Shown here: piece by piece, positions 1-42,218 of the stretch
Layout: every line of letters begins with the position of its first letter
How positions within the stretch are numbered: the first letter of the stretch is position 1
Source: an uncultured Opitutia bacterium
GTDB lineage: Bacteria; Verrucomicrobiota; Verrucomicrobiia; Opitutales; CAJWYM01
Reading direction: 5' to 3'
Length of the DNA: 42,218 bases
Assembly (NCBI GenBank): GCA_913049555.1
Contig: CAJWYM010000027.1
Location: 1-42,218 of the forward strand
Notes under the pieces: generated by a model
The model's database searches: none
Seen by the model: only the letters and a program-made list of their open reading frames with translations
What the model was told of the DNA's origin: nothing
Made by a program: the position numbers and the translations under genes

Positions 1-374
1 AGGCCCAAGAGAGATGGAATCGATATTTAAACAGAAATAAAGACAGCTCTTCCACTAAAAATACCAGTCGTAGAAATGTTGAAGCGAATACCTTGGATTC
101 TAATTTAATAAAAGAATCCATGGATTCTTATGATTCCCTTCAATCTGCAGAAAAAAATATAAGAGCGAATCGACCTTCGCCTACAACGCATCCTATACCT
201 ACTTTACATTCTAAAAAGCCTACAAAATTAAAAGCAGAAAAATTTGTGAGATCTGAGAGCCCCTTGAGACCCAACTTTAAAAATGGGTCCCTCAAGCAGG
301 CGATCGTATTGTCTGAAGTTCTAGGACCTCCTGTATCGATCAATAAAAAGCATCTTGAAAGGATTCATCTTTAA
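1..374 (+). CDS. Hypothetical protein, C-terminal 123 residues (5' end outside window)
   Basis: The reading frame is open from the first bases to the TAA at 372-374, with no convincing start codon, so I read it as the 3' end of a longer gene. A TTG at 93 exists but has no ribosome binding site and cuts an open frame. The visible part is low-complexity, basic and Ser/Asn/Arg rich. It ends in a more ordered tail, KQAIVLSEVLGPPVS. My recollection is that similar AI..EILG.PVA-type tails occur at the ends of hypothetical proteins in verrucomicrobia, but I cannot name a family. No domain, membrane segment or signal is visible. Function unknown. Confidence 0.55.
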   Translation, partial: AQERWNRYLNRNKDSSSTKNTSRRNVEANTLDSNLIKESMDSYDSLQSAEKNIRANRPSPTTHPIPTLHSKKPTKLKAEKFVRSESPLRPNFKNGSLKQAIVLSEVLGPPVSINKKHLERIHL

Positions 375-496
375 CTGAAAATATATTTTTCAGGTTCGAA
401 TTACCTTACAAATTTAGGCCAAATTATCAGCACAATGGATGTTTTTCAACGAATTATCCACTCGCAAACAAGTGTTAATTCTAATAGGTTCGATGC

Positions 497-2653
497 TTGG
501 ATAAGATAAGAGAAACATTAAAAACCCATTTTGGCTTAGACCATTTTAGAAAGCCCCAAGAGGAGATCATTTCGAACATCCTTAAGGCTAATGAGACTAT
601 GGTCATAATGCCTACTGGTGGAGGAAAAAGTTTATGTTTCCAACTGCCAGCAATTCTTTTCAAAGGAGTGACCATTGTAGTTTCTCCATTAATAGCCCTT
701 ATAAAAGATCAAGTAGATTCATTGCAGGCTAAAGGATTGCCAGCAGCAGGAATTAGTTCATTACTTAGCCCATCGGAACAAAGAAGCATTATTGATGGGA
801 TGGCTCAAGGTAAATACAAGCTCATCTATATTGCTCCGGAGCGATTTAGAAGTGCTCGCTTTATTCAGGCGCTGAAGGATATTACAATCTCTTTTCTAGC
901 AATCGATGAAGCTCATTGCATTTCTCAATGGGGTCATGATTTCAGACCCGACTACATGAAGCTTGGCAGCGTAATTCAATCCCTGAAGATTGAAAAGATT
1001 GCAGCCTTCACAGCTACAGCAACTCCAGAAGTTCGTGCAGATATTCAAAAAAATCTAGGATTCAAAAATCCCAAAGAATTTGTATCTGGATTTGCTCGTA
1101 AAAATTTAAGATTTCAAATCACAGTCATAGACAACGAAGATCACAAATACCAGCGATTGAATACTCTGATTATGGCTCACAAAACCGGAATCATTTATTG
1201 TTCCACTCGGAAAAATGTTGAAGCGGTCCAAGAAGTGATGAAAGAACTAGGACACGAATCCATTGCCTACCATGGGGGACTCAATGAATTCGAAAGAAAT
1301 AGAACTCAAGACATTTTCATTCAAAAAAAAAGTAATCTAGTCATCGCTACCAATGCCTTTGGAATGGGAATTGATCGAGATGACATACGATTTGTTGCAC
1401 ATTTTGACATGCCCGGCAGTGTGGAGGCTTACTATCAGGAAGCTGGAAGAGCTGGTAGAGATGGCAAGGAGTCCGTATGTGAAATGTTGTTTAATTATGC
1501 AGATAAAAGGGTTCAAGAATTTTTTATTGAGGGAAGCAATCCTGGAACGGAAGTAATCCGCGATACTTACAAAGTTTTAACAGAGCTTGCGGATAATAAA
1601 AATGTAGCGCAGGTATCGATGGATACTGTAAAAGACAGTTTCCCTTATAAAGTCAATCCGATGGCTATTTCAACCGCGATTTCAATCTTAGTCAGACAGA
1701 ATTGTATAGAACGTTTTGATATTCCTGGGGTTCGAATAAGAGGCACTCGAATCCTAGATCCAAAATTAAGGCCCACACAAATACAGCTAGATGAAGAAGC
1801 TCTTAAGGAAAAAGAAGCTCGAGATCGTGGAAAACTAAAGTCTGTTATCCAACTCGCCTACGCTAGAAATTGTCGTCAACAATGGATTCTACATTATTTT
1901 GGAGAAAAAAAGAGTCAAGCCTGTCAAAAATGTGACAATTGTAACAATAATTCCATGAATAATTTGCGAGAAGCAAACAAAGAGGAGGCAATTATAGTTT
2001 TAAAAGCTCTGAGCGGAATCGCTCGAATGTCAGAAAAAGTTTCAAGAGATTATTGGAAGCCAAAATATGGACGAAACAAGATTCTTCAATGCCTTATGGG
2101 AAGTGAATCTGAAAGCATCAAATCAGGAGGTCTGCAGTACTTATCCACTTATGGAATTTTGAAAGATGAAGGACGCCGATACTTAAACGAACTCTTTGAT
2201 GAACTCGAAAAAGAAAATTTGATAGAAACCATAGATAATGGAGATTATCCCCTACTATCATTGAGCGCTTATGGCTTACAGGTGATGAGGAAAGAAGAAA
2301 ACTACAAGTTATCCTGGCCGATTAAAAATGAGATGTTGAGGCATAGAAGTTCCAAGGAACAAAAAGCATTTCATCAAAATAGTTCGAATGAAATGGATTT
2401 AGATTTACTCAAAAAATTGAAACTAAAAAGAACTCAACTTGCTAATGCCCGAGGGGGTGTTCCTCCCTACACCATATTCACCAATCAAGTTTTAGAGAGC
2501 CTAGCTATTTTTCAACCCAGAAGTTTAGAGGAAGCAGCCGGAATTAAGGGAATTGGTAAGATTAATGGAAAGCGAAACTTACCAACATTTATAAAAATGA
2601 TTCGTAATCATACTCAAAGCACTGGGAATATACAGACCGACTTGGACCTTTAA
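497..2653 (+). CDS. recQ: ATP-dependent DNA helicase RecQ
   Basis: Superfamily 2 3'-5' DNA helicase of recombination and replication-fork repair. Visible in order: Walker A MPTGGGKS at about residues 38-45, the DEAH box at 137-140 in the RecQ context DEAHCISQWGHDFRPDY, motif IV-VI elements including GMGIDR and QEAGRAGRDG, a zinc-binding region ending CQKCDNC, a winged-helix RQC region, and a C-terminal HRDC-like segment (about 630-700). The 718-residue length is close to that of full RecQ with HRDC. Translation must start at the TTG at 497: an in-frame TAG lies just upstream (485-487), and the AGG at 486-488 gives a short Shine-Dalgarno match. It stands alone, with no operon partner visible. 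Confidence 0.95.
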   Translation: MDKIRETLKTHFGLDHFRKPQEEIISNILKANETMVIMPTGGGKSLCFQLPAILFKGVTIVVSPLIALIKDQVDSLQAKGLPAAGISSLLSPSEQRSIIDGMAQGKYKLIYIAPERFRSARFIQALKDITISFLAIDEAHCISQWGHDFRPDYMKLGSVIQSLKIEKIAAFTATATPEVRADIQKNLGFKNPKEFVSGFARKNLRFQITVIDNEDHKYQRLNTLIMAHKTGIIYCSTRKNVEAVQEVMKELGHESIAYHGGLNEFERNRTQDIFIQKKSNLVIATNAFGMGIDRDDIRFVAHFDMPGSVEAYYQEAGRAGRDGKESVCEMLFNYADKRVQEFFIEGSNPGTEVIRDTYKVLTELADNKNVAQVSMDTVKDSFPYKVNPMAISTAISILVRQNCIERFDIPGVRIRGTRILDPKLRPTQIQLDEEALKEKEARDRGKLKSVIQLAYARNCRQQWILHYFGEKKSQACQKCDNCNNNSMNNLREANKEEAIIVLKALSGIARMSEKVSRDYWKPKYGRNKILQCLMGSESESIKSGGLQYLSTYGILKDEGRRYLNELFDELEKENLIETIDNGDYPLLSLSAYGLQVMRKEENYKLSWPIKNEMLRHRSSKEQKAFHQNSSNEMDLDLLKKLKLKRTQLANARGGVPPYTIFTNQVLESLAIFQPRSLEEAAGIKGIGKINGKRNLPTFIKMIRNHTQSTGNIQTDLDL

Positions 2654-2701
2654 AAGGAAAAAGATAAATTTAGAAATCATTCGGGATGATCCCTAAAAGG
2701 A

Positions 2702-2738
2702 TTCCTTTAAATGAAATGGTTCAATCCATTTAAAGGAA
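2702..2738. terminator. 12-bp inverted repeat downstream of recQ
   Basis: Arms TTCCTTTAAATG (2702-2713) and CATTTAAAGGAA (2727-2738) pair perfectly around a 13-nt loop, about 50 nt after the recQ stop. There is no T-run after the stem, so it is not a classical rho-independent terminator. It may be an mRNA 3'-end stabiliser or a protein-binding dyad. Confidence 0.4.
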
Positions 2739-2817
2739 GTTCCAAAGATTATTCGCTGTATGCCATCAAGCATTTTTAGATACAAATTCACGACCCAGTA
2801 AAAATCAAAAGTCATCG

Positions 2818-2871
2818 TTGACAAAATGGTAATTCATGATTTAGTAGTAAGTGTATTTAATACACATACTA
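2818..2871 (+). promoter_or_regulatory. Consensus -35 box plus long palindrome (candidate operator)
   Basis: A perfect -35 hexamer TTGACA sits at 2818-2823. From 2845 to 2871 runs a 27-bp dyad whose core GTGTATT-T-AATACAC (2851-2865) is perfect and whose outer arms extend the symmetry with a single mismatched pair. No good -10 lies 17 bp from the TTGACA (2841-2846 reads TTAGTA); a TATAAA occurs at 2870-2875. The dyad lies 46 nt before the micro-ORF at 2918, so a repressor or activator site for that unit is plausible. I cannot name the regulator. Confidence 0.45.
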
Positions 2872-2917
2872 TAAATTAAACATTTTAAGAATAGATTTAA
2901 AATAGAAACAAATAAAC

Positions 2918-2992
2918 ATGAAAAATCTTTCTAATTCTCAATTACTCTTATTATTTATTACAATCCTATCGATACAATTATTGATTGCATAA
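2918..2992 (+). CDS. Hydrophobic 24-residue micro-ORF (small membrane peptide?)
   Basis: ATG at 2918 to TAA at 2990-2992 encodes 24 residues. A short polar N-terminus (MKNLSNSQ) is followed by an almost uninterrupted hydrophobic stretch of Leu, Ile, Phe and Ala that would just span a membrane or act as a bare signal-like peptide. It lies between a palindrome at 2845-2871 and a strong terminator at 3012-3044, so the interval looks like a self-contained transcription unit. No clear Shine-Dalgarno is seen. It could instead be the chance open frame of a small non-coding RNA. Evidence is compositional and positional only. Confidence 0.35.
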   Translation: MKNLSNSQLLLLFITILSIQLLIA

Positions 2993-3011
2993 ACGAAAAT
3001 TTAAAAAAATG

Positions 3012-3044
3012 AAAAGCTCAAAGATCCATTCTTTGGGCTTTTTT
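3012..3044 (+). terminator. Rho-independent terminator of the 2.9-kb unit
   Basis: A 12-bp stem (AAAAGCTCAAAG at 3012-3023 with CTTTGGGCTTTT at 3031-3042; one T-G wobble) with a 7-nt loop runs into six T residues at 3039-3044. It is too far from recQ (about 360 nt) to be its own terminator, which supports an independent short transcript just upstream. Confidence 0.8.
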
Positions 3045-3262
3045 GTCTTCAAAATTAGAGAAGAGAATTTTGTTTTATTCATGATTGAATTAGAGAATTT
3101 TCATAAAAAAATTATTTGGAGAAGAACTAATGCTATAAAACAAATCATTTTTTTATAGTAATATAGATAAGTAATTTAAAAAATATTTTACTTGAAATAT
3201 TGACATTCGAAAGAATTTAAATTGAACTCAACCTGTTCTTATTTAGCCCTAAATTCTTCACA

Positions 3263-4003
3263 ATGAACCCTAAAAAATTTACCCATTCTTTTGCTTTAGC
3301 TGCAAATTTTCTACGCATGAAAGAGTCAGATGACACACACATCCATGACGCAGAAAAGCTCATCAAACAGGATGCTGTGGTAACCTCTCTTGTATTAAAA
3401 GAATGCAACCAAGTCTGTATTACCAATCCTACATTGCAACTCAGTAAAGCCATTCAAATACTTGGAATGAATGAGGTTATGAAAATAATTCTTCATAAAG
3501 CCATGCAAGACATTTCAAACTCAAATCAACCGCAAGAAAAAAACCGCGAGATTATAAAACACTCCATTATCACTGCATGCATGATGGAGCAAATAGCGCG
3601 ATTACAAAATAGATCTGCCGGTGAAGCTTATATTACTGGCTTATTACACTGTATAAGCTTGCTCATTATGGACAATGAGAATTGGTTTAAGATATATAAT
3701 GAAAAAAAGAACTCAAATTTTGTAAAGAATCATATATTGAATTACTCAACTACCTCAGCTGAATTGCTCAACCACTGGAACTTTCCTAGAAAAATGATCC
3801 ATACGATCGAACTTCACCAAAACTTAAAACAAAAAGAAGATGTGGATGCCCTTTATCTTGGATGCTCATCATTGATCTCTTGGAACCAATTGTTGTCTGA
3901 GAGTCACGAATTTAAAATCCCTGAGGTAGTTACAGAAACAAGTGGTTTGGGCACTGAATTTTGGAATCTCTGCTACTCCAGTGCTCTAAAGTCTATTCTT
4001 TAA
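3263..4003 (+). CDS. HDOD-domain protein
   Basis: A 246-residue cytoplasmic protein with the helical plan of HDOD domains (a degenerate HD-type fold common in bacterial signalling proteins). Seen: an N-terminal DAEKLIKQDAVVTSLVL segment, an SKAIQILGMNEVMKIIL helix, a hydrophobic mid-region HSIITACMMEQIARL, and GEAYITGLLHCISLLIMD, where classical HD phosphohydrolases would carry metal ligands. A complete HD phosphohydrolase ligand set is not evident, as expected of HDOD. There is no attached output domain, so it is likely a stand-alone signalling or scaffold protein. It has its own locus: 220 nt after the 3.0-kb terminator and convergent with gpmI. No clear Shine-Dalgarno. Confidence 0.75.
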   Translation: MNPKKFTHSFALAANFLRMKESDDTHIHDAEKLIKQDAVVTSLVLKECNQVCITNPTLQLSKAIQILGMNEVMKIILHKAMQDISNSNQPQEKNREIIKHSIITACMMEQIARLQNRSAGEAYITGLLHCISLLIMDNENWFKIYNEKKNSNFVKNHILNYSTTSAELLNHWNFPRKMIHTIELHQNLKQKEDVDALYLGCSSLISWNQLLSESHEFKIPEVVTETSGLGTEFWNLCYSSALKSIL

Positions 4004-4113
4004 ATTTTATGAAGAGATCCCAGTTAAAGAAAATATGCAAAAAGTTAGGATCCTTTGATTGAATAAAAACTTAAAACCAATTTAGGAACCAGTGAACACT
4101 TGTTCAATTTATT

Positions 4114-5691
4114 TTATTGGTCTTTAGATTTAACAATCAATGATTTTCCAGTCATGGCAGCAGGTTTCTCAATGCCCATTAGTTGAAGTATGGTGGGTGC
4201 AATGTTTTCTAATTTGCCGGATGGAAGTAACTTCGAATTTTTAAAATCCTCAGAGACAACAACGACCTCAACGGGATTTAAAGTATGAGAAGTGTGTAAA
4301 CTTTCAATTTCAACATTGTACATTTGATCACAGTTTCCATGATCCGCAGTTACGATCGCGGATCCCTCCATTGTTTTGACAGCTTCCAATAAGTCTCCTA
4401 CATACTTATCAACAATCTCTACAGCTTTCAAAATGGCCTCTTTACAGCCAGTATGTCCCACCATATCCGGGTTCGCAAAATTCACAACAATCAAGCCATA
4501 TTTACCAGAAAAAATCGCCTCTTTTGTGGCATCAAAAACTCCTTGCGCTGACATCTCAGGCTTCAAATCATAGGTAGCTACCTCTTTTGGACTAGGAATA
4601 ATTGCGCGATCTTCAAGAGACAGAGCTTCTTCTCGATAATCATTAAAAAAGAAGGTGACGTGGGGAAACTTTTCAGTTTCAGCACATCGAAATTGAGGAA
4701 TTCCAGCATCGTTGACAACAACCCCTAAGATACCGTCCATTTTTGAAGGTTTATCCAGAACCACATTCGGGCACAACCCCTTTTGGTAGTTAGTCATAAT
4801 TGAATAATAAAGATTCAACTTATTACCTCGATCAAAACCACTGAAACCATCCTCGATAAATGCTCTAGTCAACTCACGGGGTCGATCACCACGAAAATTA
4901 TAAAAAATAACAGCATCCCCATCCTCTATTGTTGCAATCGCCTTACCTTCAGAAATAATTTGAGTAGATGGAATAAATTCATCTCCAATCAAGGCTGGAT
5001 CTTCAGGATTGTCATAATAGCTTTGAACTGCATTTACAGCAGAGGATGCGGTCCGAAGAACCTTTTTTCCTGTTAAATTGTTGTACACTTTTTCAATACG
5101 ATCCCATCTGAGGTCTCTATCCATGGCCCAATATCGACCCGAAACTGTTGCAATTTTTCCCAATCCAATTTCTTCAAATTTTGACTCGATCTCTTTAATA
5201 TACCCCAATCCACTTTTTGGAGGGGTATCTCTCCCGTCAGTAAAAGCGTGTAGGTAGACTTCTTCAACCCCTGCCTCCTTTGCCAAAGCGACCAATCCAA
5301 ACAAATGTTCTAAGATTCCATGAACACCAGCATCAGAGACGATACCAAACAAATGTAACTTTCCAGACTTTCCATGCTTGAAAGCGGTTTCAATTACTGG
5401 ATTCGTTTTGAAAAGTCCCTCTTTGAAACCTTTGTTTAAGCGAACGATTTCTTGATCAACCACGCGTCCCGCACCAATATTTTGGTGACCAACTTCGCTA
5501 TTTCCCATAACCCCCTTAGGCAATCCAACTGCTTCTCCAGAGGCTTCAAGCTCAGTTCTAGGATAATCCTTCGAAATTTTTTCTGATACTGGAATATTCG
5601 CAAGTTTTATCGCATTGTATGGATCATGATCTGAATTGTGATTTTCTCCCCAACCGTCACGAATTATTAAAACGACAGGTTTTCTTTTCAT
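4114..5691 (-). CDS. gpmI: 2,3-bisphosphoglycerate-independent phosphoglycerate mutase
   Basis: Interconverts 3- and 2-phosphoglycerate in glycolysis and gluconeogenesis in the cytoplasm. It is an alkaline-phosphatase-superfamily metalloenzyme with two metal ions. The phosphorylated serine is in [14 protein letters not shown] (Ser65), the first metal aspartate is Asp12 in RDGWG, and the C-terminal metal motif [10 protein letters not shown] is present. At 525 residues it is the usual length. Its start ATG overlaps the galK stop by 4 nt (5688-5691), so it is translated as the last gene of hemH-galK-gpmI. The 3' gap to the convergent HDOD gene (110 nt) has no obvious terminator hairpin. Confidence 0.96.
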
Positions 5692-6854
5692 AATGATTGG
5701 ATACTTCTTGGACCATCAGATGCATAGGTATTGAAAAAAGTAGTTTGACGATTTTCGCCAAATTTATCCTTATAAGCTTCAGCCACTTTTTCAGCTTGGC
5801 TTGACTCAAAGGAATCTACCGTCAGTGCCATAACGGCTCCACCAAATCCACCTCCACTTAGTCTAGCTCCAAGGACTCCCTCTTGTTGAATAAGCGTGTC
5901 TACAAGAAAGTCCAGTTCAGGAATACTATTTTCAAAATCATGCTGAGAACTTCTGTGAGAACCCAAAAGCAACTTACCTACTCGATTTAAATCCGATTCA
6001 TTCAGGGCCTCTTTAACGGCATGCACCCTACGATGCTCGGTTATAACATGCCGAGTTCGCTTAAACATATTTAGAGAAATATTGTTTTCATGTTCCTGCA
6101 AGACCTCTAAATTGAGATCACAAATAGATTCTAAATCAGGATTTAATTTCTTAAAATAATCAAAAGCTTCTGAACATTCCTGATGCCTTTGTCCATACAA
6201 GGAATCTACCAACGAATGCTTGTGATCGGTATTGAAGATCCAAAGGGACAATTTTTTACCTGTAGCTAGTACAGAAAAATCCTCCTCCTTGCAATTGATG
6301 TAAATGATCGAGCCCTCTTTTCCAAAAGAGGAGGTTCCTTGATCTAAAATGCCACTTGGAATGCCAACATATTCATTCTCGGATTGTCGACCAATACGAG
6401 CCATGTCTGCCTTACTTATATCAAAACCATTGAGTTGCATAATAGCATGCAAAGTTGAAAGCTCTATAGCAGCACTACTAGAAAGGCCTGCTCCCACAGG
6501 CAAGTTTGAAGCGACTGCAATATTAAAACCTGTAGGAAGATTAAAATCACGTTTTAACAGAGAACAAATTACCCCGATAGGGTAATTGGTCCAAGAATTG
6601 TTTCCTTCCAAAGGCTTCTCTAAACAGGACAAACGACGCATAACCACTTCATCTGAAATCGTACTCACCATATGAATTTCATCATCCTCCCTCTTGGATG
6701 CAGCAATAAATACGCCTTTGTCAATAGCTACTCCCATTACGTCCCCACCATTGTAGTCTGTATGATTACCAATAAATTCAACCCGACCTGGAGCAAAAGA
6801 GGTGGTTTCAGCAGATAAACCAAAGGTGTTTTCAAATAATTCCTGAACTGTCAT
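5688..6854 (-). CDS. galK: Galactokinase
   Basis: GHMP-family kinase phosphorylating galactose at C1 with ATP (Leloir pathway). With the start used here the protein has 388 residues. The galactose-binding motif [13 protein letters not shown] is near residues 23-35, the ATP-binding loop [12 protein letters not shown] at 118-129, the catalytic Asp is in GILDQ, and motif 3 LSGGGFGG lies near the C-terminus. I prefer the ATG at 6854 over the in-frame TTG at 6872: the ATG sits 2 nt after the hemH stop, has AGAAG a short way upstream and gives the family-typical N-terminus MTVQELF; the TTG has no ribosome binding site and overlaps hemH. No galT, galE or galactose transporter is nearby, so the operon context does not point to a galactose cluster. 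Confidence 0.94.
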
Positions 6855-6856
6855 TT

Positions 6857-7894
6857 TTATACTTCTATCCAATTATTGATTTTATTTCTTAAATATTCAA
6901 TCCAAGCAGGGTGAGTATTGAGACAAGGGATTTGCTCGAACTCTTTACCTCCTGCTTTTAAAAAGTCTTCTTGCCCCTCCATTGAGATTTCTTCTAATGT
7001 TTCTAGGCAATCTGCGACAAACGCGGGACAAATGACAAGAAGTTTTTCAACCCCCTCCTGTCCAAATCGTTCTAATTCAAAATCAGTGTAAGGGGTCAAC
7101 CATGGATCCCGACCCAGGCGAGATTGAAAAGATACAGAATACTTATCTTCAGGGATTCCGGCCTTTTCAACAAAGGACCGAGTGGCTTCAAAACATTGAT
7201 GTCTGTAGCAAGTTGCGTGAGCAGGATTTGAGGTTTGGCAACAATCAGATCTAGACAGACAATGTGCATTGGTAGGATCCGATTTACGTAAATGCCTCTC
7301 TGGAATTCCATGAAAAGAAAAGAGCAACTTGTCAAAGCCACGATCTAAATAAGGCTTTGCGTTTTCCACCATAGCATTGATGTAATCAGGGTCATTGTAG
7401 AACGGTTGCAAAGTTTGTGTAATTATTTCAGGAGCAATTTCAGCTAGACACTCTTTGACTCGAACTTCCACAGTCTCGTAACTTGACATAGCATACTGAG
7501 GATAGAGTGGAATAATAAATAAATCAGTGACCCCATCCTGTTTTAGATCTGTGATCACGTCGAAAATAGAGGGATTTCCATACCTCATAGCCAAGGCAAC
7601 TGGAACGGATACTTGTTCTTGAACCAATTTTTGAGTTTTTTTGCTAGTAACGATTAAAGGAGATCCCTCATCCGTCCAAACTTTAGAATAAGCCTCCGCT
7701 GACTTTTTTGGTCTAGTTGGTAAAATCAAACCTTTGACCAAGAGTGCTCGGATTGGTTTTGGAACATCAATCACTCTTTCGTCCATTAAAAACTCATCCA
7801 AATACACACGAACATCTTTAACAGAAGTCGATTCTGGCGATCCCAGATTCAATAATAACACTGCCTGTTTTTGAATATTTTTAGATGATGCCAC
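6857..7894 (-). CDS. hemH: Ferrochelatase with internal cysteine segment
   Basis: Inserts ferrous iron into protoporphyrin IX (or coproporphyrin III), the last step of haem synthesis. The 345-residue protein opens with the family signature AVLLLNLGSPES. The metal-site His is in SFHGIPERH (His195), and the conserved acidic motif CLETLEEI lies near 296-303. Between His195 and about residue 235 it carries five cysteines (212, 218, 219, 229, 234) in a roughly 23-residue span. This matches a known class of bacterial ferrochelatases, described from Myxococcus and Bdellovibrio, in which four internal Cys bind a [2Fe-2S] cluster; I recall this from the literature and have not aligned it. First gene of the hemH-galK-gpmI unit. 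Confidence 0.93.
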   Translation of the reverse strand: MASSKNIQKQAVLLLNLGSPESTSVKDVRVYLDEFLMDERVIDVPKPIRALLVKGLILPTRPKKSAEAYSKVWTDEGSPLIVTSKKTQKLVQEQVSVPVALAMRYGNPSIFDVITDLKQDGVTDLFIIPLYPQYAMSSYETVEVRVKECLAEIAPEIITQTLQPFYNDPDYINAMVENAKPYLDRGFDKLLFSFHGIPERHLRKSDPTNAHCLSRSDCCQTSNPAHATCYRHQCFEATRSFVEKAGIPEDKYSVSFQSRLGRDPWLTPYTDFELERFGQEGVEKLLVICPAFVADCLETLEEISMEGQEDFLKAGGKEFEQIPCLNTHPAWIEYLRNKINNWIEV

Positions 7895-8264
7895 GGGATT
7901 GAATTATAATGAGAAATACGATGGATTAAATAAATCACTTTAGGGCCTCCTTCAAGTTAGTCAAACAAGCATTCAAGACGAATTGAAAAAGTAATCTTTT
8001 GATCTATTTGAATAATATTTGAACCGTAATACAGCGATAGAATCATTGAATCCAATCTTTTTCCTTCAACTGAAACTTGAAAAATGATTGATTTTAAGTA
8101 TTTTTTTTTAACCTATCCTCTATTTTGTTCTCTTTCCTCACCCGATCTCTTTTTTGAAAAACTTCATTTGCTTGAGAACATCCCTCTTGTATTACTTTCA
8201 AATTAATCGATTGGCTTATTCAAATCAACGATTTATGACTTCTATAAGTAGATTATTCTAATTT
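7895..8264. other. Divergent intergenic region, hemH / PEP-CTERM gene
   Basis: 370 nt without a credible gene, holding the divergent promoters of hemH (minus) and the 8265 gene (plus). It is AT-rich with a T9 run near 8101-8109. A possible plus-strand promoter is TTGCTT (8168-8173), 16 nt, TATTAC (8190-8195), about 70 nt before the start codon. I see no hairpin or repeat. Confidence 0.4.
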
Positions 8265-10613
8265 ATGCGCTTTTACCATCGAATGCTCATTCTCTTTGTG
8301 GGTACCCTTTCTTTCAACATCTACTCAGTGGATGTTCTCCATACTTATACTGGAGCGGATGGAGGTAATTTTTTGACTGATTCCAATTGGGATACTGGCA
8401 CCTACCCCAATGCTAATAACCATACCGTAACTTTCAACTCAGCGAATAGCAATGATCCTGTTCTATCAGGTTCGGCAACCATTAAATCTTTGGTGAATCC
8501 CTCCGACTCTCTGAGCGAGTGGCGAACGATTACGGGAGGGGGGACTCTCAATTTATCTGCAGATTCTGGCAACACAACCCTCACAAATTTAGACAATCAG
8601 TTTCTTACTTTGTATACGGATTTAAATGTTCTCAGTGACTTAGATGTCAATTTAACTGCGGGCGATATAAAGTTAGTCCGAGCATTGACTGGAACAAGCA
8701 CCAAAACCATAAACATTACCGGTCCCACGAATCTTTCAAAAGCTTTTTACTTAGAACCTAGTTACAATGCTGACAACAATACCTTTGCTGGAACTATTAA
8801 ACTCAACAATCGCACTCGATTAGTTCTAGGAAGTGCATCTCCATCTGGATCTAACCAAACCGTTCAATCAACGGGCTTGACTATCAAAGCAGCAACCACC
8901 AACTCCTACCAAAACATCCTTTTTATGGATAGGAATCAGACCGATTATGACTTTCAACTAGACATTATTGACAATAACACTGCTAAATTAATTTTAGAAA
9001 TTAGCACTTCAGCAGGAGCCAATGCTTACACTTATTCTGGATCCATGTATTCTAGAAACAGTGCAGATTCCTCTGTGGCGGCAGTCAATCGAAGTTTACA
9101 ATTTTCAACCAATGGAAAAAATTTAACCATTTCTGGCGATAATACTAATCTTACGTTAGCTTCTGCCAGCTATTCCATGCAATTTCAAAACGGAAATGGA
9201 ACTACAAGCAAGGTTTATATAGACAATGAGGATGCTTTAGGCGAAAACAATGGCAATAAACTCACCATAAACGATGAAACGGGTGCGATACAAATGCACA
9301 TTCTAAACAATCGAACTCTCTCGGGGAATTTACTTATAAAAGGAAAAAACGATGGAGTAAGCAACTTAATCGGTGGAAGCGACAGTGGATCCGCCTCCGG
9401 TTCGACTACATTCAGTGGGATCGTGCAACTCAATTCAAACTCAAGCAATTCTAACACTCGAAACTTGGAGTTGTGGTCTAACAACAATGAATCTGTTACT
9501 TTTTCAGGGAGGATTTCAGACAAAATAGCATCCAATTACACCGACATTTCTAAAACAGGAACTGGAACCGTCATTTTGTCAGCAGACAATACTTATGCAG
9601 GTAGCACTACAGTGAGCGCAGGGACTCTTCAAATTGCTCATCAAGACGGATTAGGTGAAAGCTCTTCAAATACCTCGAATACAACTACAACCATTAATAG
9701 TGGGGCAACTTTAGCTTTCAATAACTCGAGTGCTATGACTGTCTACGAAAACTTAAACCTTTCAGGAACTGGAGATTCAGGGCTTGGAGCTATTGATATA
9801 ATAGATGGTTCTCACTCCATCCAAGGAACGATTGCTTTATCAGCCGCATCCACAATAGATGTCTCCTCATCCGATGACACCCTAACATTAAACGGGGTAG
9901 TAAGTGGTTCGAATGCCCTAACTAAATCTGGAACAGGAGCTTTAAAATTAGGTGCATCGAACACCTACTCAGGAAATACGACTGTTTCTGCTGGAAGTTT
10001 ATATTTGAATAACAGTACCGGCAGTGCCGTTGGTTCAGGCAACCTATCTGTTTCCTCTGGAGCTTATGTTTTTGGAACTGGATCTATCTCAGGATCTCTA
10101 ACCAACCTTTCTGGAACTATTGATGCCGGCGATGGAGCCAATCAAATTGGTAAAATTACAATGTCTGGCTCCAATACTGATTTTTCAAATGGAACTTGGA
10201 TTTGGAATGTAAGTGATGTTGAAGGTTCTACTCCTGGAACTCATTGGGATGCCATTGAGTTTTCTAGCACCTACAATCTGAACAATTTATCTGGGTCTCC
10301 ATTGACTCTCAAAATTAGAAATAAAACCAATGGAAATTATCAATCTCTTGAAGGTTTAAGCTCATTTGGTTCCTCCTCAAATTATGGAAACGCAGGAGCT
10401 GGGGATTTAAAAATCATGGACAACATTTCCAATTTCAATGACGCTTACTTTACTGTTGATTCAGACATTCTTAATATTAACTGGGAACTCAAGCAAGTTG
10501 GAAGTGCACTTTGGCTGTCTTACAATGCTGTACCAGAGCCTAGCACTTGGATCACAATTGGATTTGTATGTATTATTTTGAGTTGGAAATTTGTTAAAAG
10601 CAAATTTCTATAA
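8265..10613 (+). CDS. PEP-CTERM surface protein with autotransporter-type beta-strand repeats
   Basis: A 782-residue exported protein. The N-terminus is a signal peptide (hydrophobic core LILFVGTLSFNIYS). The body is Ser/Thr/Asn/Gly rich and Cys-free, as in beta-helical stalks, and includes two clear autotransporter-associated repeats: SKTGTGTVILSADNTYAGST (about 428-447) and LTKSGTGALKLGASNTYSG (about 552-570), each followed by TTVSAG. The C-terminus is a textbook PEP-CTERM sorting signal: VPEPS at 756-760, one membrane helix and a Lys-rich tail. By family knowledge, exosortase would process it and it would end up in the envelope or extracellular matrix; no exosortase gene is in the window. 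There is no beta-barrel, so it is not a true autotransporter. It has no clear Shine-Dalgarno. The monocistronic setting beside the secretion locus is notable. Confidence 0.88.
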   Translation: MRFYHRMLILFVGTLSFNIYSVDVLHTYTGADGGNFLTDSNWDTGTYPNANNHTVTFNSANSNDPVLSGSATIKSLVNPSDSLSEWRTITGGGTLNLSADSGNTTLTNLDNQFLTLYTDLNVLSDLDVNLTAGDIKLVRALTGTSTKTINITGPTNLSKAFYLEPSYNADNNTFAGTIKLNNRTRLVLGSASPSGSNQTVQSTGLTIKAATTNSYQNILFMDRNQTDYDFQLDIIDNNTAKLILEISTSAGANAYTYSGSMYSRNSADSSVAAVNRSLQFSTNGKNLTISGDNTNLTLASASYSMQFQNGNGTTSKVYIDNEDALGENNGNKLTINDETGAIQMHILNNRTLSGNLLIKGKNDGVSNLIGGSDSGSASGSTTFSGIVQLNSNSSNSNTRNLELWSNNNESVTFSGRISDKIASNYTDISKTGTGTVILSADNTYAGSTTVSAGTLQIAHQDGLGESSSNTSNTTTTINSGATLAFNNSSAMTVYENLNLSGTGDSGLGAIDIIDGSHSIQGTIALSAASTIDVSSSDDTLTLNGVVSGSNALTKSGTGALKLGASNTYSGNTTVSAGSLYLNNSTGSAVGSGNLSVSSGAYVFGTGSISGSLTNLSGTIDAGDGANQIGKITMSGSNTDFSNGTWIWNVSDVEGSTPGTHWDAIEFSSTYNLNNLSGSPLTLKIRNKTNGNYQSLEGLSSFGSSSNYGNAGAGDLKIMDNISNFNDAYFTVDSDILNINWELKQVGSALWLSYNAVPEPSTWITIGFVCIILSWKFVKSKFL

Positions 10614-10648
10614 GTTCTTATCAGGACCACTTATTCACTCGATTCTGA

Positions 10649-10665
10649 TTGAATTTTTAATTCAA
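10649..10665 (+). terminator. Weak AT hairpin after the PEP-CTERM gene
   Basis: TTGAATT-TTT-AATTCAA is a perfect 7-bp stem with a 3-nt loop, 35 nt after the stop. It is AT-only apart from one G-C pair and has no T-run afterwards, so it is a weak candidate for the transcript end. Confidence 0.25.
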
Positions 10666-10744
10666 GCTGAATAAACAAACCATTCCCCTTAAAACATTTT
10701 AATTTTACCCTTTTTTTGTTATTGAATATGTCAAAAGCTTTTAC

Positions 10745-10773
10745 TTGACAGTTATGCATTTCGTTCACATATT
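10745..10773 (+). promoter_or_regulatory. Sigma70-like promoter of the cNMP-fold gene
   Basis: Consensus -35 TTGACA at 10745-10750, a 17-nt spacer, and a -10-like CATATT at 10768-10773. The predicted transcription start (about 10780) is only a few bases before the ATG at 10786, and there is no Shine-Dalgarno, so the mRNA may be leaderless. Read by eye only. Confidence 0.4.
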
Positions 10774-10785
10774 CTAACAACCCTA

Positions 10786-11259
10786 ATGATAGTATTGACC
10801 CCAGCAGAAATTTCTAAAACAGGAATCAGCCTCAGCCTTGGATCGCTTGCAGTAAACATCCCAAAGGGAGAACTAGATGCTTTAGGAAGTATGGGCGAGT
10901 GGGTCGCCTCTGATGGAGAATTGATTGTTCAAGAAGGCACTTATCAAAAACATCTTTACACTATCTTGGACGGTGAAGTGGACGTATTTAAAAAAAATGC
11001 AGACACCAAACAGATTCTGATTCGTCTCAGTTCGGGCACTCTTTTCGGTGAGATTTCTTTGCTTTCAGGGGGACAAGCTTCCGCAAACGTTGAAGCTGCT
11101 GGAAAAGCCATTCTCTGGAGAATAAATCACAAACACCTTATGGAATTTGTAGAAGGGTACAGTAGTGGGGGTCAAATTTGTATCAATCTCGCTAAAGTTC
11201 TCAGTGATAGATTGGTTCAAGCAAATGAAAAAATTGTTGATTTAGCTTCCAAAACCTAG
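10786..11259 (+). CDS. Stand-alone cyclic-nucleotide-binding-fold protein
   Basis: 157 residues forming one CRP-type cNMP-binding beta-roll (roughly 30-125: GELIVQEG, YTILDGEVDVF, GTLFGEISLLSGGQASANVEA) plus a C-terminal helix. There is no DNA-binding helix-turn-helix, so it is not a CRP/FNR regulator. The phosphate-binding cassette keeps Gly88-Glu89, but where CRP has GQERSA this protein has GQASA: the phosphate-contacting Arg is absent. It may therefore bind no cyclic nucleotide, or a different ligand. It is the first gene before the tolC-ABC-HlyD set. cNMP domains are known as parts of some peptide-exporting ABC systems (NHLM-type and cyanobacterial HlyB-like), which suggests a regulatory subunit of this exporter. 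Confidence 0.75.
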   Translation: MIVLTPAEISKTGISLSLGSLAVNIPKGELDALGSMGEWVASDGELIVQEGTYQKHLYTILDGEVDVFKKNADTKQILIRLSSGTLFGEISLLSGGQASANVEAAGKAILWRINHKHLMEFVEGYSSGGQICINLAKVLSDRLVQANEKIVDLASKT

Positions 11260-11276
11260 CTCTTATCTAGCCATCC

Positions 11277-11344
11277 TTAATCGCTTTAATCGCCTTAATC
11301 ACCTCCCAAATTTCCTCTCTAATCACCTCTCAAATCACCTCTCA
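11277..11344. repeat. Short tandem repeats, 9-nt then 12-nt period
   Basis: Three 9-nt units TTAATCGCT, TTAATCGCC, TTAATCACC (11277-11303) run into 12-nt units: AATCACCTCCCA (11297-11308), AATTTCCTCTCT (11309-11320), then two perfect AATCACCTCTCA (11321-11344). All lie in the non-coding spacer between the cNMP-fold gene and tolC. The change of period suggests local slippage expansion. Confidence 0.8.
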
Positions 11345-11470
11345 AACTGGCTCTTAATACCTTCTAAAAAATTCACTGATACCTCCTGATTACCAACTGA
11401 TCCCTTTTAAAAGCCCTTTGGTTGCTCATTTTCAACTCCTTTTACCTCCTGCTTATATCCAAGTAAATCC
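11281..11470 (+). promoter_or_regulatory. C-rich, G-poor leader before tolC (candidate rut site)
   Basis: Counting by hand, this roughly 190-nt stretch of the plus strand has about 60 C and about 13 G, far from the balance elsewhere in the window, and it is largely unstructured. C-rich, G-poor RNA is what Rho loads on, so transcription into the secretion genes may be attenuated here. A simple pyrimidine-rich repeat remnant is the alternative. No promoter with good boxes is visible before the tolC ATG. Confidence 0.35.
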
Positions 11471-11486
11471 TTCTCCTATTTTTTAA

Positions 11487-12800
11487 ATGTATACCTCCAA
11501 CCTGCTGTGCTGGTTCTGTGTCGTGTTCTATTGGTTCTCACCTTTGGTTCTAGCGGATGGAAGTATAAGAACCAACAATTTAATTTTGTGGGATGCCATT
11601 CTAAAAGCCATAAAAACCAACCCTGACATTGTTGCCTCACAGCAAAATTTAATTACAAGAAAACAGCAATACCGACAAACTCAAGCCACTTATCTTCCTA
11701 GTATAAGAGCTGGTTTTTCTGCAAACTACAACTACAGCACCAACCTAAAAAAGGAACCTTATTCTGGATCCATATCAGCCACTCAGAAACTACTCAATCT
11801 CTCTCAAATTCAAACGATCCGAAAAAGTAAAAAAAGCTACGAGTCCTCTAATTTCTCTCTTGAGTCCACCAAACAAAATATAATTTTAACTACCACGAAT
11901 ACCTACATTGATTTGATTTCTCAATTTAAAGTAGTTGAGCTTTCACAAAAAAACTACCAACTCACGAAAAAACACGTGGATGCTACGCAACAAAGATATG
12001 CAGCAGGCGAATTGACCAAAACCGATGTGAATCAAGCCAAAAGTAGACTTGCAAATGCGAAAGCTACTCTTGTCAGAGCCATAAAAGTTGCAGACGTAGT
12101 CCGTAAAAGGTACAAACAAATTGTGGGCAGCATCCCACCCAAAATTCTAAAAATTCCTTCTGTAAATTCAGGAGACATTGAAAATCAGTTCTCTAAAAAT
12201 AAGCACACTTTATTTTCTCACCCGACATTACTTATAGCAAAATCCTCCCTCGAATCTGCAAAGATAGATCAAGTAGAAGCCCGCTCCGATTTTTATCCAA
12301 CCATAGATTTATCTGCCAGCGGAAATGTCACCTTGGAAAGTGAAACTCTTCAATTTGAAGATTACAGGGATAGCTACTTAGTTGGTGTAAGCGTTACGAT
12401 CCCTATCTTTTCAGGAGGAGGGCGATTCTATAAATTGAAAGAAAAGCTTTCTGAAAGAAAACTTGAGGAAGCCGAGTATGAAAGCACGAAGCGCCAAATT
12501 AAATTTGCATTAGACTCTGCTTTGTTAGAGTTGAATATAGCCAGAGAATTGGAAGAGGTTTTCATTGAAGGAGTCCAAGCATCGAAAACGGCTTTAGAGG
12601 GGGTCCAAGAGGAATTTGAGGCAGGTGCCAGAATTGCACTCGATGTTTTAGATGCTCAAAACGAATTGTTCAGCGCGGACATTTCGCTGGTAAAAGCTCG
12701 ATTTGATATTATCAAAGCTCAATTCCAATTACTTTCAAGTTCCGGAACCTTAACTTTATCTCAACTTAGAGTAGCAATGTCCGATCCAAAGAAGAGATGA
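11487..12800 (+). CDS. TolC-family outer-membrane channel of a type I secretion system
   Basis: 437 residues with an N-terminal signal peptide (hydrophobic LLCWFCVVFYWFSPLVLA). Two half-repeats of the outer membrane efflux family follow: long amphipathic coiled-coil helices (AILKAIKTNPDIVASQQN and, in the second half, HPTLLIAKSSLESAKI). Channel-tip motifs YAAGELTKTDVNQAKSRL and EFEAGARIALDVLDAQNEL match those of TolC proteins. By family knowledge it forms a trimeric channel docked to HlyD-type adaptors. Its stop overlaps the next start by 4 nt (ATGA at 12797-12800), so it is co-translated with the ABC gene. This is the first gene of the tight block tolC-ABC1-hemerythrin-ABC2-hlyD. Confidence 0.9.
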   Translation: MYTSNLLCWFCVVFYWFSPLVLADGSIRTNNLILWDAILKAIKTNPDIVASQQNLITRKQQYRQTQATYLPSIRAGFSANYNYSTNLKKEPYSGSISATQKLLNLSQIQTIRKSKKSYESSNFSLESTKQNIILTTTNTYIDLISQFKVVELSQKNYQLTKKHVDATQQRYAAGELTKTDVNQAKSRLANAKATLVRAIKVADVVRKRYKQIVGSIPPKILKIPSVNSGDIENQFSKNKHTLFSHPTLLIAKSSLESAKIDQVEARSDFYPTIDLSASGNVTLESETLQFEDYRDSYLVGVSVTIPIFSGGGRFYKLKEKLSERKLEEAEYESTKRQIKFALDSALLELNIARELEEVFIEGVQASKTALEGVQEEFEAGARIALDVLDAQNELFSADISLVKARFDIIKAQFQLLSSSGTLTLSQLRVAMSDPKKR

Positions 12801-14488
12801 ATAAAGGAGGTTTACAAGATTTATTAAGACTTCCCAATTTCAAATCGATGGGATTGGATTTAATGCTCTCTACAACTTGCATCAACTTATTATCTTTAGC
12901 TCTACCCTTAACGATGATGCAAGTGTTTGATCGTATTATTGGCAATAAATCAACGGGAACTTTAGCATGGCTGATATTAGGTTGCTTGACTGCAATGTTT
13001 TTTGAAAATGCACTCAAATTTGTAAGGACATCCATCAGCGGATGGCTCGGCGCAAGATTTGAATATAAATTAAGCAACGACGCAGCAAAAAAAGTACTTT
13101 CCTCTCGTTTGGATGATTTTGAAAAAGATCCTGTTGGAAAACATATGGAACGTTTCAATGCGATCAATGATCTTCGCAATTTTTACAGTGGACAAGTGTT
13201 TCAAGTCCTACTAGATCTTCCCTTCGCATCCCTGTTTCTTTTTGGAATTTATTTATTAGGAAATTCACTCGTTTTGTTTCCTATTGGGATGGCAATTCTT
13301 TATTTTCTGGTGTTCTTTTATTTGCAAAGCAAATACAAACAATCAAGAAACAGTCAACAGGATGCCGTTGAGGGAAGGATGAGTTTTCTAATTGAATCTT
13401 TGCGCAGAATTCATATGTCAAAGACTTTATCCATGGAGGAACAGATCTTAAGAAAATATGAACATTCGCAAAAAAAGGAGGCCTCTGCCAATCTAACCAT
13501 GCTGTTTTGGACCATGACTCCGAGTCAGATTGGTGGATTGTTTACACAGTGTATGATGTTTGGAACAATTTTTCTAGGAGCCTCCTCTATTATGGATGGT
13601 TCCATGACGATCGGTTCGCTTACGGCTTGTATGATGATGAGTGCTCGATTTATGACTCCAATTCAAAGTGTTTCAGGATTTTTCCTTCAATATACCAGAT
13701 CCAAGTTGGCAAAAGAAAAACTAAATCTGATTCATGAAATGCGAGACGATGTCCCAGAGGGTTTACCCATATTTCCTGAAATCAATAAAGGTTCCATCGA
13801 GCTCCAAGACATCTCTTTTAGATATGGAACAGACAAACCTTGGGTGGTAAAAAATTTAAACTTAAAAATTAGGGATGGGGAGCTTACAGTGATTACATCC
13901 AACAGAGGCGAGGGAGCAACTACTTTGCTGAACTTAGTTATGGGAACTTTAAAACCCGAAAAGGGCGAGGCGCTTATTGGCAATCACAGATTGAGCCAAT
14001 GGGATCATTCAGACTTCCGAGGACATGTCGAATTTCTCTCTTATCAACCACACATATTTAGCGGAACTATTCTTGAAAACATCACCATGTTTCATCCAGA
14101 AAGAGAGAGTGCCGCCTTAGAAGCTTCAAGTATTATTGGTCTTGTTGGTGGGGTTTCTCAGATGCCCCTCGGCTTTGCAACTCCTTTAACTCCTCAGTCT
14201 GCACTGATGCTCCCTGCCTCCATTTTGCAAAAAATTGCGTTATCTCGTGCACTTACAGTTCGACCCAAAATTCTCTTATTAGACCGAACAAGTTCTATGA
14301 TGGATACAACCAGTGAAGAGAGATTTTTTTGGTTGCTGGATCAATTAAAAGGTCAAAGCACGATTCTATTCGCGACAGACAGTTCGAGAGCCATGGAAAT
14401 GGCAGATAGAATCTACGAACTCAAAGAAGGTCATTTAAGCAATCTATTCCGAATTAGAACACAGATCAAAAAAAGGAATGTAAAGTGA
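12797..14488 (+). CDS. Type I secretion ABC transporter subunit with degenerate ATPase domain (ABC1)
   Basis: 563 residues: an N-terminal exporter-type membrane domain (about 20-300, several hydrophobic helices) fused to an ABC nucleotide-binding domain (about 333-550). The fold is recognisable (IELQDISFRYG; Q-loop SYQPHIFSGTILENI), but the catalytic residues are gone. The P-loop reads SNRGEGAT, with Ala374 where the essential Lys belongs; Walker B is ILLLDR, with Arg497 in place of the catalytic Glu; the LSGGQ signature is LPASI (472-476); and the H-loop His is Asp528. It should not hydrolyse ATP by the usual mechanism. It probably heterodimerises with the second ABC protein at 15822. Linked by 4-nt overlaps on both sides. 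Confidence 0.85.
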   Translation: MNKGGLQDLLRLPNFKSMGLDLMLSTTCINLLSLALPLTMMQVFDRIIGNKSTGTLAWLILGCLTAMFFENALKFVRTSISGWLGARFEYKLSNDAAKKVLSSRLDDFEKDPVGKHMERFNAINDLRNFYSGQVFQVLLDLPFASLFLFGIYLLGNSLVLFPIGMAILYFLVFFYLQSKYKQSRNSQQDAVEGRMSFLIESLRRIHMSKTLSMEEQILRKYEHSQKKEASANLTMLFWTMTPSQIGGLFTQCMMFGTIFLGASSIMDGSMTIGSLTACMMMSARFMTPIQSVSGFFLQYTRSKLAKEKLNLIHEMRDDVPEGLPIFPEINKGSIELQDISFRYGTDKPWVVKNLNLKIRDGELTVITSNRGEGATTLLNLVMGTLKPEKGEALIGNHRLSQWDHSDFRGHVEFLSYQPHIFSGTILENITMFHPERESAALEASSIIGLVGGVSQMPLGFATPLTPQSALMLPASILQKIALSRALTVRPKILLLDRTSSMMDTTSEERFFWLLDQLKGQSTILFATDSSRAMEMADRIYELKEGHLSNLFRIRTQIKKRNVK

Positions 14489-15825
14489 GCAAATCATCTC
14501 CTCTAGTAAGTTGGGGTGTCCAAACAGCTGAAACTGAATCTGATCTATCGCTTTCAGTTGGAAAAACTGGGGTCACAATGTTGGATGAGGGGATGGGACG
14601 CTTGATGGATTACGCCTTAATAATCAATGGGTATTTGGAAGATCCAGTTGCAGGAACGATAAAGCTTGATTCTACAGATAAATTTAAAGAATTGCTCAAC
14701 GAGATGATTGAATTTTCTAAATCATATTTTAGATTTGAAGAAAACTTAGTCAAAAAAAACTTTCTACCTTGGTTGGCATTTCATAAAGAAGAACATCAAA
14801 AAATTTTAAACCTTTTAAACGAAAATTCTAAAAACGTTGCTGCTGGTCAGCTTTATGTCACACCTGATTTCCAGATACAATTATTAGAATCTCTAATCAA
14901 CCATGTGAACAAAGCAGATTGTCCCTCTTTCAATCAGAAATACCGATCTAAAGCACTTTTAAATCTAAAATCTTCCGAGGAACTTCTTGTATTTGTTCCC
15001 TCTACAGGGATATCGCCTGTGGATCAAAATATTGAGACATTCTGTAAATCCCTAAGCCAAGTAAGTTCTTATTTTCAGTATTATGAGAATAAATCACCAA
15101 ATGAGAAAGAATGGTTCCAAATACAAACCTTTTTTAATAACTTTTACCACCACATACGCGCCCATTTTGACTTCCAAGAACAATTCATAAAAAAGATCGG
15201 TCTATCAGGATATTTGGCACACAAAAAAGATCATTGGGTATTTTTAAATTCAATTTCTAACTTTTGTAGAAAGATTGCTGCAAGACAAGCTGTGTTTAGC
15301 TCTAATATTCATCTAGGAACCCTTAACTGGTGGCTTACCCATTTCAAGGAAGAAGATTGTAAATTATTCGATTCAAAAAAAGTTTTTCGGTGCGCCTTGG
15401 AAGAATCGAATGTTTGGAATGATTTCGAGTGGATGTTTGCTGATTTCGAGGACAATTCAATTCAATTAAAATTAAAATTGGTTATTCAGGAATTCTTAAA
15501 AGCAATCCCACTGATTCTTAACAAAGAAGGAACTGAGAAAATTTCTAATCCATTCAAGTCTGCTCTGGAATCCTTAAAAAAAATGTTTAAGGAAGAGGAA
15601 AGCTCTGATCAAAGATTGAAATGTAGCATTCCTCATAAGATCGAACACAGAAATATTGAAAATCAAATTCAAGAAGTAATCGAGAGTATTGAAACAAACC
15701 GCGTGGGTCTCAATCATTTACTGGTAGAGGACACTCTCAGTTCCCTAGTATTTCATTACAATAGATCCGATTTTCGCGACTACCAACTTTTTAAAAATCT
15801 TTCTTTTGAGGAAATTCAGCCATGA
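14485..15825 (+). CDS. Protein with two degenerate hemerythrin-like repeats
   Basis: 446 residues, no signal peptide. Two repeats follow the bacteriohemerythrin ligand spacing exactly alike. Repeat 1: Tyr81 (first His lost), Glu85, His100-x3-His104, His140, Asp145. Repeat 2: His227, Gln231 (Glu lost), His246-x3-His250, His286, Asp291. In each, the first helix residue normally His is absent (DEGMGRL, DQNIETF). Neither repeat keeps a full diiron ligand set. A helical C-terminal third (about 310-446) has no repeat I can assign. The GTG start at 14485 overlaps the ABC1 stop by 4 nt, with AAGGA upstream, and its own stop overlaps ABC2 by 4 nt. It is thus embedded in the exporter operon and is probably an accessory or sensor subunit of it; its biochemical role is unknown. 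Confidence 0.75.
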   Translation: MSKSSPLVSWGVQTAETESDLSLSVGKTGVTMLDEGMGRLMDYALIINGYLEDPVAGTIKLDSTDKFKELLNEMIEFSKSYFRFEENLVKKNFLPWLAFHKEEHQKILNLLNENSKNVAAGQLYVTPDFQIQLLESLINHVNKADCPSFNQKYRSKALLNLKSSEELLVFVPSTGISPVDQNIETFCKSLSQVSSYFQYYENKSPNEKEWFQIQTFFNNFYHHIRAHFDFQEQFIKKIGLSGYLAHKKDHWVFLNSISNFCRKIAARQAVFSSNIHLGTLNWWLTHFKEEDCKLFDSKKVFRCALEESNVWNDFEWMFADFEDNSIQLKLKLVIQEFLKAIPLILNKEGTEKISNPFKSALESLKKMFKEEESSDQRLKCSIPHKIEHRNIENQIQEVIESIETNRVGLNHLLVEDTLSSLVFHYNRSDFRDYQLFKNLSFEEIQP

Positions 15826-17942
15826 GCATTGAAGAGAAGGATAAAGATACCTCATTTTTTCAACCTAGCAACTCTTTGTCAAAGGCTATTCGGCCCTTGT
15901 TAACCTCACTGGGTTGGCGCGGAGAGGATCAATCTCTCATTGAGGCAATGCCTAACAATCCAGATGATATCACTCTGGATGGATTGTTGGATACAATGGC
16001 GAATTTAGGCTATCATTACAATTGCGTTCATCGCTCTATCCATCGAATCAGTCAACGAGAACTTCCTTGTTTATTCATTCCCAAAGATGGAAAGGTTACC
16101 GTTATTGTCAAAAGTGATCATAAACACATATTTGGTTATGATACTGAAAATGAAAATTACAAAGTTTTTGAAGACAAAAGAAAGTCCGGTCAATGCTTCC
16201 TATTCTCTCGCTTGTCAGAAAGTGACCGCGCGTTGGATAAAGACACATCCCTATGGACTTTAAAATTAGCCAGACGATTTACTAGTTTATTTGGTATCTG
16301 TCTAATGATTAGCTTCTTGTTGAGTTTATTAGCATTTGTTACTCCGTTGTTTATTATGACAGTTTACAACCGTGTATTTGCATCTGGTGCGATTGACGCC
16401 ATGAAATACCTTGGATTCGGCATTCTCATTTATCTCATTGCTGATCTTGGTTTAAATATGATGAGGTCTTCTATCCTCTCATTTATAAGTTCGAGAATAG
16501 GCTACCTCCAAGGGAACCAACTCATGAGAAGAATCCTCTATTTTCCATCCAAGGAGACAGAGGGGATTCCCTTAAATTTACAACTTAACAAGTTGAAGGA
16601 TTTTGAAGCCATCAAAGATTTTTTTGGAAGTCCTACTATGGCTACTTTAATTGAACTTCCCTTCTTAGCTTTATTAATTGGGGGCATGTACGCTTTGGCT
16701 GGAACAGCTGCTTTAATTCCAATATTAGCAATTGCAATTTATCTAGTATTTGTTGGTTGTATTTACAAAACCGTCAACAACTACGTTATGGATGGAGGGA
16801 TCGCCATGATTAGTAAGCAAGACTTTTTACTCGAGATCTTAAGCAATCTTAGGGCAATCAAATACACCGCAACAAAGCTTCACTGGGAAGAAAAGTATGC
16901 ATCTCTCAGTGCAGAATCAGCCATCTCTAATTATAAAAGTGGACAAGTGAATGCGATCGTTTCCGCAGTTTCCGGCAGCATTGTATCTGTGGCTGGAATT
17001 TTAACCATCGGATTTGCAGTTACAGGTGTCATTTCAGGAGAAATGTCTTCAGGGGCTCTCATGGCTTGTATGCTATTAGTTTGGAGAATATTAGGACCCC
17101 TTCGCAACGGGTTCGGAACCATTCTTCACGCCCTTCAAATCTATCGAGGTGTTGGACAACTCGATAAATTTATGGAGCTAGAAATTGAATCGCCTCAAGA
17201 TTCTTACACATCCTCCAAGAAGAAGCTGAACGGCAACATTTACTTTCATAATGTAACTCATCGCTACAACAGAAATGCTCATCCAGCTCTTTATGAAGTA
17301 AATTTTGAAGTAAAACCAAAAGAATCCCTTTTAATAATGGGGCATGACGGTGCTGGTAAATCAACAATTCTTAAGATGATTATGGGTCTCTATACTTCTC
17401 AAAGTGGAGTAGTAGCTGTGGACAATACAAGTATTCGACAAACGAACCCTATCGAGTTAAGAAAAGCAATTACCTATGTGCAGGCTGAACCCTCATTTGT
17501 TCACGGTAGCATTTACGAGAATTTAAGATTAGTAAATTTAAATGCGAGTGAATTTCAGCTTGAGGAAGCTTTAAAACGAGCTGGAGTGTGGGCAGACATT
17601 ATTGAATTAGAAAATCAAGGAAAACATATTTTAGACCCGCTCCATTTGGATTCCTATCCAGCACATTTATTAAAAAGAATCAATACGGCTCGATTATTCC
17701 TCCAAGACTGTTCAATTATGTTGATAGATGAGCCAGACAGATCCTTACAAGACAGTCATCATACTCAAATCATAAAAGGACTCTCCACCTTCAGAGAAAG
17801 CGCGACATTAGTAGTTGTTTCTAACAATCCTCGTTATTTCGATTTAGCGGATCATATACTTTGGATGGATCAAGGTAGAATTAGGGAATTTGGAAGAAAA
17901 GAGGAAGTAGAAAAAGTTTGCTTAGAGTACCTATCTAATTAA
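15822..17942 (+). CDS. Type I secretion ABC transporter with C39-like N-terminal domain (ABC2)
   Basis: 706 residues. Residues about 20-130 resemble the C39-like domain of HlyB-type exporters (LPCLFIPKDGKVTVIV, HIFGYDTENENYKVF) but without the catalytic Cys context of a peptidase, so substrate binding rather than cleavage is expected. A membrane domain (about 150-440) and an ABC domain (470-700) follow. Walker A GHDGAGKST (507-515) and Walker B IMLIDEP (632-638) are intact. The signature LSGGQ is replaced by SYPAH (611-615), and the H-loop His appears as Asn in VVSNNP (about 666-670). Together with ABC1 this would give a heterodimer with at most one weakly canonical ATP site. It starts by a 4-nt overlap with the hemerythrin-like gene and is followed by hlyD after 8 nt. 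Confidence 0.87.
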   Translation: MSIEEKDKDTSFFQPSNSLSKAIRPLLTSLGWRGEDQSLIEAMPNNPDDITLDGLLDTMANLGYHYNCVHRSIHRISQRELPCLFIPKDGKVTVIVKSDHKHIFGYDTENENYKVFEDKRKSGQCFLFSRLSESDRALDKDTSLWTLKLARRFTSLFGICLMISFLLSLLAFVTPLFIMTVYNRVFASGAIDAMKYLGFGILIYLIADLGLNMMRSSILSFISSRIGYLQGNQLMRRILYFPSKETEGIPLNLQLNKLKDFEAIKDFFGSPTMATLIELPFLALLIGGMYALAGTAALIPILAIAIYLVFVGCIYKTVNNYVMDGGIAMISKQDFLLEILSNLRAIKYTATKLHWEEKYASLSAESAISNYKSGQVNAIVSAVSGSIVSVAGILTIGFAVTGVISGEMSSGALMACMLLVWRILGPLRNGFGTILHALQIYRGVGQLDKFMELEIESPQDSYTSSKKKLNGNIYFHNVTHRYNRNAHPALYEVNFEVKPKESLLIMGHDGAGKSTILKMIMGLYTSQSGVVAVDNTSIRQTNPIELRKAITYVQAEPSFVHGSIYENLRLVNLNASEFQLEEALKRAGVWADIIELENQGKHILDPLHLDSYPAHLLKRINTARLFLQDCSIMLIDEPDRSLQDSHHTQIIKGLSTFRESATLVVVSNNPRYFDLADHILWMDQGRIREFGRKEEVEKVCLEYLSN

Positions 17943-17950
17943 GGACATTT

Positions 17951-19261
17951 ATGAGTAGTGAAAACGACATATCCCACCTAACAAAGTCTGGCCTTCTTGA
18001 GGAAACTGGAACCCCCATGTTTCTCAAAATTTTCACTTGGTTTGCAACGCTCCTTTTCTTGGCTTTCGTTGCTTGGACAATTATCACAGGATTGGATGAA
18101 GTAGCTTCTGCTAAAGGTGAGATTATACCCAGTGGGCATGTTCAAAAAATCCAGCATTTGTCTGGAGGTATGATAGAGGGCATTCAAGTTGAAGAGAGAG
18201 ATTATGTTAATCAAGGAGATATTTTGTTAAAGCTAGATCCATTAACTTCTGAGACTCAGCTTGCACAAAGTGAAGGGCAAATGTTAACGCTAAAACTCAA
18301 AAAAGAGCTTTTAGAAGCTGTTATTGAGGATAGAAAACCTAATTTTGCAGAAATAGACAATATAAACCAAATTCTAATTAAAGAGCATCTGCAACAATAC
18401 AAACAACAATCGATGTCGGATCAGTCATCAAGATTGACATTGGAAAGTCAAATTGAACAAGCAAAATCCGATCTTGCTGAAGTTAATATCAATGAAGCCA
18501 AGTTGATGCGTAAACAAGAATTTCTTGAAGAGGAGATGAAAATAAGAAGAGGTCTTGTAGAAAAAGGTTTGAATTCAAAAATGCTGTTTTTAGCTCTCAA
18601 AAGACAACAGAGCGACTTAACGGGTTCCATAGAACTAATTCCTCCAACAAGATCCAAAATCAAAAAACGAATTGAGGAATTAAACAGTCGGTTGCAAGAA
18701 CAAGAATCTACGAAGATGAAAGATCGATTGAAAGAAATTAGCGGGCTAAAGGATCAAATCTTTAATCTTAACAAAGACCTTTTCAAGCACAGAAAAAGCG
18801 TCGAACAAATCACTATTACTGCTCCATTCAGTGGATATGTTCATAATTTAAAAAAACATGCAGTAGGCGAAATTATCTCAGGGGGTGAAGTCATCATGGA
18901 ACTTGTTCCGCTAGGGAAGGAATTTCTAGCTGAAATTAAAATCTCATCCAAAGACATTGGACACGTTGAGACAAATCAATCAGTTCTTCTAAAGTTCACA
19001 ACCTATGATTTTCTTAGATATGGCGGAATGAAAGGGCAACTTAAGGAAATATCTCCCGCAGCCTTTTCAGACAGCGGCGACCCTTATTACAAAGGAATTG
19101 TCAGTTTCGGTAAAAATTATTTTGGAAACGATCCCAAAAAAAATCCTATATTTCCCGGAATGACCCTAACAGCAGAAATTAATACTGGAAAAAAAACAGT
19201 CATAGAATACCTTTTAAAGCCTATTTTTGTTTCCGCCAATCAAGCAATGAGGGAAAGATAA
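17951..19261 (+). CDS. HlyD-family membrane fusion protein
   Basis: 436 residues linking the inner-membrane ABC exporter to the TolC channel. A short cytoplasmic N-terminus, one membrane helix (about 24-47), then the lipoyl-like half-motif HVQKIQHLSGGMIEGIQVEE (63-82) with GDILLKLD. Long Gln/Glu/Lys-rich coiled-coil hairpins (about 100-280) are followed by the returning lipoyl half APFSGYVHNLKKHAVGEIIS and a beta-barrel region ending in a conserved PGMTLTAEINTGKKTVIEYL tail. Length and order are those of type I secretion adaptors. AAGGA (17941-17945) overlapping the ABC2 stop is a good ribosome binding site, so it is the last gene of the co-translated block. Confidence 0.92.
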   Translation: MSSENDISHLTKSGLLEETGTPMFLKIFTWFATLLFLAFVAWTIITGLDEVASAKGEIIPSGHVQKIQHLSGGMIEGIQVEERDYVNQGDILLKLDPLTSETQLAQSEGQMLTLKLKKELLEAVIEDRKPNFAEIDNINQILIKEHLQQYKQQSMSDQSSRLTLESQIEQAKSDLAEVNINEAKLMRKQEFLEEEMKIRRGLVEKGLNSKMLFLALKRQQSDLTGSIELIPPTRSKIKKRIEELNSRLQEQESTKMKDRLKEISGLKDQIFNLNKDLFKHRKSVEQITITAPFSGYVHNLKKHAVGEIISGGEVIMELVPLGKEFLAEIKISSKDIGHVETNQSVLLKFTTYDFLRYGGMKGQLKEISPAAFSDSGDPYYKGIVSFGKNYFGNDPKKNPIFPGMTLTAEINTGKKTVIEYLLKPIFVSANQAMRER

Positions 19262-19412
19262 AAAAGTATATATAGTTTAGATTTACTATTTAGCACGTCC
19301 CATTTTTTTCATTTGACCCTAGTTTGCAATTGAACAAATTTTAGATACATTTTCTCTATACCCTACTAAATTTAACCTAATATAATAAAAAACTCCAACC
19401 CAAGGACTACAC

Positions 19413-19985
19413 ATGGCAGATGTGAACCAACCCGATAATATTGAACCAAACCCAGCAGACACTGGACCGCAAGCAGGAGGTGAAACGGTTCCTCCAGTAG
19501 GAGATCCCGGCCCAGCGGGTGGTGACACAGGACCAGCAAGTGCAGACATGGCTCCTCCTCCGGGTGACATGGCTCCTCCTCCAGGGGATATGGCTCCTCC
19601 AACAGATATGGCTCCACCTCCGGGTGACATGGCTCCACCAACAGGGGATATGGCTCCTCCAACAGACATGGCTCCACCTCCGGGTGATATGGGATCTGGA
19701 GCGGATGCTCAGGATCCGATGGCTGGCGGAACGGCTCCAGATACTGGTGGAATGCAAGAAACTGCAGCGCCCCCTCAAGGAGATGCAGGAGGTCCTGAAA
19801 GTGCAATGCCACCGGCAGGAGACTCTACACAAGAAGGTCAACCCCCAATGGACGACGGCGGTGCTAACATGCCAGCGGATTCAGCAGGTGCATTTGGAAC
19901 AGGTGCTGGAGAAGCACCAATAACAAATGACGCAGGTCCAACAGACACAGGTGCGGGAGTAGATGCTGATTCACTCTCGATTTAG
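19413..19985 (+). CDS. Acidic Pro/Gly/Asp/Met repeat protein, putative type I secretion substrate
   Basis: 190 residues starting at an ATG with a good AAGGA site 6 nt upstream. The sequence is built from Pro, Gly, Asp, Ala, Thr and Met, and contains no Lys, Arg, His, Cys, Trp or Tyr, so it is strongly acidic and surely disordered. Residues 45-91 are seven DMAPP(P/T)(G) units. There is no Sec signal or membrane segment. The last residues, GVDADSLSI, have the acidic-plus-hydrophobic look of C-terminal type I secretion signals. It lies 151 nt after hlyD and before a strong terminator, so it most likely is the exported cargo of the preceding machinery. No RTX nonapeptide is present and no enzyme domain is seen. 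The opposite-strand frames over it are artefacts of its repeat codons. Confidence 0.7.
   Translation: MADVNQPDNIEPNPADTGPQAGGETVPPVGDPGPAGGDTGPASADMAPPPGDMAPPPGDMAPPTDMAPPPGDMAPPTGDMAPPTDMAPPPGDMGSGADAQDPMAGGTAPDTGGMQETAAPPQGDAGGPESAMPPAGDSTQEGQPPMDDGGANMPADSAGAFGTGAGEAPITNDAGPTDTGAGVDADSLSI
19545..19685 (+). repeat. In-frame 60-nt tandem repeat (21+21+18 nt units)
   Basis: Seven coding subunits of the form GA(C/T)ATGGCTCC(T/A)CC... in the order 21, 21, 18, 21, 21, 18, 21 nt form a higher-order period of 60 nt (20 residues). 19561-19620 and 19621-19680 differ at only a few positions. In-frame and codon-preserving; likely to vary in copy number between strains. Confidence 0.9.
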
Positions 19986-20008
19986 TAGATTTTAAACTAC
20001 TACCCTAC

Positions 20009-20039
20009 AAGGCCGAAGATTAATTCTTCGGCCTTTTTT
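20009..20039 (+). terminator. Strong rho-independent terminator of the secretion locus
   Basis: A perfect 11-bp GC-rich stem (AAGGCCGAAGA at 20009-20019 with TCTTCGGCCTT at 20025-20035), a 5-nt loop, and a T-run to 20039. It lies 23 nt after the stop of the repeat protein and closes the region. Confidence 0.95.
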
Positions 20040-20203
20040 ATAGGTGCCTAAAATTAGTGTTCTAAAAAAGCCCCAATTCCTATAAGATAGGATTCTTTAT
20101 AAATCTTTAAACGCAACCATTTCATTTATATAATGACCTGCAGTTTATTCAGGCCCGTGTTTAAAAATGCATCCTTCAGGTTATAATAGAATCACTAATT
20201 TTC

Positions 20204-21229
20204 GTGAAATACTTACAATTGGAAATAGCAGAACCCCTCTTAATTTGGTACCAAAGAAATAAAAGAGATCTTCCATGGAGATCCAATCCTACCTGCTACA
20301 AAACCGTGGTTTCTGAATTTATGTTGCAACAAACTAGGGTTGAGACAGTCCTGCCATATTTTAAAAATTGGCTAACAAAATTTCCATCATTCAAAATTTT
20401 AGCTGAAAGTGATGAAAATGAAGTGATGAAAGCCTGGGAAGGTTTAGGATATTATAGTCGTGCTAGAAACCTAAGAAAGTTAGCTATAAAAATAAATAAC
20501 TTGGAGACCATTCCAAAAACGCAAAAAGAGTGGTTGGTATTGCCCGGTATTGGGCCTTACACATCAGCTGCAATCTCCAGCATATGTTTCAACGAAAAAG
20601 ATGCAGTTGTAGATGGCAATGTAGTTAGAGTCCTTACAAGAATAAAAAACATAGAGACAGAGTTCAAAGACGGATCACAAGCCGTTAAAATATTAACACC
20701 CCTTGCAAATGAACTACTTTGTGAAAAATATCCAGGTGATTACAACCAAGCAATCATGGAACTTGGAGCCACTGTTTGTCACAAACAAAAACCACTTTGT
20801 ATCCTTTGTCCGGTACAAAAACAGTGTGAGTCTTTTAAAAATCAGTCTGTAGATCAAAAACCTAAGATAAAGCCAAAAAAAATTGTTAAAAAAGAAGTAA
20901 ATCGAGTGATTTCATTAAAAAAAGATCGTATATTGCTACACAAAAATCCTACAGAATATAAAAGATTGGCTAATGTTTACGAAATCCCAACTCTAGAACA
21001 AACAGGATTAAAAAATATCGAAACAATGCCGTTCCTTTTGAAAAATAAAAGATCGATAAGCAACGAACGAATTACTGAATTTTTTTACTATTATAAGGAA
21101 GAAAAAGACGTATCATCTCAGGAAAATCTTCATTGGGTTCAGAAACACGATTTAGGTCGGATTACTCTATCAGGGCCCCATAAAAAATGGATTTTTTCAC
21201 TGATTGAATCCTGCGAAAGTTGTATTTAA
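20204..21229 (+). CDS. mutY: A/G-specific adenine DNA glycosylase MutY
   Basis: Base-excision enzyme removing adenine mispaired with 8-oxoguanine. 341 residues. The catalytic Glu38 is in SEFMLQQTRVETV, the helix-hairpin-helix is LPGIGPYTSAAI, the catalytic Asp is in VVDGNVVRV, and the [4Fe-4S] loop is C-x6-C-x2-C-x5-C (CHKQKPLCILCPVQKQC). The C-terminal third is a shortened NUDIX-like 8-oxoG recognition domain. The GTG at 20204 is used as start; there is no Shine-Dalgarno, and a TTG at 20219 would lose only five residues. The next gene starts 2 nt after its stop. Confidence 0.94.
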   Translation: MKYLQLEIAEPLLIWYQRNKRDLPWRSNPTCYKTVVSEFMLQQTRVETVLPYFKNWLTKFPSFKILAESDENEVMKAWEGLGYYSRARNLRKLAIKINNLETIPKTQKEWLVLPGIGPYTSAAISSICFNEKDAVVDGNVVRVLTRIKNIETEFKDGSQAVKILTPLANELLCEKYPGDYNQAIMELGATVCHKQKPLCILCPVQKQCESFKNQSVDQKPKIKPKKIVKKEVNRVISLKKDRILLHKNPTEYKRLANVYEIPTLEQTGLKNIETMPFLLKNKRSISNERITEFFYYYKEEKDVSSQENLHWVQKHDLGRITLSGPHKKWIFSLIESCESCI

Positions 21230-21231
21230 AA

Positions 21232-22038
21232 ATGAAATGGACGAAAGTCTATCTTTGGATTCATTTAATAATCCCAGTTATATTGATAGCGGGATGTTCT
21301 CAGGGTCCTACAATTGAAGATCAAAATCGATCCTTCAAAAGATATGAGAATTCAAATTTGGGAGGTATGCTAGTCAAAGACTATTTACTAGCAAGAACCG
21401 CCTTAGTTATGAACGGAGACATAAAAATTGGATCAAATGCTTTGATGGAACAAGGGCGTTGGAAAATCGATCATGGAAGTGCTTTGTCAACGGGAGTTGC
21501 CTGTGCAATCAGTCCAGATGGCTACTTTATAAGTGCAAAGCATGTAATTGAAGCTCCTGAGACCGAACTCGTATATTTTACCAATCATGGACCTAAAATA
21601 TCTGGGATTAGAATTATTGAAAGCCTAGATTCTCACGATTTAGTCCTTTTTAAATCAGATCTAAAAACGAAATATTTTTTCCCAATCACACCTGTAAGAT
21701 CTCCAGCTGGATTGGATGTGATATCGGGAGGGTTTAGTGTAAACTCAAACTCAGCTGGAAAGCTAATCGTCGAAAGAAAAGAAAGAACCAATGGAACCCA
21801 AACAGAGAATGTTCAAATTTCTATTTTAAAATCTACACTCCCGTTAAGAAAAGGGGACAGTGGCGGACCCCTTATAGATGATAAGGGGATCCTTAGAGGC
21901 ATTAATAGTTTGGTCCCCATTTTTTATAATTTACAAAAGGACCCCGTTTCTTACCATTTTTTCCCATCTTATGATTGGTTGAATACAAGAATTCAAAAAG
22001 ACAGAATAGAGCAGATACAAAAAAAGCGAACTTACTAG
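21232..22038 (+). CDS. Trypsin-like serine protease, predicted lipoprotein
   Basis: I start it at the ATG at 21232, 2 nt after the mutY stop, giving 268 residues; a TTG at 21220 would overlap mutY and add four residues. The N-terminus is a lipoprotein signal: hydrophobic core, then IAGC with Cys22 and Ser at +2, suggesting outer-membrane sorting. The S1-family (chymotrypsin-fold) triad is complete: His104 in SAKHVIE, Asp136 in SHDLVLF, Ser210 in KGDSGGPL. No PDZ domain follows, unlike DegP/HtrA. The substrate is unknown; envelope protein processing is possible. The stop codon lies in the loop of a terminator hairpin (22023-22049). Confidence 0.85.
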   Translation: MKWTKVYLWIHLIIPVILIAGCSQGPTIEDQNRSFKRYENSNLGGMLVKDYLLARTALVMNGDIKIGSNALMEQGRWKIDHGSALSTGVACAISPDGYFISAKHVIEAPETELVYFTNHGPKISGIRIIESLDSHDLVLFKSDLKTKYFFPITPVRSPAGLDVISGGFSVNSNSAGKLIVERKERTNGTQTENVQISILKSTLPLRKGDSGGPLIDDKGILRGINSLVPIFYNLQKDPVSYHFFPSYDWLNTRIQKDRIEQIQKKRTY

Positions 22039-22049
22039 AAGTTCGCTTT
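22023..22049. terminator. Bidirectional terminator between protease gene and atp operon
   Basis: A perfect 11-bp stem AAAGCGAACTT (22023-22033) / AAGTTCGCTTT (22039-22049) with the 5-nt loop ACTAG, which contains the plus-strand gene's stop codon. A-runs and T-runs on both flanks make it work in both directions; the minus-strand reading ends in five T residues, right after atpC. Confidence 0.88.
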
Positions 22050-22071
22050 AAAAGGAAAAGATACTAAAAAA

Positions 22072-22485
22072 CTACCCGCGCTTTTTCTTAATCAACTCTT
22101 GTACCATTGCAAATCGAGCAATTGACTCTAGACGCTCAATCTCCTTAGGATCAATACCCAATTCTTTGGCTTCAACCAAGGCAGCTTCAGCACGAACCTT
22201 TGCTTCCTCAATCTGATCTAAATGAGTGTGGTCAATATCAATGGCTTGTTCTGTAAGAATAGATACTTTATCTCCAAATACTTGAGCAAAACCGGCATCG
22301 ACTGCTAAGTGCTCAATTTCACCGTTCTTCTGAACTACAACTTCACCAGCTTCCACAGAAGCTAATAAAGGAATATGCCCAGGTAAAACACCGATCTCCC
22401 CCAATTCCGTAGGTAGAGAAACAGTATCTACTGTTGAATTGTAAGCCCTAGATTCAGGAGTTACTATTTCTAATGTTAATCCCAT
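22072..22485 (-). CDS. atpC: F-type ATP synthase subunit epsilon
   Basis: Central-stalk subunit of F1 that couples rotation and inhibits ATP hydrolysis. 137 residues: the N-terminal beta-sandwich (LTLEIVTPESRAYNSTVDTVSLPT, then GEIGVLPGHIPLL) and a C-terminal two-helix part (about 85-137). Last gene of atpBEFHAGDC, 11 nt after atpD, followed at once by the terminator at 22023-22049. Confidence 0.96.
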   Translation of the reverse strand: MGLTLEIVTPESRAYNSTVDTVSLPTELGEIGVLPGHIPLLASVEAGEVVVQKNGEIEHLAVDAGFAQVFGDKVSILTEQAIDIDHTHLDQIEEAKVRAEAALVEAKELGIDPKEIERLESIARFAMVQELIKKKRG

Positions 22486-22496
22486 GATCCTATTGA

Positions 22497-23918
<1,422 letters not shown>

Positions 23919-23949
23919 TTATTTTTAATTAAAATTTAATTCGATAATA

Positions 23950-24834
23950 CTATTCAGCATTACTACTGGTTGCGGCCGCAATCTCCAAGATCTCTTGAGT
24001 GATTGCTGCTTGACGAGCCCGATTGTATTGAAGGGTGAGATCATCAACCAATTTACTGGCATTGTCTGTGGCTGCTTTCATAGCTACCATGCGAGCTGAA
24101 TGTTCAGAAGCTTTTGCCTCTAAAATTAATTGGTAAATTTGTTGCTTGATGAAAAGCGAAGCAATTTTTTCCGTCATAGAACTCGCATTCGGTTCAAAAA
24201 GAATTTCCCGGTCATCTTTAGCAGACTCTCCAACTTCATCCCCGTAACGATCACGTAGCTTGGCTCGCATTTCGGTCAAATCTCCCAAAGGCAAAATCGA
24301 AATTCTCTCAGGCTCTTGAACTAGAGTATTTACAAATTGAGTATATACAACCTCGACAGTGTCAATTTCACCCTCCACATAAGCTTTGAGCATAAACTCT
24401 ACAACCACTCTTACTTCATTGAATGGAACCTTGTCAGTAACTTCAAAGTCTGCAATTAAATTTCTCTGACTTGCACTGAGAAATTGCTTCACTTTCTTCC
24501 CGACGGATACAAACTTGACCTCACCTTCAATATCTTGAATGTAACGGAACAAACTTGAATTCAAACCTCCACAAAGTCCTTTGTCTGTTCCTACAACAAT
24601 GACACCTCTAGTTTTTACCTTTCGATCCCCAAAGAATGTACCCCCTACTGCCTCTCCATTGTTATACAAAGAGTCGATCATATCTGCCAATAGAAGAGAA
24701 TAAGCTCTACCTGACTTCGCGTGATCTTGGGCTTTTTTCATTTTGGATGCAGCAACAAGTTGCATCGCTTTGGTGATTTGACGGGTATTTTTGACGCCTT
24801 TAATTCGGCGCCTGATATCTCGCATATTAGCCAT
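23950..24834 (-). CDS. atpG: F-type ATP synthase subunit gamma
   Basis: Rotor shaft subunit of F1. 294 residues. The N-terminal helix MRDIRRRIKGVKNTRQITKA and the C-terminal helix with YNRARQAAITQEILEIAA form the coiled-coil axle; the central Rossmann-like part includes VVGTDKGLCGGLNSSLF. Between atpA (43 nt) and atpD (40 nt). Confidence 0.97.
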   Translation of the reverse strand: MANMRDIRRRIKGVKNTRQITKAMQLVAASKMKKAQDHAKSGRAYSLLLADMIDSLYNNGEAVGGTFFGDRKVKTRGVIVVGTDKGLCGGLNSSLFRYIQDIEGEVKFVSVGKKVKQFLSASQRNLIADFEVTDKVPFNEVRVVVEFMLKAYVEGEIDTVEVVYTQFVNTLVQEPERISILPLGDLTEMRAKLRDRYGDEVGESAKDDREILFEPNASSMTEKIASLFIKQQIYQLILEAKASEHSARMVAMKAATDNASKLVDDLTLQYNRARQAAITQEILEIAAATSSNAE

Positions 24835-24877
24835 GAGCTTTAATAATCCCTTCTTTTAAAGATTCAACAGCCAACAA

Positions 24878-26416
24878 TTAAGAATTTGAAAAACTTCGTT
24901 TCCAGTCCTCAGAAGCGGACTTCAATTCGGCTACAACTTCATCACCGAGAGATTTAGTAGATAAAATCTTAGCTGCTACAGCCTCGCCTCTTGTTTCAAA
25001 ATATTCAATAATACTACGGGTAGCATCCACCATGTCCTTAACATCCACATCATCTAGGAAACCATTCTGCAAAATCCAAAGAACAGTAGTTTGAATTTCG
25101 ACAGGAATCGGGCTTGAAGCAGGCTGTTTAAAAATTTCAACGGTTCTTTTTCCTGTTTCTAATTGGGATTTAGTTTTCGCATCCAAGTCGGATTCGAACT
25201 GAGAAAAAGCAGCAAGCTCACGAAACTGAGCCAATTGAAGTTTAACCTTACCCGCGACTTTTTTGTAAGCTTTTATTTGGGCAGCAGATCCCACACGAGA
25301 AACAGAAGTTCCTACTGAGACAGCAGGACGGACCCCTTGATTGAATAAATCAGCATCTAAAAATACTTGACCATCAGTAATTGATATCACGTTGGTGGGA
25401 ATGTATGCAGAGGGGTCTCCTCCTTGAGTTTCGATAATGGGAAGAGCTGTCAAAGAGCCACCTCCACTGTCTTGATTCAAGCGAGCGGAACGCTCAAGAA
25501 GCCTTGAATGAAGGTAAAATACATCTCCTGGGTAAGCTTCGCGACCAGATGGACGTTTCAAAATCAAAGACATTTGACGGTATGCAACCGCATGCTTGGA
25601 AAGGTCATCGTAAATAATTAGAGCGTCCATACCATTTTCCATAAACCACTCACCCATTGCAGTTCCTGAATAGGGTGCAAGATATTGATTTGCTGGATTG
25701 TCAGCTGCGGGAGCTGTAACAAGGACAGTATAATCCATGGCACCTGCTGCTTCAAGAACCTTGAGAGTTCTCATGATATTTGAGTTCTTTTGTCCAATTG
25801 CAACGTAAATGGAATAAACGGGACGAAAGTCTGGATCTCCACTCTTTTCCCCCTGCTTGTTCATGTTGGACTGATTGATAATGGTATCGATCGCAATGGT
25901 TGTTTTACCAGTGGCTCGGTCACCAATTATCAACTCTCTCTGTCCACGACCAATAGGAATCATCGCATCAATTGCCATAATACCAGTTTGTAAAGGTTGG
26001 TCGACAGATTTCCTTGGAATGATCCCCGGTGCAATTCTTTCAACTGCATAGGTTTCCTCGGAATTGATTGGACCTTTTCCGTCTAAGGGAGCCCCTAAGG
26101 CATCGGTTACACGACCCAAAAGTGCTTTGCCTACTGGAACAGATAAAAGTTTCTCCGTCCTTTTAACTTCATCCCCTTCTTTCAGGCGACTCATGTCACC
26201 CATCACAACGACACCCACTTCATCCTCCTCAAGATTCAATGCAATCCCAAAAACATTGTTTGGAAATTCAACCATCTCGTTGAACATCACGCCAGACAAT
26301 CCCTCTACGTTCGCAACACCATCTGCAAGCGAGGTGATTACACCTACATTCGATTTTTGGGTGTTTGTTGTTAGTTTGTTGATTTCACTTTGAATCTGTT
26401 CGACTACACTACTCAT
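24878..26416 (-). CDS. atpA: F-type ATP synthase subunit alpha
   Basis: Non-catalytic nucleotide-binding F1 subunit, 512 residues. P-loop GDRATGKT at 165-172, arginine finger in SVSRVG, and conserved [19 protein letters not shown]. It carries the N-terminal helix that normally binds subunit delta, which is of interest because delta here is short. 19 nt after atpH. Confidence 0.98.
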
Positions 26417-26435
26417 ATTAATTATTGATTAAATT

Positions 26436-26831
26436 TTACAATGATATACTTCTCAAGGGTTGCATCCTACTGATAATACTATTCTCATACACGTCATCTC
26501 CTACAGAAACTCGAACTCCCGCAATAAGTTCTTCAGATGATTTTGTAGTTACGTGAATACGTCTGCCATAAATTTCAAACAATTCTTTACCTAGCTCCAA
26601 AATAGCCTTGTCAGAAATAGCACCAGAGTGCTCTAGAACAGCGGTGTATTTTTTGATCTCTTTTTTGACTAGCTTAAGATAGGCTCTCAAAACTTTAGGA
26701 TATTTAGCAGGAGGATTTTTTTTCAATTCCTCAAGAATTGCTGAGACCCTTTCAGGATTGACTTCTCCATCCTCTATTGAGATTTCAAGCAATTTCTTAG
26801 CAAACTCAATTTGTTTTCTATTTCCGGCCAT
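26436..26831 (-). CDS. atpH: F-type ATP synthase subunit delta (short form)
   Basis: Peripheral-stalk subunit of F1. Recognised by position between atpF and atpA and by the C-terminal OSCP/delta signature ELIAGVRVSVGDDVYENSI followed by MQPLRSIS. It has 131 residues, against about 175-185 in most bacteria; the shortfall is in the N-terminal helical domain, which binds the alpha N-terminus. Only 6 nt separate it from atpF, so no missed upstream coding is possible. It is either a lineage-specific compact delta or a reduced version. Confidence 0.9.
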   Translation of the reverse strand: MAGNRKQIEFAKKLLEISIEDGEVNPERVSAILEELKKNPPAKYPKVLRAYLKLVKKEIKKYTAVLEHSGAISDKAILELGKELFEIYGRRIHVTTKSSEELIAGVRVSVGDDVYENSIISRMQPLRSISL

Positions 26832-26837
26832 GACAAA

Positions 26838-27407
26838 TTAGCTGTTTGACTTAATTTCTTTGACCGCTGATTCGCTAAAAGAGGATTTCTCTGAAGCTGT
26901 CAGTTCTCTTGCTAGGACTTTTTCGGCAGTTTGAACCACAAGACCCGCAATTTCCTCTTTAGCTTCTGAGATCATCTTGGTTCTTTCCAAATCGATTGCC
27001 TCTCTTGCTTTCTTGAGAAGATCTTCTGCTTGAGCCTGAGCTTCTGATTTTTGACTTTCAAGGTGTTGTTTCGCTTGGGAGCGAGCCTCTCCAACAGTTT
27101 TTTGAGCCTCAAGAGAAGCTTCCTTTAGGGTGTCCGCTTGTTTTTTTTCGACATCTGCAAGCTTAAGTTTTACTTCTTCTGCGTATTGAAGCCCATCCGC
27201 TATTTTTTGCTGACGCATATCAATAGTTGCGATGATAGGCTTGAATGCAAAACGGTATAACAAAAACGCAACAATTAGAAAATTGATAATCTGCGCAACA
27301 AGAATGTTTGTTTCAACATGAAACTTTCCAGCCAATTCAGAGAGTGGTCCTGCCGAACTTGTTGCATCAGTAGTAGCAGCGGCAATGATTAGTAATGTAT
27401 CTAGCAT
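26838..27407 (-). CDS. atpF: F-type ATP synthase subunit b
   Basis: Peripheral stalk dimer subunit, 189 residues. A short N-terminus, one membrane helix (about 33-55, NILVAQIINFLIVAFLLYRF), then a long charged coiled coil with many Ala, Glu, Lys and Gln to the C-terminus. One copy of b only; no b' gene. 6 nt before atpH and 70 nt after atpE. Confidence 0.96.
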   Translation of the reverse strand: MLDTLLIIAAATTDATSSAGPLSELAGKFHVETNILVAQIINFLIVAFLLYRFAFKPIIATIDMRQQKIADGLQYAEEVKLKLADVEKKQADTLKEASLEAQKTVGEARSQAKQHLESQKSEAQAQAEDLLKKAREAIDLERTKMISEAKEEIAGLVVQTAEKVLARELTASEKSSFSESAVKEIKSNS

Positions 27408-27477
27408 AATTATTAGTTTAAAATTATCAGGTGAGTGAATTTGACATCACCCACCTGTTTTCCATTTGTAATGGATC

Positions 27478-27696
27478 TTATCCGAGGAATAAGGCATAGA
27501 AAGCAACCGCTTCTGCCAATGCCATACCAATGATTGACTGAACGAGAACTTTTCCTGAAGCTCCTGGGTTTCTACCCACTGCTTCCACTGCTTTCGCTCC
27601 AACCATTGCCACACCAAAAGCCGCGGCTAAACAGCCTAGACCTTTTGTAAGTCCTTGTCCTAAGTCACCTTGTAGTTCTGCTAGTATTTCGATCAT
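27478..27696 (-). CDS. atpE: F-type ATP synthase subunit c
   Basis: 72-residue two-helix proteolipid of the rotor ring. The polar loop is VGRNPGASGK, and the ion-binding Glu is in GMALAEAVAFYALFL. Aligned to sodium-type c subunits (Gln in helix 1, Glu-Ser-Thr in helix 2), the Gln position is hydrophobic and the residues after the Glu are Ala-Val, so the ring should carry protons. Confidence 0.96.
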   Translation of the reverse strand: MIEILAELQGDLGQGLTKGLGCLAAAFGVAMVGAKAVEAVGRNPGASGKVLVQSIIGMALAEAVAFYALFLG

Positions 27697-27781
27697 TGTA
27701 TTTCTATTTTTATATTATTTAGCTCGATCTTCAGTGCCTACGCTTTTATTGTATAGTCCCACTGGAGAAATTGTTTTTGTT

Positions 27782-28630
27782 TCAGTGCTCGCCGTCGTCG
27801 TGGTTGCAAATAAGTCCTATGTAAACGGCTACCAAAAGTGTAAATACCATTGCTTGAACCGCTCCAATTAAAACTTCTAAAAAATAAAATGGAACTGGTA
27901 CAATGTAACCAATCAAATTGGTCATACTTACAAGAAGGTTTTCCCCGCCAAATACGTTTCCAAACAGCCTAAAAGAGAGAGAAACGGGTCGGAATACGAT
28001 TGAAATCACCTCGATGAGTCCAACTGCAAAGAAAATAACAAAAAGGAAATAATAAATAGCAGTGGGAATTTCTTTTTTATCTGCCTTGTTTCCAAAAATA
28101 TCCAAAAACACAGTTTTGGGTCCAGCAAATTTAAAAATGTAAAACAACCAACTAAGCATCGCTACAATTGCAAGCGCAAGAGTCATATTTAGATCTGCAT
28201 TCCCAGGACGCATCCAATAATCAAGATTCCCTTTTTCATCGTAAAAACCAAAAGCTCCCACACCGGGAAATAAACCGCTCCAGTTGTTGATTAAAATAAA
28301 AGTAAACAACCCACAAAGAAGCCAAAAAGTTGGATTCACCATTTTCGCACCCACAATAGGTTTTACCATATCCCTGAGTCCATCCACAAAAGTCTCAACA
28401 ACGATTTGCCCTTTATCAGGGATCATTTTAGGGGTTTTAACAACTGCTTTAACAATAAGAATCAGGGAGATGGAAACAATCCAACTGGTTACCATAGAGT
28501 TAGTAACAGGCAAACCCCCTATTTCGAAAAGTTGATATGCATAGGGACTTACGCTACCAGATCCACCGGCGAAAGCGGTACTTGCAAGACCAAAAGATGA
28601 TAATATGCTTAATTTTGTTATGTTAGTCAT
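27782..28630 (-). CDS. atpB: F-type ATP synthase subunit a
   Basis: Stator proton-channel subunit of Fo, 282 residues with five to six membrane helices. The essential Arg is in [14 protein letters not shown], and the conserved last helix is [15 protein letters not shown]. The N-terminus (about 22 residues ending STAFAGG) resembles a cleavable signal peptide ahead of the first true helix. First gene of the operon; no atpI or atpZ precedes it. Start ATG at 28630 has an AAAGA purine stretch upstream. Confidence 0.96.
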
Positions 28631-28665
28631 TCTTTTTTAGCTTCATTTGTAAACCACAAATCTTA

Positions 28666-28694
28666 ATAACAAATCAAATAAGCCAAAGGGTCAA
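28666..28694 (-). promoter_or_regulatory. Sigma70-like promoter of the atp operon
   Basis: Read on the minus strand: -35 TTGACC (28694-28689), a 17-nt spacer, -10 TGTTAT (28671-28666). The predicted start is about 28 nt upstream of the atpB ATG at 28630. Confidence 0.5.
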
Positions 28695-28782
28695 CTCGCT
28701 TTTATAAAAAAAAAGATTAAAAATGGAATATAAATTATTTTACTTTCGATCCCTATTACAACTTAACCACTTATGATTTCTT

Positions 28783-29982
28783 ATGATTACAAACCACCAA
28801 GCTTTACAAATTGTCCTCTCATCCATTTCAACGATTCCATCTAAAAAAAATCTTCTTTTAGATTCCAACAATTCTGTTCTTCGACAAGATCTTTTGGCGG
28901 ATCGTGACTTGCCTCCTTTTAATAGAGTTATGTTTGATGGTTTTGCAATCAACAGTAATTTTCTATCTCAAAAAGTCTTCAATGTCTTTGCATCCCAAGC
29001 TGCAGGAAATCCTCCTAAAACTTTAGACCCAATAGAGGGTGCAATTGAAGTAATGACTGGTTCTTCTTTACCTATCGGTTGTGATATCGTGATTCCCTAT
29101 GAACAAACTCTCAGGAATAAGAACCAAATTGAAATTAAAAATGAAGCATTAGAGCTGGATCCCTACTCCAATATTCATATTCAAGGAAGTGATAAAAAAA
29201 CAGGCGATTTGTTGTGCACTGGAGGTAAAAAAACAAACGCTTCTATTTTGGCCACAGCTGCATCTTGCGGTTATGATGTTCTAGATACTTCCCCAAAAAT
29301 AAAAATTGCCATCATTACATCTGGAGATGAACTTGTAGAAGTTGAATCGACTCCAGAACCCTATCAGATTCGAAAGTCCAATGGGTTGGCTCTTAAAAAT
29401 ATTCTTTCCAAATTTGGGGACAATCACTTTTCTATTTTTCATTTTTCAGACGATCTCCATTCCATTGAGAAAGGATTGATGAATATTCTACAAAACAATG
29501 ACCTTGTTCTATTATCTGGTGGAATTTCAAAAGGAAAAAAGGATTTTATACCTCAGGCACTTGAAAATTGCGGAGTAGAAAAAAAATTTCAATGGGTGAA
29601 GCAAAAACCTGGAAAGCCTTTTTGGTTTGGGATTGCAAAAGATCACAAACCGATCTTTGGACTTCCTGGAAATCCGGTATCAACGATCAGTTGTGCGCTG
29701 TATTATGTCATCCCAGCTATTCGAAAAATGCTTGGAGAGAATTCCCCAAAATCTATTTTTGCCAAGCTTAAAAAAGAAGTCTCATTCAAACCCTCACTCA
29801 CTTATTTTTTACCTGTATCCACTGAGTTTTCCGAAAAAGCTGAATTTTTGGCAACTCCAATTCCAACCGCTAATTCAGGAGATTATTCATCACTCATCCA
29901 AACAGATGGATTTATTGTTTTGCCGGCAGAGGATCGATCTAAATTTAAGACTGGAGAGGTGTTTCCTTATTACGCTTGGTGA
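28783..29982 (+). CDS. moeA: Molybdopterin molybdenumtransferase MoeA
   Basis: Inserts molybdate into adenylylated molybdopterin to make molybdenum cofactor. 399 residues with the family motifs LPPFNRVMFDGFAI (N-terminal), IITSGDELVEV and QIRKSNG in the MoaB/MoeA core, LLSGGISKGKKDF, GKPFWFG and the signature GLPGNPVSTISC; a C-terminal beta-barrel domain follows. It diverges from the atp operon. No other moa/moe genes or molybdoenzymes are in the window. The next gene starts 3 nt after its stop. Confidence 0.94.
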   Translation: MITNHQALQIVLSSISTIPSKKNLLLDSNNSVLRQDLLADRDLPPFNRVMFDGFAINSNFLSQKVFNVFASQAAGNPPKTLDPIEGAIEVMTGSSLPIGCDIVIPYEQTLRNKNQIEIKNEALELDPYSNIHIQGSDKKTGDLLCTGGKKTNASILATAASCGYDVLDTSPKIKIAIITSGDELVEVESTPEPYQIRKSNGLALKNILSKFGDNHFSIFHFSDDLHSIEKGLMNILQNNDLVLLSGGISKGKKDFIPQALENCGVEKKFQWVKQKPGKPFWFGIAKDHKPIFGLPGNPVSTISCALYYVIPAIRKMLGENSPKSIFAKLKKEVSFKPSLTYFLPVSTEFSEKAEFLATPIPTANSGDYSSLIQTDGFIVLPAEDRSKFKTGEVFPYYAW

Positions 29983-29985
29983 ACC

Positions 29986-30918
29986 GTGATTTCTTTAGAT
30001 CGTTATTTAGGTTGTATTTCTGGTCTCACCTATGGAGATGCGTATGGCGCTGCTTATGAAGGGGGCTTGTTTGAAAAACTTATTTGGAAAATAATTGGAA
30101 GAACAAAAAAAGGGAAACTTAGATACACGGACGACACCCAAATGTCTATAGACATTGCACAATCATATTTATCAAAAAATGAGATCGATTCTGATTGTTT
30201 GGCCGAACAATTTGCTAAAAGTTACCAATATTCGAGGGGTTACGGTCCGAGCGCAGCTTGGCTGCTGAAACAAATAAAGAAAGGATCCCACTGGAAAAAT
30301 ATAAATAAAGTGAAATTTTCATCTGGCTCCTGGGGAAATGGAGCTGCAATGAGGGCACCTGTCATTGGTCTTATTTATGCACAAAGACCCCACGAAATGA
30401 ATCAAGCAATCTTTAAAAGTTCCGTAATTACCCACGCACACCCTTTAGCGATTGAAGGTGCAAAAATAATTGCTCTAACAGTATCTTCTGTGCTGTGCGA
30501 ATTTTCGACAGAGCATCTCTTTGAAAAACTAATCTTGAACTCCAATCACTCGATTTATAGAAAAAAACTTGAAACCGCGAAGAATTGGATACTCCATTCA
30601 GTGAAACCCTCCCAAAATGAAATCAAATTGCATCTTGGGAATCAGATACAAGCTTCTGAGTCTGTAATTTCAGCGGTCTATTTTGCAATTCAATTTAAAA
30701 ACCACCGATTAGACCAAATGTTACATCCAATTTTCAAACTGGGTGGAGATACAGACACAATCGGTTCCATGGCAGGATCAATATGGGGAGCTATTAACGG
30801 TTTAAATAAAATCAGGAGAATTGAATTGGATCGAATAGAAAAGATCGATTGGATCTTAAATTTAGGTGAGAAACTTTATTTCAACAAACAAGAACCTCTA
30901 AACCCTCCGATTGAATAA
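29986..30918 (+). CDS. ADP-ribosylglycohydrolase family protein
   Basis: 310 residues of the DraG/ARH fold, which removes ADP-ribose from proteins or cleaves related ADP-ribosyl compounds using two magnesium ions. Metal ligands are visible in YTDDTQMS (Asp49-Asp50) and GGDTDTIGSMAG (Asp255, Asp257). GLTYGDAYGAAYEG at the start and SGSWGNGAAMRAP in the middle are family motifs. The GTG start at 29986 is 3 nt after moeA, so the two are translationally coupled, although no functional link is known to me. No ADP-ribosyltransferase (DraT) is nearby. Confidence 0.9.
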   Translation: MISLDRYLGCISGLTYGDAYGAAYEGGLFEKLIWKIIGRTKKGKLRYTDDTQMSIDIAQSYLSKNEIDSDCLAEQFAKSYQYSRGYGPSAAWLLKQIKKGSHWKNINKVKFSSGSWGNGAAMRAPVIGLIYAQRPHEMNQAIFKSSVITHAHPLAIEGAKIIALTVSSVLCEFSTEHLFEKLILNSNHSIYRKKLETAKNWILHSVKPSQNEIKLHLGNQIQASESVISAVYFAIQFKNHRLDQMLHPIFKLGGDTDTIGSMAGSIWGAINGLNKIRRIELDRIEKIDWILNLGEKLYFNKQEPLNPPIE

Positions 30919-31360
30919 TAGCTAACTCACTTAAATAAACCTAAATAACTCAGTTGAGAGTAGAGAATATCATCAATATTATGATTCGAAATGACTTACG
31001 AAATTCTGAAGTAGTAGCCTCTGGCTACATCGAAGATTTTCGTATGTTATTGCAATTTACAAGATTGATAATAAATCAGCGAGTCAACTGAAGAATTTAG
31101 GATAAATACAAAAAATTAAAGTTTCCAATTCTTCTATTCAACAAATCGATTGTCTAGATTCCAAATTTCACACTTTGAAATGTCACTACCCAAATTATTT
31201 GCATTTGTTCCTTTTAAAAGTTCCATAAATTAGAGAATTCAATTCCATTCAATGCTCTAAACCATTTCATCCAAACCTATTGGGTGATCCCAAATTTCCA
31301 AAGGGGATCTTTGGGTTTAAAACATTTGCTAAGGCAATATAGATTTCTAATGATAGTAAG
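30919..31360. other. AT-rich intergenic region before lolC-uvrA
   Basis: 442 nt between the glycohydrolase and the permease gene. It holds a 36-codon open frame (30981-31091) with no ribosome binding site or recognisable product, which I do not call a gene. No strong terminator or long dyad is seen. It must contain the promoter of the lolC-uvrA pair, but I cannot place it. Confidence 0.4.
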
Positions 31361-32602
31361 ATGCCATGGTATGTATACATTGCTCTCAAGCAACTTTTTC
31401 CATCGGGACGGAAATTTTCATTTTTTTCGTTGATGTCAATCCTCGGGGTTGTTCTAGGAGTTGCGGTTTTAATCATTGTCCAAAGTGTTATGAATGGTTT
31501 TGGGGAAGAATTTCGCAACAAAATTATTGCCTCTGATGGAGAGATAAAAGTGCGCGCACCCCAAATCTTAAATGACTGGGAAGATACTTTTCAAACCATA
31601 CAATCCACTGAGGGAGTGGAAGCTGCGAGCCCATACATACAGGGAGTTGTTATGCTTCAATTTAAGAATTATCCAGCTTTTCCTGGGATCCGAGGAATTC
31701 AGCCAGATCTTGAAGCAAATGTTCTGCCAATTGAAAGATATCTAATAAAGGGTTCAGAAAAAGCATTAGAAAATCTCTATGATGAAACCATTCTCATCAG
31801 CAAGCATTTAGCCTTCAGTCTAGGAATTCACGTTGGAGACATGGTTGATATTTACACACCGCTTATGATGGAAAGAATGACAAAGGATGAAGTTCTTTTA
31901 CCGCGAGAAATGAAAGTGGTCGGTATTTATGAAACGGGCTCTCAAAAACTAGACAACGCCGACACTTTGCTTTGCACACTTAGAGTGATGCAAGAACTCT
32001 ATGGAATTGATGAAGGAATCCATGGCTTTACAGTAAAACTCGAAAACCCAGATCAAGTCCAAACCATCAGCAACCGTTTGAATCATCTACTTCCTCATCC
32101 TATCCAATCTTACACTTGGATGCAAAATCACCGAGACCTTCTTTTTATACTTGGATTAGAAAAAACAATGATGTACTTCATCATCCTATTTATTATTTTA
32201 GTGGCTTCCTTTTCGATTGCAATTGCACTCATGATGTCAGTTTACAGAAAAACCAGAGAAATTGGACTTTTAATTTCTTTGGGGGCTACCTCACGGCAGG
32301 TAGCAACCTGTTTTTGTCTGCAAGGATTGATTATCGGTATTACAGGAACCAGCTTAGGACTTTTAATGGCTCACCTTATGCTAACCTATAGAGCGGGTAT
32401 TATCAAAATGATTATTGCAGTGACCAATAGTTCTAGTGCTGTAGATCGATTTTATGGAGTCACTGAAATCCCCTCTAAATATCAACTCGAAGATTTTATT
32501 ATTACCATTCTTTTCTCCATTATTATTTCCACTTTGGCAGGATTGATTCCAGCTTACAAAGCCTCTAAATTAAAGCCTGCAAATGCCTTAAGAAGCGAAT
32601 GA
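31361..32602 (+). CDS. LolC/LolE-family lipoprotein-releasing ABC permease
   Basis: 413 residues. One N-terminal membrane helix (about 20-45, [20 protein letters not shown]), a large periplasmic domain, then three C-terminal helices in the FtsX/MacB fold, including [22 protein letters not shown] and the final [26 protein letters not shown]. This is the LolC/E architecture that extracts lipoproteins from the inner membrane. The partner ATPase LolD is not next to it; instead its stop overlaps uvrA by 4 nt. The ATPase must be encoded elsewhere if this is a Lol complex. Confidence 0.88.
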
Positions 32603-35427
32603 GCCAACAAAACGAAATTTTTGTTCGAAATGCGAAAGAGCACAATCTAAAAGGCTTTGACCTCAAGATCCCTCGAGACAAATTAGTCGTTTTCACTGGC
32701 GTGAGCGGTTCCGGGAAGTCTTCTCTAGTATTTGACACAATTTTTGCGGAAGGCTACAGGAAATACATAGACTCACTTTCCCCGAAAGCGCGTCAATATT
32801 TAGACCAAATCAAAAAACCTGAGGTAGATTATATCCACGGGCTGTCTCCTGTAATCGCTATTGAACAGCGAGGTTCCTCTGGTAACAACCCACGAAGTAC
32901 AGTTGCCAGTGTTACTGAACTGGCAGACTTTGCCCGATTGCTTTGGTCTGTTAAAGGAATTGCATACTCTCCTGAAGATGGATCCGAAATAAAAAAAAGT
33001 TCTATTGATGACTGTGTGGACCGAGTATTGCAAGAAACAGGAAGCCGAATGATTCTTTTAGCTCCATTAAGAGCTAATAAATCCTCTGTCTTAAGAGAAT
33101 TGTTTCCTCGTTTACAGCAAAAAGGCTATCAAAGAGTTCGAATTGATGGCGAAATAAAAAACTTGGACCAAGCGGATCTGATCCCAGTTGGAAAGGAGGG
33201 GATAAAAGTCGAGCTGGTCATCGACAGAATTGTGATTAAAAAAGAGGCAAAAAGTCGACTTGCAGACTCTCTCGAAATCGCATTTCAAGAAGGGGAAGAT
33301 CGAGCAATTGCTTGGATTCAAAAAGACAAGAATAGTCCATTCAAAAGCATTCATCTCAGCCAAAAATTAACAGACTCTAGCGGAACCAAAACTTATGAAG
33401 AAATCACCCCAAAGACTTTTTCTTGGAATCATCCAGAAGGAGCCTGCCGAACTTGCGGTGGATTGGGTAGAAAATTAGAGTTTGCTGAAAGCTTAATCAT
33501 TCCTGACCCAAAATTATCGCTCAAGAAAGGAGCCATCAAAGCCTGGAGGATTGGTTCTAAGTCCATGATCATTAAACGCAATGCAATTTTAAAACAACTC
33601 TCGGAGCAAGTTCCATATGACCCGACGCAACCTTGGAATGAGATGGAACCAAAAATTCAGGATCTTATCTTACAAGGAGATCCAAAACGAAAATACAATT
33701 TTAAATTAAAGCCAGGCAATTCCAAACCCGAGGAAATGTTTTTTAAAGGGGTATACGAAGACCTTCATAATTCAAGAAAAGAAAGTTCTAGCGATGGATT
33801 TAGAGCTCGTCTCACTACTTACATGACAGGAACAACCTGCCCCGAATGCAATGGAGAACGATTGAATGCTTTTGCTAGATCTGTTTTGATTGAAGGTATA
33901 AATTTCCCTCAATTTCTCTCTATGCAACTTCAAGATGCCTATGAATTTGTTCAGAAAAACTTAGATAAAAACACAGCCTTTAGTGAAGTAGGAGATGCGA
34001 TACAAGGACTAAAAAACAGATTGTATTTTTTAAAAGAAGTAGGCCTTGGATATCTGACTCTAAATCGAGCATTTTCATCTTTAAGTGGAGGAGAAGCCCA
34101 AAGGGTTCGCTTAGCGACCCAACTGGGAATGGGTTTAGTCGGAGTCACCTATGTCTTGGATGAACCCAGCATTGGCTTACACCCAATTGATAACTACAAA
34201 CTGATTGAGACCTTAAAAGATCTCCGCGACCAAGGAAACTCCATATTAGTAGTAGAGCATGATGGAGAGATGATGATGAATGCGGACCAAATGATAGAAC
34301 TTGGTCCAATGGCAGGGGTTTCAGGAGGACATATCTTATTTCAAGGATCTCCAAAAGAAGCTTTGAGTGATAAAAAAAGTCGATCTGGACCTTTTTTATC
34401 CAAAGCATTGAGCGTAAATAAAGATGGAAAAACTTTATTACCAGAGGGTCGATGGATTCAAATAGAGGGTGCCACTCATAATAATTTAAAAGAGGTCTCT
34501 GTATCTTTACCCGTTGGACTCCTAACCACAATCTGTGGTGTATCCGGAAGCGGTAAAAGCACCCTGATCAATGACATCTTAGGCAAAGCTGCATCCTTCA
34601 TGATCAACCGCTCTAAAGAGATCCCAGGAACTCACACAAAAATAAAAGGTTTGGAATACTTTAAAAGAGTCATCAAAGTAGACCAATCTCCAATTGGAAA
34701 AAGTCCAAGATCCAATCCTGCTACTTACATTAAATTATTTGACCAACTACGAGCCCTTTTTGCACAATGTCCTTTAGCTAAAGTACGTGGATATAAAAGC
34801 AGTCGTTTTAGTTTTAATACAGTGGGCGGACGGTGTGAAAATTGTAAAGGAGACGGACAAATTAAGCTGGATATGCAATTTTTATCCGATGTATTCGTAG
34901 AGTGCCCGAATTGTAACGGCAATAGGTACAACCGAGAGACTTTAGAGGTCACCTACAAGGGATTAAATATCAGCGATGTTCTTAAACTTACTGTTGAGGA
35001 GGCAAGAACCTTTTTCAGAAGTCATCCCGGAATCAGTGATAAATTAGATACACTTCAAGCCGTAGGACTCAACTACATTCGCCTAGGTCAAGCTGCCAAT
35101 ACTTTATCCGGAGGTGAGGCTCAACGCATTAAACTGAGTTTAGAACTGAGTAAAAAACAACAAGGAAACACCCTATATCTATTAGACGAACCAACGACCG
35201 GACTGCACTGGATCGATGTTCAAAAACTAATGGATTTGTTATTCAAGCTACGAGATGCTGGGAACACCATTTTGATCATCGAACATGACCTTGATTTGAT
35301 CCGACTGGCTGATTGGATTATTGAACTCGGTCCAGAGGGAGGAAATAATGGAGGTCATTTACTATACTCGGGAAATTACCAAGATTTCAAAAATTGCCTA
35401 TCCTCTCCTACAGGCAGATGTTTATAA
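32599..35427 (+). CDS. uvrA: UvrA-family excinuclease ABC subunit A
   Basis: DNA-damage-sensing ATPase of nucleotide excision repair. 942 residues with two ABC modules: Walker [10 protein letters not shown] (34-42), signature [12 protein letters not shown], then a second Walker [10 protein letters not shown], second signature [12 protein letters not shown] and Walker [13 protein letters not shown]. The C-terminal zinc module is intact (RCENCKGDG ... [15 protein letters not shown]). In the first module only the second CxxC remains (Cys283/Cys286 in ACRTCGGLG); the usual CPxCG about 20 residues earlier is missing. The region between the first Walker A and signature includes a UvrB-binding-like segment, so it is not the shortened UvrA2 type. 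It could be the main UvrA or a paralogue. ATGA overlap with the permease gene. Confidence 0.92.
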
Positions 35428-35443
35428 ATTCTCTAAATAAAAT

Positions 35444-35480
35444 TCATTCCCATTGAATCTTAACAATACTTTGGGAATGA
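35444..35480 (+). terminator. Inverted repeat just after uvrA
   Basis: TCATTCCCA (35444-35452) and TGGGAATGA (35472-35480) pair perfectly over 9 bp around a 19-nt loop, 16 nt after the uvrA stop. There is no T-run, so terminator function is uncertain. Confidence 0.35.
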
Positions 35481-35581
35481 GTACAAAAATACGCTCCTAC
35501 GATTGGATCTGAAACGACTTTAAATCTACCCAGATTTTTCAAATAAATGAAATAACTATTTTTTAATCTTAAAGTCAAAAT

Positions 35582-35623
35582 TAGAATTCATCAAAAAAGG
35601 AATCTCTATTTTGATGAATTCTA
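35582..35623. terminator. 15-bp perfect hairpin between convergent uvrA and sulfatase genes
   Basis: TAGAATTCATCAAAA (35582-35596) and TTTTGATGAATTCTA (35609-35623) form a perfect 15-bp stem with a 12-nt loop, midway between two converging genes. It is AT-rich and lacks a long T-run, but length and place suit a shared transcript end. Confidence 0.5.
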
Positions 35624-35713
35624 TAAGCTCTTTAGCCAAAAAATACAAAAGGTACAATTGTTTCTTAGAGCAATTTTTGCTACCAAAGAACAAGCTTCGC
35701 ATCTATTTAAACT

Positions 35714-37321
35714 TTACATCCACTTGGAGGAAGCTTGATTCTTCATAAGTTGCGCTCGATTCGATTGAAAGTTTTTCAATGCTGCAACTGTCTTGTCTAA
35801 TTGCGCCTTCATTGTTTTATCGTCAGGAGACTTCGCTAAATTTTGCTTAATATCCAAAATCTGATTTCCCTTCTCCAGTATCCAATTGTCCAACTCCTCT
35901 AGGCGAGTATCATAGACCTCTTGCATCGACCAAGCTCCCACTTTCTCTAAATAAGCATCCAATTTTTTAATCATAGATACTTTTCTCTCAGGCATAATAT
36001 TGGAGAGATCTGTAGTTTCTCCCATATCCTCAGATACATTGAATAGTTTCGTTTCCCCTGAATTTAAATGACGCATCAGTTTATAATCCCCGTCTCTGTA
36101 AGAGGTGATTGGATGTGTGTAAAAAGCTGGAAAATGAAAGACTAATCCTGTGTCCCGAGTAGCAATTTCGCCCTCGTTGCCATTCTTAAAAACAGAACTT
36201 AGATCGACACCATCTAAATCTGTCGGAAGTGGAGACTCACTCCCAGATAGACTGTGCATAGTTGGCATATAGTCCCATTGTGCGACCGGAATGTCACATT
36301 GAGAATTGGCAGGAATCCCTGGGCCAGTAACGATCATCGGGATTCGAATACCGCCCTCCCACATTTTTGCTTTGCCTCCTTGTAATGGAGCGTTGGACTG
36401 GCCTCCTCCATTGTCAGAAGAAAACATTACATAAGTATTTTCATCCAATCCTAGCTTTTGGAGTTTATCTAGCACCATTCCAATTGAGGTATCCATATTT
36501 TCCATCATGGCTGCGTAATTTGCAGTTTCCCAAATACTGCGGTATTTGGCTGGCATTTCTTTTGCATTTTTATCGAATTTAGAAATATCAGGAATTACTT
36601 CCTCAATCCCCTTTCTATCCGCCATAATATCTAAATATTTTCTTCGAGTACTCTTTAGAGAAATGTTTCGAACATGCAAGGCATAATGGGAAATAGTCAG
36701 AAAAAACGGCTTGTTGTCTTTAGCTCTTTTTTCCAAAAAATTAACCGAGGATTTAGCAAGACTGAAAACACGTTTTGGATCATCAAGAGGAATCAAAGTC
36801 CTCTTTGTGGGCTCCCACCAATCCCCATGAGCGTTGCCATTTGGATGAGTATGGATAAAATCTGTTTCATCATAGCCGTGGTCTTTGAACCATGATAGAG
36901 GAGTAGCTCCTTTCCCGAAGAAAGCATTGATGTAGCCCTTGTTTGATTCTTTCAACATCTCAGCCAATGAAAGTTCCTTTTCAAAATCCACATCTCTCTT
37001 ATTCATAACTACATCATGAATGGAGATACATCCCACTCTCGCGGGGGTTTTACCAAACTGAATACTAACTCTTGAAGGAGTGCAAACCGGTGAAGGGCAG
37101 TAAGCACTTGAAAAACGCATACCACGCTCCGCCATTTTCTCAAGATTTGGAGTTTGATGAAGAGCGTGCCCAAGTTCTGGTCGATCTTTCATCATTGGAA
37201 CACTGGTTTGGGTATATCCAAGATCATCCGCGTAAATGATAATGAAATTAGGATCCTTGGCTGACAAAAAATTGCAGACAAGCAATAATAAAATAAGGCT
37301 TATAGTGTGATAGATTTTCAT
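35714..37321 (-). CDS. Exported sulfatase, formylglycine type (sulfatase A)
   Basis: 535 residues with an N-terminal signal peptide (LILLLLVCNFLSA). Arylsulfatase-family S1 enzyme hydrolysing sulfate esters. The two metal Asp are Asp32-Asp33 in YADDLGY; the active-site motif is CTPSR (Cys80-Arg84), whose Cys would be oxidised to formylglycine by FGE. FSSDNGGG and PLQGGKAKMWEGGIRIP are typical of the fold. A charged helical tail ends the protein. Last of three tandem sulfatase genes, 5 nt from the next. The substrate cannot be told from the sequence; sulfated marine glycans are likely. No FGE gene in the window. Confidence 0.93.
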   Translation of the reverse strand: MKIYHTISLILLLLVCNFLSAKDPNFIIIYADDLGYTQTSVPMMKDRPELGHALHQTPNLEKMAERGMRFSSAYCPSPVCTPSRVSIQFGKTPARVGCISIHDVVMNKRDVDFEKELSLAEMLKESNKGYINAFFGKGATPLSWFKDHGYDETDFIHTHPNGNAHGDWWEPTKRTLIPLDDPKRVFSLAKSSVNFLEKRAKDNKPFFLTISHYALHVRNISLKSTRRKYLDIMADRKGIEEVIPDISKFDKNAKEMPAKYRSIWETANYAAMMENMDTSIGMVLDKLQKLGLDENTYVMFSSDNGGGQSNAPLQGGKAKMWEGGIRIPMIVTGPGIPANSQCDIPVAQWDYMPTMHSLSGSESPLPTDLDGVDLSSVFKNGNEGEIATRDTGLVFHFPAFYTHPITSYRDGDYKLMRHLNSGETKLFNVSEDMGETTDLSNIMPERKVSMIKKLDAYLEKVGAWSMQEVYDTRLEELDNWILEKGNQILDIKQNLAKSPDDKTMKAQLDKTVAALKNFQSNRAQLMKNQASSKWM

Positions 37322-37326
37322 AGTAT

Positions 37327-38925
37327 TTAATTAATGTTAGCTGTGCCACGATCTTCGTGCAGTTTTATCAAGCGCTTGGATCTTTCCAATTGAGAGTCCT
37401 GAAAGTTTACATGATTTTGGGATACATCTACTTGGAAAGCTTTTTGTTTGTTTGTTGGATCGGCACTCAATGCCGATTTAAGATTGGCCAAGCGTTTTTT
37501 CCCATCTTTAATCCAACCCCCCTCCAAAAGTTCGACATAATTTCGGCGAGTCAAAGTGACTGTTTCAGCTTGAACATCCTCCAAGTATTTAGATCTCTTT
37601 TGATCCAACTTACGAACCAATTCAGGCATTTGAGGAGCCAAATCCGAAGCTTCACCCATATCACTGCGAAGGTCAAAAAGTTTCATTTCTAAAGTGTCTA
37701 AATTTTTATGAAGCTTGTATTTGCCTGAGCGAATTACAGACTCGGGATTTCCAGTATGCCATGGAAAATGGAAAATCAAATCCTTGGTATTTCTTTTCAC
37801 TCGACCCAGATTTCCCTTCTCAAAAACATCCCTTAAGCTTCCTCCGTCCAAATCTTTAGGCAAGGGATCCTTTCCTCCAGCTAAGTCATAGAAAGTTTGT
37901 AGGAAATCCCACTGAACGACCGGTACATCGCAGTAACTTCCCTTCTCAATGTTTGGTCCTGTTACTAACGAAGGCATTCTAATCCCACCCTCATAAAGAC
38001 TGCCTTTGCCTTCTTTAAGGGGTCGGTTCCCTCTAAAACCTCCGCCGTTGTCGGAAGTAAATACAACATAGGTGTTCTCACTAATTCCCAATTCATCTAA
38101 AGAATCCAGTAGTTTTCCCAACGCACGATCCACATCATCCAGCATCGCCGCATAATTTATAATCCATCCATGGTTAAACATAGCTACAGGAATTTCTGAT
38201 TCAGGAAGATCGTCTTTCGCTATGTGTTTTTTGCTTTTGGGCAACTTCATATACTTTTCTCTAGTTTCTTTGTGAGAATCATGCCAGATGTGCATTGCGT
38301 AATGAGAAAGTTGCAAATAAAAGGGTTTTTCTGCCTCCACTTGATCTTTCATAAAATCAATACTTTTTTCAGTAAGAGAGGAAATTCTTTTAGGATCCTT
38401 TTCGGGAAGATGGGTTTTTCCATCGTCATCAAAATCACCAGGTCCATTTCCATTAGGACCGTCTGTCACGTCATAACCTGCTTCTTTTGGTTTGATGCTT
38501 TCATTGTGCCACTTCCCAAAATGAGCGGTTTGATAATTAGGATTTGCCTTCTTTAAAGCCTGCGGAATTGTAATTTGTCCAAGATATTGTTTTTGTGCTT
38601 CTATCGCAGAAAGAACTGTATATCGCAAACGACTGGGTGTCATTCCATGAAGGAGACTATTCCTTGAAGGTGCACAAAGAGACGAAGGTGAATAACAGGC
38701 TGAAAGGACCATTCCGTTTTGCGCAAGTCTTTCAACATTAGGAGTCTGATTGAAGTCGCTACGCGTATCATCGTTCCCCTTGATCATAGGCACTGTTGTT
38801 TCTGCCCAGCCAAGATCATCCATGTAAATCAATAAAAAATTGGGTGCCTTCGCTGCATTAGAAATAGAAGTCAATGCCAAGAAGGCGATTGTCATTATTT
38901 TGTTTATTTGTGAGGTTCGTTTCAT
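37327..38925 (-). CDS. Exported sulfatase, formylglycine type (sulfatase B)
   Basis: 532 residues with a signal peptide ending near SISNAA. Metal site MDDLGW (Asp36-Asp37), active-site CAPSR (Cys84-Arg88), FTSDNGGGF, and PLKEGKGSLYEGGIRMP. It shares the whole plan and many motifs with the flanking sulfatases (QTPNVERLAQNG, HYAMHIWHDS), so the three arose by duplication, but they have diverged widely. 44 nt downstream of sulfatase C and 5 nt upstream of sulfatase A, so most likely one transcript. Confidence 0.93.
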   Translation of the reverse strand: MKRTSQINKIMTIAFLALTSISNAAKAPNFLLIYMDDLGWAETTVPMIKGNDDTRSDFNQTPNVERLAQNGMVLSACYSPSSLCAPSRNSLLHGMTPSRLRYTVLSAIEAQKQYLGQITIPQALKKANPNYQTAHFGKWHNESIKPKEAGYDVTDGPNGNGPGDFDDDGKTHLPEKDPKRISSLTEKSIDFMKDQVEAEKPFYLQLSHYAMHIWHDSHKETREKYMKLPKSKKHIAKDDLPESEIPVAMFNHGWIINYAAMLDDVDRALGKLLDSLDELGISENTYVVFTSDNGGGFRGNRPLKEGKGSLYEGGIRMPSLVTGPNIEKGSYCDVPVVQWDFLQTFYDLAGGKDPLPKDLDGGSLRDVFEKGNLGRVKRNTKDLIFHFPWHTGNPESVIRSGKYKLHKNLDTLEMKLFDLRSDMGEASDLAPQMPELVRKLDQKRSKYLEDVQAETVTLTRRNYVELLEGGWIKDGKKRLANLKSALSADPTNKQKAFQVDVSQNHVNFQDSQLERSKRLIKLHEDRGTANIN

Positions 38926-38969
38926 AGATAAGTAAGGATATTGAAGAATGATCTTTGGAATCTATTCTT

Positions 38970-40670
38970 TTAATCCTTGTACTCGGTCCAAGTAGATCGG
39001 GCGATTTTTTCGGCTGTTTTTTTATCTGGGCCATCCCTCCAAGAATATAGATCTCGATGTAAGATTGATTTTTGCTTCTCGACTTGGTGTTTGAAAAGAT
39101 TTTTGTTGAGTTGTTTCAGTAACTCGACTTTTTGATCCTGGAAATCAGAGGGAATTTCATCTTTGAGTAGAGATAATTTTCTTTCAAAGGCTTCCATCGA
39201 TTGCTTACTGAATTTATCCAAAATTTTGTGATGGGCTTGCCTGGATTCCTCTACAGTGCCTCCATTGACTTCTTCGACATATTCTCTGCAAATTCGATCC
39301 ATTTCTTGGACTTTCTCAGGCATTGAAGAAGCAAGGTTGTTTTCTTCTCGATAATCTGTTTTTAAATGAAACAATTTAAATTCACCTGAATTTAAATGGC
39401 GCATTAGTTTATATTCTCCAAGGATAATAGAACTTATAGGCGGATGATAATGACAGGTGTAGTGATGAATGATTCCAGGAGCTTTTCTTTCAACCTTTCC
39501 AAGGTTTCCATTTTCGAAAACACTTCGCAAGCTACCACCGTCCACATTTTCTGAAAGGGGAGCCTTACTCCCGATTAGGTCATGAAAAGTAGGAAAAAAA
39601 TCCCATTGAACAATAGGCACATCACACTCAGAGCCTGCTTCAATTTTGGGTCCTGCGATCAAAGTGGGGACTCGTATCCCGCCCTCATAAATGGAACGCT
39701 TCCCTTCCTGCAAAGGTCCATTGAAACGCATTTGTTTTCCATCCACCATTTTTCTTTCAGCAAACCCACCTCCATTGTCAGAGGTGAATATAATATAAGT
39801 ATTTTCAAGACCGCCTTTGGTCTCAAGTGCATCTAATATGGCTACCAAAGTCATATCCATTTCTTCAACCATGGATGCATAGGTGATCGTCTTGTGTGTG
39901 AGAGATTTTTTATTGTCGATGCCCGAGGATTCAAGTCCCTGATCCATCCATCGCTTTTTGTTTCTCTCGAACGCTTTCTTGGTACAGTAAAAAGGGATAT
40001 GGGGGGCATAATGAGAAACCATCATAAAAAAAGGTTGTTTGCCACAATAATCATAAACAAATTCAGACGAATCTTTCATCAGTGAATACATTCTCTTAGG
40101 GTTGTCTGGAGGGAAAGGAGTCTTTTTCTGTATCGGATCCCAATAAGATCCATGTCCATTTCCATTACCACCAACTTCCCCCGGATTCTCATCTGTAACG
40201 TCAAAACCTGCCTCATCAAACCGACCCATTGCACTGCAACCTTTTCCAAAGTGAGCTGTGATATAATTTTTTCCAGACTCCTTAATCATTTCCGCAAGGG
40301 TCAATTCTGCTTCGTATCCATCTGGACGTTGCAATTCAGACAATACATCGAATACATATCTGTATTGGATTTTTGCAGTGGATTGCCCATGCTGAATACT
40401 CAACCTAGATGCTGTACAAGTGGGGGAAGGAGAGTAAGCAGATGTGTAGCGAGTCCCGATTTTGGCAAGTCGCTCCATACCTGGAGTTTTAATAAAAGAA
40501 TGTTTGGTTGAAGGATCTGCATCCATCATTTGAACAGAGCTATCGGCATATCCAAGATCATCCGCATAAATCAAGATAATGTTTGGACTTTTTACTTTGC
40601 CAGATGTTTTTGAATAAATGAATGGGACGAACAAAAACAGGAAAATGGAACTAAGTACTAAATTTGTCAT
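38970..40670 (-). CDS. Exported sulfatase with CTASR active-site motif (sulfatase C)
   Basis: 566 residues with a hydrophobic signal peptide (LSSIFLFLFVPFIYS). Metal site YADDLGY (Asp37-Asp38). The active-site motif is CTASR (Cys85-Arg89): Ala replaces the usual Pro of CxPxR. The Cys and Arg needed for formylglycine are kept, and CxAxR-type sulfatases are known. FTSDNGGGF, PLQEGKRSIYEGGIRVP and HYAPHIP complete the fold. First gene of the tandem set, with an operator-like dyad about 70 nt upstream. Confidence 0.92.
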   Translation of the reverse strand: MTNLVLSSIFLFLFVPFIYSKTSGKVKSPNIILIYADDLGYADSSVQMMDADPSTKHSFIKTPGMERLAKIGTRYTSAYSPSPTCTASRLSIQHGQSTAKIQYRYVFDVLSELQRPDGYEAELTLAEMIKESGKNYITAHFGKGCSAMGRFDEAGFDVTDENPGEVGGNGNGHGSYWDPIQKKTPFPPDNPKRMYSLMKDSSEFVYDYCGKQPFFMMVSHYAPHIPFYCTKKAFERNKKRWMDQGLESSGIDNKKSLTHKTITYASMVEEMDMTLVAILDALETKGGLENTYIIFTSDNGGGFAERKMVDGKQMRFNGPLQEGKRSIYEGGIRVPTLIAGPKIEAGSECDVPIVQWDFFPTFHDLIGSKAPLSENVDGGSLRSVFENGNLGKVERKAPGIIHHYTCHYHPPISSIILGEYKLMRHLNSGEFKLFHLKTDYREENNLASSMPEKVQEMDRICREYVEEVNGGTVEESRQAHHKILDKFSKQSMEAFERKLSLLKDEIPSDFQDQKVELLKQLNKNLFKHQVEKQKSILHRDLYSWRDGPDKKTAEKIARSTWTEYKD

Positions 40671-41043
40671 ACAAATGAGTAAGGATTTAAAATAATTTAT
40701 TAACTCCTACATTTTAGCAAAAAGGCCTTCTATTGCAATGTTGCGAATCGCCATTAAAATGTCGAATAGCGACAAATAAGCAAATCCATATTTATTAAAA
40801 TCTAATTTAAGAGAATAGAAAAATCTAAGGTTACCCTCTACAGAAATGATTAGTAATAATTTCTGACTGATTCTAAATTGATTAATCAACCGCTTTCTTT
40901 TCTGTGAATGAAGGTTGGATTTTGACCTTGATAATCCAACAGAAAATGAGATTCATATAAAAGATAGTGGAGCGAAATGAGTTATTAAATCCTAAAATAG
41001 AACTGAATCCATTCAGATAAAACATCCTTTAAAATTTAGAAAT
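40671..41043. other. Intergenic region upstream of the sulfatase cluster
   Basis: 373 nt between the zinc-ribbon-like gene and sulfatase C, both on the minus strand. It is AT-rich apart from a GC-richer dyad at 40740-40774. A 60-codon minus-strand frame (40707-40889) has no ribosome binding site or family features, so I do not call it. The sulfatase promoter should lie here. Confidence 0.4.
40740..40774 (-). promoter_or_regulatory. Double dyad, candidate operator for the sulfatase genes
   Basis: Two adjacent symmetric sites, GCGA-A-TCGC (40743-40751) and TGTCG-AATAG-CGACA (40760-40774), sit inside a larger 34-bp imperfect palindrome (12 of 16 arm positions pair; 40740-40773). It is GC-richer than its surroundings and about 70 nt upstream of sulfatase C. 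The transcription factor family cannot be assigned. Confidence 0.35.
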
Positions 41044-41583
41044 TCACTTTTTATGCAAATATGCAAGAGCCATATCCCTGTATGAATGATCCGAAAGCGA
41101 TTCTTTTAAATCTGTCAAACGAACCATTAATTCATCTCCAAGACGATTCTTCAAAATTAAAGCCTCTGCTTTTCTTTGTTCCAGTGTTCTGACCGAATTT
41201 TGCCATGAAGCCGTAAATATCAAATGCAATTCATCATGAAATTGCCTGGATCGAATCGCATCCCACTCTCCAAAATCAAACCAAACACTTCCTGAAGGGG
41301 ATCGATCTAGATAAAATGAAAAATCGTTTCCAACCTTGTATCGAATCATAATTTGGCCTGATTCAGGACAAATTTTAACATTTGACGTGTCCACGCTAGG
41401 TATTTCAGATTGATTTTCATTCACTGGAAGGTGGGGCAATCTTTCTGGTTGCTTTGCAAGCCAACGAAAATAGGAAGCCACTGGCAAAAAAATACCCTTT
41501 GACTCCGAACACTGAAAGGCAGTCAATCCATCTTCCAGTGAAATTCTTGACATTGCTTTGTGTGACGCAACAGGACTCCGCAT
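41044..41583 (-). CDS. Double zinc-ribbon-like protein with lost cysteines
   Basis: 179 residues. Two segments follow the TFIIB-type zinc-ribbon pattern (CPxC ... CxxCxGxWLP / GvWLDxGEW). Repeat 1 is MRSPVAS ... QCSESKGIFLP (1-34); repeat 2 is ICPESGQIMI ... DRSPSGSVWFDFGEW (71-107). Of the eight expected Cys only Cys25 and Cys72 remain, most others being Ser, so zinc binding is improbable. The aromatic and Gly framework is kept, arguing for a real but metal-free fold rather than recent decay. A helical tail (about 110-179) follows. The ATG at 41583 fits the family start (MKCP in zinc-binding relatives). Function unknown; neighbours do not inform it. Confidence 0.6.
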   Translation of the reverse strand: MRSPVASHKAMSRISLEDGLTAFQCSESKGIFLPVASYFRWLAKQPERLPHLPVNENQSEIPSVDTSNVKICPESGQIMIRYKVGNDFSFYLDRSPSGSVWFDFGEWDAIRSRQFHDELHLIFTASWQNSVRTLEQRKAEALILKNRLGDELMVRLTDLKESLSDHSYRDMALAYLHKK

Positions 41584-41806
41584 TCGATAATGGATATTGG
41601 GATTCCCGAAAACTTCAATCTTATTTTATTCATTAAAAAATATAGATCTTGATAGAATGACTTTAAAAATCATAAAGATCATAAGCACTTTGCCCTTGTA
41701 ATTTTTAGTTCTGTGAAGTGTTTGTATTTGTAATAAAAATACGGAAATCAAAATCATGAGACCGTTTTTGCAACTTTTATTCTCCGAAAAAATAGAGTCT
41801 CTTCCT

Positions 41807-42016
41807 TTATTTATTGAGCTGATTTTCATATTTCCTAGCTTCTCCTAAACTTTCAAATTCTCTCGACCAGACTATTTCCCATGGACGATACTTCGCTGTC
41901 CACTTACTGATTCCCTCATTATGCTGCTTCAAGCGGACCTCTACATCTTCACTCACTCCAATATAAAAACGTCCCGATTCATTTCTCAATATATACACGA
42001 AATAATTCATACTCAT
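41807..42016 (-). CDS. GIY-YIG nuclease, C-terminally truncated copy
   Basis: 69 residues of a small single-domain GIY-YIG nuclease (UvrC/YhbQ-like fold). Seen: FVYIL with Tyr8, YIG at 18-20, Arg28 in VRLKQHN, His32, and Glu64 in RKYENQL, so the core catalytic residues are present. It stops at ENQLNK. The paralogue at the right edge continues KKQKGGDGFYRITGL; aligning the DNA shows the copy-2 codon CAA (Gln) matched by TAA here, with recognisable decayed homology beyond. So this copy ended through a nonsense change and may be partly active or a pseudogene. Start ATG at 42016 (a second ATG at 42010 is possible). Confidence 0.75.
   Translation of the reverse strand: MSMNYFVYILRNESGRFYIGVSEDVEVRLKQHNEGISKWTAKYRPWEIVWSREFESLGEARKYENQLNK
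41817..41871 (-). repeat. 55-bp direct repeat, copy 1 (in GIY-YIG gene)
   Basis: Identical over 55 of 55 bases to 42164-42218 at the right edge, an offset of 347 bp. Both copies code for the C-terminal helix of a GIY-YIG protein. The match reaches the window end, so the true repeat is longer. Exact identity implies recent duplication or gene conversion. Confidence 0.95.
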
Positions 42017-42023
42017 AAATGGT

Positions 42024-42054
42024 GAAGGCCGTAAGTTTTAGACTTACGGCCTTC
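42024..42054. terminator. Perfect 13-bp hairpin between the GIY-YIG copies
   Basis: GAAGGCCGTAAGT (42024-42036) pairs with ACTTACGGCCTTC (42042-42054) around a 5-nt loop. It is GC-rich and 8 nt from the start codon of GIY-YIG copy 1. On the minus strand it follows the tRNA-like element, so it could terminate that transcript or, being close to the start codon, limit translation of copy 1. There is no long T-run. Confidence 0.6.
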
Positions 42055-42056
42055 TT

Positions 42057-42100
42057 GGGAGCAGGGCTTGGATTTGAACCAAGGATCCCGCATGCGGGAT
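42057..42100 (-). other. tRNA-3'-half-like structured element
   Basis: Read on the minus strand directly after the GIY-YIG copy 2 stop codon: a perfect 16-bp self-palindrome (42085-42100, like a long variable arm), then a consensus T-arm with stem CTTGG, loop TTCAAAT and stem CCAAG (42083-42067) including the invariant GGTTCAAATCC, then an acceptor-like 3' strand ending in CCCA (42060-42057). No matching D-arm, anticodon stem or 5' acceptor strand is found upstream, because that DNA codes for GIY-YIG. So it is not a complete tRNA: either an integration-derived tRNA fragment or a tRNA-mimicking element. Confidence 0.5.
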
Positions 42101-42218
42101 TATGAGCCAGAACGCCTCAAACCTGTAATCCGGTAAAAACCGTCTCCACCCTTTTGTTTCTTTAGCTGATTTTCATATTTCCTAGCTTCTCCTAAACTTT
42201 CAAATTCTCTCGACCAGA
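42100..42218 (-). CDS. GIY-YIG nuclease copy 2, C-terminal 38 residues (5' end outside window)
   Basis: The minus-strand frame enters at the right edge and ends at TAA (42102-42100). It encodes the C-terminal helix with the catalytic-Glu context RKYENQL, then KKQKGGDGFYRITGLRR. To my memory, a Lys/Gly-rich tail of the KxQKGGxGFY type is common in small GIY-YIG proteins, so this copy looks intact where copy 1 is broken. Extrapolating the 347-bp offset, its start should be near position 42363, outside the window. It is directly followed by the tRNA-like element. Confidence 0.75.
   Translation of the reverse strand, partial: WSREFESLGEARKYENQLKKQKGGDGFYRITGLRRSGS
42164..42218 (-). repeat. 55-bp direct repeat, copy 2
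   Basis: Partner of 41817-41871; 55 of 55 bases identical and continuing past the window edge. Confidence 0.95.

Follow-up and report, generated by a model that had tools for sequence, protein, structure and literature searches.

Organization of the locus

How is a type I secretion-like locus to be read when it carries two different ABC genes and, between them, a gene for a hemerythrin-type protein? The standard picture of type I secretion is of a three-part machine with an ABC homodimer as its motor. We analysed such a locus in a window of 42,218 nucleotides, the whole stretch of DNA under study (Table 1). An ORF check of the window recovered all seven plus-strand ORFs at the coordinates given in the initial annotation, together with the joins it had described from tolC to hlyD, namely three 4-nt overlaps and one 8-nt gap. 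Each of the genes for TolC, ABC1, the hemerythrin-type protein (Hr), ABC2, and HlyD is joined to the next by translational coupling or across 8 nt. The TolC and HlyD proteins score above the cut-offs of their families, with 265 bits for TIGR01844 (cut-off 225) and 337 bits for TIGR01843 (cut-off 209), respectively. The hairpin directly 3' of the last gene is a plausible operon end by its sequence, the region holding 8 terminator-like sites against 7.3 in shuffles. PADLOC returned only general cNMP/TIR-effector and ATPase matches.

Table 1. Coordinates and assignments of the features of the locus
Feature	Position	Strand	Basis and remarks
cNMP-fold gene	10786..11259	+	157 aa; PF00027 E 2.9e-17; neighbour, probably not a core part
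TolC-family outer-membrane channel gene	11487..12800	+	TIGR01844; 4-nt overlap with ABC1
ABC1 half-exporter gene, no C39-like domain	12797..14488	+	PF00664 and PF00005; pseudo-ATPase motifs
Hr (poly-hemerythrin) gene	14485..15825	+	PF01814/TIGR02481; three hemerythrin-type domains
ABC2 half-exporter gene, C39-like N-terminal domain	15822..17942	+	PF00664 and PF00005; TIGR03375
HlyD-type periplasmic adaptor gene	17951..19261	+	TIGR01843; G304 orthologue 34% identical
Acidic Pro/Gly/Asp-rich repeat protein gene (19413)	19413..19985	+	composition; putative secreted substrate
Intrinsic-terminator-like hairpin directly 3' of 19413	20009..20035	+	11-pair stem, 6 G-C, then T-run

Asymmetry of the two ABC proteins

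ABC1 of the window has lost the Walker A lysine and the H-loop histidine, reads DR rather than DE at Walker B, and carries LPAS as its signature. ABC2 retains its Walker A lysine and Walker B glutamate, with a degenerate signature and an H-loop from which the histidine is lost. The degenerate-site test found K and E absent from ABC1 and present in its partner ABC2; given the ABC1 signature and the ABC2 H-loop, no composite ATP site is fully consensus. Comparison across loci (motif table) revealed that ABC1 lacks the Walker A lysine together with the Walker B glutamate in every one of the 10 loci with Hr, a double loss seen in 0 of 36 relatives without hr. One of these ABC1 orthologues, from a distant genome of the same phylum as the window (G304), is 34% identical to window ABC1. 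Among ABC2 proteins of the Hr clade, the H-loop histidine is lost in seven of the eight that are readable. Motif loss without Hr was found in the other half: ABC2 of locus L109 has neither the Walker A lysine nor the Walker B glutamate, and arginine replaces the Walker A lysine in ABC2 of three more Hr-less loci (L078, L079, and L083).

The N-terminus of window ABC2 is C39-like, being aligned by TIGR03375 from residue 19. Pfam gave no Peptidase_C39 match for this protein at E<=1, and the alignment has no Cys at the N-terminal place where one is expected.

In the three Azospirillum plasmids examined, ABC1 and ABC2 are fused as one protein of 1354-1378 aa, which points to a heterodimer; the conservation of the two genes as a pair, together with this fusion, speaks against a homodimer of one ABC. 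From the fusion and the co-inheritance we infer that ABC1 and ABC2 dimerize with each other. The C-terminal extensions of ABC1 in Hr-less loci were considered as possible fused hemerythrins and rejected, the tails that were read being mostly Pro-rich and of low complexity, with no hemerythrin similarity; in L098 the extension is the beginning of a fused ABC2.

Domains and metal ligands of the hemerythrin-type protein

The protein encoded between the ABC genes had been described as double hemerythrin-like. Its family held, with 26.5 bits for PF01814 (cut-off 25.3) and 84.8 bits for TIGR02481 (cut-off 51.75), and its domain count did not: three domains were found, at about residues 5-149, 151-295, and 298-433, the third being weak. 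A model built without the window protein scores them at 73.0, 60.3, and 18.1 bits, against 6.6 for the best of 200 shuffles. Hr proteins comprise three or four such domains in tandem. A single-sequence structure prediction of the Hr protein was too poor for use (pLDDT 41.7).

Analysis of the metal ligands (ligand table) revealed that each of the three window domains keeps five of the seven canonical residues, so that the seven-ligand diiron site (5 His, Glu, Asp) is present in none of them; H25 is lost in all three. This pattern of degradation differs from that of the other nine Hr proteins, which share a single one, with H73 changed to Q in 24 of 24 non-final domains and a complete seven-ligand set in the final domain of all nine. 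Because all three metal sites of the window protein are degraded, classical oxygen binding by this protein appears unlikely from its sequence.

Distribution and conservation of the gene set

Homologues of the poly-hemerythrin were found in G304 (E 1.1e-17) and, at E<=1e-40, in 8 of the 48 genomes of a Pseudomonadota class that may be Magnetococcia. With the window this makes 10 loci in two phyla, all 10 with the Hr gene between ABC1 and ABC2. The check named in the initial annotation, whether the Hr and degenerate ABC genes occur together elsewhere, thus has a positive answer; the conserved gene order across verrucomicrobia that it would have counted as support was not seen, the set being rare there, with Hr matches in 2 of 387 genomes of the phylum at E<=1e-6. 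Within the order, window Hr matches 4 of 132 genomes at E<=1e-3, the three besides the window itself only over single-domain stretches (E 3.6e-5 or weaker); within the class, 3 of 286 genomes match at E<=1e-15, two of these likewise over a single domain. The genomes searched held no close relative of the window locus. The hlyD gene directly follows ABC2 in seven of the eight Hr loci whose contig continues, the exception being L073, where it is divergent and upstream of ABC1. The recurrence of ABC1-Hr-ABC2 in distant genomes indicates a grouping beyond chance.

The Hr loci form one clade in both the ABC1 tree and the ABC2 tree (SH-aLRT 100), in which the window rows have long branches; the closest Hr locus is only 40% identical to the window, and G304 34%. 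Within a wider family of type I exporters that have two different ABC halves, ABC1-Hr-ABC2 forms a subclade. Since the Hr loci are one clade, the correlation between Hr and a dead ABC1 is not repeated independently, and the association probably goes back to one evolutionary event. The ABC1 profile picks out 58 of the 197 genomes in G304's class at E<=1e-60, with G304 at 1112 bits far ahead of the next at 235; a single-sequence ABC1 search of genome contigs gave only seven weak or ordinary loci.

Searches for Hr on other replicons gave little. The window protein had no match in plasmids and viral contigs, and the G304 protein matched only single-domain hemerythrins, on 4 plasmids. At E<=1e-5, neither the three plasmid records from Azospirillum nor five genomes from which other loci came gave a match, and there was none at E<=1e-30 in 376 genomes of Alphaproteobacteria (the class of G550); both were searches that carried no positive control.

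Candidate cargo

As annotated initially, the 19413 protein is free of basic residues, with 0 K, 0 R, and 0 H in 190 aa; among overlapping 190-residue windows from 12 other chosen ORFs of the window, 0 of 481 are free of K and R. The protein is acidic, its gene contains 60-bp tandem repeats (19543-19692), and it has no match to a Pfam or TIGR domain, RTX included. Its gene takes the position, relative to the exporter genes, that adhesin-like or acidic repeat proteins take in related loci. In G304, a protein with Cadherin_5, VCBS, and LamG domains is encoded directly after hlyD, its frame ending in RTX repeats on a second contig that overlaps the first by 151 bp. Comparison of the Pseudomonadota loci revealed a common N-terminal motif in the adjoining protein of all six informative Hr loci, a motif absent from both the 19413 protein and the G304 adhesin. 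Two Hr genomes had no Big_9 match (G000 and G727), the former also no RTX match. As read from sequence, the likely cargo consists of products of neighbouring genes that are acidic or resemble adhesins, one of them a VCBS/RTX adhesin, and the 19413 protein may be the substrate of the window exporter.

A proposed exporter and its alternatives

The conservation of the two ABC genes, hr, and hlyD as a set makes a single machine the natural reading. We consider it fairly probable that this machine is a type I exporter of heterodimeric build, in which one half is a pseudo-ATPase and a poly-hemerythrin in the cytosol serves as regulatory subunit. Its inner-membrane part would be a heterodimer of the two ABC halves, in which ABC2 would supply a docking domain of C39-like type and the one Walker A/B pair still intact, and the pseudo-ATPase ABC1 would at most lend its degenerate signature motif to the ABC2 site. 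HlyD and TolC would complete the channel, and the cargo would be the acidic or adhesin-like protein whose gene adjoins those of the exporter. Hr would act as a dedicated subunit, most likely docked on the side of the pseudo-NBD, and would gate or tune export; Hr-less relatives presumably work without it. In the nine relatives, Hr could sense O2, NO, or redox state, given that its last domain has a complete diiron set and two or three further sites carry glutamine substitutions. The remaining ligands of window Hr would suit a one-metal site at most, which makes a structural or otherwise altered regulatory role more likely there.

The single machine of the initial annotation also included the cNMP-fold protein, and this part of the proposal gained no support. 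That all seven genes form one machine under cyclic nucleotide control seems quite unlikely. This reading would agree with the lack of a terminator-like site on the plus strand from the cNMP gene to tolC, with a weak likeness of the protein to the bacteriocin-transport-associated TIGR03896 (32.5 bits, cut-off 161), and with the presence of cNMP-type proteins near two Hr-less loci. At the two-ABC locus L085 this is a similar stand-alone protein of 153 aa about 5.8 kb upstream, and at L108, about 3 kb away, a fusion of cNMP and hemerythrin domains. However, these two are the only homologues at E<=1 in six-frame searches of 45 related loci, and in the nine Hr loci besides the window, some of them on short contigs, the same search found no homologue. 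The protein is stand-alone, with no further domain found, and appears by eye to lack the phosphate-binding arginine of CRP; its gene is separated from tolC by 227 nt that contain a 12-bp repeat. By its sequence and distribution, the cNMP gene is probably not a core part of the exporter. It is also unlikely, if less so, that Hr is no subunit at all and instead handles iron or O2, or signals, under co-regulation in the operon, for example in microaerobic conditions. Loose hemerythrin-like candidates are indeed common (8-37 per genome in all 48 class genomes, at first look), ABC1 at L075 is directly preceded by a gene for a single-domain hemerythrin, and signalling-type hemerythrins with cNMP or MCP domains occur within several kb of Hr-less L108 and L112; yet the Hr gene sits between both ABC genes and not at the operon end in 10 of 10 loci of two phyla, and its presence coincides with the loss of the ABC1 catalytic residues. 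That ABC1 is decaying and the window locus a non-functional two-ABC remnant we regard as improbable. The dead Walker motifs of ABC1, the degenerate signatures of both halves, the degraded Hr ligands, and the long branches would fit decay, but all frames of the locus are open and coupled by 4-nt overlaps, ABC2 keeps its Walker A/B motifs, and the same ABC1 losses are found in 10 loci, of which the closest is only 40% identical to the window and that of G304 34%, indicating that they have long been retained.

The pairing of a two-motor pump with an hr gene in very distant bacteria suggests that iron or oxygen chemistry may control the exporter. More speculatively, and with doubt on our side, the exporter could be a metal- or oxygen-gated type I machine that has given up one ATPase and whose poly-hemerythrin controls the export of acidic or adhesive surface proteins by O2, NO, or redox state, with window Hr as a metal-poor scaffold. 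We know of no metal-site regulator of a type I exporter so far; if Hr proves to be a subunit, it would become the first, and oxygen control of adhesin export would be directly testable. The Hr clade couples the loss of one ATPase with a hemerythrin-type gene, offering a natural case for asking how much ATPase chemistry a protein exporter requires.

Comparison with known systems

The locus resembles canonical type I secretion (HlyB/HlyD/TolC; LssB/LapB, TIGR03375; PrtD, TIGR01842) in its ABC exporter, HlyD (TIGR01843), and TolC (TIGR01844), in the LssB-like C39-like domain of ABC2, and in the VCBS/RTX adhesin beside hlyD in G304. It differs in its two different ABC halves, one a pseudo-ATPase, and in the extra poly-hemerythrin gene. 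The window proteins stay outside the curated ABC subfamilies of type I secretion (TIGR03375, TIGR01846, and TIGR01842), the best scores being 351 and 392 bits for TIGR03375 (cut-off 693), the latter for ABC2. Seven of seven separate relatives tested also fall below this cut-off, and the fused Azospirillum protein exceeds it with its two halves summed (855); the separate proteins tested from the family with two ABC halves thus fit no curated NCBI subfamily.

Two ABC genes with HlyD are not without precedent: passages of PMC2887384 already describe a two-ABC export operon, the NHLP/NHLM bacteriocin system (TIGR03794, TIGR03796, and TIGR03797), in which one ABC has a C39 peptidase-type domain, the other has none, and HlyD is present. 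The window proteins score far below its equivalogs (ABC1 164 of 709 bits for TIGR03797, ABC2 160 of 853 for TIGR03796), and the locus differs by its hemerythrin and by having no recognisable C39 peptidase; no leader-peptide precursor was noted there in an unsystematic look. C39 peptidase exporters (PCAT) differ likewise, window ABC2 having no active C39 peptidase domain by sequence. The open-access literature searched, passages of PMC8277102, PMC7756269, and PMC2887384 included, gave no description of a hemerythrin-linked two-ABC type I exporter, and the hemerythrin in a protein table of PMC11784015 is unrelated.

Bacteriohemerythrins and DcrH-type signalling proteins share the hemerythrin domain by sequence, and the last domain of the relatives has all the ligands. 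In contrast to them, Hr has tandem domains encoded between ABC genes, H73 changed to Q in every domain of the nine relatives except the last, and no H25 in the window. The motor itself resembles the heterodimeric ABC exporters with a degenerate site (TmrAB, TM287/288, and TAP), which, in the passages of PMC7756269, are likewise asymmetric pairs with one dead NBD; those of the TmrAB type usually keep one consensus site, whereas here the signature of the partner is degenerate too (LPxG, LPAS in the window).

Gene layout and the cNMP gene

The initial annotation described seven genes (cNMP, tolC, abc1, hemerythrin, abc2, hlyD and 19413) as a composite secretion-like locus, and all seven were found on the plus strand where it had placed them. 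Overlaps of 4 nt join tolC/abc1, abc1/hr and hr/abc2, where hr encodes the poly-hemerythrin protein Hr and abc1 and abc2 encode the two ABC half-exporters, while abc2 and hlyD are spaced 8 nt apart. Terminator-like sites are no commoner in this region of the window than in shuffles. The product of window positions 8265-10613 (782 aa) has PATR/beta-strand repeats and, judged by eye only, a PEP-CTERM-like C-terminus (VPEPSTW...).

Features of the window and of related loci (L-numbers denote fetched loci)
Feature	Location	Description
cNMP gene product	window	cNMP-binding fold (family scan)
12-bp tandem repeat, 4.2 copies	window 11297-11346	between cNMP gene and tolC
TolC	window	score exceeds curated cut-off (family scan)
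ABC1, ABC2	window	ABC half-exporters; top model LssB type I exporter, at 351 (ABC1) and 392 (ABC2) of the 693 bits of its cut-off
Hr protein	window	hemerythrin domain (family scan)
HlyD	window	type I adaptor; exceeds cut-off (family scan)
Terminator-like hairpin	window 20009-20035	directly 3' of 19413
Fused ABC1-ABC2	L039 13806-17942; L040 9857-13921; L041 9857-13948	chain about 1320-1380 aa
Fused ABC1-ABC2	L104-L106	chain about 1320-1380 aa
LDxMTVL(Q/L)...DLxAxE protein	L073 12017-12577; L075 14854-15927; L103 14104-14997; L134 6325-7146	
LDxMTVL(Q/L)...DLxAxE protein	L076 149-4021 (-); L081 1-1761 (-)	
LDxMTVL(Q/L)...DLxAxE protein	L084, L087, L089, L090, L100-L102	

A six-frame search of 45 related loci yielded two cNMP matches, both in loci lacking Hr: a stand-alone 153-aa protein about 5.8 kb upstream of L085, and a protein (L108 2-1114) that combines two cNMP-binding stretches with a hemerythrin domain and lies some 3 kb away from the two-ABC exporter genes. 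The same search found no cNMP homologue in the other nine Hr loci (several on short contigs), and in the window 227 nt containing the 12-bp repeat separate the cNMP gene from tolC. The cNMP protein is here regarded as the product of a neighbouring gene, with a possible signalling link, rather than as a core part. The frame at L112 10138-11649, a few kilobases away from paired ABC1 and HlyD genes without ABC2, combines MCP (chemoreceptor), CZB and hemerythrin domains.

Conservation of the two-ABC arrangement

The window's own genome encodes one copy of the Hr protein. The search of its order (132 genomes) gave four matches at E<=1e-3, the three outside the window being single-domain stretches only (E 3.6e-5 or weaker). 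Within its class (286 genomes), a full-length match was found in the window genome alone, and two further matches were single-domain stretches (about 1e-16). Across the phylum (387 genomes), the two matches at E<=1e-6 were the window genome and G304, a distant genome. In G304, the order ABC1-Hr-ABC2-HlyD runs on one strand with genes overlapping or almost touching, followed by a large repeat protein; identity to the window is 34% for each of ABC1, ABC2 and HlyD and 21% for Hr. In Alphaproteobacteria, 0 of 376 genomes matched Hr at E<=1e-30, in a set without a positive control. Locus L122 (G1038:C218), from the window's class, carries a hemerythrin domain within an 892-aa open frame.

The ABC1 profile gave 190 matches at E<=1e-75 in 398 Pseudomonadota genomes, including ordinary type I exporters. 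From this listing 40 regions were picked, mostly best matches, and one further Hr locus (L134) was fetched later. A six-frame recount placed ABC1, ABC2 and HlyD together in 31 of the 40 regions and a fused ABC1-ABC2 pair with HlyD in three. Three others (L074, L077 and L082) showed the ABC1-ABC2 pair with no HlyD within the stretch covered; in the recount, the type of the second ABC in L110 is unclear, the end of the contig truncates L098, and L112 encodes ABC1 and HlyD without ABC2. In seven of the 40 regions and in L134, the two ABC genes flank a gene for a protein with three or four hemerythrin domains in tandem, and the Hr profile, run over all genomes of the one Pseudomonadota class concerned, matched 8/48, all eight being these loci. 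The expectation that the hemerythrin and degenerate ABC genes occur together elsewhere was thus borne out, with Hr between the ABC halves in 10/10 loci (window, G304 and eight from Pseudomonadota). L075 additionally has a single-domain hemerythrin gene (7159-7749) immediately upstream of ABC1, besides the four-domain one.

A plasmid search with ABC1 was topped by four Azospirillum records. All three that were examined encode ABC1 and ABC2 as a single chain of 1354-1378 aa, with 32-33% identity in the ABC1 part and 30-31% in the ABC2 part; HlyD follows, and a giant Ig-like protein is encoded divergently upstream.

ATPase motifs and hemerythrin ligands

Motif rows were retained when they scored >220 bits, covered >300 residues and were clearly of one type. 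ABC1 lacks the Walker A lysine and the Walker B glutamate alike in all 10 Hr loci, and in the window its H-loop histidine has been lost as well. Among 36 Hr-less ABC1 sequences (six are fused-protein halves and another is truncated where its contig ends), the Walker A lysine is present in 35, with arginine in one, and the Walker B glutamate is kept in all. ABC2 of Hr loci keeps the lysine (9/9 readable) and the glutamate (8/8 readable), and its H-loop histidine is lost in 7/8 versus 2/33 readable rows elsewhere. In Hr-less loci, ABC2 lacks both Walker residues in L109 and has arginine for the lysine in L078, L079 and L083. Signature motifs are non-canonical across most of the family, with LPxG in most ABC1 and LPAS, where even the glycine is lost, in the window and G304. 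The motif rows are consistent with at most one ATP site, which the ABC2 Walker motifs and the odd ABC1 signature would form.

Association of Hr with ABC1 motif loss gave a one-sided Fisher value of 2.5e-10, which ignores a probable single origin. In quick ABC1 and ABC2 trees with motif columns removed, and with several long branches including the window and G304, the ten Hr loci form one clade with full support; its sister clade is small, lacks Hr and has kept its ABC1 motifs intact. The link between Hr presence and ABC1 death, complete in the sample, therefore probably reflects one evolutionary event. The sister-clade loci L078, L079 and L083 display the reverse asymmetry to the Hr clade.

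The nine Hr relatives of the window protein contain 33 hemerythrin domains. The fourth ligand, H73 in classical hemerythrin numbering, is glutamine in all 24 non-final domains, and all seven ligands are present in 9/9 final domains. The window protein retains H73, H77, H101 and D106 in all three domains and has lost H25 in three, H54 in two and E58 in one; because of these losses, a classical diiron O2 site would not be expected in this copy. Five relatives were scanned with Pfam, and each shows three to four hemerythrin stretches; in the window protein Pfam finds one and NCBIfam two. A domain model derived from those 33 domains, which exclude the window protein, gave that protein scores of 73.0, 60.3 and 18.1 bits, versus 6.6 for the best of 200 shuffles, so a third, divergent domain is supported by the profile. 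The earlier label "double hemerythrin-like" was right about the domain type and wrong about the number.

Candidate cargo

The 19413 protein, which matched no model in the family scans, contains no K, R or H, and its gene carries a 60-bp tandem repeat. The G304 gene after hlyD encodes Cadherin_5, Big_9, VCBS and LamG domains and runs off the contig; a second contig overlaps its end exactly (151 bp), and the frame ends in RTX repeats and an acidic tail. All six Pseudomonadota Hr loci with enough contig encode, beside the exporter, an acidic, largely low-complexity protein with an N-terminal LDxMTVL...DLxAxE motif; its gene adjoins hlyD, or abc2 in L073, and is divergent beside abc1 in L076. The motif also occurs beside Hr-less two-ABC loci, including in very short acidic frames, and could serve the two-ABC exporter family as a signal for targeting or docking. 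It is absent from 19413 and the G304 adhesin. Big_9 occurs in 8/10 Hr genomes, the exceptions being G000 (the window's) and G727. The 19413 protein lies at the corresponding position and is acidic and free of basic residues; since the window genome has no Big_9 and no RTX match, we infer that it is the best candidate cargo in the window.

The motif LDL(D/N)xxTVLL lies in frames of only 68-94 aa (L078 33-248 (-), L079 409-612 (-) and L083 2049-2330 (+)) adjoining the sister-clade two-ABC loci, in which ABC1 motifs are kept.

Comparison with known systems

Conserved gene order, ABC fusion elsewhere, motif loss and the ligand pattern were observed directly. The two ABC halves would form a heterodimeric exporter working with HlyD and TolC, and Hr would be a subunit in the cytosol, on the side of the pseudo-ATPase. 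Two-ABC plus HlyD export operons are already published (NHLP, PMC2887384), and degenerate-site ABC heterodimers are well known (PMC7756269). No account of a hemerythrin-bearing operon of this kind was found in the open-access literature searched. The window ABC proteins fall below the curated cut-offs of the NHLP ABC subfamilies. The system would share its working mode with type I secretion, whereas its ABC proteins also score below the curated T1SS ABC subfamily cut-offs.

Follow-up and report, generated by a model that had tools for sequence, protein, structure and literature searches.

A type I secretion-type ABC exporter pair with degenerate ATPase motifs in an uncultured Opitutia bacterium

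Gene cluster encoding the exporter

The window analysed here, a 42,218-nucleotide stretch of DNA from an uncultured Opitutia bacterium, contains a cluster of five genes, which like all features described below lie on the forward strand. The first gene of this overlapping cluster encodes a TolC-family outer-membrane channel of 437 residues (11487..12800; TIGR01844, type_I_sec_TolC, 265 bits, cut-off 225), and is followed by an ABC half-exporter of the type I secretion system (T1SS) type that we called ABC1 (12797..14488; 563 residues), with a degenerate nucleotide-binding domain (NBD) and no N-terminal C39-like domain (Pfam ABC_membrane at residues 24–288, ABC_tran at 351–496). A tandem hemerythrin-like domain protein (14485..15825; 446 residues) is encoded between ABC1 and a second T1SS-type half-exporter, ABC2 (15822..17942; 706 residues), in which an N-terminal extension replaces the C39-like domain. 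The last gene encodes a HlyD-type periplasmic adaptor (17951..19261; 436 residues; TIGR01843, type_I_hlyD, 337 bits, cut-off 209). All five reading frames are open and three junctions overlap (ATGA, GTGA and ATGA, the TolC stop and ABC1 start sharing the first of these), in agreement with the first-pass annotation, which had described ABC1 as an intact gene in a tight operon.

Further downstream, a Pro/Gly/Ala/Asp repeat protein of 190 residues (19413..19985) is encoded between HlyD and a terminator-like hairpin with 11 pairs and a T tract (20009..20035). This hairpin, 3' of the 190-residue gene, has the longest stem in the scan, and since the scan gave 8 such sites where 7.6 were expected we regard it as a consensus match only.

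The best NCBIfam model for both ABC proteins is TIGR03375 (LssB), with 351 bits for ABC1 and 392 bits for ABC2 (over residues 19–696), and the same holds for all six orthologous halves tested (207–472 bits). All of these scores lie below the model cut-off of 693.1 bits, whereas the canonical L060 reaches 911. The likeness to LssB-type systems extends to the N-terminal domain of ABC2 and to the HlyD and TolC partners, both above their cut-offs; the window differs in having two unlike subunits instead of one, and no LSGGQ.

Motif losses in ABC1 and ABC2

In ABC1, the Walker A remnant S368-NRGEGATT-376 (13898..13924) has Ala374 (codon GCA, 13916) in place of the Lys, and the Walker B sequence ILLLDR (14270..14287) retains Asp496 and has Arg497 (codon CGA, 14285) in the column of the catalytic Glu. 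The signature LSGGQ is replaced by LPASI (residues 472–476, 14210..14224), and the H-loop His by Asp528 (codon GAC, 14378..14380). These four assignments, as originally proposed, were reproduced both by motif-column alignments and by an independent HMMER alignment of ABC1 to HlyB. The Q-loop, in contrast, had been described as kept, whereas the Gln column is occupied by Tyr416 (14042..14044), with Gln417 one residue later. The view that every catalytic motif is lost thus stands for the Lys, Glu, LSGGQ and His, and is a slight overstatement for the domain as a whole, which still has Tyr343 of the A-loop, Asp496 of Walker B and Asp503 of the D-loop.

Each of the 46 canonical comparators has the full set K, Q, S, G, D, E and H, with counts of 46/46 for the Walker A Lys, the catalytic Glu, signature positions 2 (Ser) and 4 (Gly), and the H-loop His. 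Since these columns are invariant, the ABC1 substitutions are not chance variation. The predicted structure of the ABC1 NBD matches ABC NBDs of the PDB with Z values of 25–26, in a model of low overall quality (mean pLDDT 54.9; about 62–82 per block in the NBD) that was used for the NBD only. HlyB is the best PDB match of both ABC1 (E = 2.8e-48) and ABC2 (9e-45), and thus the closest by sequence among solved structures, but it differs in having canonical motifs in the alignments (in the Walker B Glu column, Gln in 8dck and Glu in 7sgr).

ABC2 has an intact Walker A, GHDGAGKS with Lys513 (17340..17363), and an intact Walker B, IMLIDE with Glu637 (17715..17732). It is degenerate at positions that had been overlooked: Ala555 in the Q-loop Gln column (17484..17486), YPAHL in place of LSGGQ (residues 612–616, 17655..17669), Gln643, and Asn668 in the H-loop His column (17823..17825). 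As the partner is degenerate too, the oddity is a property of the ABC1/ABC2 pair.

Orthologous pairs in other lineages

A syntenic operon, ABC1-hemerythrin-ABC2-HlyD, is found at locus L099 of G640, a genome from another class of the same phylum. The G640 pair shows the same kinds of motif loss as that of the window, with DR, LPAS and the Asn of the H-loop identical between them, and ABC2 of both retains the Lys and Glu. A third degenerate pair, with HlyD, is present in G273, from the window's own class, in which the catalytic Glu of ABC2 is replaced by Asn and its H-loop His by Ser; the catalytic Glu, the H-loop His and LSGGQ are absent from both subunits. We looked for close homologues of ABC1 with intact motifs and found none, the G640 and G273 orthologues (34% and 28% identity to window ABC1, respectively) being equally broken. 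As they are broken at the same positions, a sequencing error or local mutation was rejected as unlikely.

On Azospirillum megaplasmids, the ABC1 and ABC2 orthologues form one fused protein, in that order, in 4/4 records. The ABC1 halves retain the Lys and Glu, so these two losses are not common to the whole family. Both LSGGQ motifs are gone in all four lineages (window, G640, G273 and Azospirillum), and in the motif table signature position 2 has changed from Ser to Pro in 5/5 ABC1-clade sequences, with the Walker A Lys retained in 5/5 ABC2 sequences and the Walker B Asp in 10/10 sequences of the two clades. In the tree, ABC1 and ABC2 group with T1SS-type ABC proteins and fall into one clade each (UFBoot 98 for ABC1, 100 for ABC2).

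A scan of genome contigs gave seven loci, of which two full-length relatives (L037 and L038) are canonical and the other five are short-stretch matches. Viral contigs gave 76 pattern matches and no relative, and no description of such a family was found in searches of the open-licence PMC literature.

Maintenance of the degenerate pair

ABC1 had been proposed to be a maintained pseudo-ATPase and not a product of decay, which the overlapping operon and the equally broken orthologues in G640 and G273 support; decay of ABC1 is unlikely. Purifying selection was detected in the Azospirillum fused gene, the only case in which dN/dS was measurable and one in which motif losses are milder, with values of 0.17–0.25 for the whole gene, 0.16–0.35 for the N-terminal NBD, 0.06–0.10 for the C-terminal NBD, and 0.32–1.0 for the linker.

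Some observations point the other way, to a relaxed system whose exporter is being lost. A selective loss of catalytic over structural residues is not supported, since window ABC1 keeps 7/15 catalytic and 17/33 other conserved NBD positions (Fisher p = 1.0), so that a general relaxation of the NBD fits as well. The NBD/TMD identity ratio between the window and G640 is 0.92 for ABC1 and 0.80 for ABC2, lower than in any of the 927 canonical pairs (where the minimum is 1.00), which is compatible with relaxation, and the genome has no obvious cargo. Nevertheless, the five open genes with their overlapping junctions, the persistence of the degenerate pair in four lineages with common unusual residues, and the selection on the Azospirillum copies make such a loss of the system very unlikely.

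Proposed mechanism

In our preferred reading, to which we give a probability of about one half, ABC1 and ABC2 form a heterodimeric T1SS exporter in which one site is dead and the other is a non-canonical ATP-binding site that would hydrolyse slowly. The two would pair in the inner membrane as part of a TolC, ABC1/ABC2, HlyD system. Site A, where the Walker motifs of ABC1 lie opposite YPAHL, the C-loop of ABC2, would be dead and probably does not bind Mg-ATP, whereas site B, Lys513 and Glu637 of ABC2 facing the ABC1 C-loop LPASI, would be the sole site able to bind ATP well. Hydrolysis at site B should be slow, since neither LSGGQ nor the Gln of the Q-loop nor the His of the H-loop is present there. 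Transport would then be mainly driven by ATP binding at this one site, the cycle being reset by slow hydrolysis or nucleotide exchange, and the ABC1 NBD would contribute structural support and its C-loop. The observed parts of this model are the motif states, the operon, the co-occurrence of the two clades, the Azospirillum fusion and the purifying selection in Azospirillum; the pairing of the window proteins, ATP binding, slow hydrolysis, the part played by the hemerythrin-like protein and the cargo are inferred. The reading is supported by the Azospirillum fusion, since a single chain suggests joint work of the two halves, by the power stroke from ATP binding described for TmrAB (PMC7205462), by the working Pdr5 with its degenerate NBS1, and by the MARTX T1SS, for which two ABC proteins appear necessary (PMC3034196).

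The canonical set (GxxGxGK, Q, LSGGQ, DE and H) is thus not present in each site of the pair, and neither composite site is canonical throughout: Q, LSGGQ and H are missing from site B of the window, and LSGGQ from that of Azospirillum. Pdr5, ABCG5/G8, TAP, CFTR and TmrAB likewise have one composite site with lost motifs (degenerate NBS1), but their other site is canonical. According to PMC7756269, Pdr5 NBS1 has lost all four motifs, including the Walker A Lys, in a functional transporter; the first-pass rule that the P-loop Lys normally survives in heterodimeric exporters, even in the degenerate site, therefore has known exceptions, with Cys in Pdr5 and Arg in ABCG5/G8.

Site B may hydrolyse faster than assumed, since the same source reports wild-type-like transport for ABCC1 with an H-loop Asn in NBS2. 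The exporter would then be an ordinary asymmetric one with a single active site hydrolysing at normal rate through an unusual but working C-loop, as the Lys and Glu of ABC2 in the window and G640, and the Azospirillum site B, where K, Q, E and H are all in place and LSGGQ alone is missing, would allow. In window site B, however, the Q-loop and H-loop have lost their Gln and His and the C-loop its Ser and Gly, which together with the Asn and Ser of G273 ABC2 makes this unlikely. At the other extreme, hydrolysis could be absent altogether, leaving a protein conduit of ABC architecture that is gated by ATP or driven by pmf or folding; G273, with its triple loss in both subunits, agrees with this; HlyB relies on an E631/H662 dyad (PMC8277102). 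The retention of the ABC2 Walker A Lys and of the Walker B Asp in all clade sequences of the motif table suggests, however, that Mg-nucleotide is still relevant, and Azospirillum retains most catalytic residues, so that we consider zero hydrolysis improbable.

A further idea, that the pair is not the motor but a sensor or scaffold, or is served in trans by a canonical ABC subunit, is highly improbable. It draws on the MARTX systems of Vibrio, atypical four-component T1SSs (RtxB, RtxD, RtxE and TolC) with an additional ABC protein, both ABC proteins being apparently needed (PMC3034196). Apart from ABC1 and ABC2, however, the best six ABC exporters encoded in the window's genome match MsbA or glucan-exporter models best and not T1SS models, and the whole annotated exporter at the Azospirillum locus consists of the fused protein and HlyD. 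The likeness of the window system to MARTX concerns the presence of two ABC proteins, and the consulted passages of PMC3034196 do not mention a hemerythrin.

The exporter family bears on a standing question, namely whether ABC export can run on ATP binding by itself. In the degenerate exporters covered by published reviews one canonical site is retained, whereas this family provides natural exporters without any, in a graded series from Azospirillum through the window and G640 to G273, and the Azospirillum fusion is a single chain in named strains from which the two halves could be obtained in a fixed 1:1 ratio by purification. The family may be a conserved pump running with little or no ATP hydrolysis. 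A broader interpretation, speculative and in our judgement unlikely as a whole, is that ATP hydrolysis has been given up in a conserved family of ABC exporters that secrete proteins. Its most derived members (G273, window and G640) would be heterodimers with at most one ATP-binding site, acting as ATP-gated or binding-driven conduits for unfolded proteins, with a hemerythrin subunit tying export to the redox or iron state in the window and G640, and Azospirillum, fused and with milder losses, as an intermediate.

Hemerythrin-like protein and possible cargo

The family also brings a hemerythrin-like protein into an operon for type I secretion. The window protein passes the bacteriohemerythrin model TIGR02481 with 84.8 bits (cut-off 51.75), and its G640 orthologue, with 21% identity, scores 160.5 bits in three stretches. 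Hemerythrins have the di-iron ligand pattern H...HxxxE...HxxxH...HxxxxD; compared by eye with it, the window domains seem to lack the early ligands and the third G640 domain seems complete. The protein could act as a cytosolic accessory or redox/iron-sensing regulator. Its structure model was too poor for use (41.7). Among 159 genomes of the order, its own included, no full-length relative besides the window protein was found, three other genomes giving matches of 76–87 residues only, and there was none in 72,556 plasmid records.

The search for cargo in the window's genome found no protein of the RTX or Big_9 type. The 190-residue repeat protein has no Pfam or NCBIfam match and no paralogue in the genome; it is a possible cargo. 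The loci of G640 and Azospirillum have adhesin-like genes as neighbours, and in the one Azospirillum record read the fused gene is flanked by HlyD and by a divergent giant gene that carries cadherin and RTX repeats.

Motif degeneration in both ABC subunits

The type I secretion (T1SS) cluster of the window runs TolC (11487-12800), ABC1 (12797-14488, an open reading frame of 563 aa), a hemerythrin-like protein (14485-15825), ABC2 (15822-17942) and HlyD (17951-19261), with four-base overlaps at three of the junctions. Just upstream of it is encoded a 157-aa protein with a cyclic-nucleotide-binding domain (10786-11259), which weakly matches TIGR03896, a bacteriocin-transport-associated cNMP family. 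The window also encodes a 782-aa protein with PATR (autotransporter-passenger) repeats (8265-10613), whose tail we take to be PEP-CTERM-like, and three consecutive sulfatases on the minus strand (35714-40670).

The first-pass annotation described ABC1 as a maintained pseudo-ATPase that had lost four motifs and kept the Q-loop. The four substitutions are borne out by our alignments, and the gene is open: Ala374, Arg497 and Asp528 occupy the columns of the Walker A Lys, the Walker B Glu and the H-loop His, respectively, and the signature reads LPASI where other exporters carry LSGGQ. The claim about the Q-loop was wrong, as Tyr416 lies in the Gln column in our own alignment and also when HMMER aligns ABC1 to HlyB. 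ABC1 does retain Tyr343 of the A-loop, Asp496 of Walker B and Asp503 of the D-loop, and the fold of its nucleotide-binding domain (NBD) is predicted to be kept, with residues 324-553 of the structural model matching PDB ABC NBDs at Z 25-26 and the model being poor elsewhere.

ABC2 is also degenerate, with a YPAHL signature and Ala555, Gln643 and Asn668 in the Q-loop, D-loop and H-loop columns, and it retains Lys513 and Glu637. Each ATP site is composite, one NBD supplying the Walker motifs and the A-, Q- and H-loops and the other the signature (PMC7756269), and therefore neither site of the window pair is canonical. In the site formed by the ABC1 Walker motifs and the ABC2 signature, none of K, Q, E, H and LSGGQ remains; the converse site keeps K, D and E but not Q, H or LSGGQ. 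Of the comparators, drawn from similarity searches and not by motif (n=46 after dropping three near-duplicates), 46/46 retain the Lys of Walker A, the Asp and Glu of Walker B, the Gln and His of the Q- and H-loops, and the Ser and Gly at positions 2 and 4 of the signature. One of these loci, L103 (G544:C4, 1170-7039), has a HlyD flanked by two T1SS-type ABC genes with intact motifs, and this possible two-ABC T1SS is a useful comparator.

Relatives of the ABC1/ABC2 pair

Searching 177 genomes of the window's order, its own included, with a single sequence returned no orthologue, the best other matches having 26% identity and canonical motifs; the window's family comprises one genome only. An ABC2 search of 387 genomes of the phylum gave a sole outlier, G640, from another class (444 bits vs 221 for the next). 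Its locus encodes ABC1 (34% identity), a hemerythrin-like protein (21%), ABC2 (34%), HlyD (34%) and a VCBS/cadherin repeat protein truncated by the contig end. G640 ABC1 has LPASM, FDR and Glu in place of His, and G640 ABC2 keeps GAGKS, Q and DE, with FSEAF and Asn instead of the canonical residues. When 197 genomes of that class were searched with a profile, G640 stood alone, the next match scoring 234 bits. Across 384 genomes of the window's class, a profile search singled out G273 (732 bits vs 335 for the next); as the window and G273 are both in the profile, this score is informative only in its distance from the remaining matches. Its ABC1 and ABC2 genes overlap by four bases, followed by HlyD; ABC1 lacks Walker A as well as the Q, E and H residues, and ABC2 keeps Walker A, with Asn for Glu, Ser for His and the signature VLTPV. 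Directly upstream of this pair (L058, 7173-7937) is a RIC/YtfE-type di-iron hemerythrin protein of iron-sulfur repair (TIGR03652), either a second hemerythrin-fold link to this exporter or a coincidence.

Among 72,556 plasmid records, 1371 matched ABC1 at E 1e-30, and the best four, the only ones at 32-33% identity among the best 20 of these 1371 (the fifth has 29%), are Azospirillum megaplasmids. There, ABC1 and ABC2 are joined, in this order, in one protein of 1354-1378 aa, and a query of the plasmid records with this fused protein at E 1e-60 matched those four only. In the N-half, K and E are intact, but the signature is LPRGA and Ser replaces His; in the C-half, K, Q, E and H are all present, but the signature is LSPSL. 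HlyD follows, and a divergent gene of 14-17 kb at the locus bears the annotation 'Ig-like'; in A. lipoferum, the portion of it that was read encodes repeats of the cadherin, Big_9 and RTX types.

Phylogeny and selective constraint

In a maximum-likelihood tree (56 sequences, 580 columns), five ABC1 (UFBoot 98) and five ABC2 (UFBoot 100) sequences form two clades near LssB-like exporters, with differing internal branching orders. A canonical full-length rhizobial relative (L037) lies beside the ABC1 clade, with support of 86 for the joint branch. The signature Ser is replaced by Pro in 5/5 ABC1 members, and Gly4 and Gln5 are lost in 5/5 ABC2 members.

Constraint on the NBDs is altered and weaker, but not absent. 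The dN/dS of the Azospirillum fused gene is 0.17-0.25 overall, with 0.06-0.10, the lowest, in the C-half NBD, 0.16-0.35 in the N-half NBD and 0.32-1.0 in the linker; on the other side, NBD erosion is not concentrated in catalytic positions and the NBD divergence between the window and G640, relative to that of the transmembrane domain, exceeds that of any canonical pair (n=927). The signature codons of the four Azospirillum records differ only synonymously.

Proposed mechanism and cargo

The pair most likely forms an asymmetric heterodimer of the T1SS type: ABC1 would be the non-catalytic partner and ABC2 would hold the sole usable nucleotide site. Such a pump is possible, since the power stroke of TmrAB is ATP binding (PMC7205462) and Pdr5 is functional although one of its sites has none of the four motifs (PMC7756269). 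The dependence of HlyB on its E631/H662 dyad (PMC8277102) argues for weak hydrolysis in the window pair, and the transport retained with an H-loop Asn in NBS2 of ABCC1 (PMC7756269) argues for some. MARTX is a known case of a T1SS with two ABC proteins (PMC3034196), and ABC transporters with a single degenerate site are common (PMC7756269); Pdr5-type transporters have one such site, whereas both are non-canonical here. Our searches of the open-licence PMC literature turned up no account of a T1SS exporter lacking both signatures, nor of a T1SS operon with a hemerythrin.

The hemerythrin-like gene, between ABC1 and ABC2, occupies the place of the Azospirillum linker, and its product may serve as a sensor or scaffold. 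Family f13 of the window's order has a T1SS operon (L062) in which a gene for a response-regulator and PAS protein (9941-10822) separates TolC from the ABC gene, and a canonical TIGR03375-type locus (L060) has a similar-sized gene at the same place. A 190-aa protein of DMAPPPG-like repeats (19413-19985), encoded before a terminator-like hairpin and having neither a database match nor a paralogue in its own genome, is a candidate only for the cargo of the exporter.

Follow-up and report, generated by a model that had tools for sequence, protein, structure and literature searches.

In the hemerythrin diiron site (sipunculan numbering), His73, His77, and His101 bind Fe1, His25 and His54 bind Fe2, and Glu58 and Asp106 bridge, with O2 binding at Fe2. 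The closest described counterparts of the protein considered here are the bacteriohemerythrins (TIGR02481/NF033749; 4XPX and DcrH-Hr 2AVK), with which it has in common the four-helix bundle, the H-x3-E, H-x3-H, H-x4-D spacing, and the sequence score. It departs from them in possessing three repeats per chain, in lacking a complete diiron site, and in being encoded within a secretion operon; its own relatives differ further in that a Gln replaces one His of their nonterminal repeats. Another parallel is offered by the plant iron sensors BRUTUS and BRUTUS-LIKE, which carry up to three tandem hemerythrin domains, some of them without ligands (PMC12022348), making sensing by such ligand-poor arrays plausible. 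BRUTUS proteins are E3 ubiquitin ligases, and a Pfam scan of our protein found no such domain; hence, the parallel is one of analogy and not of membership.

Type I secretion normally uses a single homodimeric ABC protein, and descriptions of it normally name ATP and substrate as its only drivers. The nearest known exporters are of the LssB/HlyB type (TIGR03375; HlyB 8DCK/7SGR), which share the ABC, TolC, and HlyD components with the present system; the latter differs in having two distinct ABC halves (ABC1 and ABC2), one dead ATP site, and an added hemerythrin gene. TIGR03375 is the top NCBIfam model for both ABC1 (351 bits) and ABC2 (391.6 bits), each under its 693-bit curated cutoff, and HlyB is the best solved-structure match of ABC1. 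In the yeast pump Pdr5, the degenerate site is without the Walker A Lys, the Walker B Glu, and the H-loop His together, and the signature of the partner is changed (PMC7756269). ABC1 has lost the same three residues and the signature is degenerate in its partner, ABC2, but Pdr5 is a single-chain drug pump without a hemerythrin partner. The open-access literature on hemerythrin combined with type I secretion, HlyD, or ABC transporter operons yielded no description of such a system, and hemerythrin goes unmentioned in the accessible part of a long review on type I secretion. We regard the arrangement as a variant of type I secretion that is real and conserved and that has apparently not been described before.

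The window, a stretch of 42,218 nucleotides from an uncultured Opitutia bacterium, contains a genuine type I secretion operon (Table 1): ABC1 and ABC2 match ABC_tran and ABC_membrane, TolC and HlyD score over their cutoffs, and together they make up the type I secretion gene set. The TolC, ABC1, hemerythrin, and ABC2 genes each overlap by 4 bp, the hemerythrin reading frame starting with GTG and sharing 4 bp with the gene on either side, and HlyD follows ABC2 after 8 bp. The gene for a cyclic-nucleotide-binding protein is possibly the first of the operon; a promoter-like sequence precedes it. The 190-aa repetitive protein at the other end, for which Pfam and NCBIfam profile searches found no family match, is by its position a candidate secreted substrate.

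Table 1. Coordinates of features in the window and, in the last row, in three sister-clade loci
Feature	Position	Strand	Basis or remark
Cyclic-nucleotide-binding domain protein	10786..11259	+	PF00027 E 2.9e-17; upstream of TolC
TolC-family outer-membrane channel	11487..12800	+	TIGR01844 265 bits, cutoff 225
ABC1, exporter half without N-terminal peptidase-like domain	12797..14488	+	No Walker A Lys or H-loop His; Arg for the Walker B Glu
Three-repeat hemerythrin-like protein, 446 aa	14485..15825	+	TIGR02481, AlphaFold2 model, structure match
Repeat 1 ligand span, residues 37-145 (M37 Y81 E85 H100 H104 H140 D145)	14593..14919	+	Alignment
Repeat 2 ligand span, residues 183-291 (I183 H227 Q231 H246 H250 H286 D291)	15031..15357	+	Alignment
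Repeat 3 ligand span, residues 330-429 (L330 M367 E371 H384 H388 H424 D429)	15472..15771	+	Alignment, model
ABC2, exporter half	15822..17942	+	N-terminal domain without evident C39 catalytic Cys
HlyD-type periplasmic adaptor	17951..19261	+	TIGR01843 337 bits, cutoff 209
190-aa acidic Pro/Gly/Asp/Met-rich repetitive protein	19413..19985	+	21-bp tandem repeats
Intrinsic-terminator-like hairpin after last gene	20009..20035	+	Sequence; 11-bp stem and T-run
ABC2 with GRNGAGRST	L086 1792-3930; L087 1899-4040; L088 2224-4365		Sister clade

The 446-aa protein belongs to the hemerythrin family, with a match beyond chance. TIGR02481 aligns to it in three stretches (E value, 4.8e-24; 84.8 bits against a cutoff of 51.75) and PF01814, the Pfam Hemerythrin model, scores 26.5 bits for the whole protein (cutoff, 25.3); NF033749, again for the whole protein, falls slightly below its cutoff (80.2 versus 84), and no single window repeat reaches the TIGR02481 cutoff alone. 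Residues 66 to 145 align without gaps to bacteriohemerythrin 4XPX, with Y81, E85, H100, H104, H140, and D145 falling on ligand columns, and in a phmmer comparison against solved chains only bacteriohemerythrin and DcrH-Hr gave meaningful scores. A hemerythrin search of the window genome (95% complete) found no second hemerythrin domain. The AlphaFold2 model (m5c4c8ed6feb3), built from an alignment of three rows only, predicts three successive four-helix bundles (residues 31 to 148, 177 to 294, and 324 to 442) with a pLDDT of 78.7 and a pTM of 0.71. Against solved hemerythrins it gives Z scores of 13 to 15, at about 2.2 to 2.5 Å over 111 to 134 residues; the match to 4XPY (Z 15.2, rmsd 2.2 over 130 residues) compares a predicted structure, chiefly its repeat 2. 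Nonhemerythrin helical bundles score lower, with Z about 11 at most, and Foldseek matches to GPCR-BRIL fusions, vinculin, and cytochrome c' were set aside as generic helical-bundle similarity. The model of a four-repeat orthologue is of lower confidence (pLDDT 72).

These results bear directly on an earlier, sequence-only reading of the gene, which had recognized two hemerythrin-like repeats and proposed profile searches and structure prediction as checks. Both repeats lie where it placed them, with Y81 to D145 and H227 to D291 offset by exactly 146 residues, and the helix-1 His is absent from each, its place in the alignment being taken by M37 and I183. The profile searches bear out the family assignment with both TIGR02481 and PF01814 over cutoff, and the two outcomes named beforehand as evidence against it did not occur, the predicted fold being that of a hemerythrin and the His and Asp positions being conserved across the family alignment. 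Its count, however, fell one short: there are three repeats in total, the overlooked third being backed by the third TIGR02481 stretch, by a pairwise alignment with the Lentisphaeria orthologue described below, and by the predicted structure. This is the least certain of the three, with a dip in model confidence at residues 375 to 379 and a small deletion in the helix 2 region. The suggestion that ligands of two repeats might converge was not borne out, since the model, judged from helix order, gives each repeat a separate bundle with its own ligand set; on this ground we rejected a shared site built from two repeats.

In the order of sipunculan positions 25, 54, 58, 73, 77, 101, and 106, the window repeats read MYEHHHD, IHQHHHD, and LMEHHHD, so that, as the same reading had held, no single repeat has a complete diiron site. 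The losses are one-sided: no repeat has the helix-1 His, two lack the first helix-2 His, and all of the losses concern either the second-iron side or the bridging Glu. In a count made on an alignment of which the window protein itself is part, the first-iron positions (equivalents of 73, 77, 101, and 106) are kept in 12 of 12 cells, as against 1 of 6 for the second-iron positions 25 and 54 (Fisher P = 0.0007). Likewise, positions 77, 101, and 106 are kept 9/9, versus 24/51 for other family-conserved positions in the window protein by a hand tally of alignment columns (P = 0.003). Such one-sided loss speaks for a single-metal pocket having been retained and against simple decay. Given the loss of the helix-1 His from every repeat and of the first helix-2 His from two, we predict no more than one metal ion per repeat, in a pocket of three His and one Asp, joined by a Glu in repeats 1 and 3, and the protein is predicted not to bind O2 as a classical hemerythrin does. 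Metal binding by this member is deduced from sequence, at about 20% identity to its relatives.

Among 177 genomes of the window's own order, we found no orthologue but only weak matches; those in the order and phylum were for the most part ordinary bacteriohemerythrins or else longer chains carrying a single hemerythrin domain, and were rejected as orthologues. Two different queries recovered a single further orthologue among 388 genomes of the window's phylum, in a Lentisphaeria metagenome-assembled genome (MAG) (G345, WFSE01000029). Genome-wide scanning with an alignment of ABC1 next led to a Magnetococcales MAG, in which a 588-aa, four-repeat hemerythrin protein is encoded between ABC1 and ABC2. 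A multihemerythrin cluster is present in 8 of 48 Magnetococcales genomes, and no further cluster was found among 398 genomes drawn across the phylum of Magnetococcales; searches of plasmid and viral collections found no relatives. So patchy a distribution is suggestive of horizontal transfer. All 10 clusters found, window included, in a sampling that covered the window's phylum and that of Magnetococcales, have the gene order ABC1, hemerythrin, ABC2, with HlyD following ABC2 where the contig extends that far; the exception is L054, where HlyD is divergent and upstream. The sequence-only reading had considered a hemerythrin-like component of a secretion operon unexpected; the operon is indeed one of type I secretion, but the association is no one-off, being conserved across a clade of secretion systems.

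The nine other proteins in the family alignment have four repeats (six proteins) or three (three proteins), and they obey a simple rule: the last repeat reads HHEHHHD, a complete site, in 9 of 9, and the nonterminal repeats read HHEQHHD in 24 of 24. The Gln at the first HxxxH position, uniform in these nonterminal repeats, is rarer elsewhere; we rejected it as unique to the family, as 2 of the 28 further hemerythrin domains in the retrieved loci also have it. The window protein reverses this rule, with His at the Gln place in all three repeats and the Fe2 ligands lost. Judged by its sequence, then, the window copy stands out as a ligand-depleted member of a clade whose members normally have intact or near-intact sites.

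The exporter halves show a corresponding peculiarity. In the window, ABC1 has ITSNRGEGATT for its Walker A motif and LLLDR for its Walker B motif, and ABC2 retains the Walker A Lys and Walker B Glu, with a degenerate signature and an Asn in place of the H-loop His. In all nine hemerythrin clusters with a full ABC1, the Walker A Lys is missing and the catalytic Glu is replaced by Lys or Arg, the H-loop His likewise not being in place; the first two residues are absent from the truncated L052 ABC1 as well. ABC2 of this group keeps Walker A and B throughout, although 7 of 8 have lost the H-loop His. In the homologous clusters that lack hemerythrin, ABC1 has both the Lys and the Glu (19/19), and a hemerythrin HMM run over 20 related or comparison regions gave no match. 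The loss of the ABC1 motifs with retention of Walker A and B in ABC2 constitutes a degenerate site and would leave at most one working ATPase site per dimer. That the two halves form a heterodimer is the likely reading of their gene pairing and is supported by fused ABC1-ABC2 chains of about 1,300 to 1,390 aa in other Magnetococcales (L100, L101, L102, and L103), mostly beside HlyD genes. Two different halves, one dead and the other with a degenerate signature, are unusual for type I secretion. In a sister clade without hemerythrin, the asymmetry is reversed: ABC1 is intact and the ABC2 Walker A Lys is an Arg (GRNGAGRST; Table 1). The hemerythrin-linked ABC1s form one clade with support of 100/100; the association thus counts once, as one evolutionary event maintained in two phyla, and not as nine independent ones, and the link between hemerythrin and the dead ABC1 may be coincidental, as counts over a single event cannot decide. 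Within this clade, the long branches of the window and L023 are joined, a grouping that is possibly false.

The conserved arrangement beside a dead exporter half suggests a metal- or oxygen-linked part of the exporter. We propose that the protein is a dedicated multihemerythrin subunit, probably cytosolic, belonging to a variant form of type I secretion system, docking on the exporter and adjusting it to iron, oxygen, or redox state, a reading that we consider about as apt to be right as wrong. No signal peptide or membrane segment is evident by eye, which points to the cytosol; exporter binding, the type of metal, and regulation by iron, oxygen, or redox we infer. The exporter would be a heterodimer of ABC1, with its dead nucleotide site, and ABC2, with intact Walker A and B; the hemerythrin subunit, encoded between the two halves in one translationally coupled operon and inherited with both, would dock on it and tune its activity, probably as a metal- or O2-responsive regulator. 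Sensing in most relatives would proceed through the complete diiron site of the last repeat, and the window repeats would hold at most a single metal ion each, without classical O2 binding. If this is true, a conserved hemerythrin subunit couples type I secretion with iron, oxygen, or redox and stands as a rare sensor-like component of an ABC exporter; many relatives of the organisms concerned, the magnetotactic bacteria, live at oxygen gradients. The complete last repeats, the Gln variant, and the window half-site also form a natural series, ready for asking how a diiron protein could turn mononuclear. A bolder version, possible but doubtful, is a gated form of secretion in which the multihemerythrin controls the exporter, the second ATPase site was surrendered on its acquisition, and the window sensor was rebuilt into a mononuclear array of three His and one Asp.

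The window hemerythrin shares 17 to 20% identity with the Magnetococcales orthologues and its ABC1 36 to 40%; the corresponding values for Lentisphaeria are 25 to 28% and 32 to 36%. Being more divergent than its ABC1 predicts, the window protein has evolved faster, which is consistent with a changed or relaxed function or constraint. This fast divergence, the linkage to a dead ABC1, and the retention of first-iron ligands with the second-iron side lost would also fit a structural adaptor, a metal-stabilized scaffold that supports ABC1 or places the substrate without sensing, the window version holding a structural metal or none. We consider this unlikely, as the complete last-repeat site in all nine relatives and the uniform Gln variant elsewhere exceed the needs of a scaffold.

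Less probable still is that the protein is a passenger, a coexpressed oxygen or iron buffer physically unlinked to the exporter. Magnetococcales genomes are rich in hemerythrins, and in one cluster, L050, a normal-looking single-domain bacteriohemerythrin gene (6159-6749) ends just upstream of ABC1, giving two hemerythrin genes in that cluster; both points are in keeping with a passenger. Against it stand the invariant position between the exporter halves (10/10 clusters, two phyla) and the parallel divergence of the three proteins: pairwise hemerythrin distances correlate with those of ABC1 at 0.94 (Mantel P = 0.0002) and with those of ABC2 at 0.98.

Although cargo genes often adjoin type I secretion genes, export of the hemerythrin-repeat protein by its own neighboring system is highly improbable, since its gene sits between the exporter genes and overlaps both, and other candidates are adjacent, namely, the 190-aa window protein, a giant repeat protein of L023, and low-complexity proteins of L048 to L053. 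The product of the gene after HlyD in Magnetococcales (divergent in L053) is acidic and of low complexity and bears an ELDxxTVLL-like motif in its N-terminal part, and in L023 the giant repeat protein follows the exporter genes; by position alone, these are candidate cargo. The acidic proteins (L048 1-1746, L049 14104-14999, L050 13854-14928, L052 6340-7147, and L053 146-4021) share a short N-terminal motif resembling ELDxxTVLLxxExxDL, and one has a long PEPEPE tract. Elsewhere in the window, positions 8265 to 10613 encode an autotransporter-type beta-strand repeat protein with a PEP-CTERM-like C terminus.

Follow-up and report, generated by a model that had tools for sequence, protein, structure and literature searches.

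Tandem GIY-YIG copies around an initiator tRNA fragment in an Opitutia bacterium: a probable miniature mobile element of tRNA transcription units

Tandem nuclease copies and a tRNA fragment at a contig end

The window analyzed here is a 42,218-bp contig from the draft genome (3.1 Mb, 102 contigs) of an uncultured Opitutia bacterium, and it carries a compact cassette at its right end. All parts of the cassette are read on the minus strand and, from the right edge inward, are a first GIY-YIG nuclease gene (copy A), a partial tRNA gene (tRNA'), a hairpin and a second GIY-YIG gene (copy B). The features are as follows.

42100..42218, minus strand: GIY-YIG copy A, truncated by the contig end to its last 38 codons; the open frame matches the copy B protein
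42164..42218, minus strand: second copy of a 55-bp perfect repeat, in the C-terminal half of the nuclease gene; it ends at the contig end
42102-42100, minus strand: stop codon TAA of copy A, closing the C-terminus WSREFESLGEARKYENQLKKQKGGDGFYRITGLRRSGS as read from the frame, within the tRNA-derived GGCTCATAA
42056..42108, minus strand: tRNA', a partial copy of an initiator tRNA-fMet gene, aligned to the intact tRNA-fMet of L098 and L101
42108-42100, minus strand: anticodon-loop part of tRNA', GGCTCATAA
42086..42099, minus strand: palindrome TCCCGCATGCGGGA, 14 nt, in place of tRNA CCTGAAGG (3' anticodon stem and variable loop)
42085-42056, minus strand: TCCTTGGTTCAAATCCAAGCCCTGCTCCCA, the T-arm and 3' acceptor strand of tRNA-fMet, to CCCA
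42024..42054, minus strand: 13-bp perfect hairpin, from its fold and its relatives the duplicated terminator of the tRNA-fMet transcription unit
41807..42016, minus strand: GIY-YIG copy B of 69 aa, which retains the conserved GIY-YIG residues and has lost the C-terminal KGG tail
41817..41871, minus strand: first copy of the 55-bp perfect repeat
41782..41820, minus strand: behind copy B, decayed remnant of a coding end for the nuclease C-terminus (score 12)

The open reading frame at 41807-42016 matched the GIY-YIG family PF01541 at 6e-16, and the conserved Y, Y-G, R, H-N and E columns are present in its GIY-YIG alignment. The first-pass annotation had described two GIY-YIG copies that share 55 identical bases at an offset of 347, and this was borne out: 41817-41871 and 42164-42218 form a direct repeat identical at 55/55 positions, and the copy at the contig end is true coding sequence, of which the window holds the last 38 codons. 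The C-terminal form of copy A, KKxKGGxG..GS before the stop, is common to three related loci (L098, L099 and L101). Copy B is the decayed copy of the two, as its frame closes early (NQLNK, then stop). The remnant that follows it scored 12 against a shuffle mean of 8.7, a score reached by 3/300 shuffles, and no tRNA' was recognizable after this remnant.

Mismatch begins immediately to the left of the 55-bp repeat, and the right end of its second copy is the contig end, so that 55 bp is a lower bound on a repeat that may be longer. An identity of this length at a contig end suggests a k-mer break in the assembly. We consider it extremely improbable that the tandem order itself was produced by misjoining at the contig end; the exact stop of the identity at that end would fit such an artefact, but the copies differ outside the repeat and the same order lies inside a 77-kb contig of a related genome, G053.

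The T-arm-like fold that had been seen between the nuclease copies is present, and the region 42056-42108 aligns to tRNA-fMet. Of the tRNA-like tail noted there, only 42056-42108 is tRNA-derived; the left part (~42109-42152) is the coding end of copy A. A reading of GGGTGGAGACGG, the 5' part of the tail, as a tRNA 5' half was rejected for the same reason. ARAGORN and Rfam called no tRNA on the tail, because only the 3' part is present and the anticodon arm is replaced. The perfect 13-bp hairpin was confirmed at 42024-42054 (-22.5 kcal/mol, z -8.5, 0/200 shuffles); a terminator scan made no call at this hairpin, whose own U-tract is weak.

Adjoining the cassette, 41044-41583 (minus strand) holds a 179-aa ORF without a Pfam match. 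Further along the window, 37327-40670 (minus strand) holds two adjacent ORFs of similar sequence, the second of which (38970-40670) matched the Sulfatase family at 3e-31.

The initiator tRNA locus in related genomes

When the tail and hairpin were used as a nucleotide query, 3' halves of tRNA-Met(CAT)/fMet were matched in 33 of 52 related genomes. Three of the matches lie at one locus (L008/L098) of Opitutia bacterium UBA4506 (G021, same order), around a GIY-YIG gene that is 59% identical to that of the window. This locus consists of an intact tRNA-fMet, a terminator hairpin, a palindrome-bearing tRNA' with terminator, the GIY-YIG gene, and again a palindrome-bearing tRNA' with terminator. In G053, of the same genus as G021, a single 77-kb contig contains tRNA-fMet, terminator, a full GIY-YIG gene, a tRNA' that bears two palindromes, a further terminator, and another GIY-YIG gene, which is truncated after ~45 codons (L192). 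To judge from the order of its parts, the G053 locus is the layout of the window plus the left part that the window is missing.

The closest relatives of the window protein (L098-L101) all stand behind tRNA-Met(CAT). In the genome of the window itself, a tRNA-fMet gene is broken off in the T-loop at the end of another contig (C23). It is oriented as it should be if copy A were the continuation of C23, and its T-stem is equal to that of the window tRNA' over the common bases; the only Met tRNA called in this genome is an elongator. From these two contig ends we infer that an intact tRNA-fMet probably lies upstream of copy A, beyond the contig edge. In another UBA4506-genus genome (G040) fMet is located elsewhere, and a synteny-based empty-site comparison for fMet is unusable. 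Downstream of the G021 cassette (L008:1880-2300, contig C93) there is a repeat of ~130-300 bp that occurs in >20 places in the UBA4506 genome (also on C13, C62, C74, C75, C55 and C21).

The same type of hairpin stands behind the tRNA and behind tRNA' in both L008 and L192. Because two loci without the nuclease (L030 and L037) have this hairpin directly after tRNA-fMet, we take the window hairpin to be a duplicated terminator, and the same two loci led us to reject it as a nuclease-specific site. The unit that had been proposed, nuclease plus tRNA 3' end plus hairpin, stands as a duplicating and probably mobile one, but its hairpin is the duplicated tRNA-fMet terminator and not a special element.

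In the class to which the window belongs, tRNA' usually has a palindrome that replaces the 3' anticodon stem and variable loop, with the form TCCCGC..GCGGGA in Verrucomicrobiota and TCCGCC..GGCGGA in Bacteroidota. Palindromes of the same position and type as that of the window were found in L008, L099, L101 and L192. Tails of this kind keep company with the nuclease: the palindrome-bearing tail adjoins a GIY-YIG gene at 5/6 loci (the window, L008/L098, L099, L101 and L192) and stands without one at L049, which is not the picture of a tail that lacks GIY-YIG at most sites. In several Verrucomicrobia the stop codon of the ORF is anticodon-loop sequence (GGCTCATAA for fMet, GGCTGTTAA for Asn). 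In L010, L011 and L192, the T-loop and 5' anticodon stem of tRNA' contain additional short palindromes, and it looks as if palindromes repeatedly replace functional tRNA segments at these loci.

Short palindromes beside a nuclease gene are also found in REP/RAYT systems, but the nuclease there is a Y1 transposase and here a GIY-YIG protein. A search of the 3.1-Mb genome of the window with a four-base-spacer pattern (the spacer of the window palindrome is two) gave one imperfect site on both strands and no dispersal, and with this pattern a REP-like dispersed palindrome is unsupported in that genome.

The arrangement also resembles islands at tRNA 3' ends, which have an intact tRNA on one side and a 3' tRNA fragment on the other. 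The cassettes differ from such islands in that they hold one gene in a ~350-bp unit, show no recognized integrase, and have a palindrome in the tRNA fragment. Under this explanation the locus would be the remnant of an integrase island in tRNA-fMet, with tRNA' as attR and the nuclease either as cargo or mobilized in trans by tyrosine integrases. Ordinary integrative elements apparently do use tRNA-fMet in this order, attR-like fragments in L031, L038 and L043 start at the same GGCTCATAA border, one copy in another genome (G056) sits behind a partial tRNA 3' end, and 42056-42108 itself fits an attR-type 3' tRNA fragment except that its core is replaced by the palindrome. The palindrome leaves the putative crossover core intact in none of the nuclease-linked fMet tRNA' copies seen, and no integrase-like ORF was recognized by eye in the fMet-linked flanks, which look ordinary (e.g. 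lipB); we regard an integrase remnant as very unlikely. The fragments in L031, L038 and L043 start GGCTCATAACC, have no palindrome and seem to be attR sites that belong to ordinary integrase elements; they share their border with the tRNA' copies linked to GIY-YIG genes.

Linkage to tRNA and tmRNA genes across phyla

When 84,980 species genomes were scanned with nothing but a protein pattern ([HW]TAK[HY][RK]PW), which under-samples other branches of the family, 79 loci were returned, many of them from metagenome-assembled genomes (MAGs). These loci span Verrucomicrobiota, Kiritimatiellae, Bacteroidota, Alphaproteobacteria, Acidobacteriota, Armatimonadota and others. A tRNA or tmRNA ends <300 nt upstream on the same strand in 59/79 and on the opposite strand in 0, while the other 300-nt bins around the 79 loci hold 0-1 tRNA/tmRNA per strand. 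In a separate search of related genomes, 13 of 20 loci lay within 400 nt of a tRNA. Across the two sets, the linked RNAs are Met, Pro, Gln, Ala, Ser, Asn, Val, Arg, Gly, Glu, Lys, Leu, Phe, Tyr, His and tmRNA. Members of the same nuclease family stand directly behind tmRNA in L013, L106, L108, L114, L117, L158, L160, L165, L174 and L175. A distant GIY-YIG paralogue in the genome of the window (L005) is not tRNA-linked.

On a nuclease tree built from few columns and with many weak forks, the isotype of the host RNA clusters (30 changes against 50.7 when shuffled, 0/200), and the window protein falls, on this weakly forked tree, into one group with four verrucomicrobial proteins that are linked to tRNA-Met. 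At 15/60 loci the tRNA 3' part, or the leader described below, is repeated downstream of the gene, compared with 2/295 swapped control pairings. Tandem nuclease copies occur independently in Moheibacter lacus (L103), L099 (one copy internally deleted) and L192, which speaks against a single ancient duplication, the outcome that had been set against the first-pass annotation of a mobile unit.

Related copies also occur at different sites within one genome. In a Kiritimatiellae genome, L113 and L116 share a stretch of 447 bp at 97% that begins with the last 12 nt of tRNA-Glu and runs through to the stop codon, and the sequences immediately beyond it are unrelated; one copy of the pair is on an intact tRNA-Glu and the other is not. 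An apparent IS91-like transposase is near both copies, and transposon-assisted movement of the L113 copy is possible. Related copies stand at tRNA-Ala and tRNA-Gly in genome G012; in G056, a genome of one contig, they stand at tRNA-Ala and a second, partial tRNA 3' end. At the orthologous tRNA-Ala(CGC) of one family the gene is present in 4 of 29 genomes; in the others the sequence diverges immediately behind CCA, several of them retaining no more than a leader-like stretch. Patchy occupancy of tRNA-Ala together with intragenomic copies would fit spread into alleles that lack the element, although this is a fit and not proof. Since dN/dS between related copies is 0.03-0.28, the protein is maintained by purifying selection.

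These observations bear on a simpler account, in which slippage, or recombination between repeated terminators, produced a tandem duplication of the tRNA 3' end, its terminator and a small nuclease gene already resident there, and the nuclease has another job. The repeated hairpins and tRNA pieces are good recombination substrates, the unit is short (347 bp), and copy B is decaying. Ordinary duplication of this kind would have to contend with same-strand linkage to many tRNA isotypes and tmRNA across many phyla, with copies at different tRNAs in one genome, with patchy occupancy and breakpoints at CCA, and with tandem copies that arose independently elsewhere; we consider it unlikely.

In the larger class of loci, the nuclease gene is preceded by a leader, whereas the class of the window has a plain terminator at this position. 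The sequence after the tRNA CCA starts NNNT[TA]CG in 53/71 tRNA-linked loci, and the reverse complement of NNN recurs in two later segments in 36/53 and 42/53 of these, as opposed to 0.1% and 4% when triplets were swapped between loci. This covariation is strong, at the DNA or RNA level. The full pattern, NNNTTCGC ... T[AT]C-rc(NNN)-TGGC ... A-rc(NNN)-TG, occupies the first ~100 nt after CCA in L106, L116, L128, L015 and ~50 others, and it matched no Rfam family at gathering thresholds. Leader-like stretches without GIY-YIG were seen at tRNA-Ala in L200, L201, L205, L206 and L214.

We advance only tentatively, as something we would not bet on, the idea that the small tRNA/tmRNA-linked GIY-YIG genes are a distinct cross-phylum minimal mobile element in which the structured leader (NNNTTCGC after CCA) is a working part, either as the DNA site that is recognized and copied or as an RNA partner. 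If true, this would be a new transposition principle built from one 80-residue nuclease and host tRNA genes.

The leader, with its strong covariation, could also be taken to mean that the nuclease acts on RNA, cleaving or processing tRNA, tmRNA or its own read-through transcript as a regulator or toxin-like protein, with the linkage a matter of co-transcription. Co-orientation with tRNA and tmRNA and a position directly after CCA or the terminator would suit this account. It leaves the tRNA' duplications and the copies at several tRNA genes unexplained, and the nearest solved relatives, UPF0213 and the DNA-branch nuclease SLX1, along with weak homing-endonuclease matches, point to DNA; action on RNA is in our estimate quite improbable.

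Proposed mechanism and known systems

Taken together, we think that the locus is probably best read as a miniature mobile element, here duplicated in tandem and partly decayed. It would be a free-standing homing-type GIY-YIG cassette that parasitizes tRNA transcription units. The element would be a GIY-YIG gene of about 70-95 codons, probably promoterless, lodged behind a tRNA (here initiator tRNA-fMet) and probably expressed by read-through of the tRNA terminator, in effect sharing the promoter of the tRNA. In the relatives its anatomy is intact tRNA, terminator, GIY-YIG, tRNA' and terminator, with the unit of GIY-YIG, tRNA' and terminator sometimes in tandem. The nuclease would cut within the 3' part of a tRNA gene or close to it, and repair by recombination through the repeated tRNA-3'/terminator sequence would copy the cassette into an empty tRNA locus. 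The same repair may alternatively end in tandem duplication, as with SegB in phage T6. We propose that the host is unharmed because the upstream tRNA stays intact, and that the palindrome probably prevents tRNA' from functioning as a tRNA, from being cut or from serving as a partner in recombination.

The closest model for this process is SegB of phage T6, a GIY-YIG nuclease that lies among tRNA genes, cuts inside them at the motif RAWTSGAAC, and must be present if the tRNA-segB segment is to be amplified in tandem (PMC13096335). The segB gene of T4, which is inserted in the tRNA cluster, is counted among the active free-standing endonucleases (PMC2988022). We read the SegB motif as the T-arm, with the reverse complement GTTCSAWTY, and the T-arm of the window, GTTCAAATC, is one position off this motif. 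Both systems have a GIY-YIG gene among tRNA genes of varied isotype, and in both a tRNA part and the nuclease gene are amplified in tandem. The products that a SegB-like process should leave are present in the bacterial cassettes: an intact tRNA, a duplicated tRNA 3' piece, tandem units and copies at other tRNAs. They differ in that SegB is borne by T-even phages, whereas the cassettes encode proteins of 70-95 aa, lie on bacterial chromosomes in the orientation of the one tRNA or tmRNA that precedes them, and have tRNA' plus a palindrome, or a covarying leader, which SegB does not; SegB is also much longer than these bacterial proteins. The ORFs of 69-95 aa are almost only GIY-YIG domain, and since no separate DNA-binding region was recognizable beside this core, the choice of site is left unexplained. 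For the same reason, and with cleavage inferred, we file the cassettes apart from SegB members. A phage search gave only <37% matches and viral contigs gave none, so that no close match to a phage, virus or Rfam origin of the element or leader was found in these searches.

Among known families, Pfam and NCBIfam returned only the general GIY-YIG family and weak similarity to homing endonucleases. The NCBIfam Group I intron endonuclease model scored 20.7 bits against a cut-off of 56 and an Rfam search found no intron family around the nuclease, and we set this assignment aside. Matches to PADLOC defence families were weak and partial. The best solved-structure matches in a PDB search were 1zg2, 1ywl and SLX1 (UPF0213/Slx1-like), and the small UPF0213 and Slx1-like GIY-YIG nucleases have the same single-domain core as the cassettes. 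The relevant passages of a GIY-YIG superfamily survey (PMC1564403) do not mention linkage to tRNA genes, and literature searches, mostly outside subscription papers, returned no description of small chromosomal GIY-YIG genes linked to tRNA or tmRNA.

The probable reading as a mobile cassette would extend the idea behind SegB, a GIY-YIG nuclease that lives off and amplifies tRNA genes, just reported for phages, to bacterial chromosomes of many phyla and to a far smaller enzyme. It could account, in a way that can be tested, for the tRNA pseudo-fragments and the small GIY-YIG ORFs beside tRNA and tmRNA genes, and it would place these cassettes among the smallest candidate selfish elements whose site of insertion is defined, here the position behind the CCA of the tRNA or behind the terminator.
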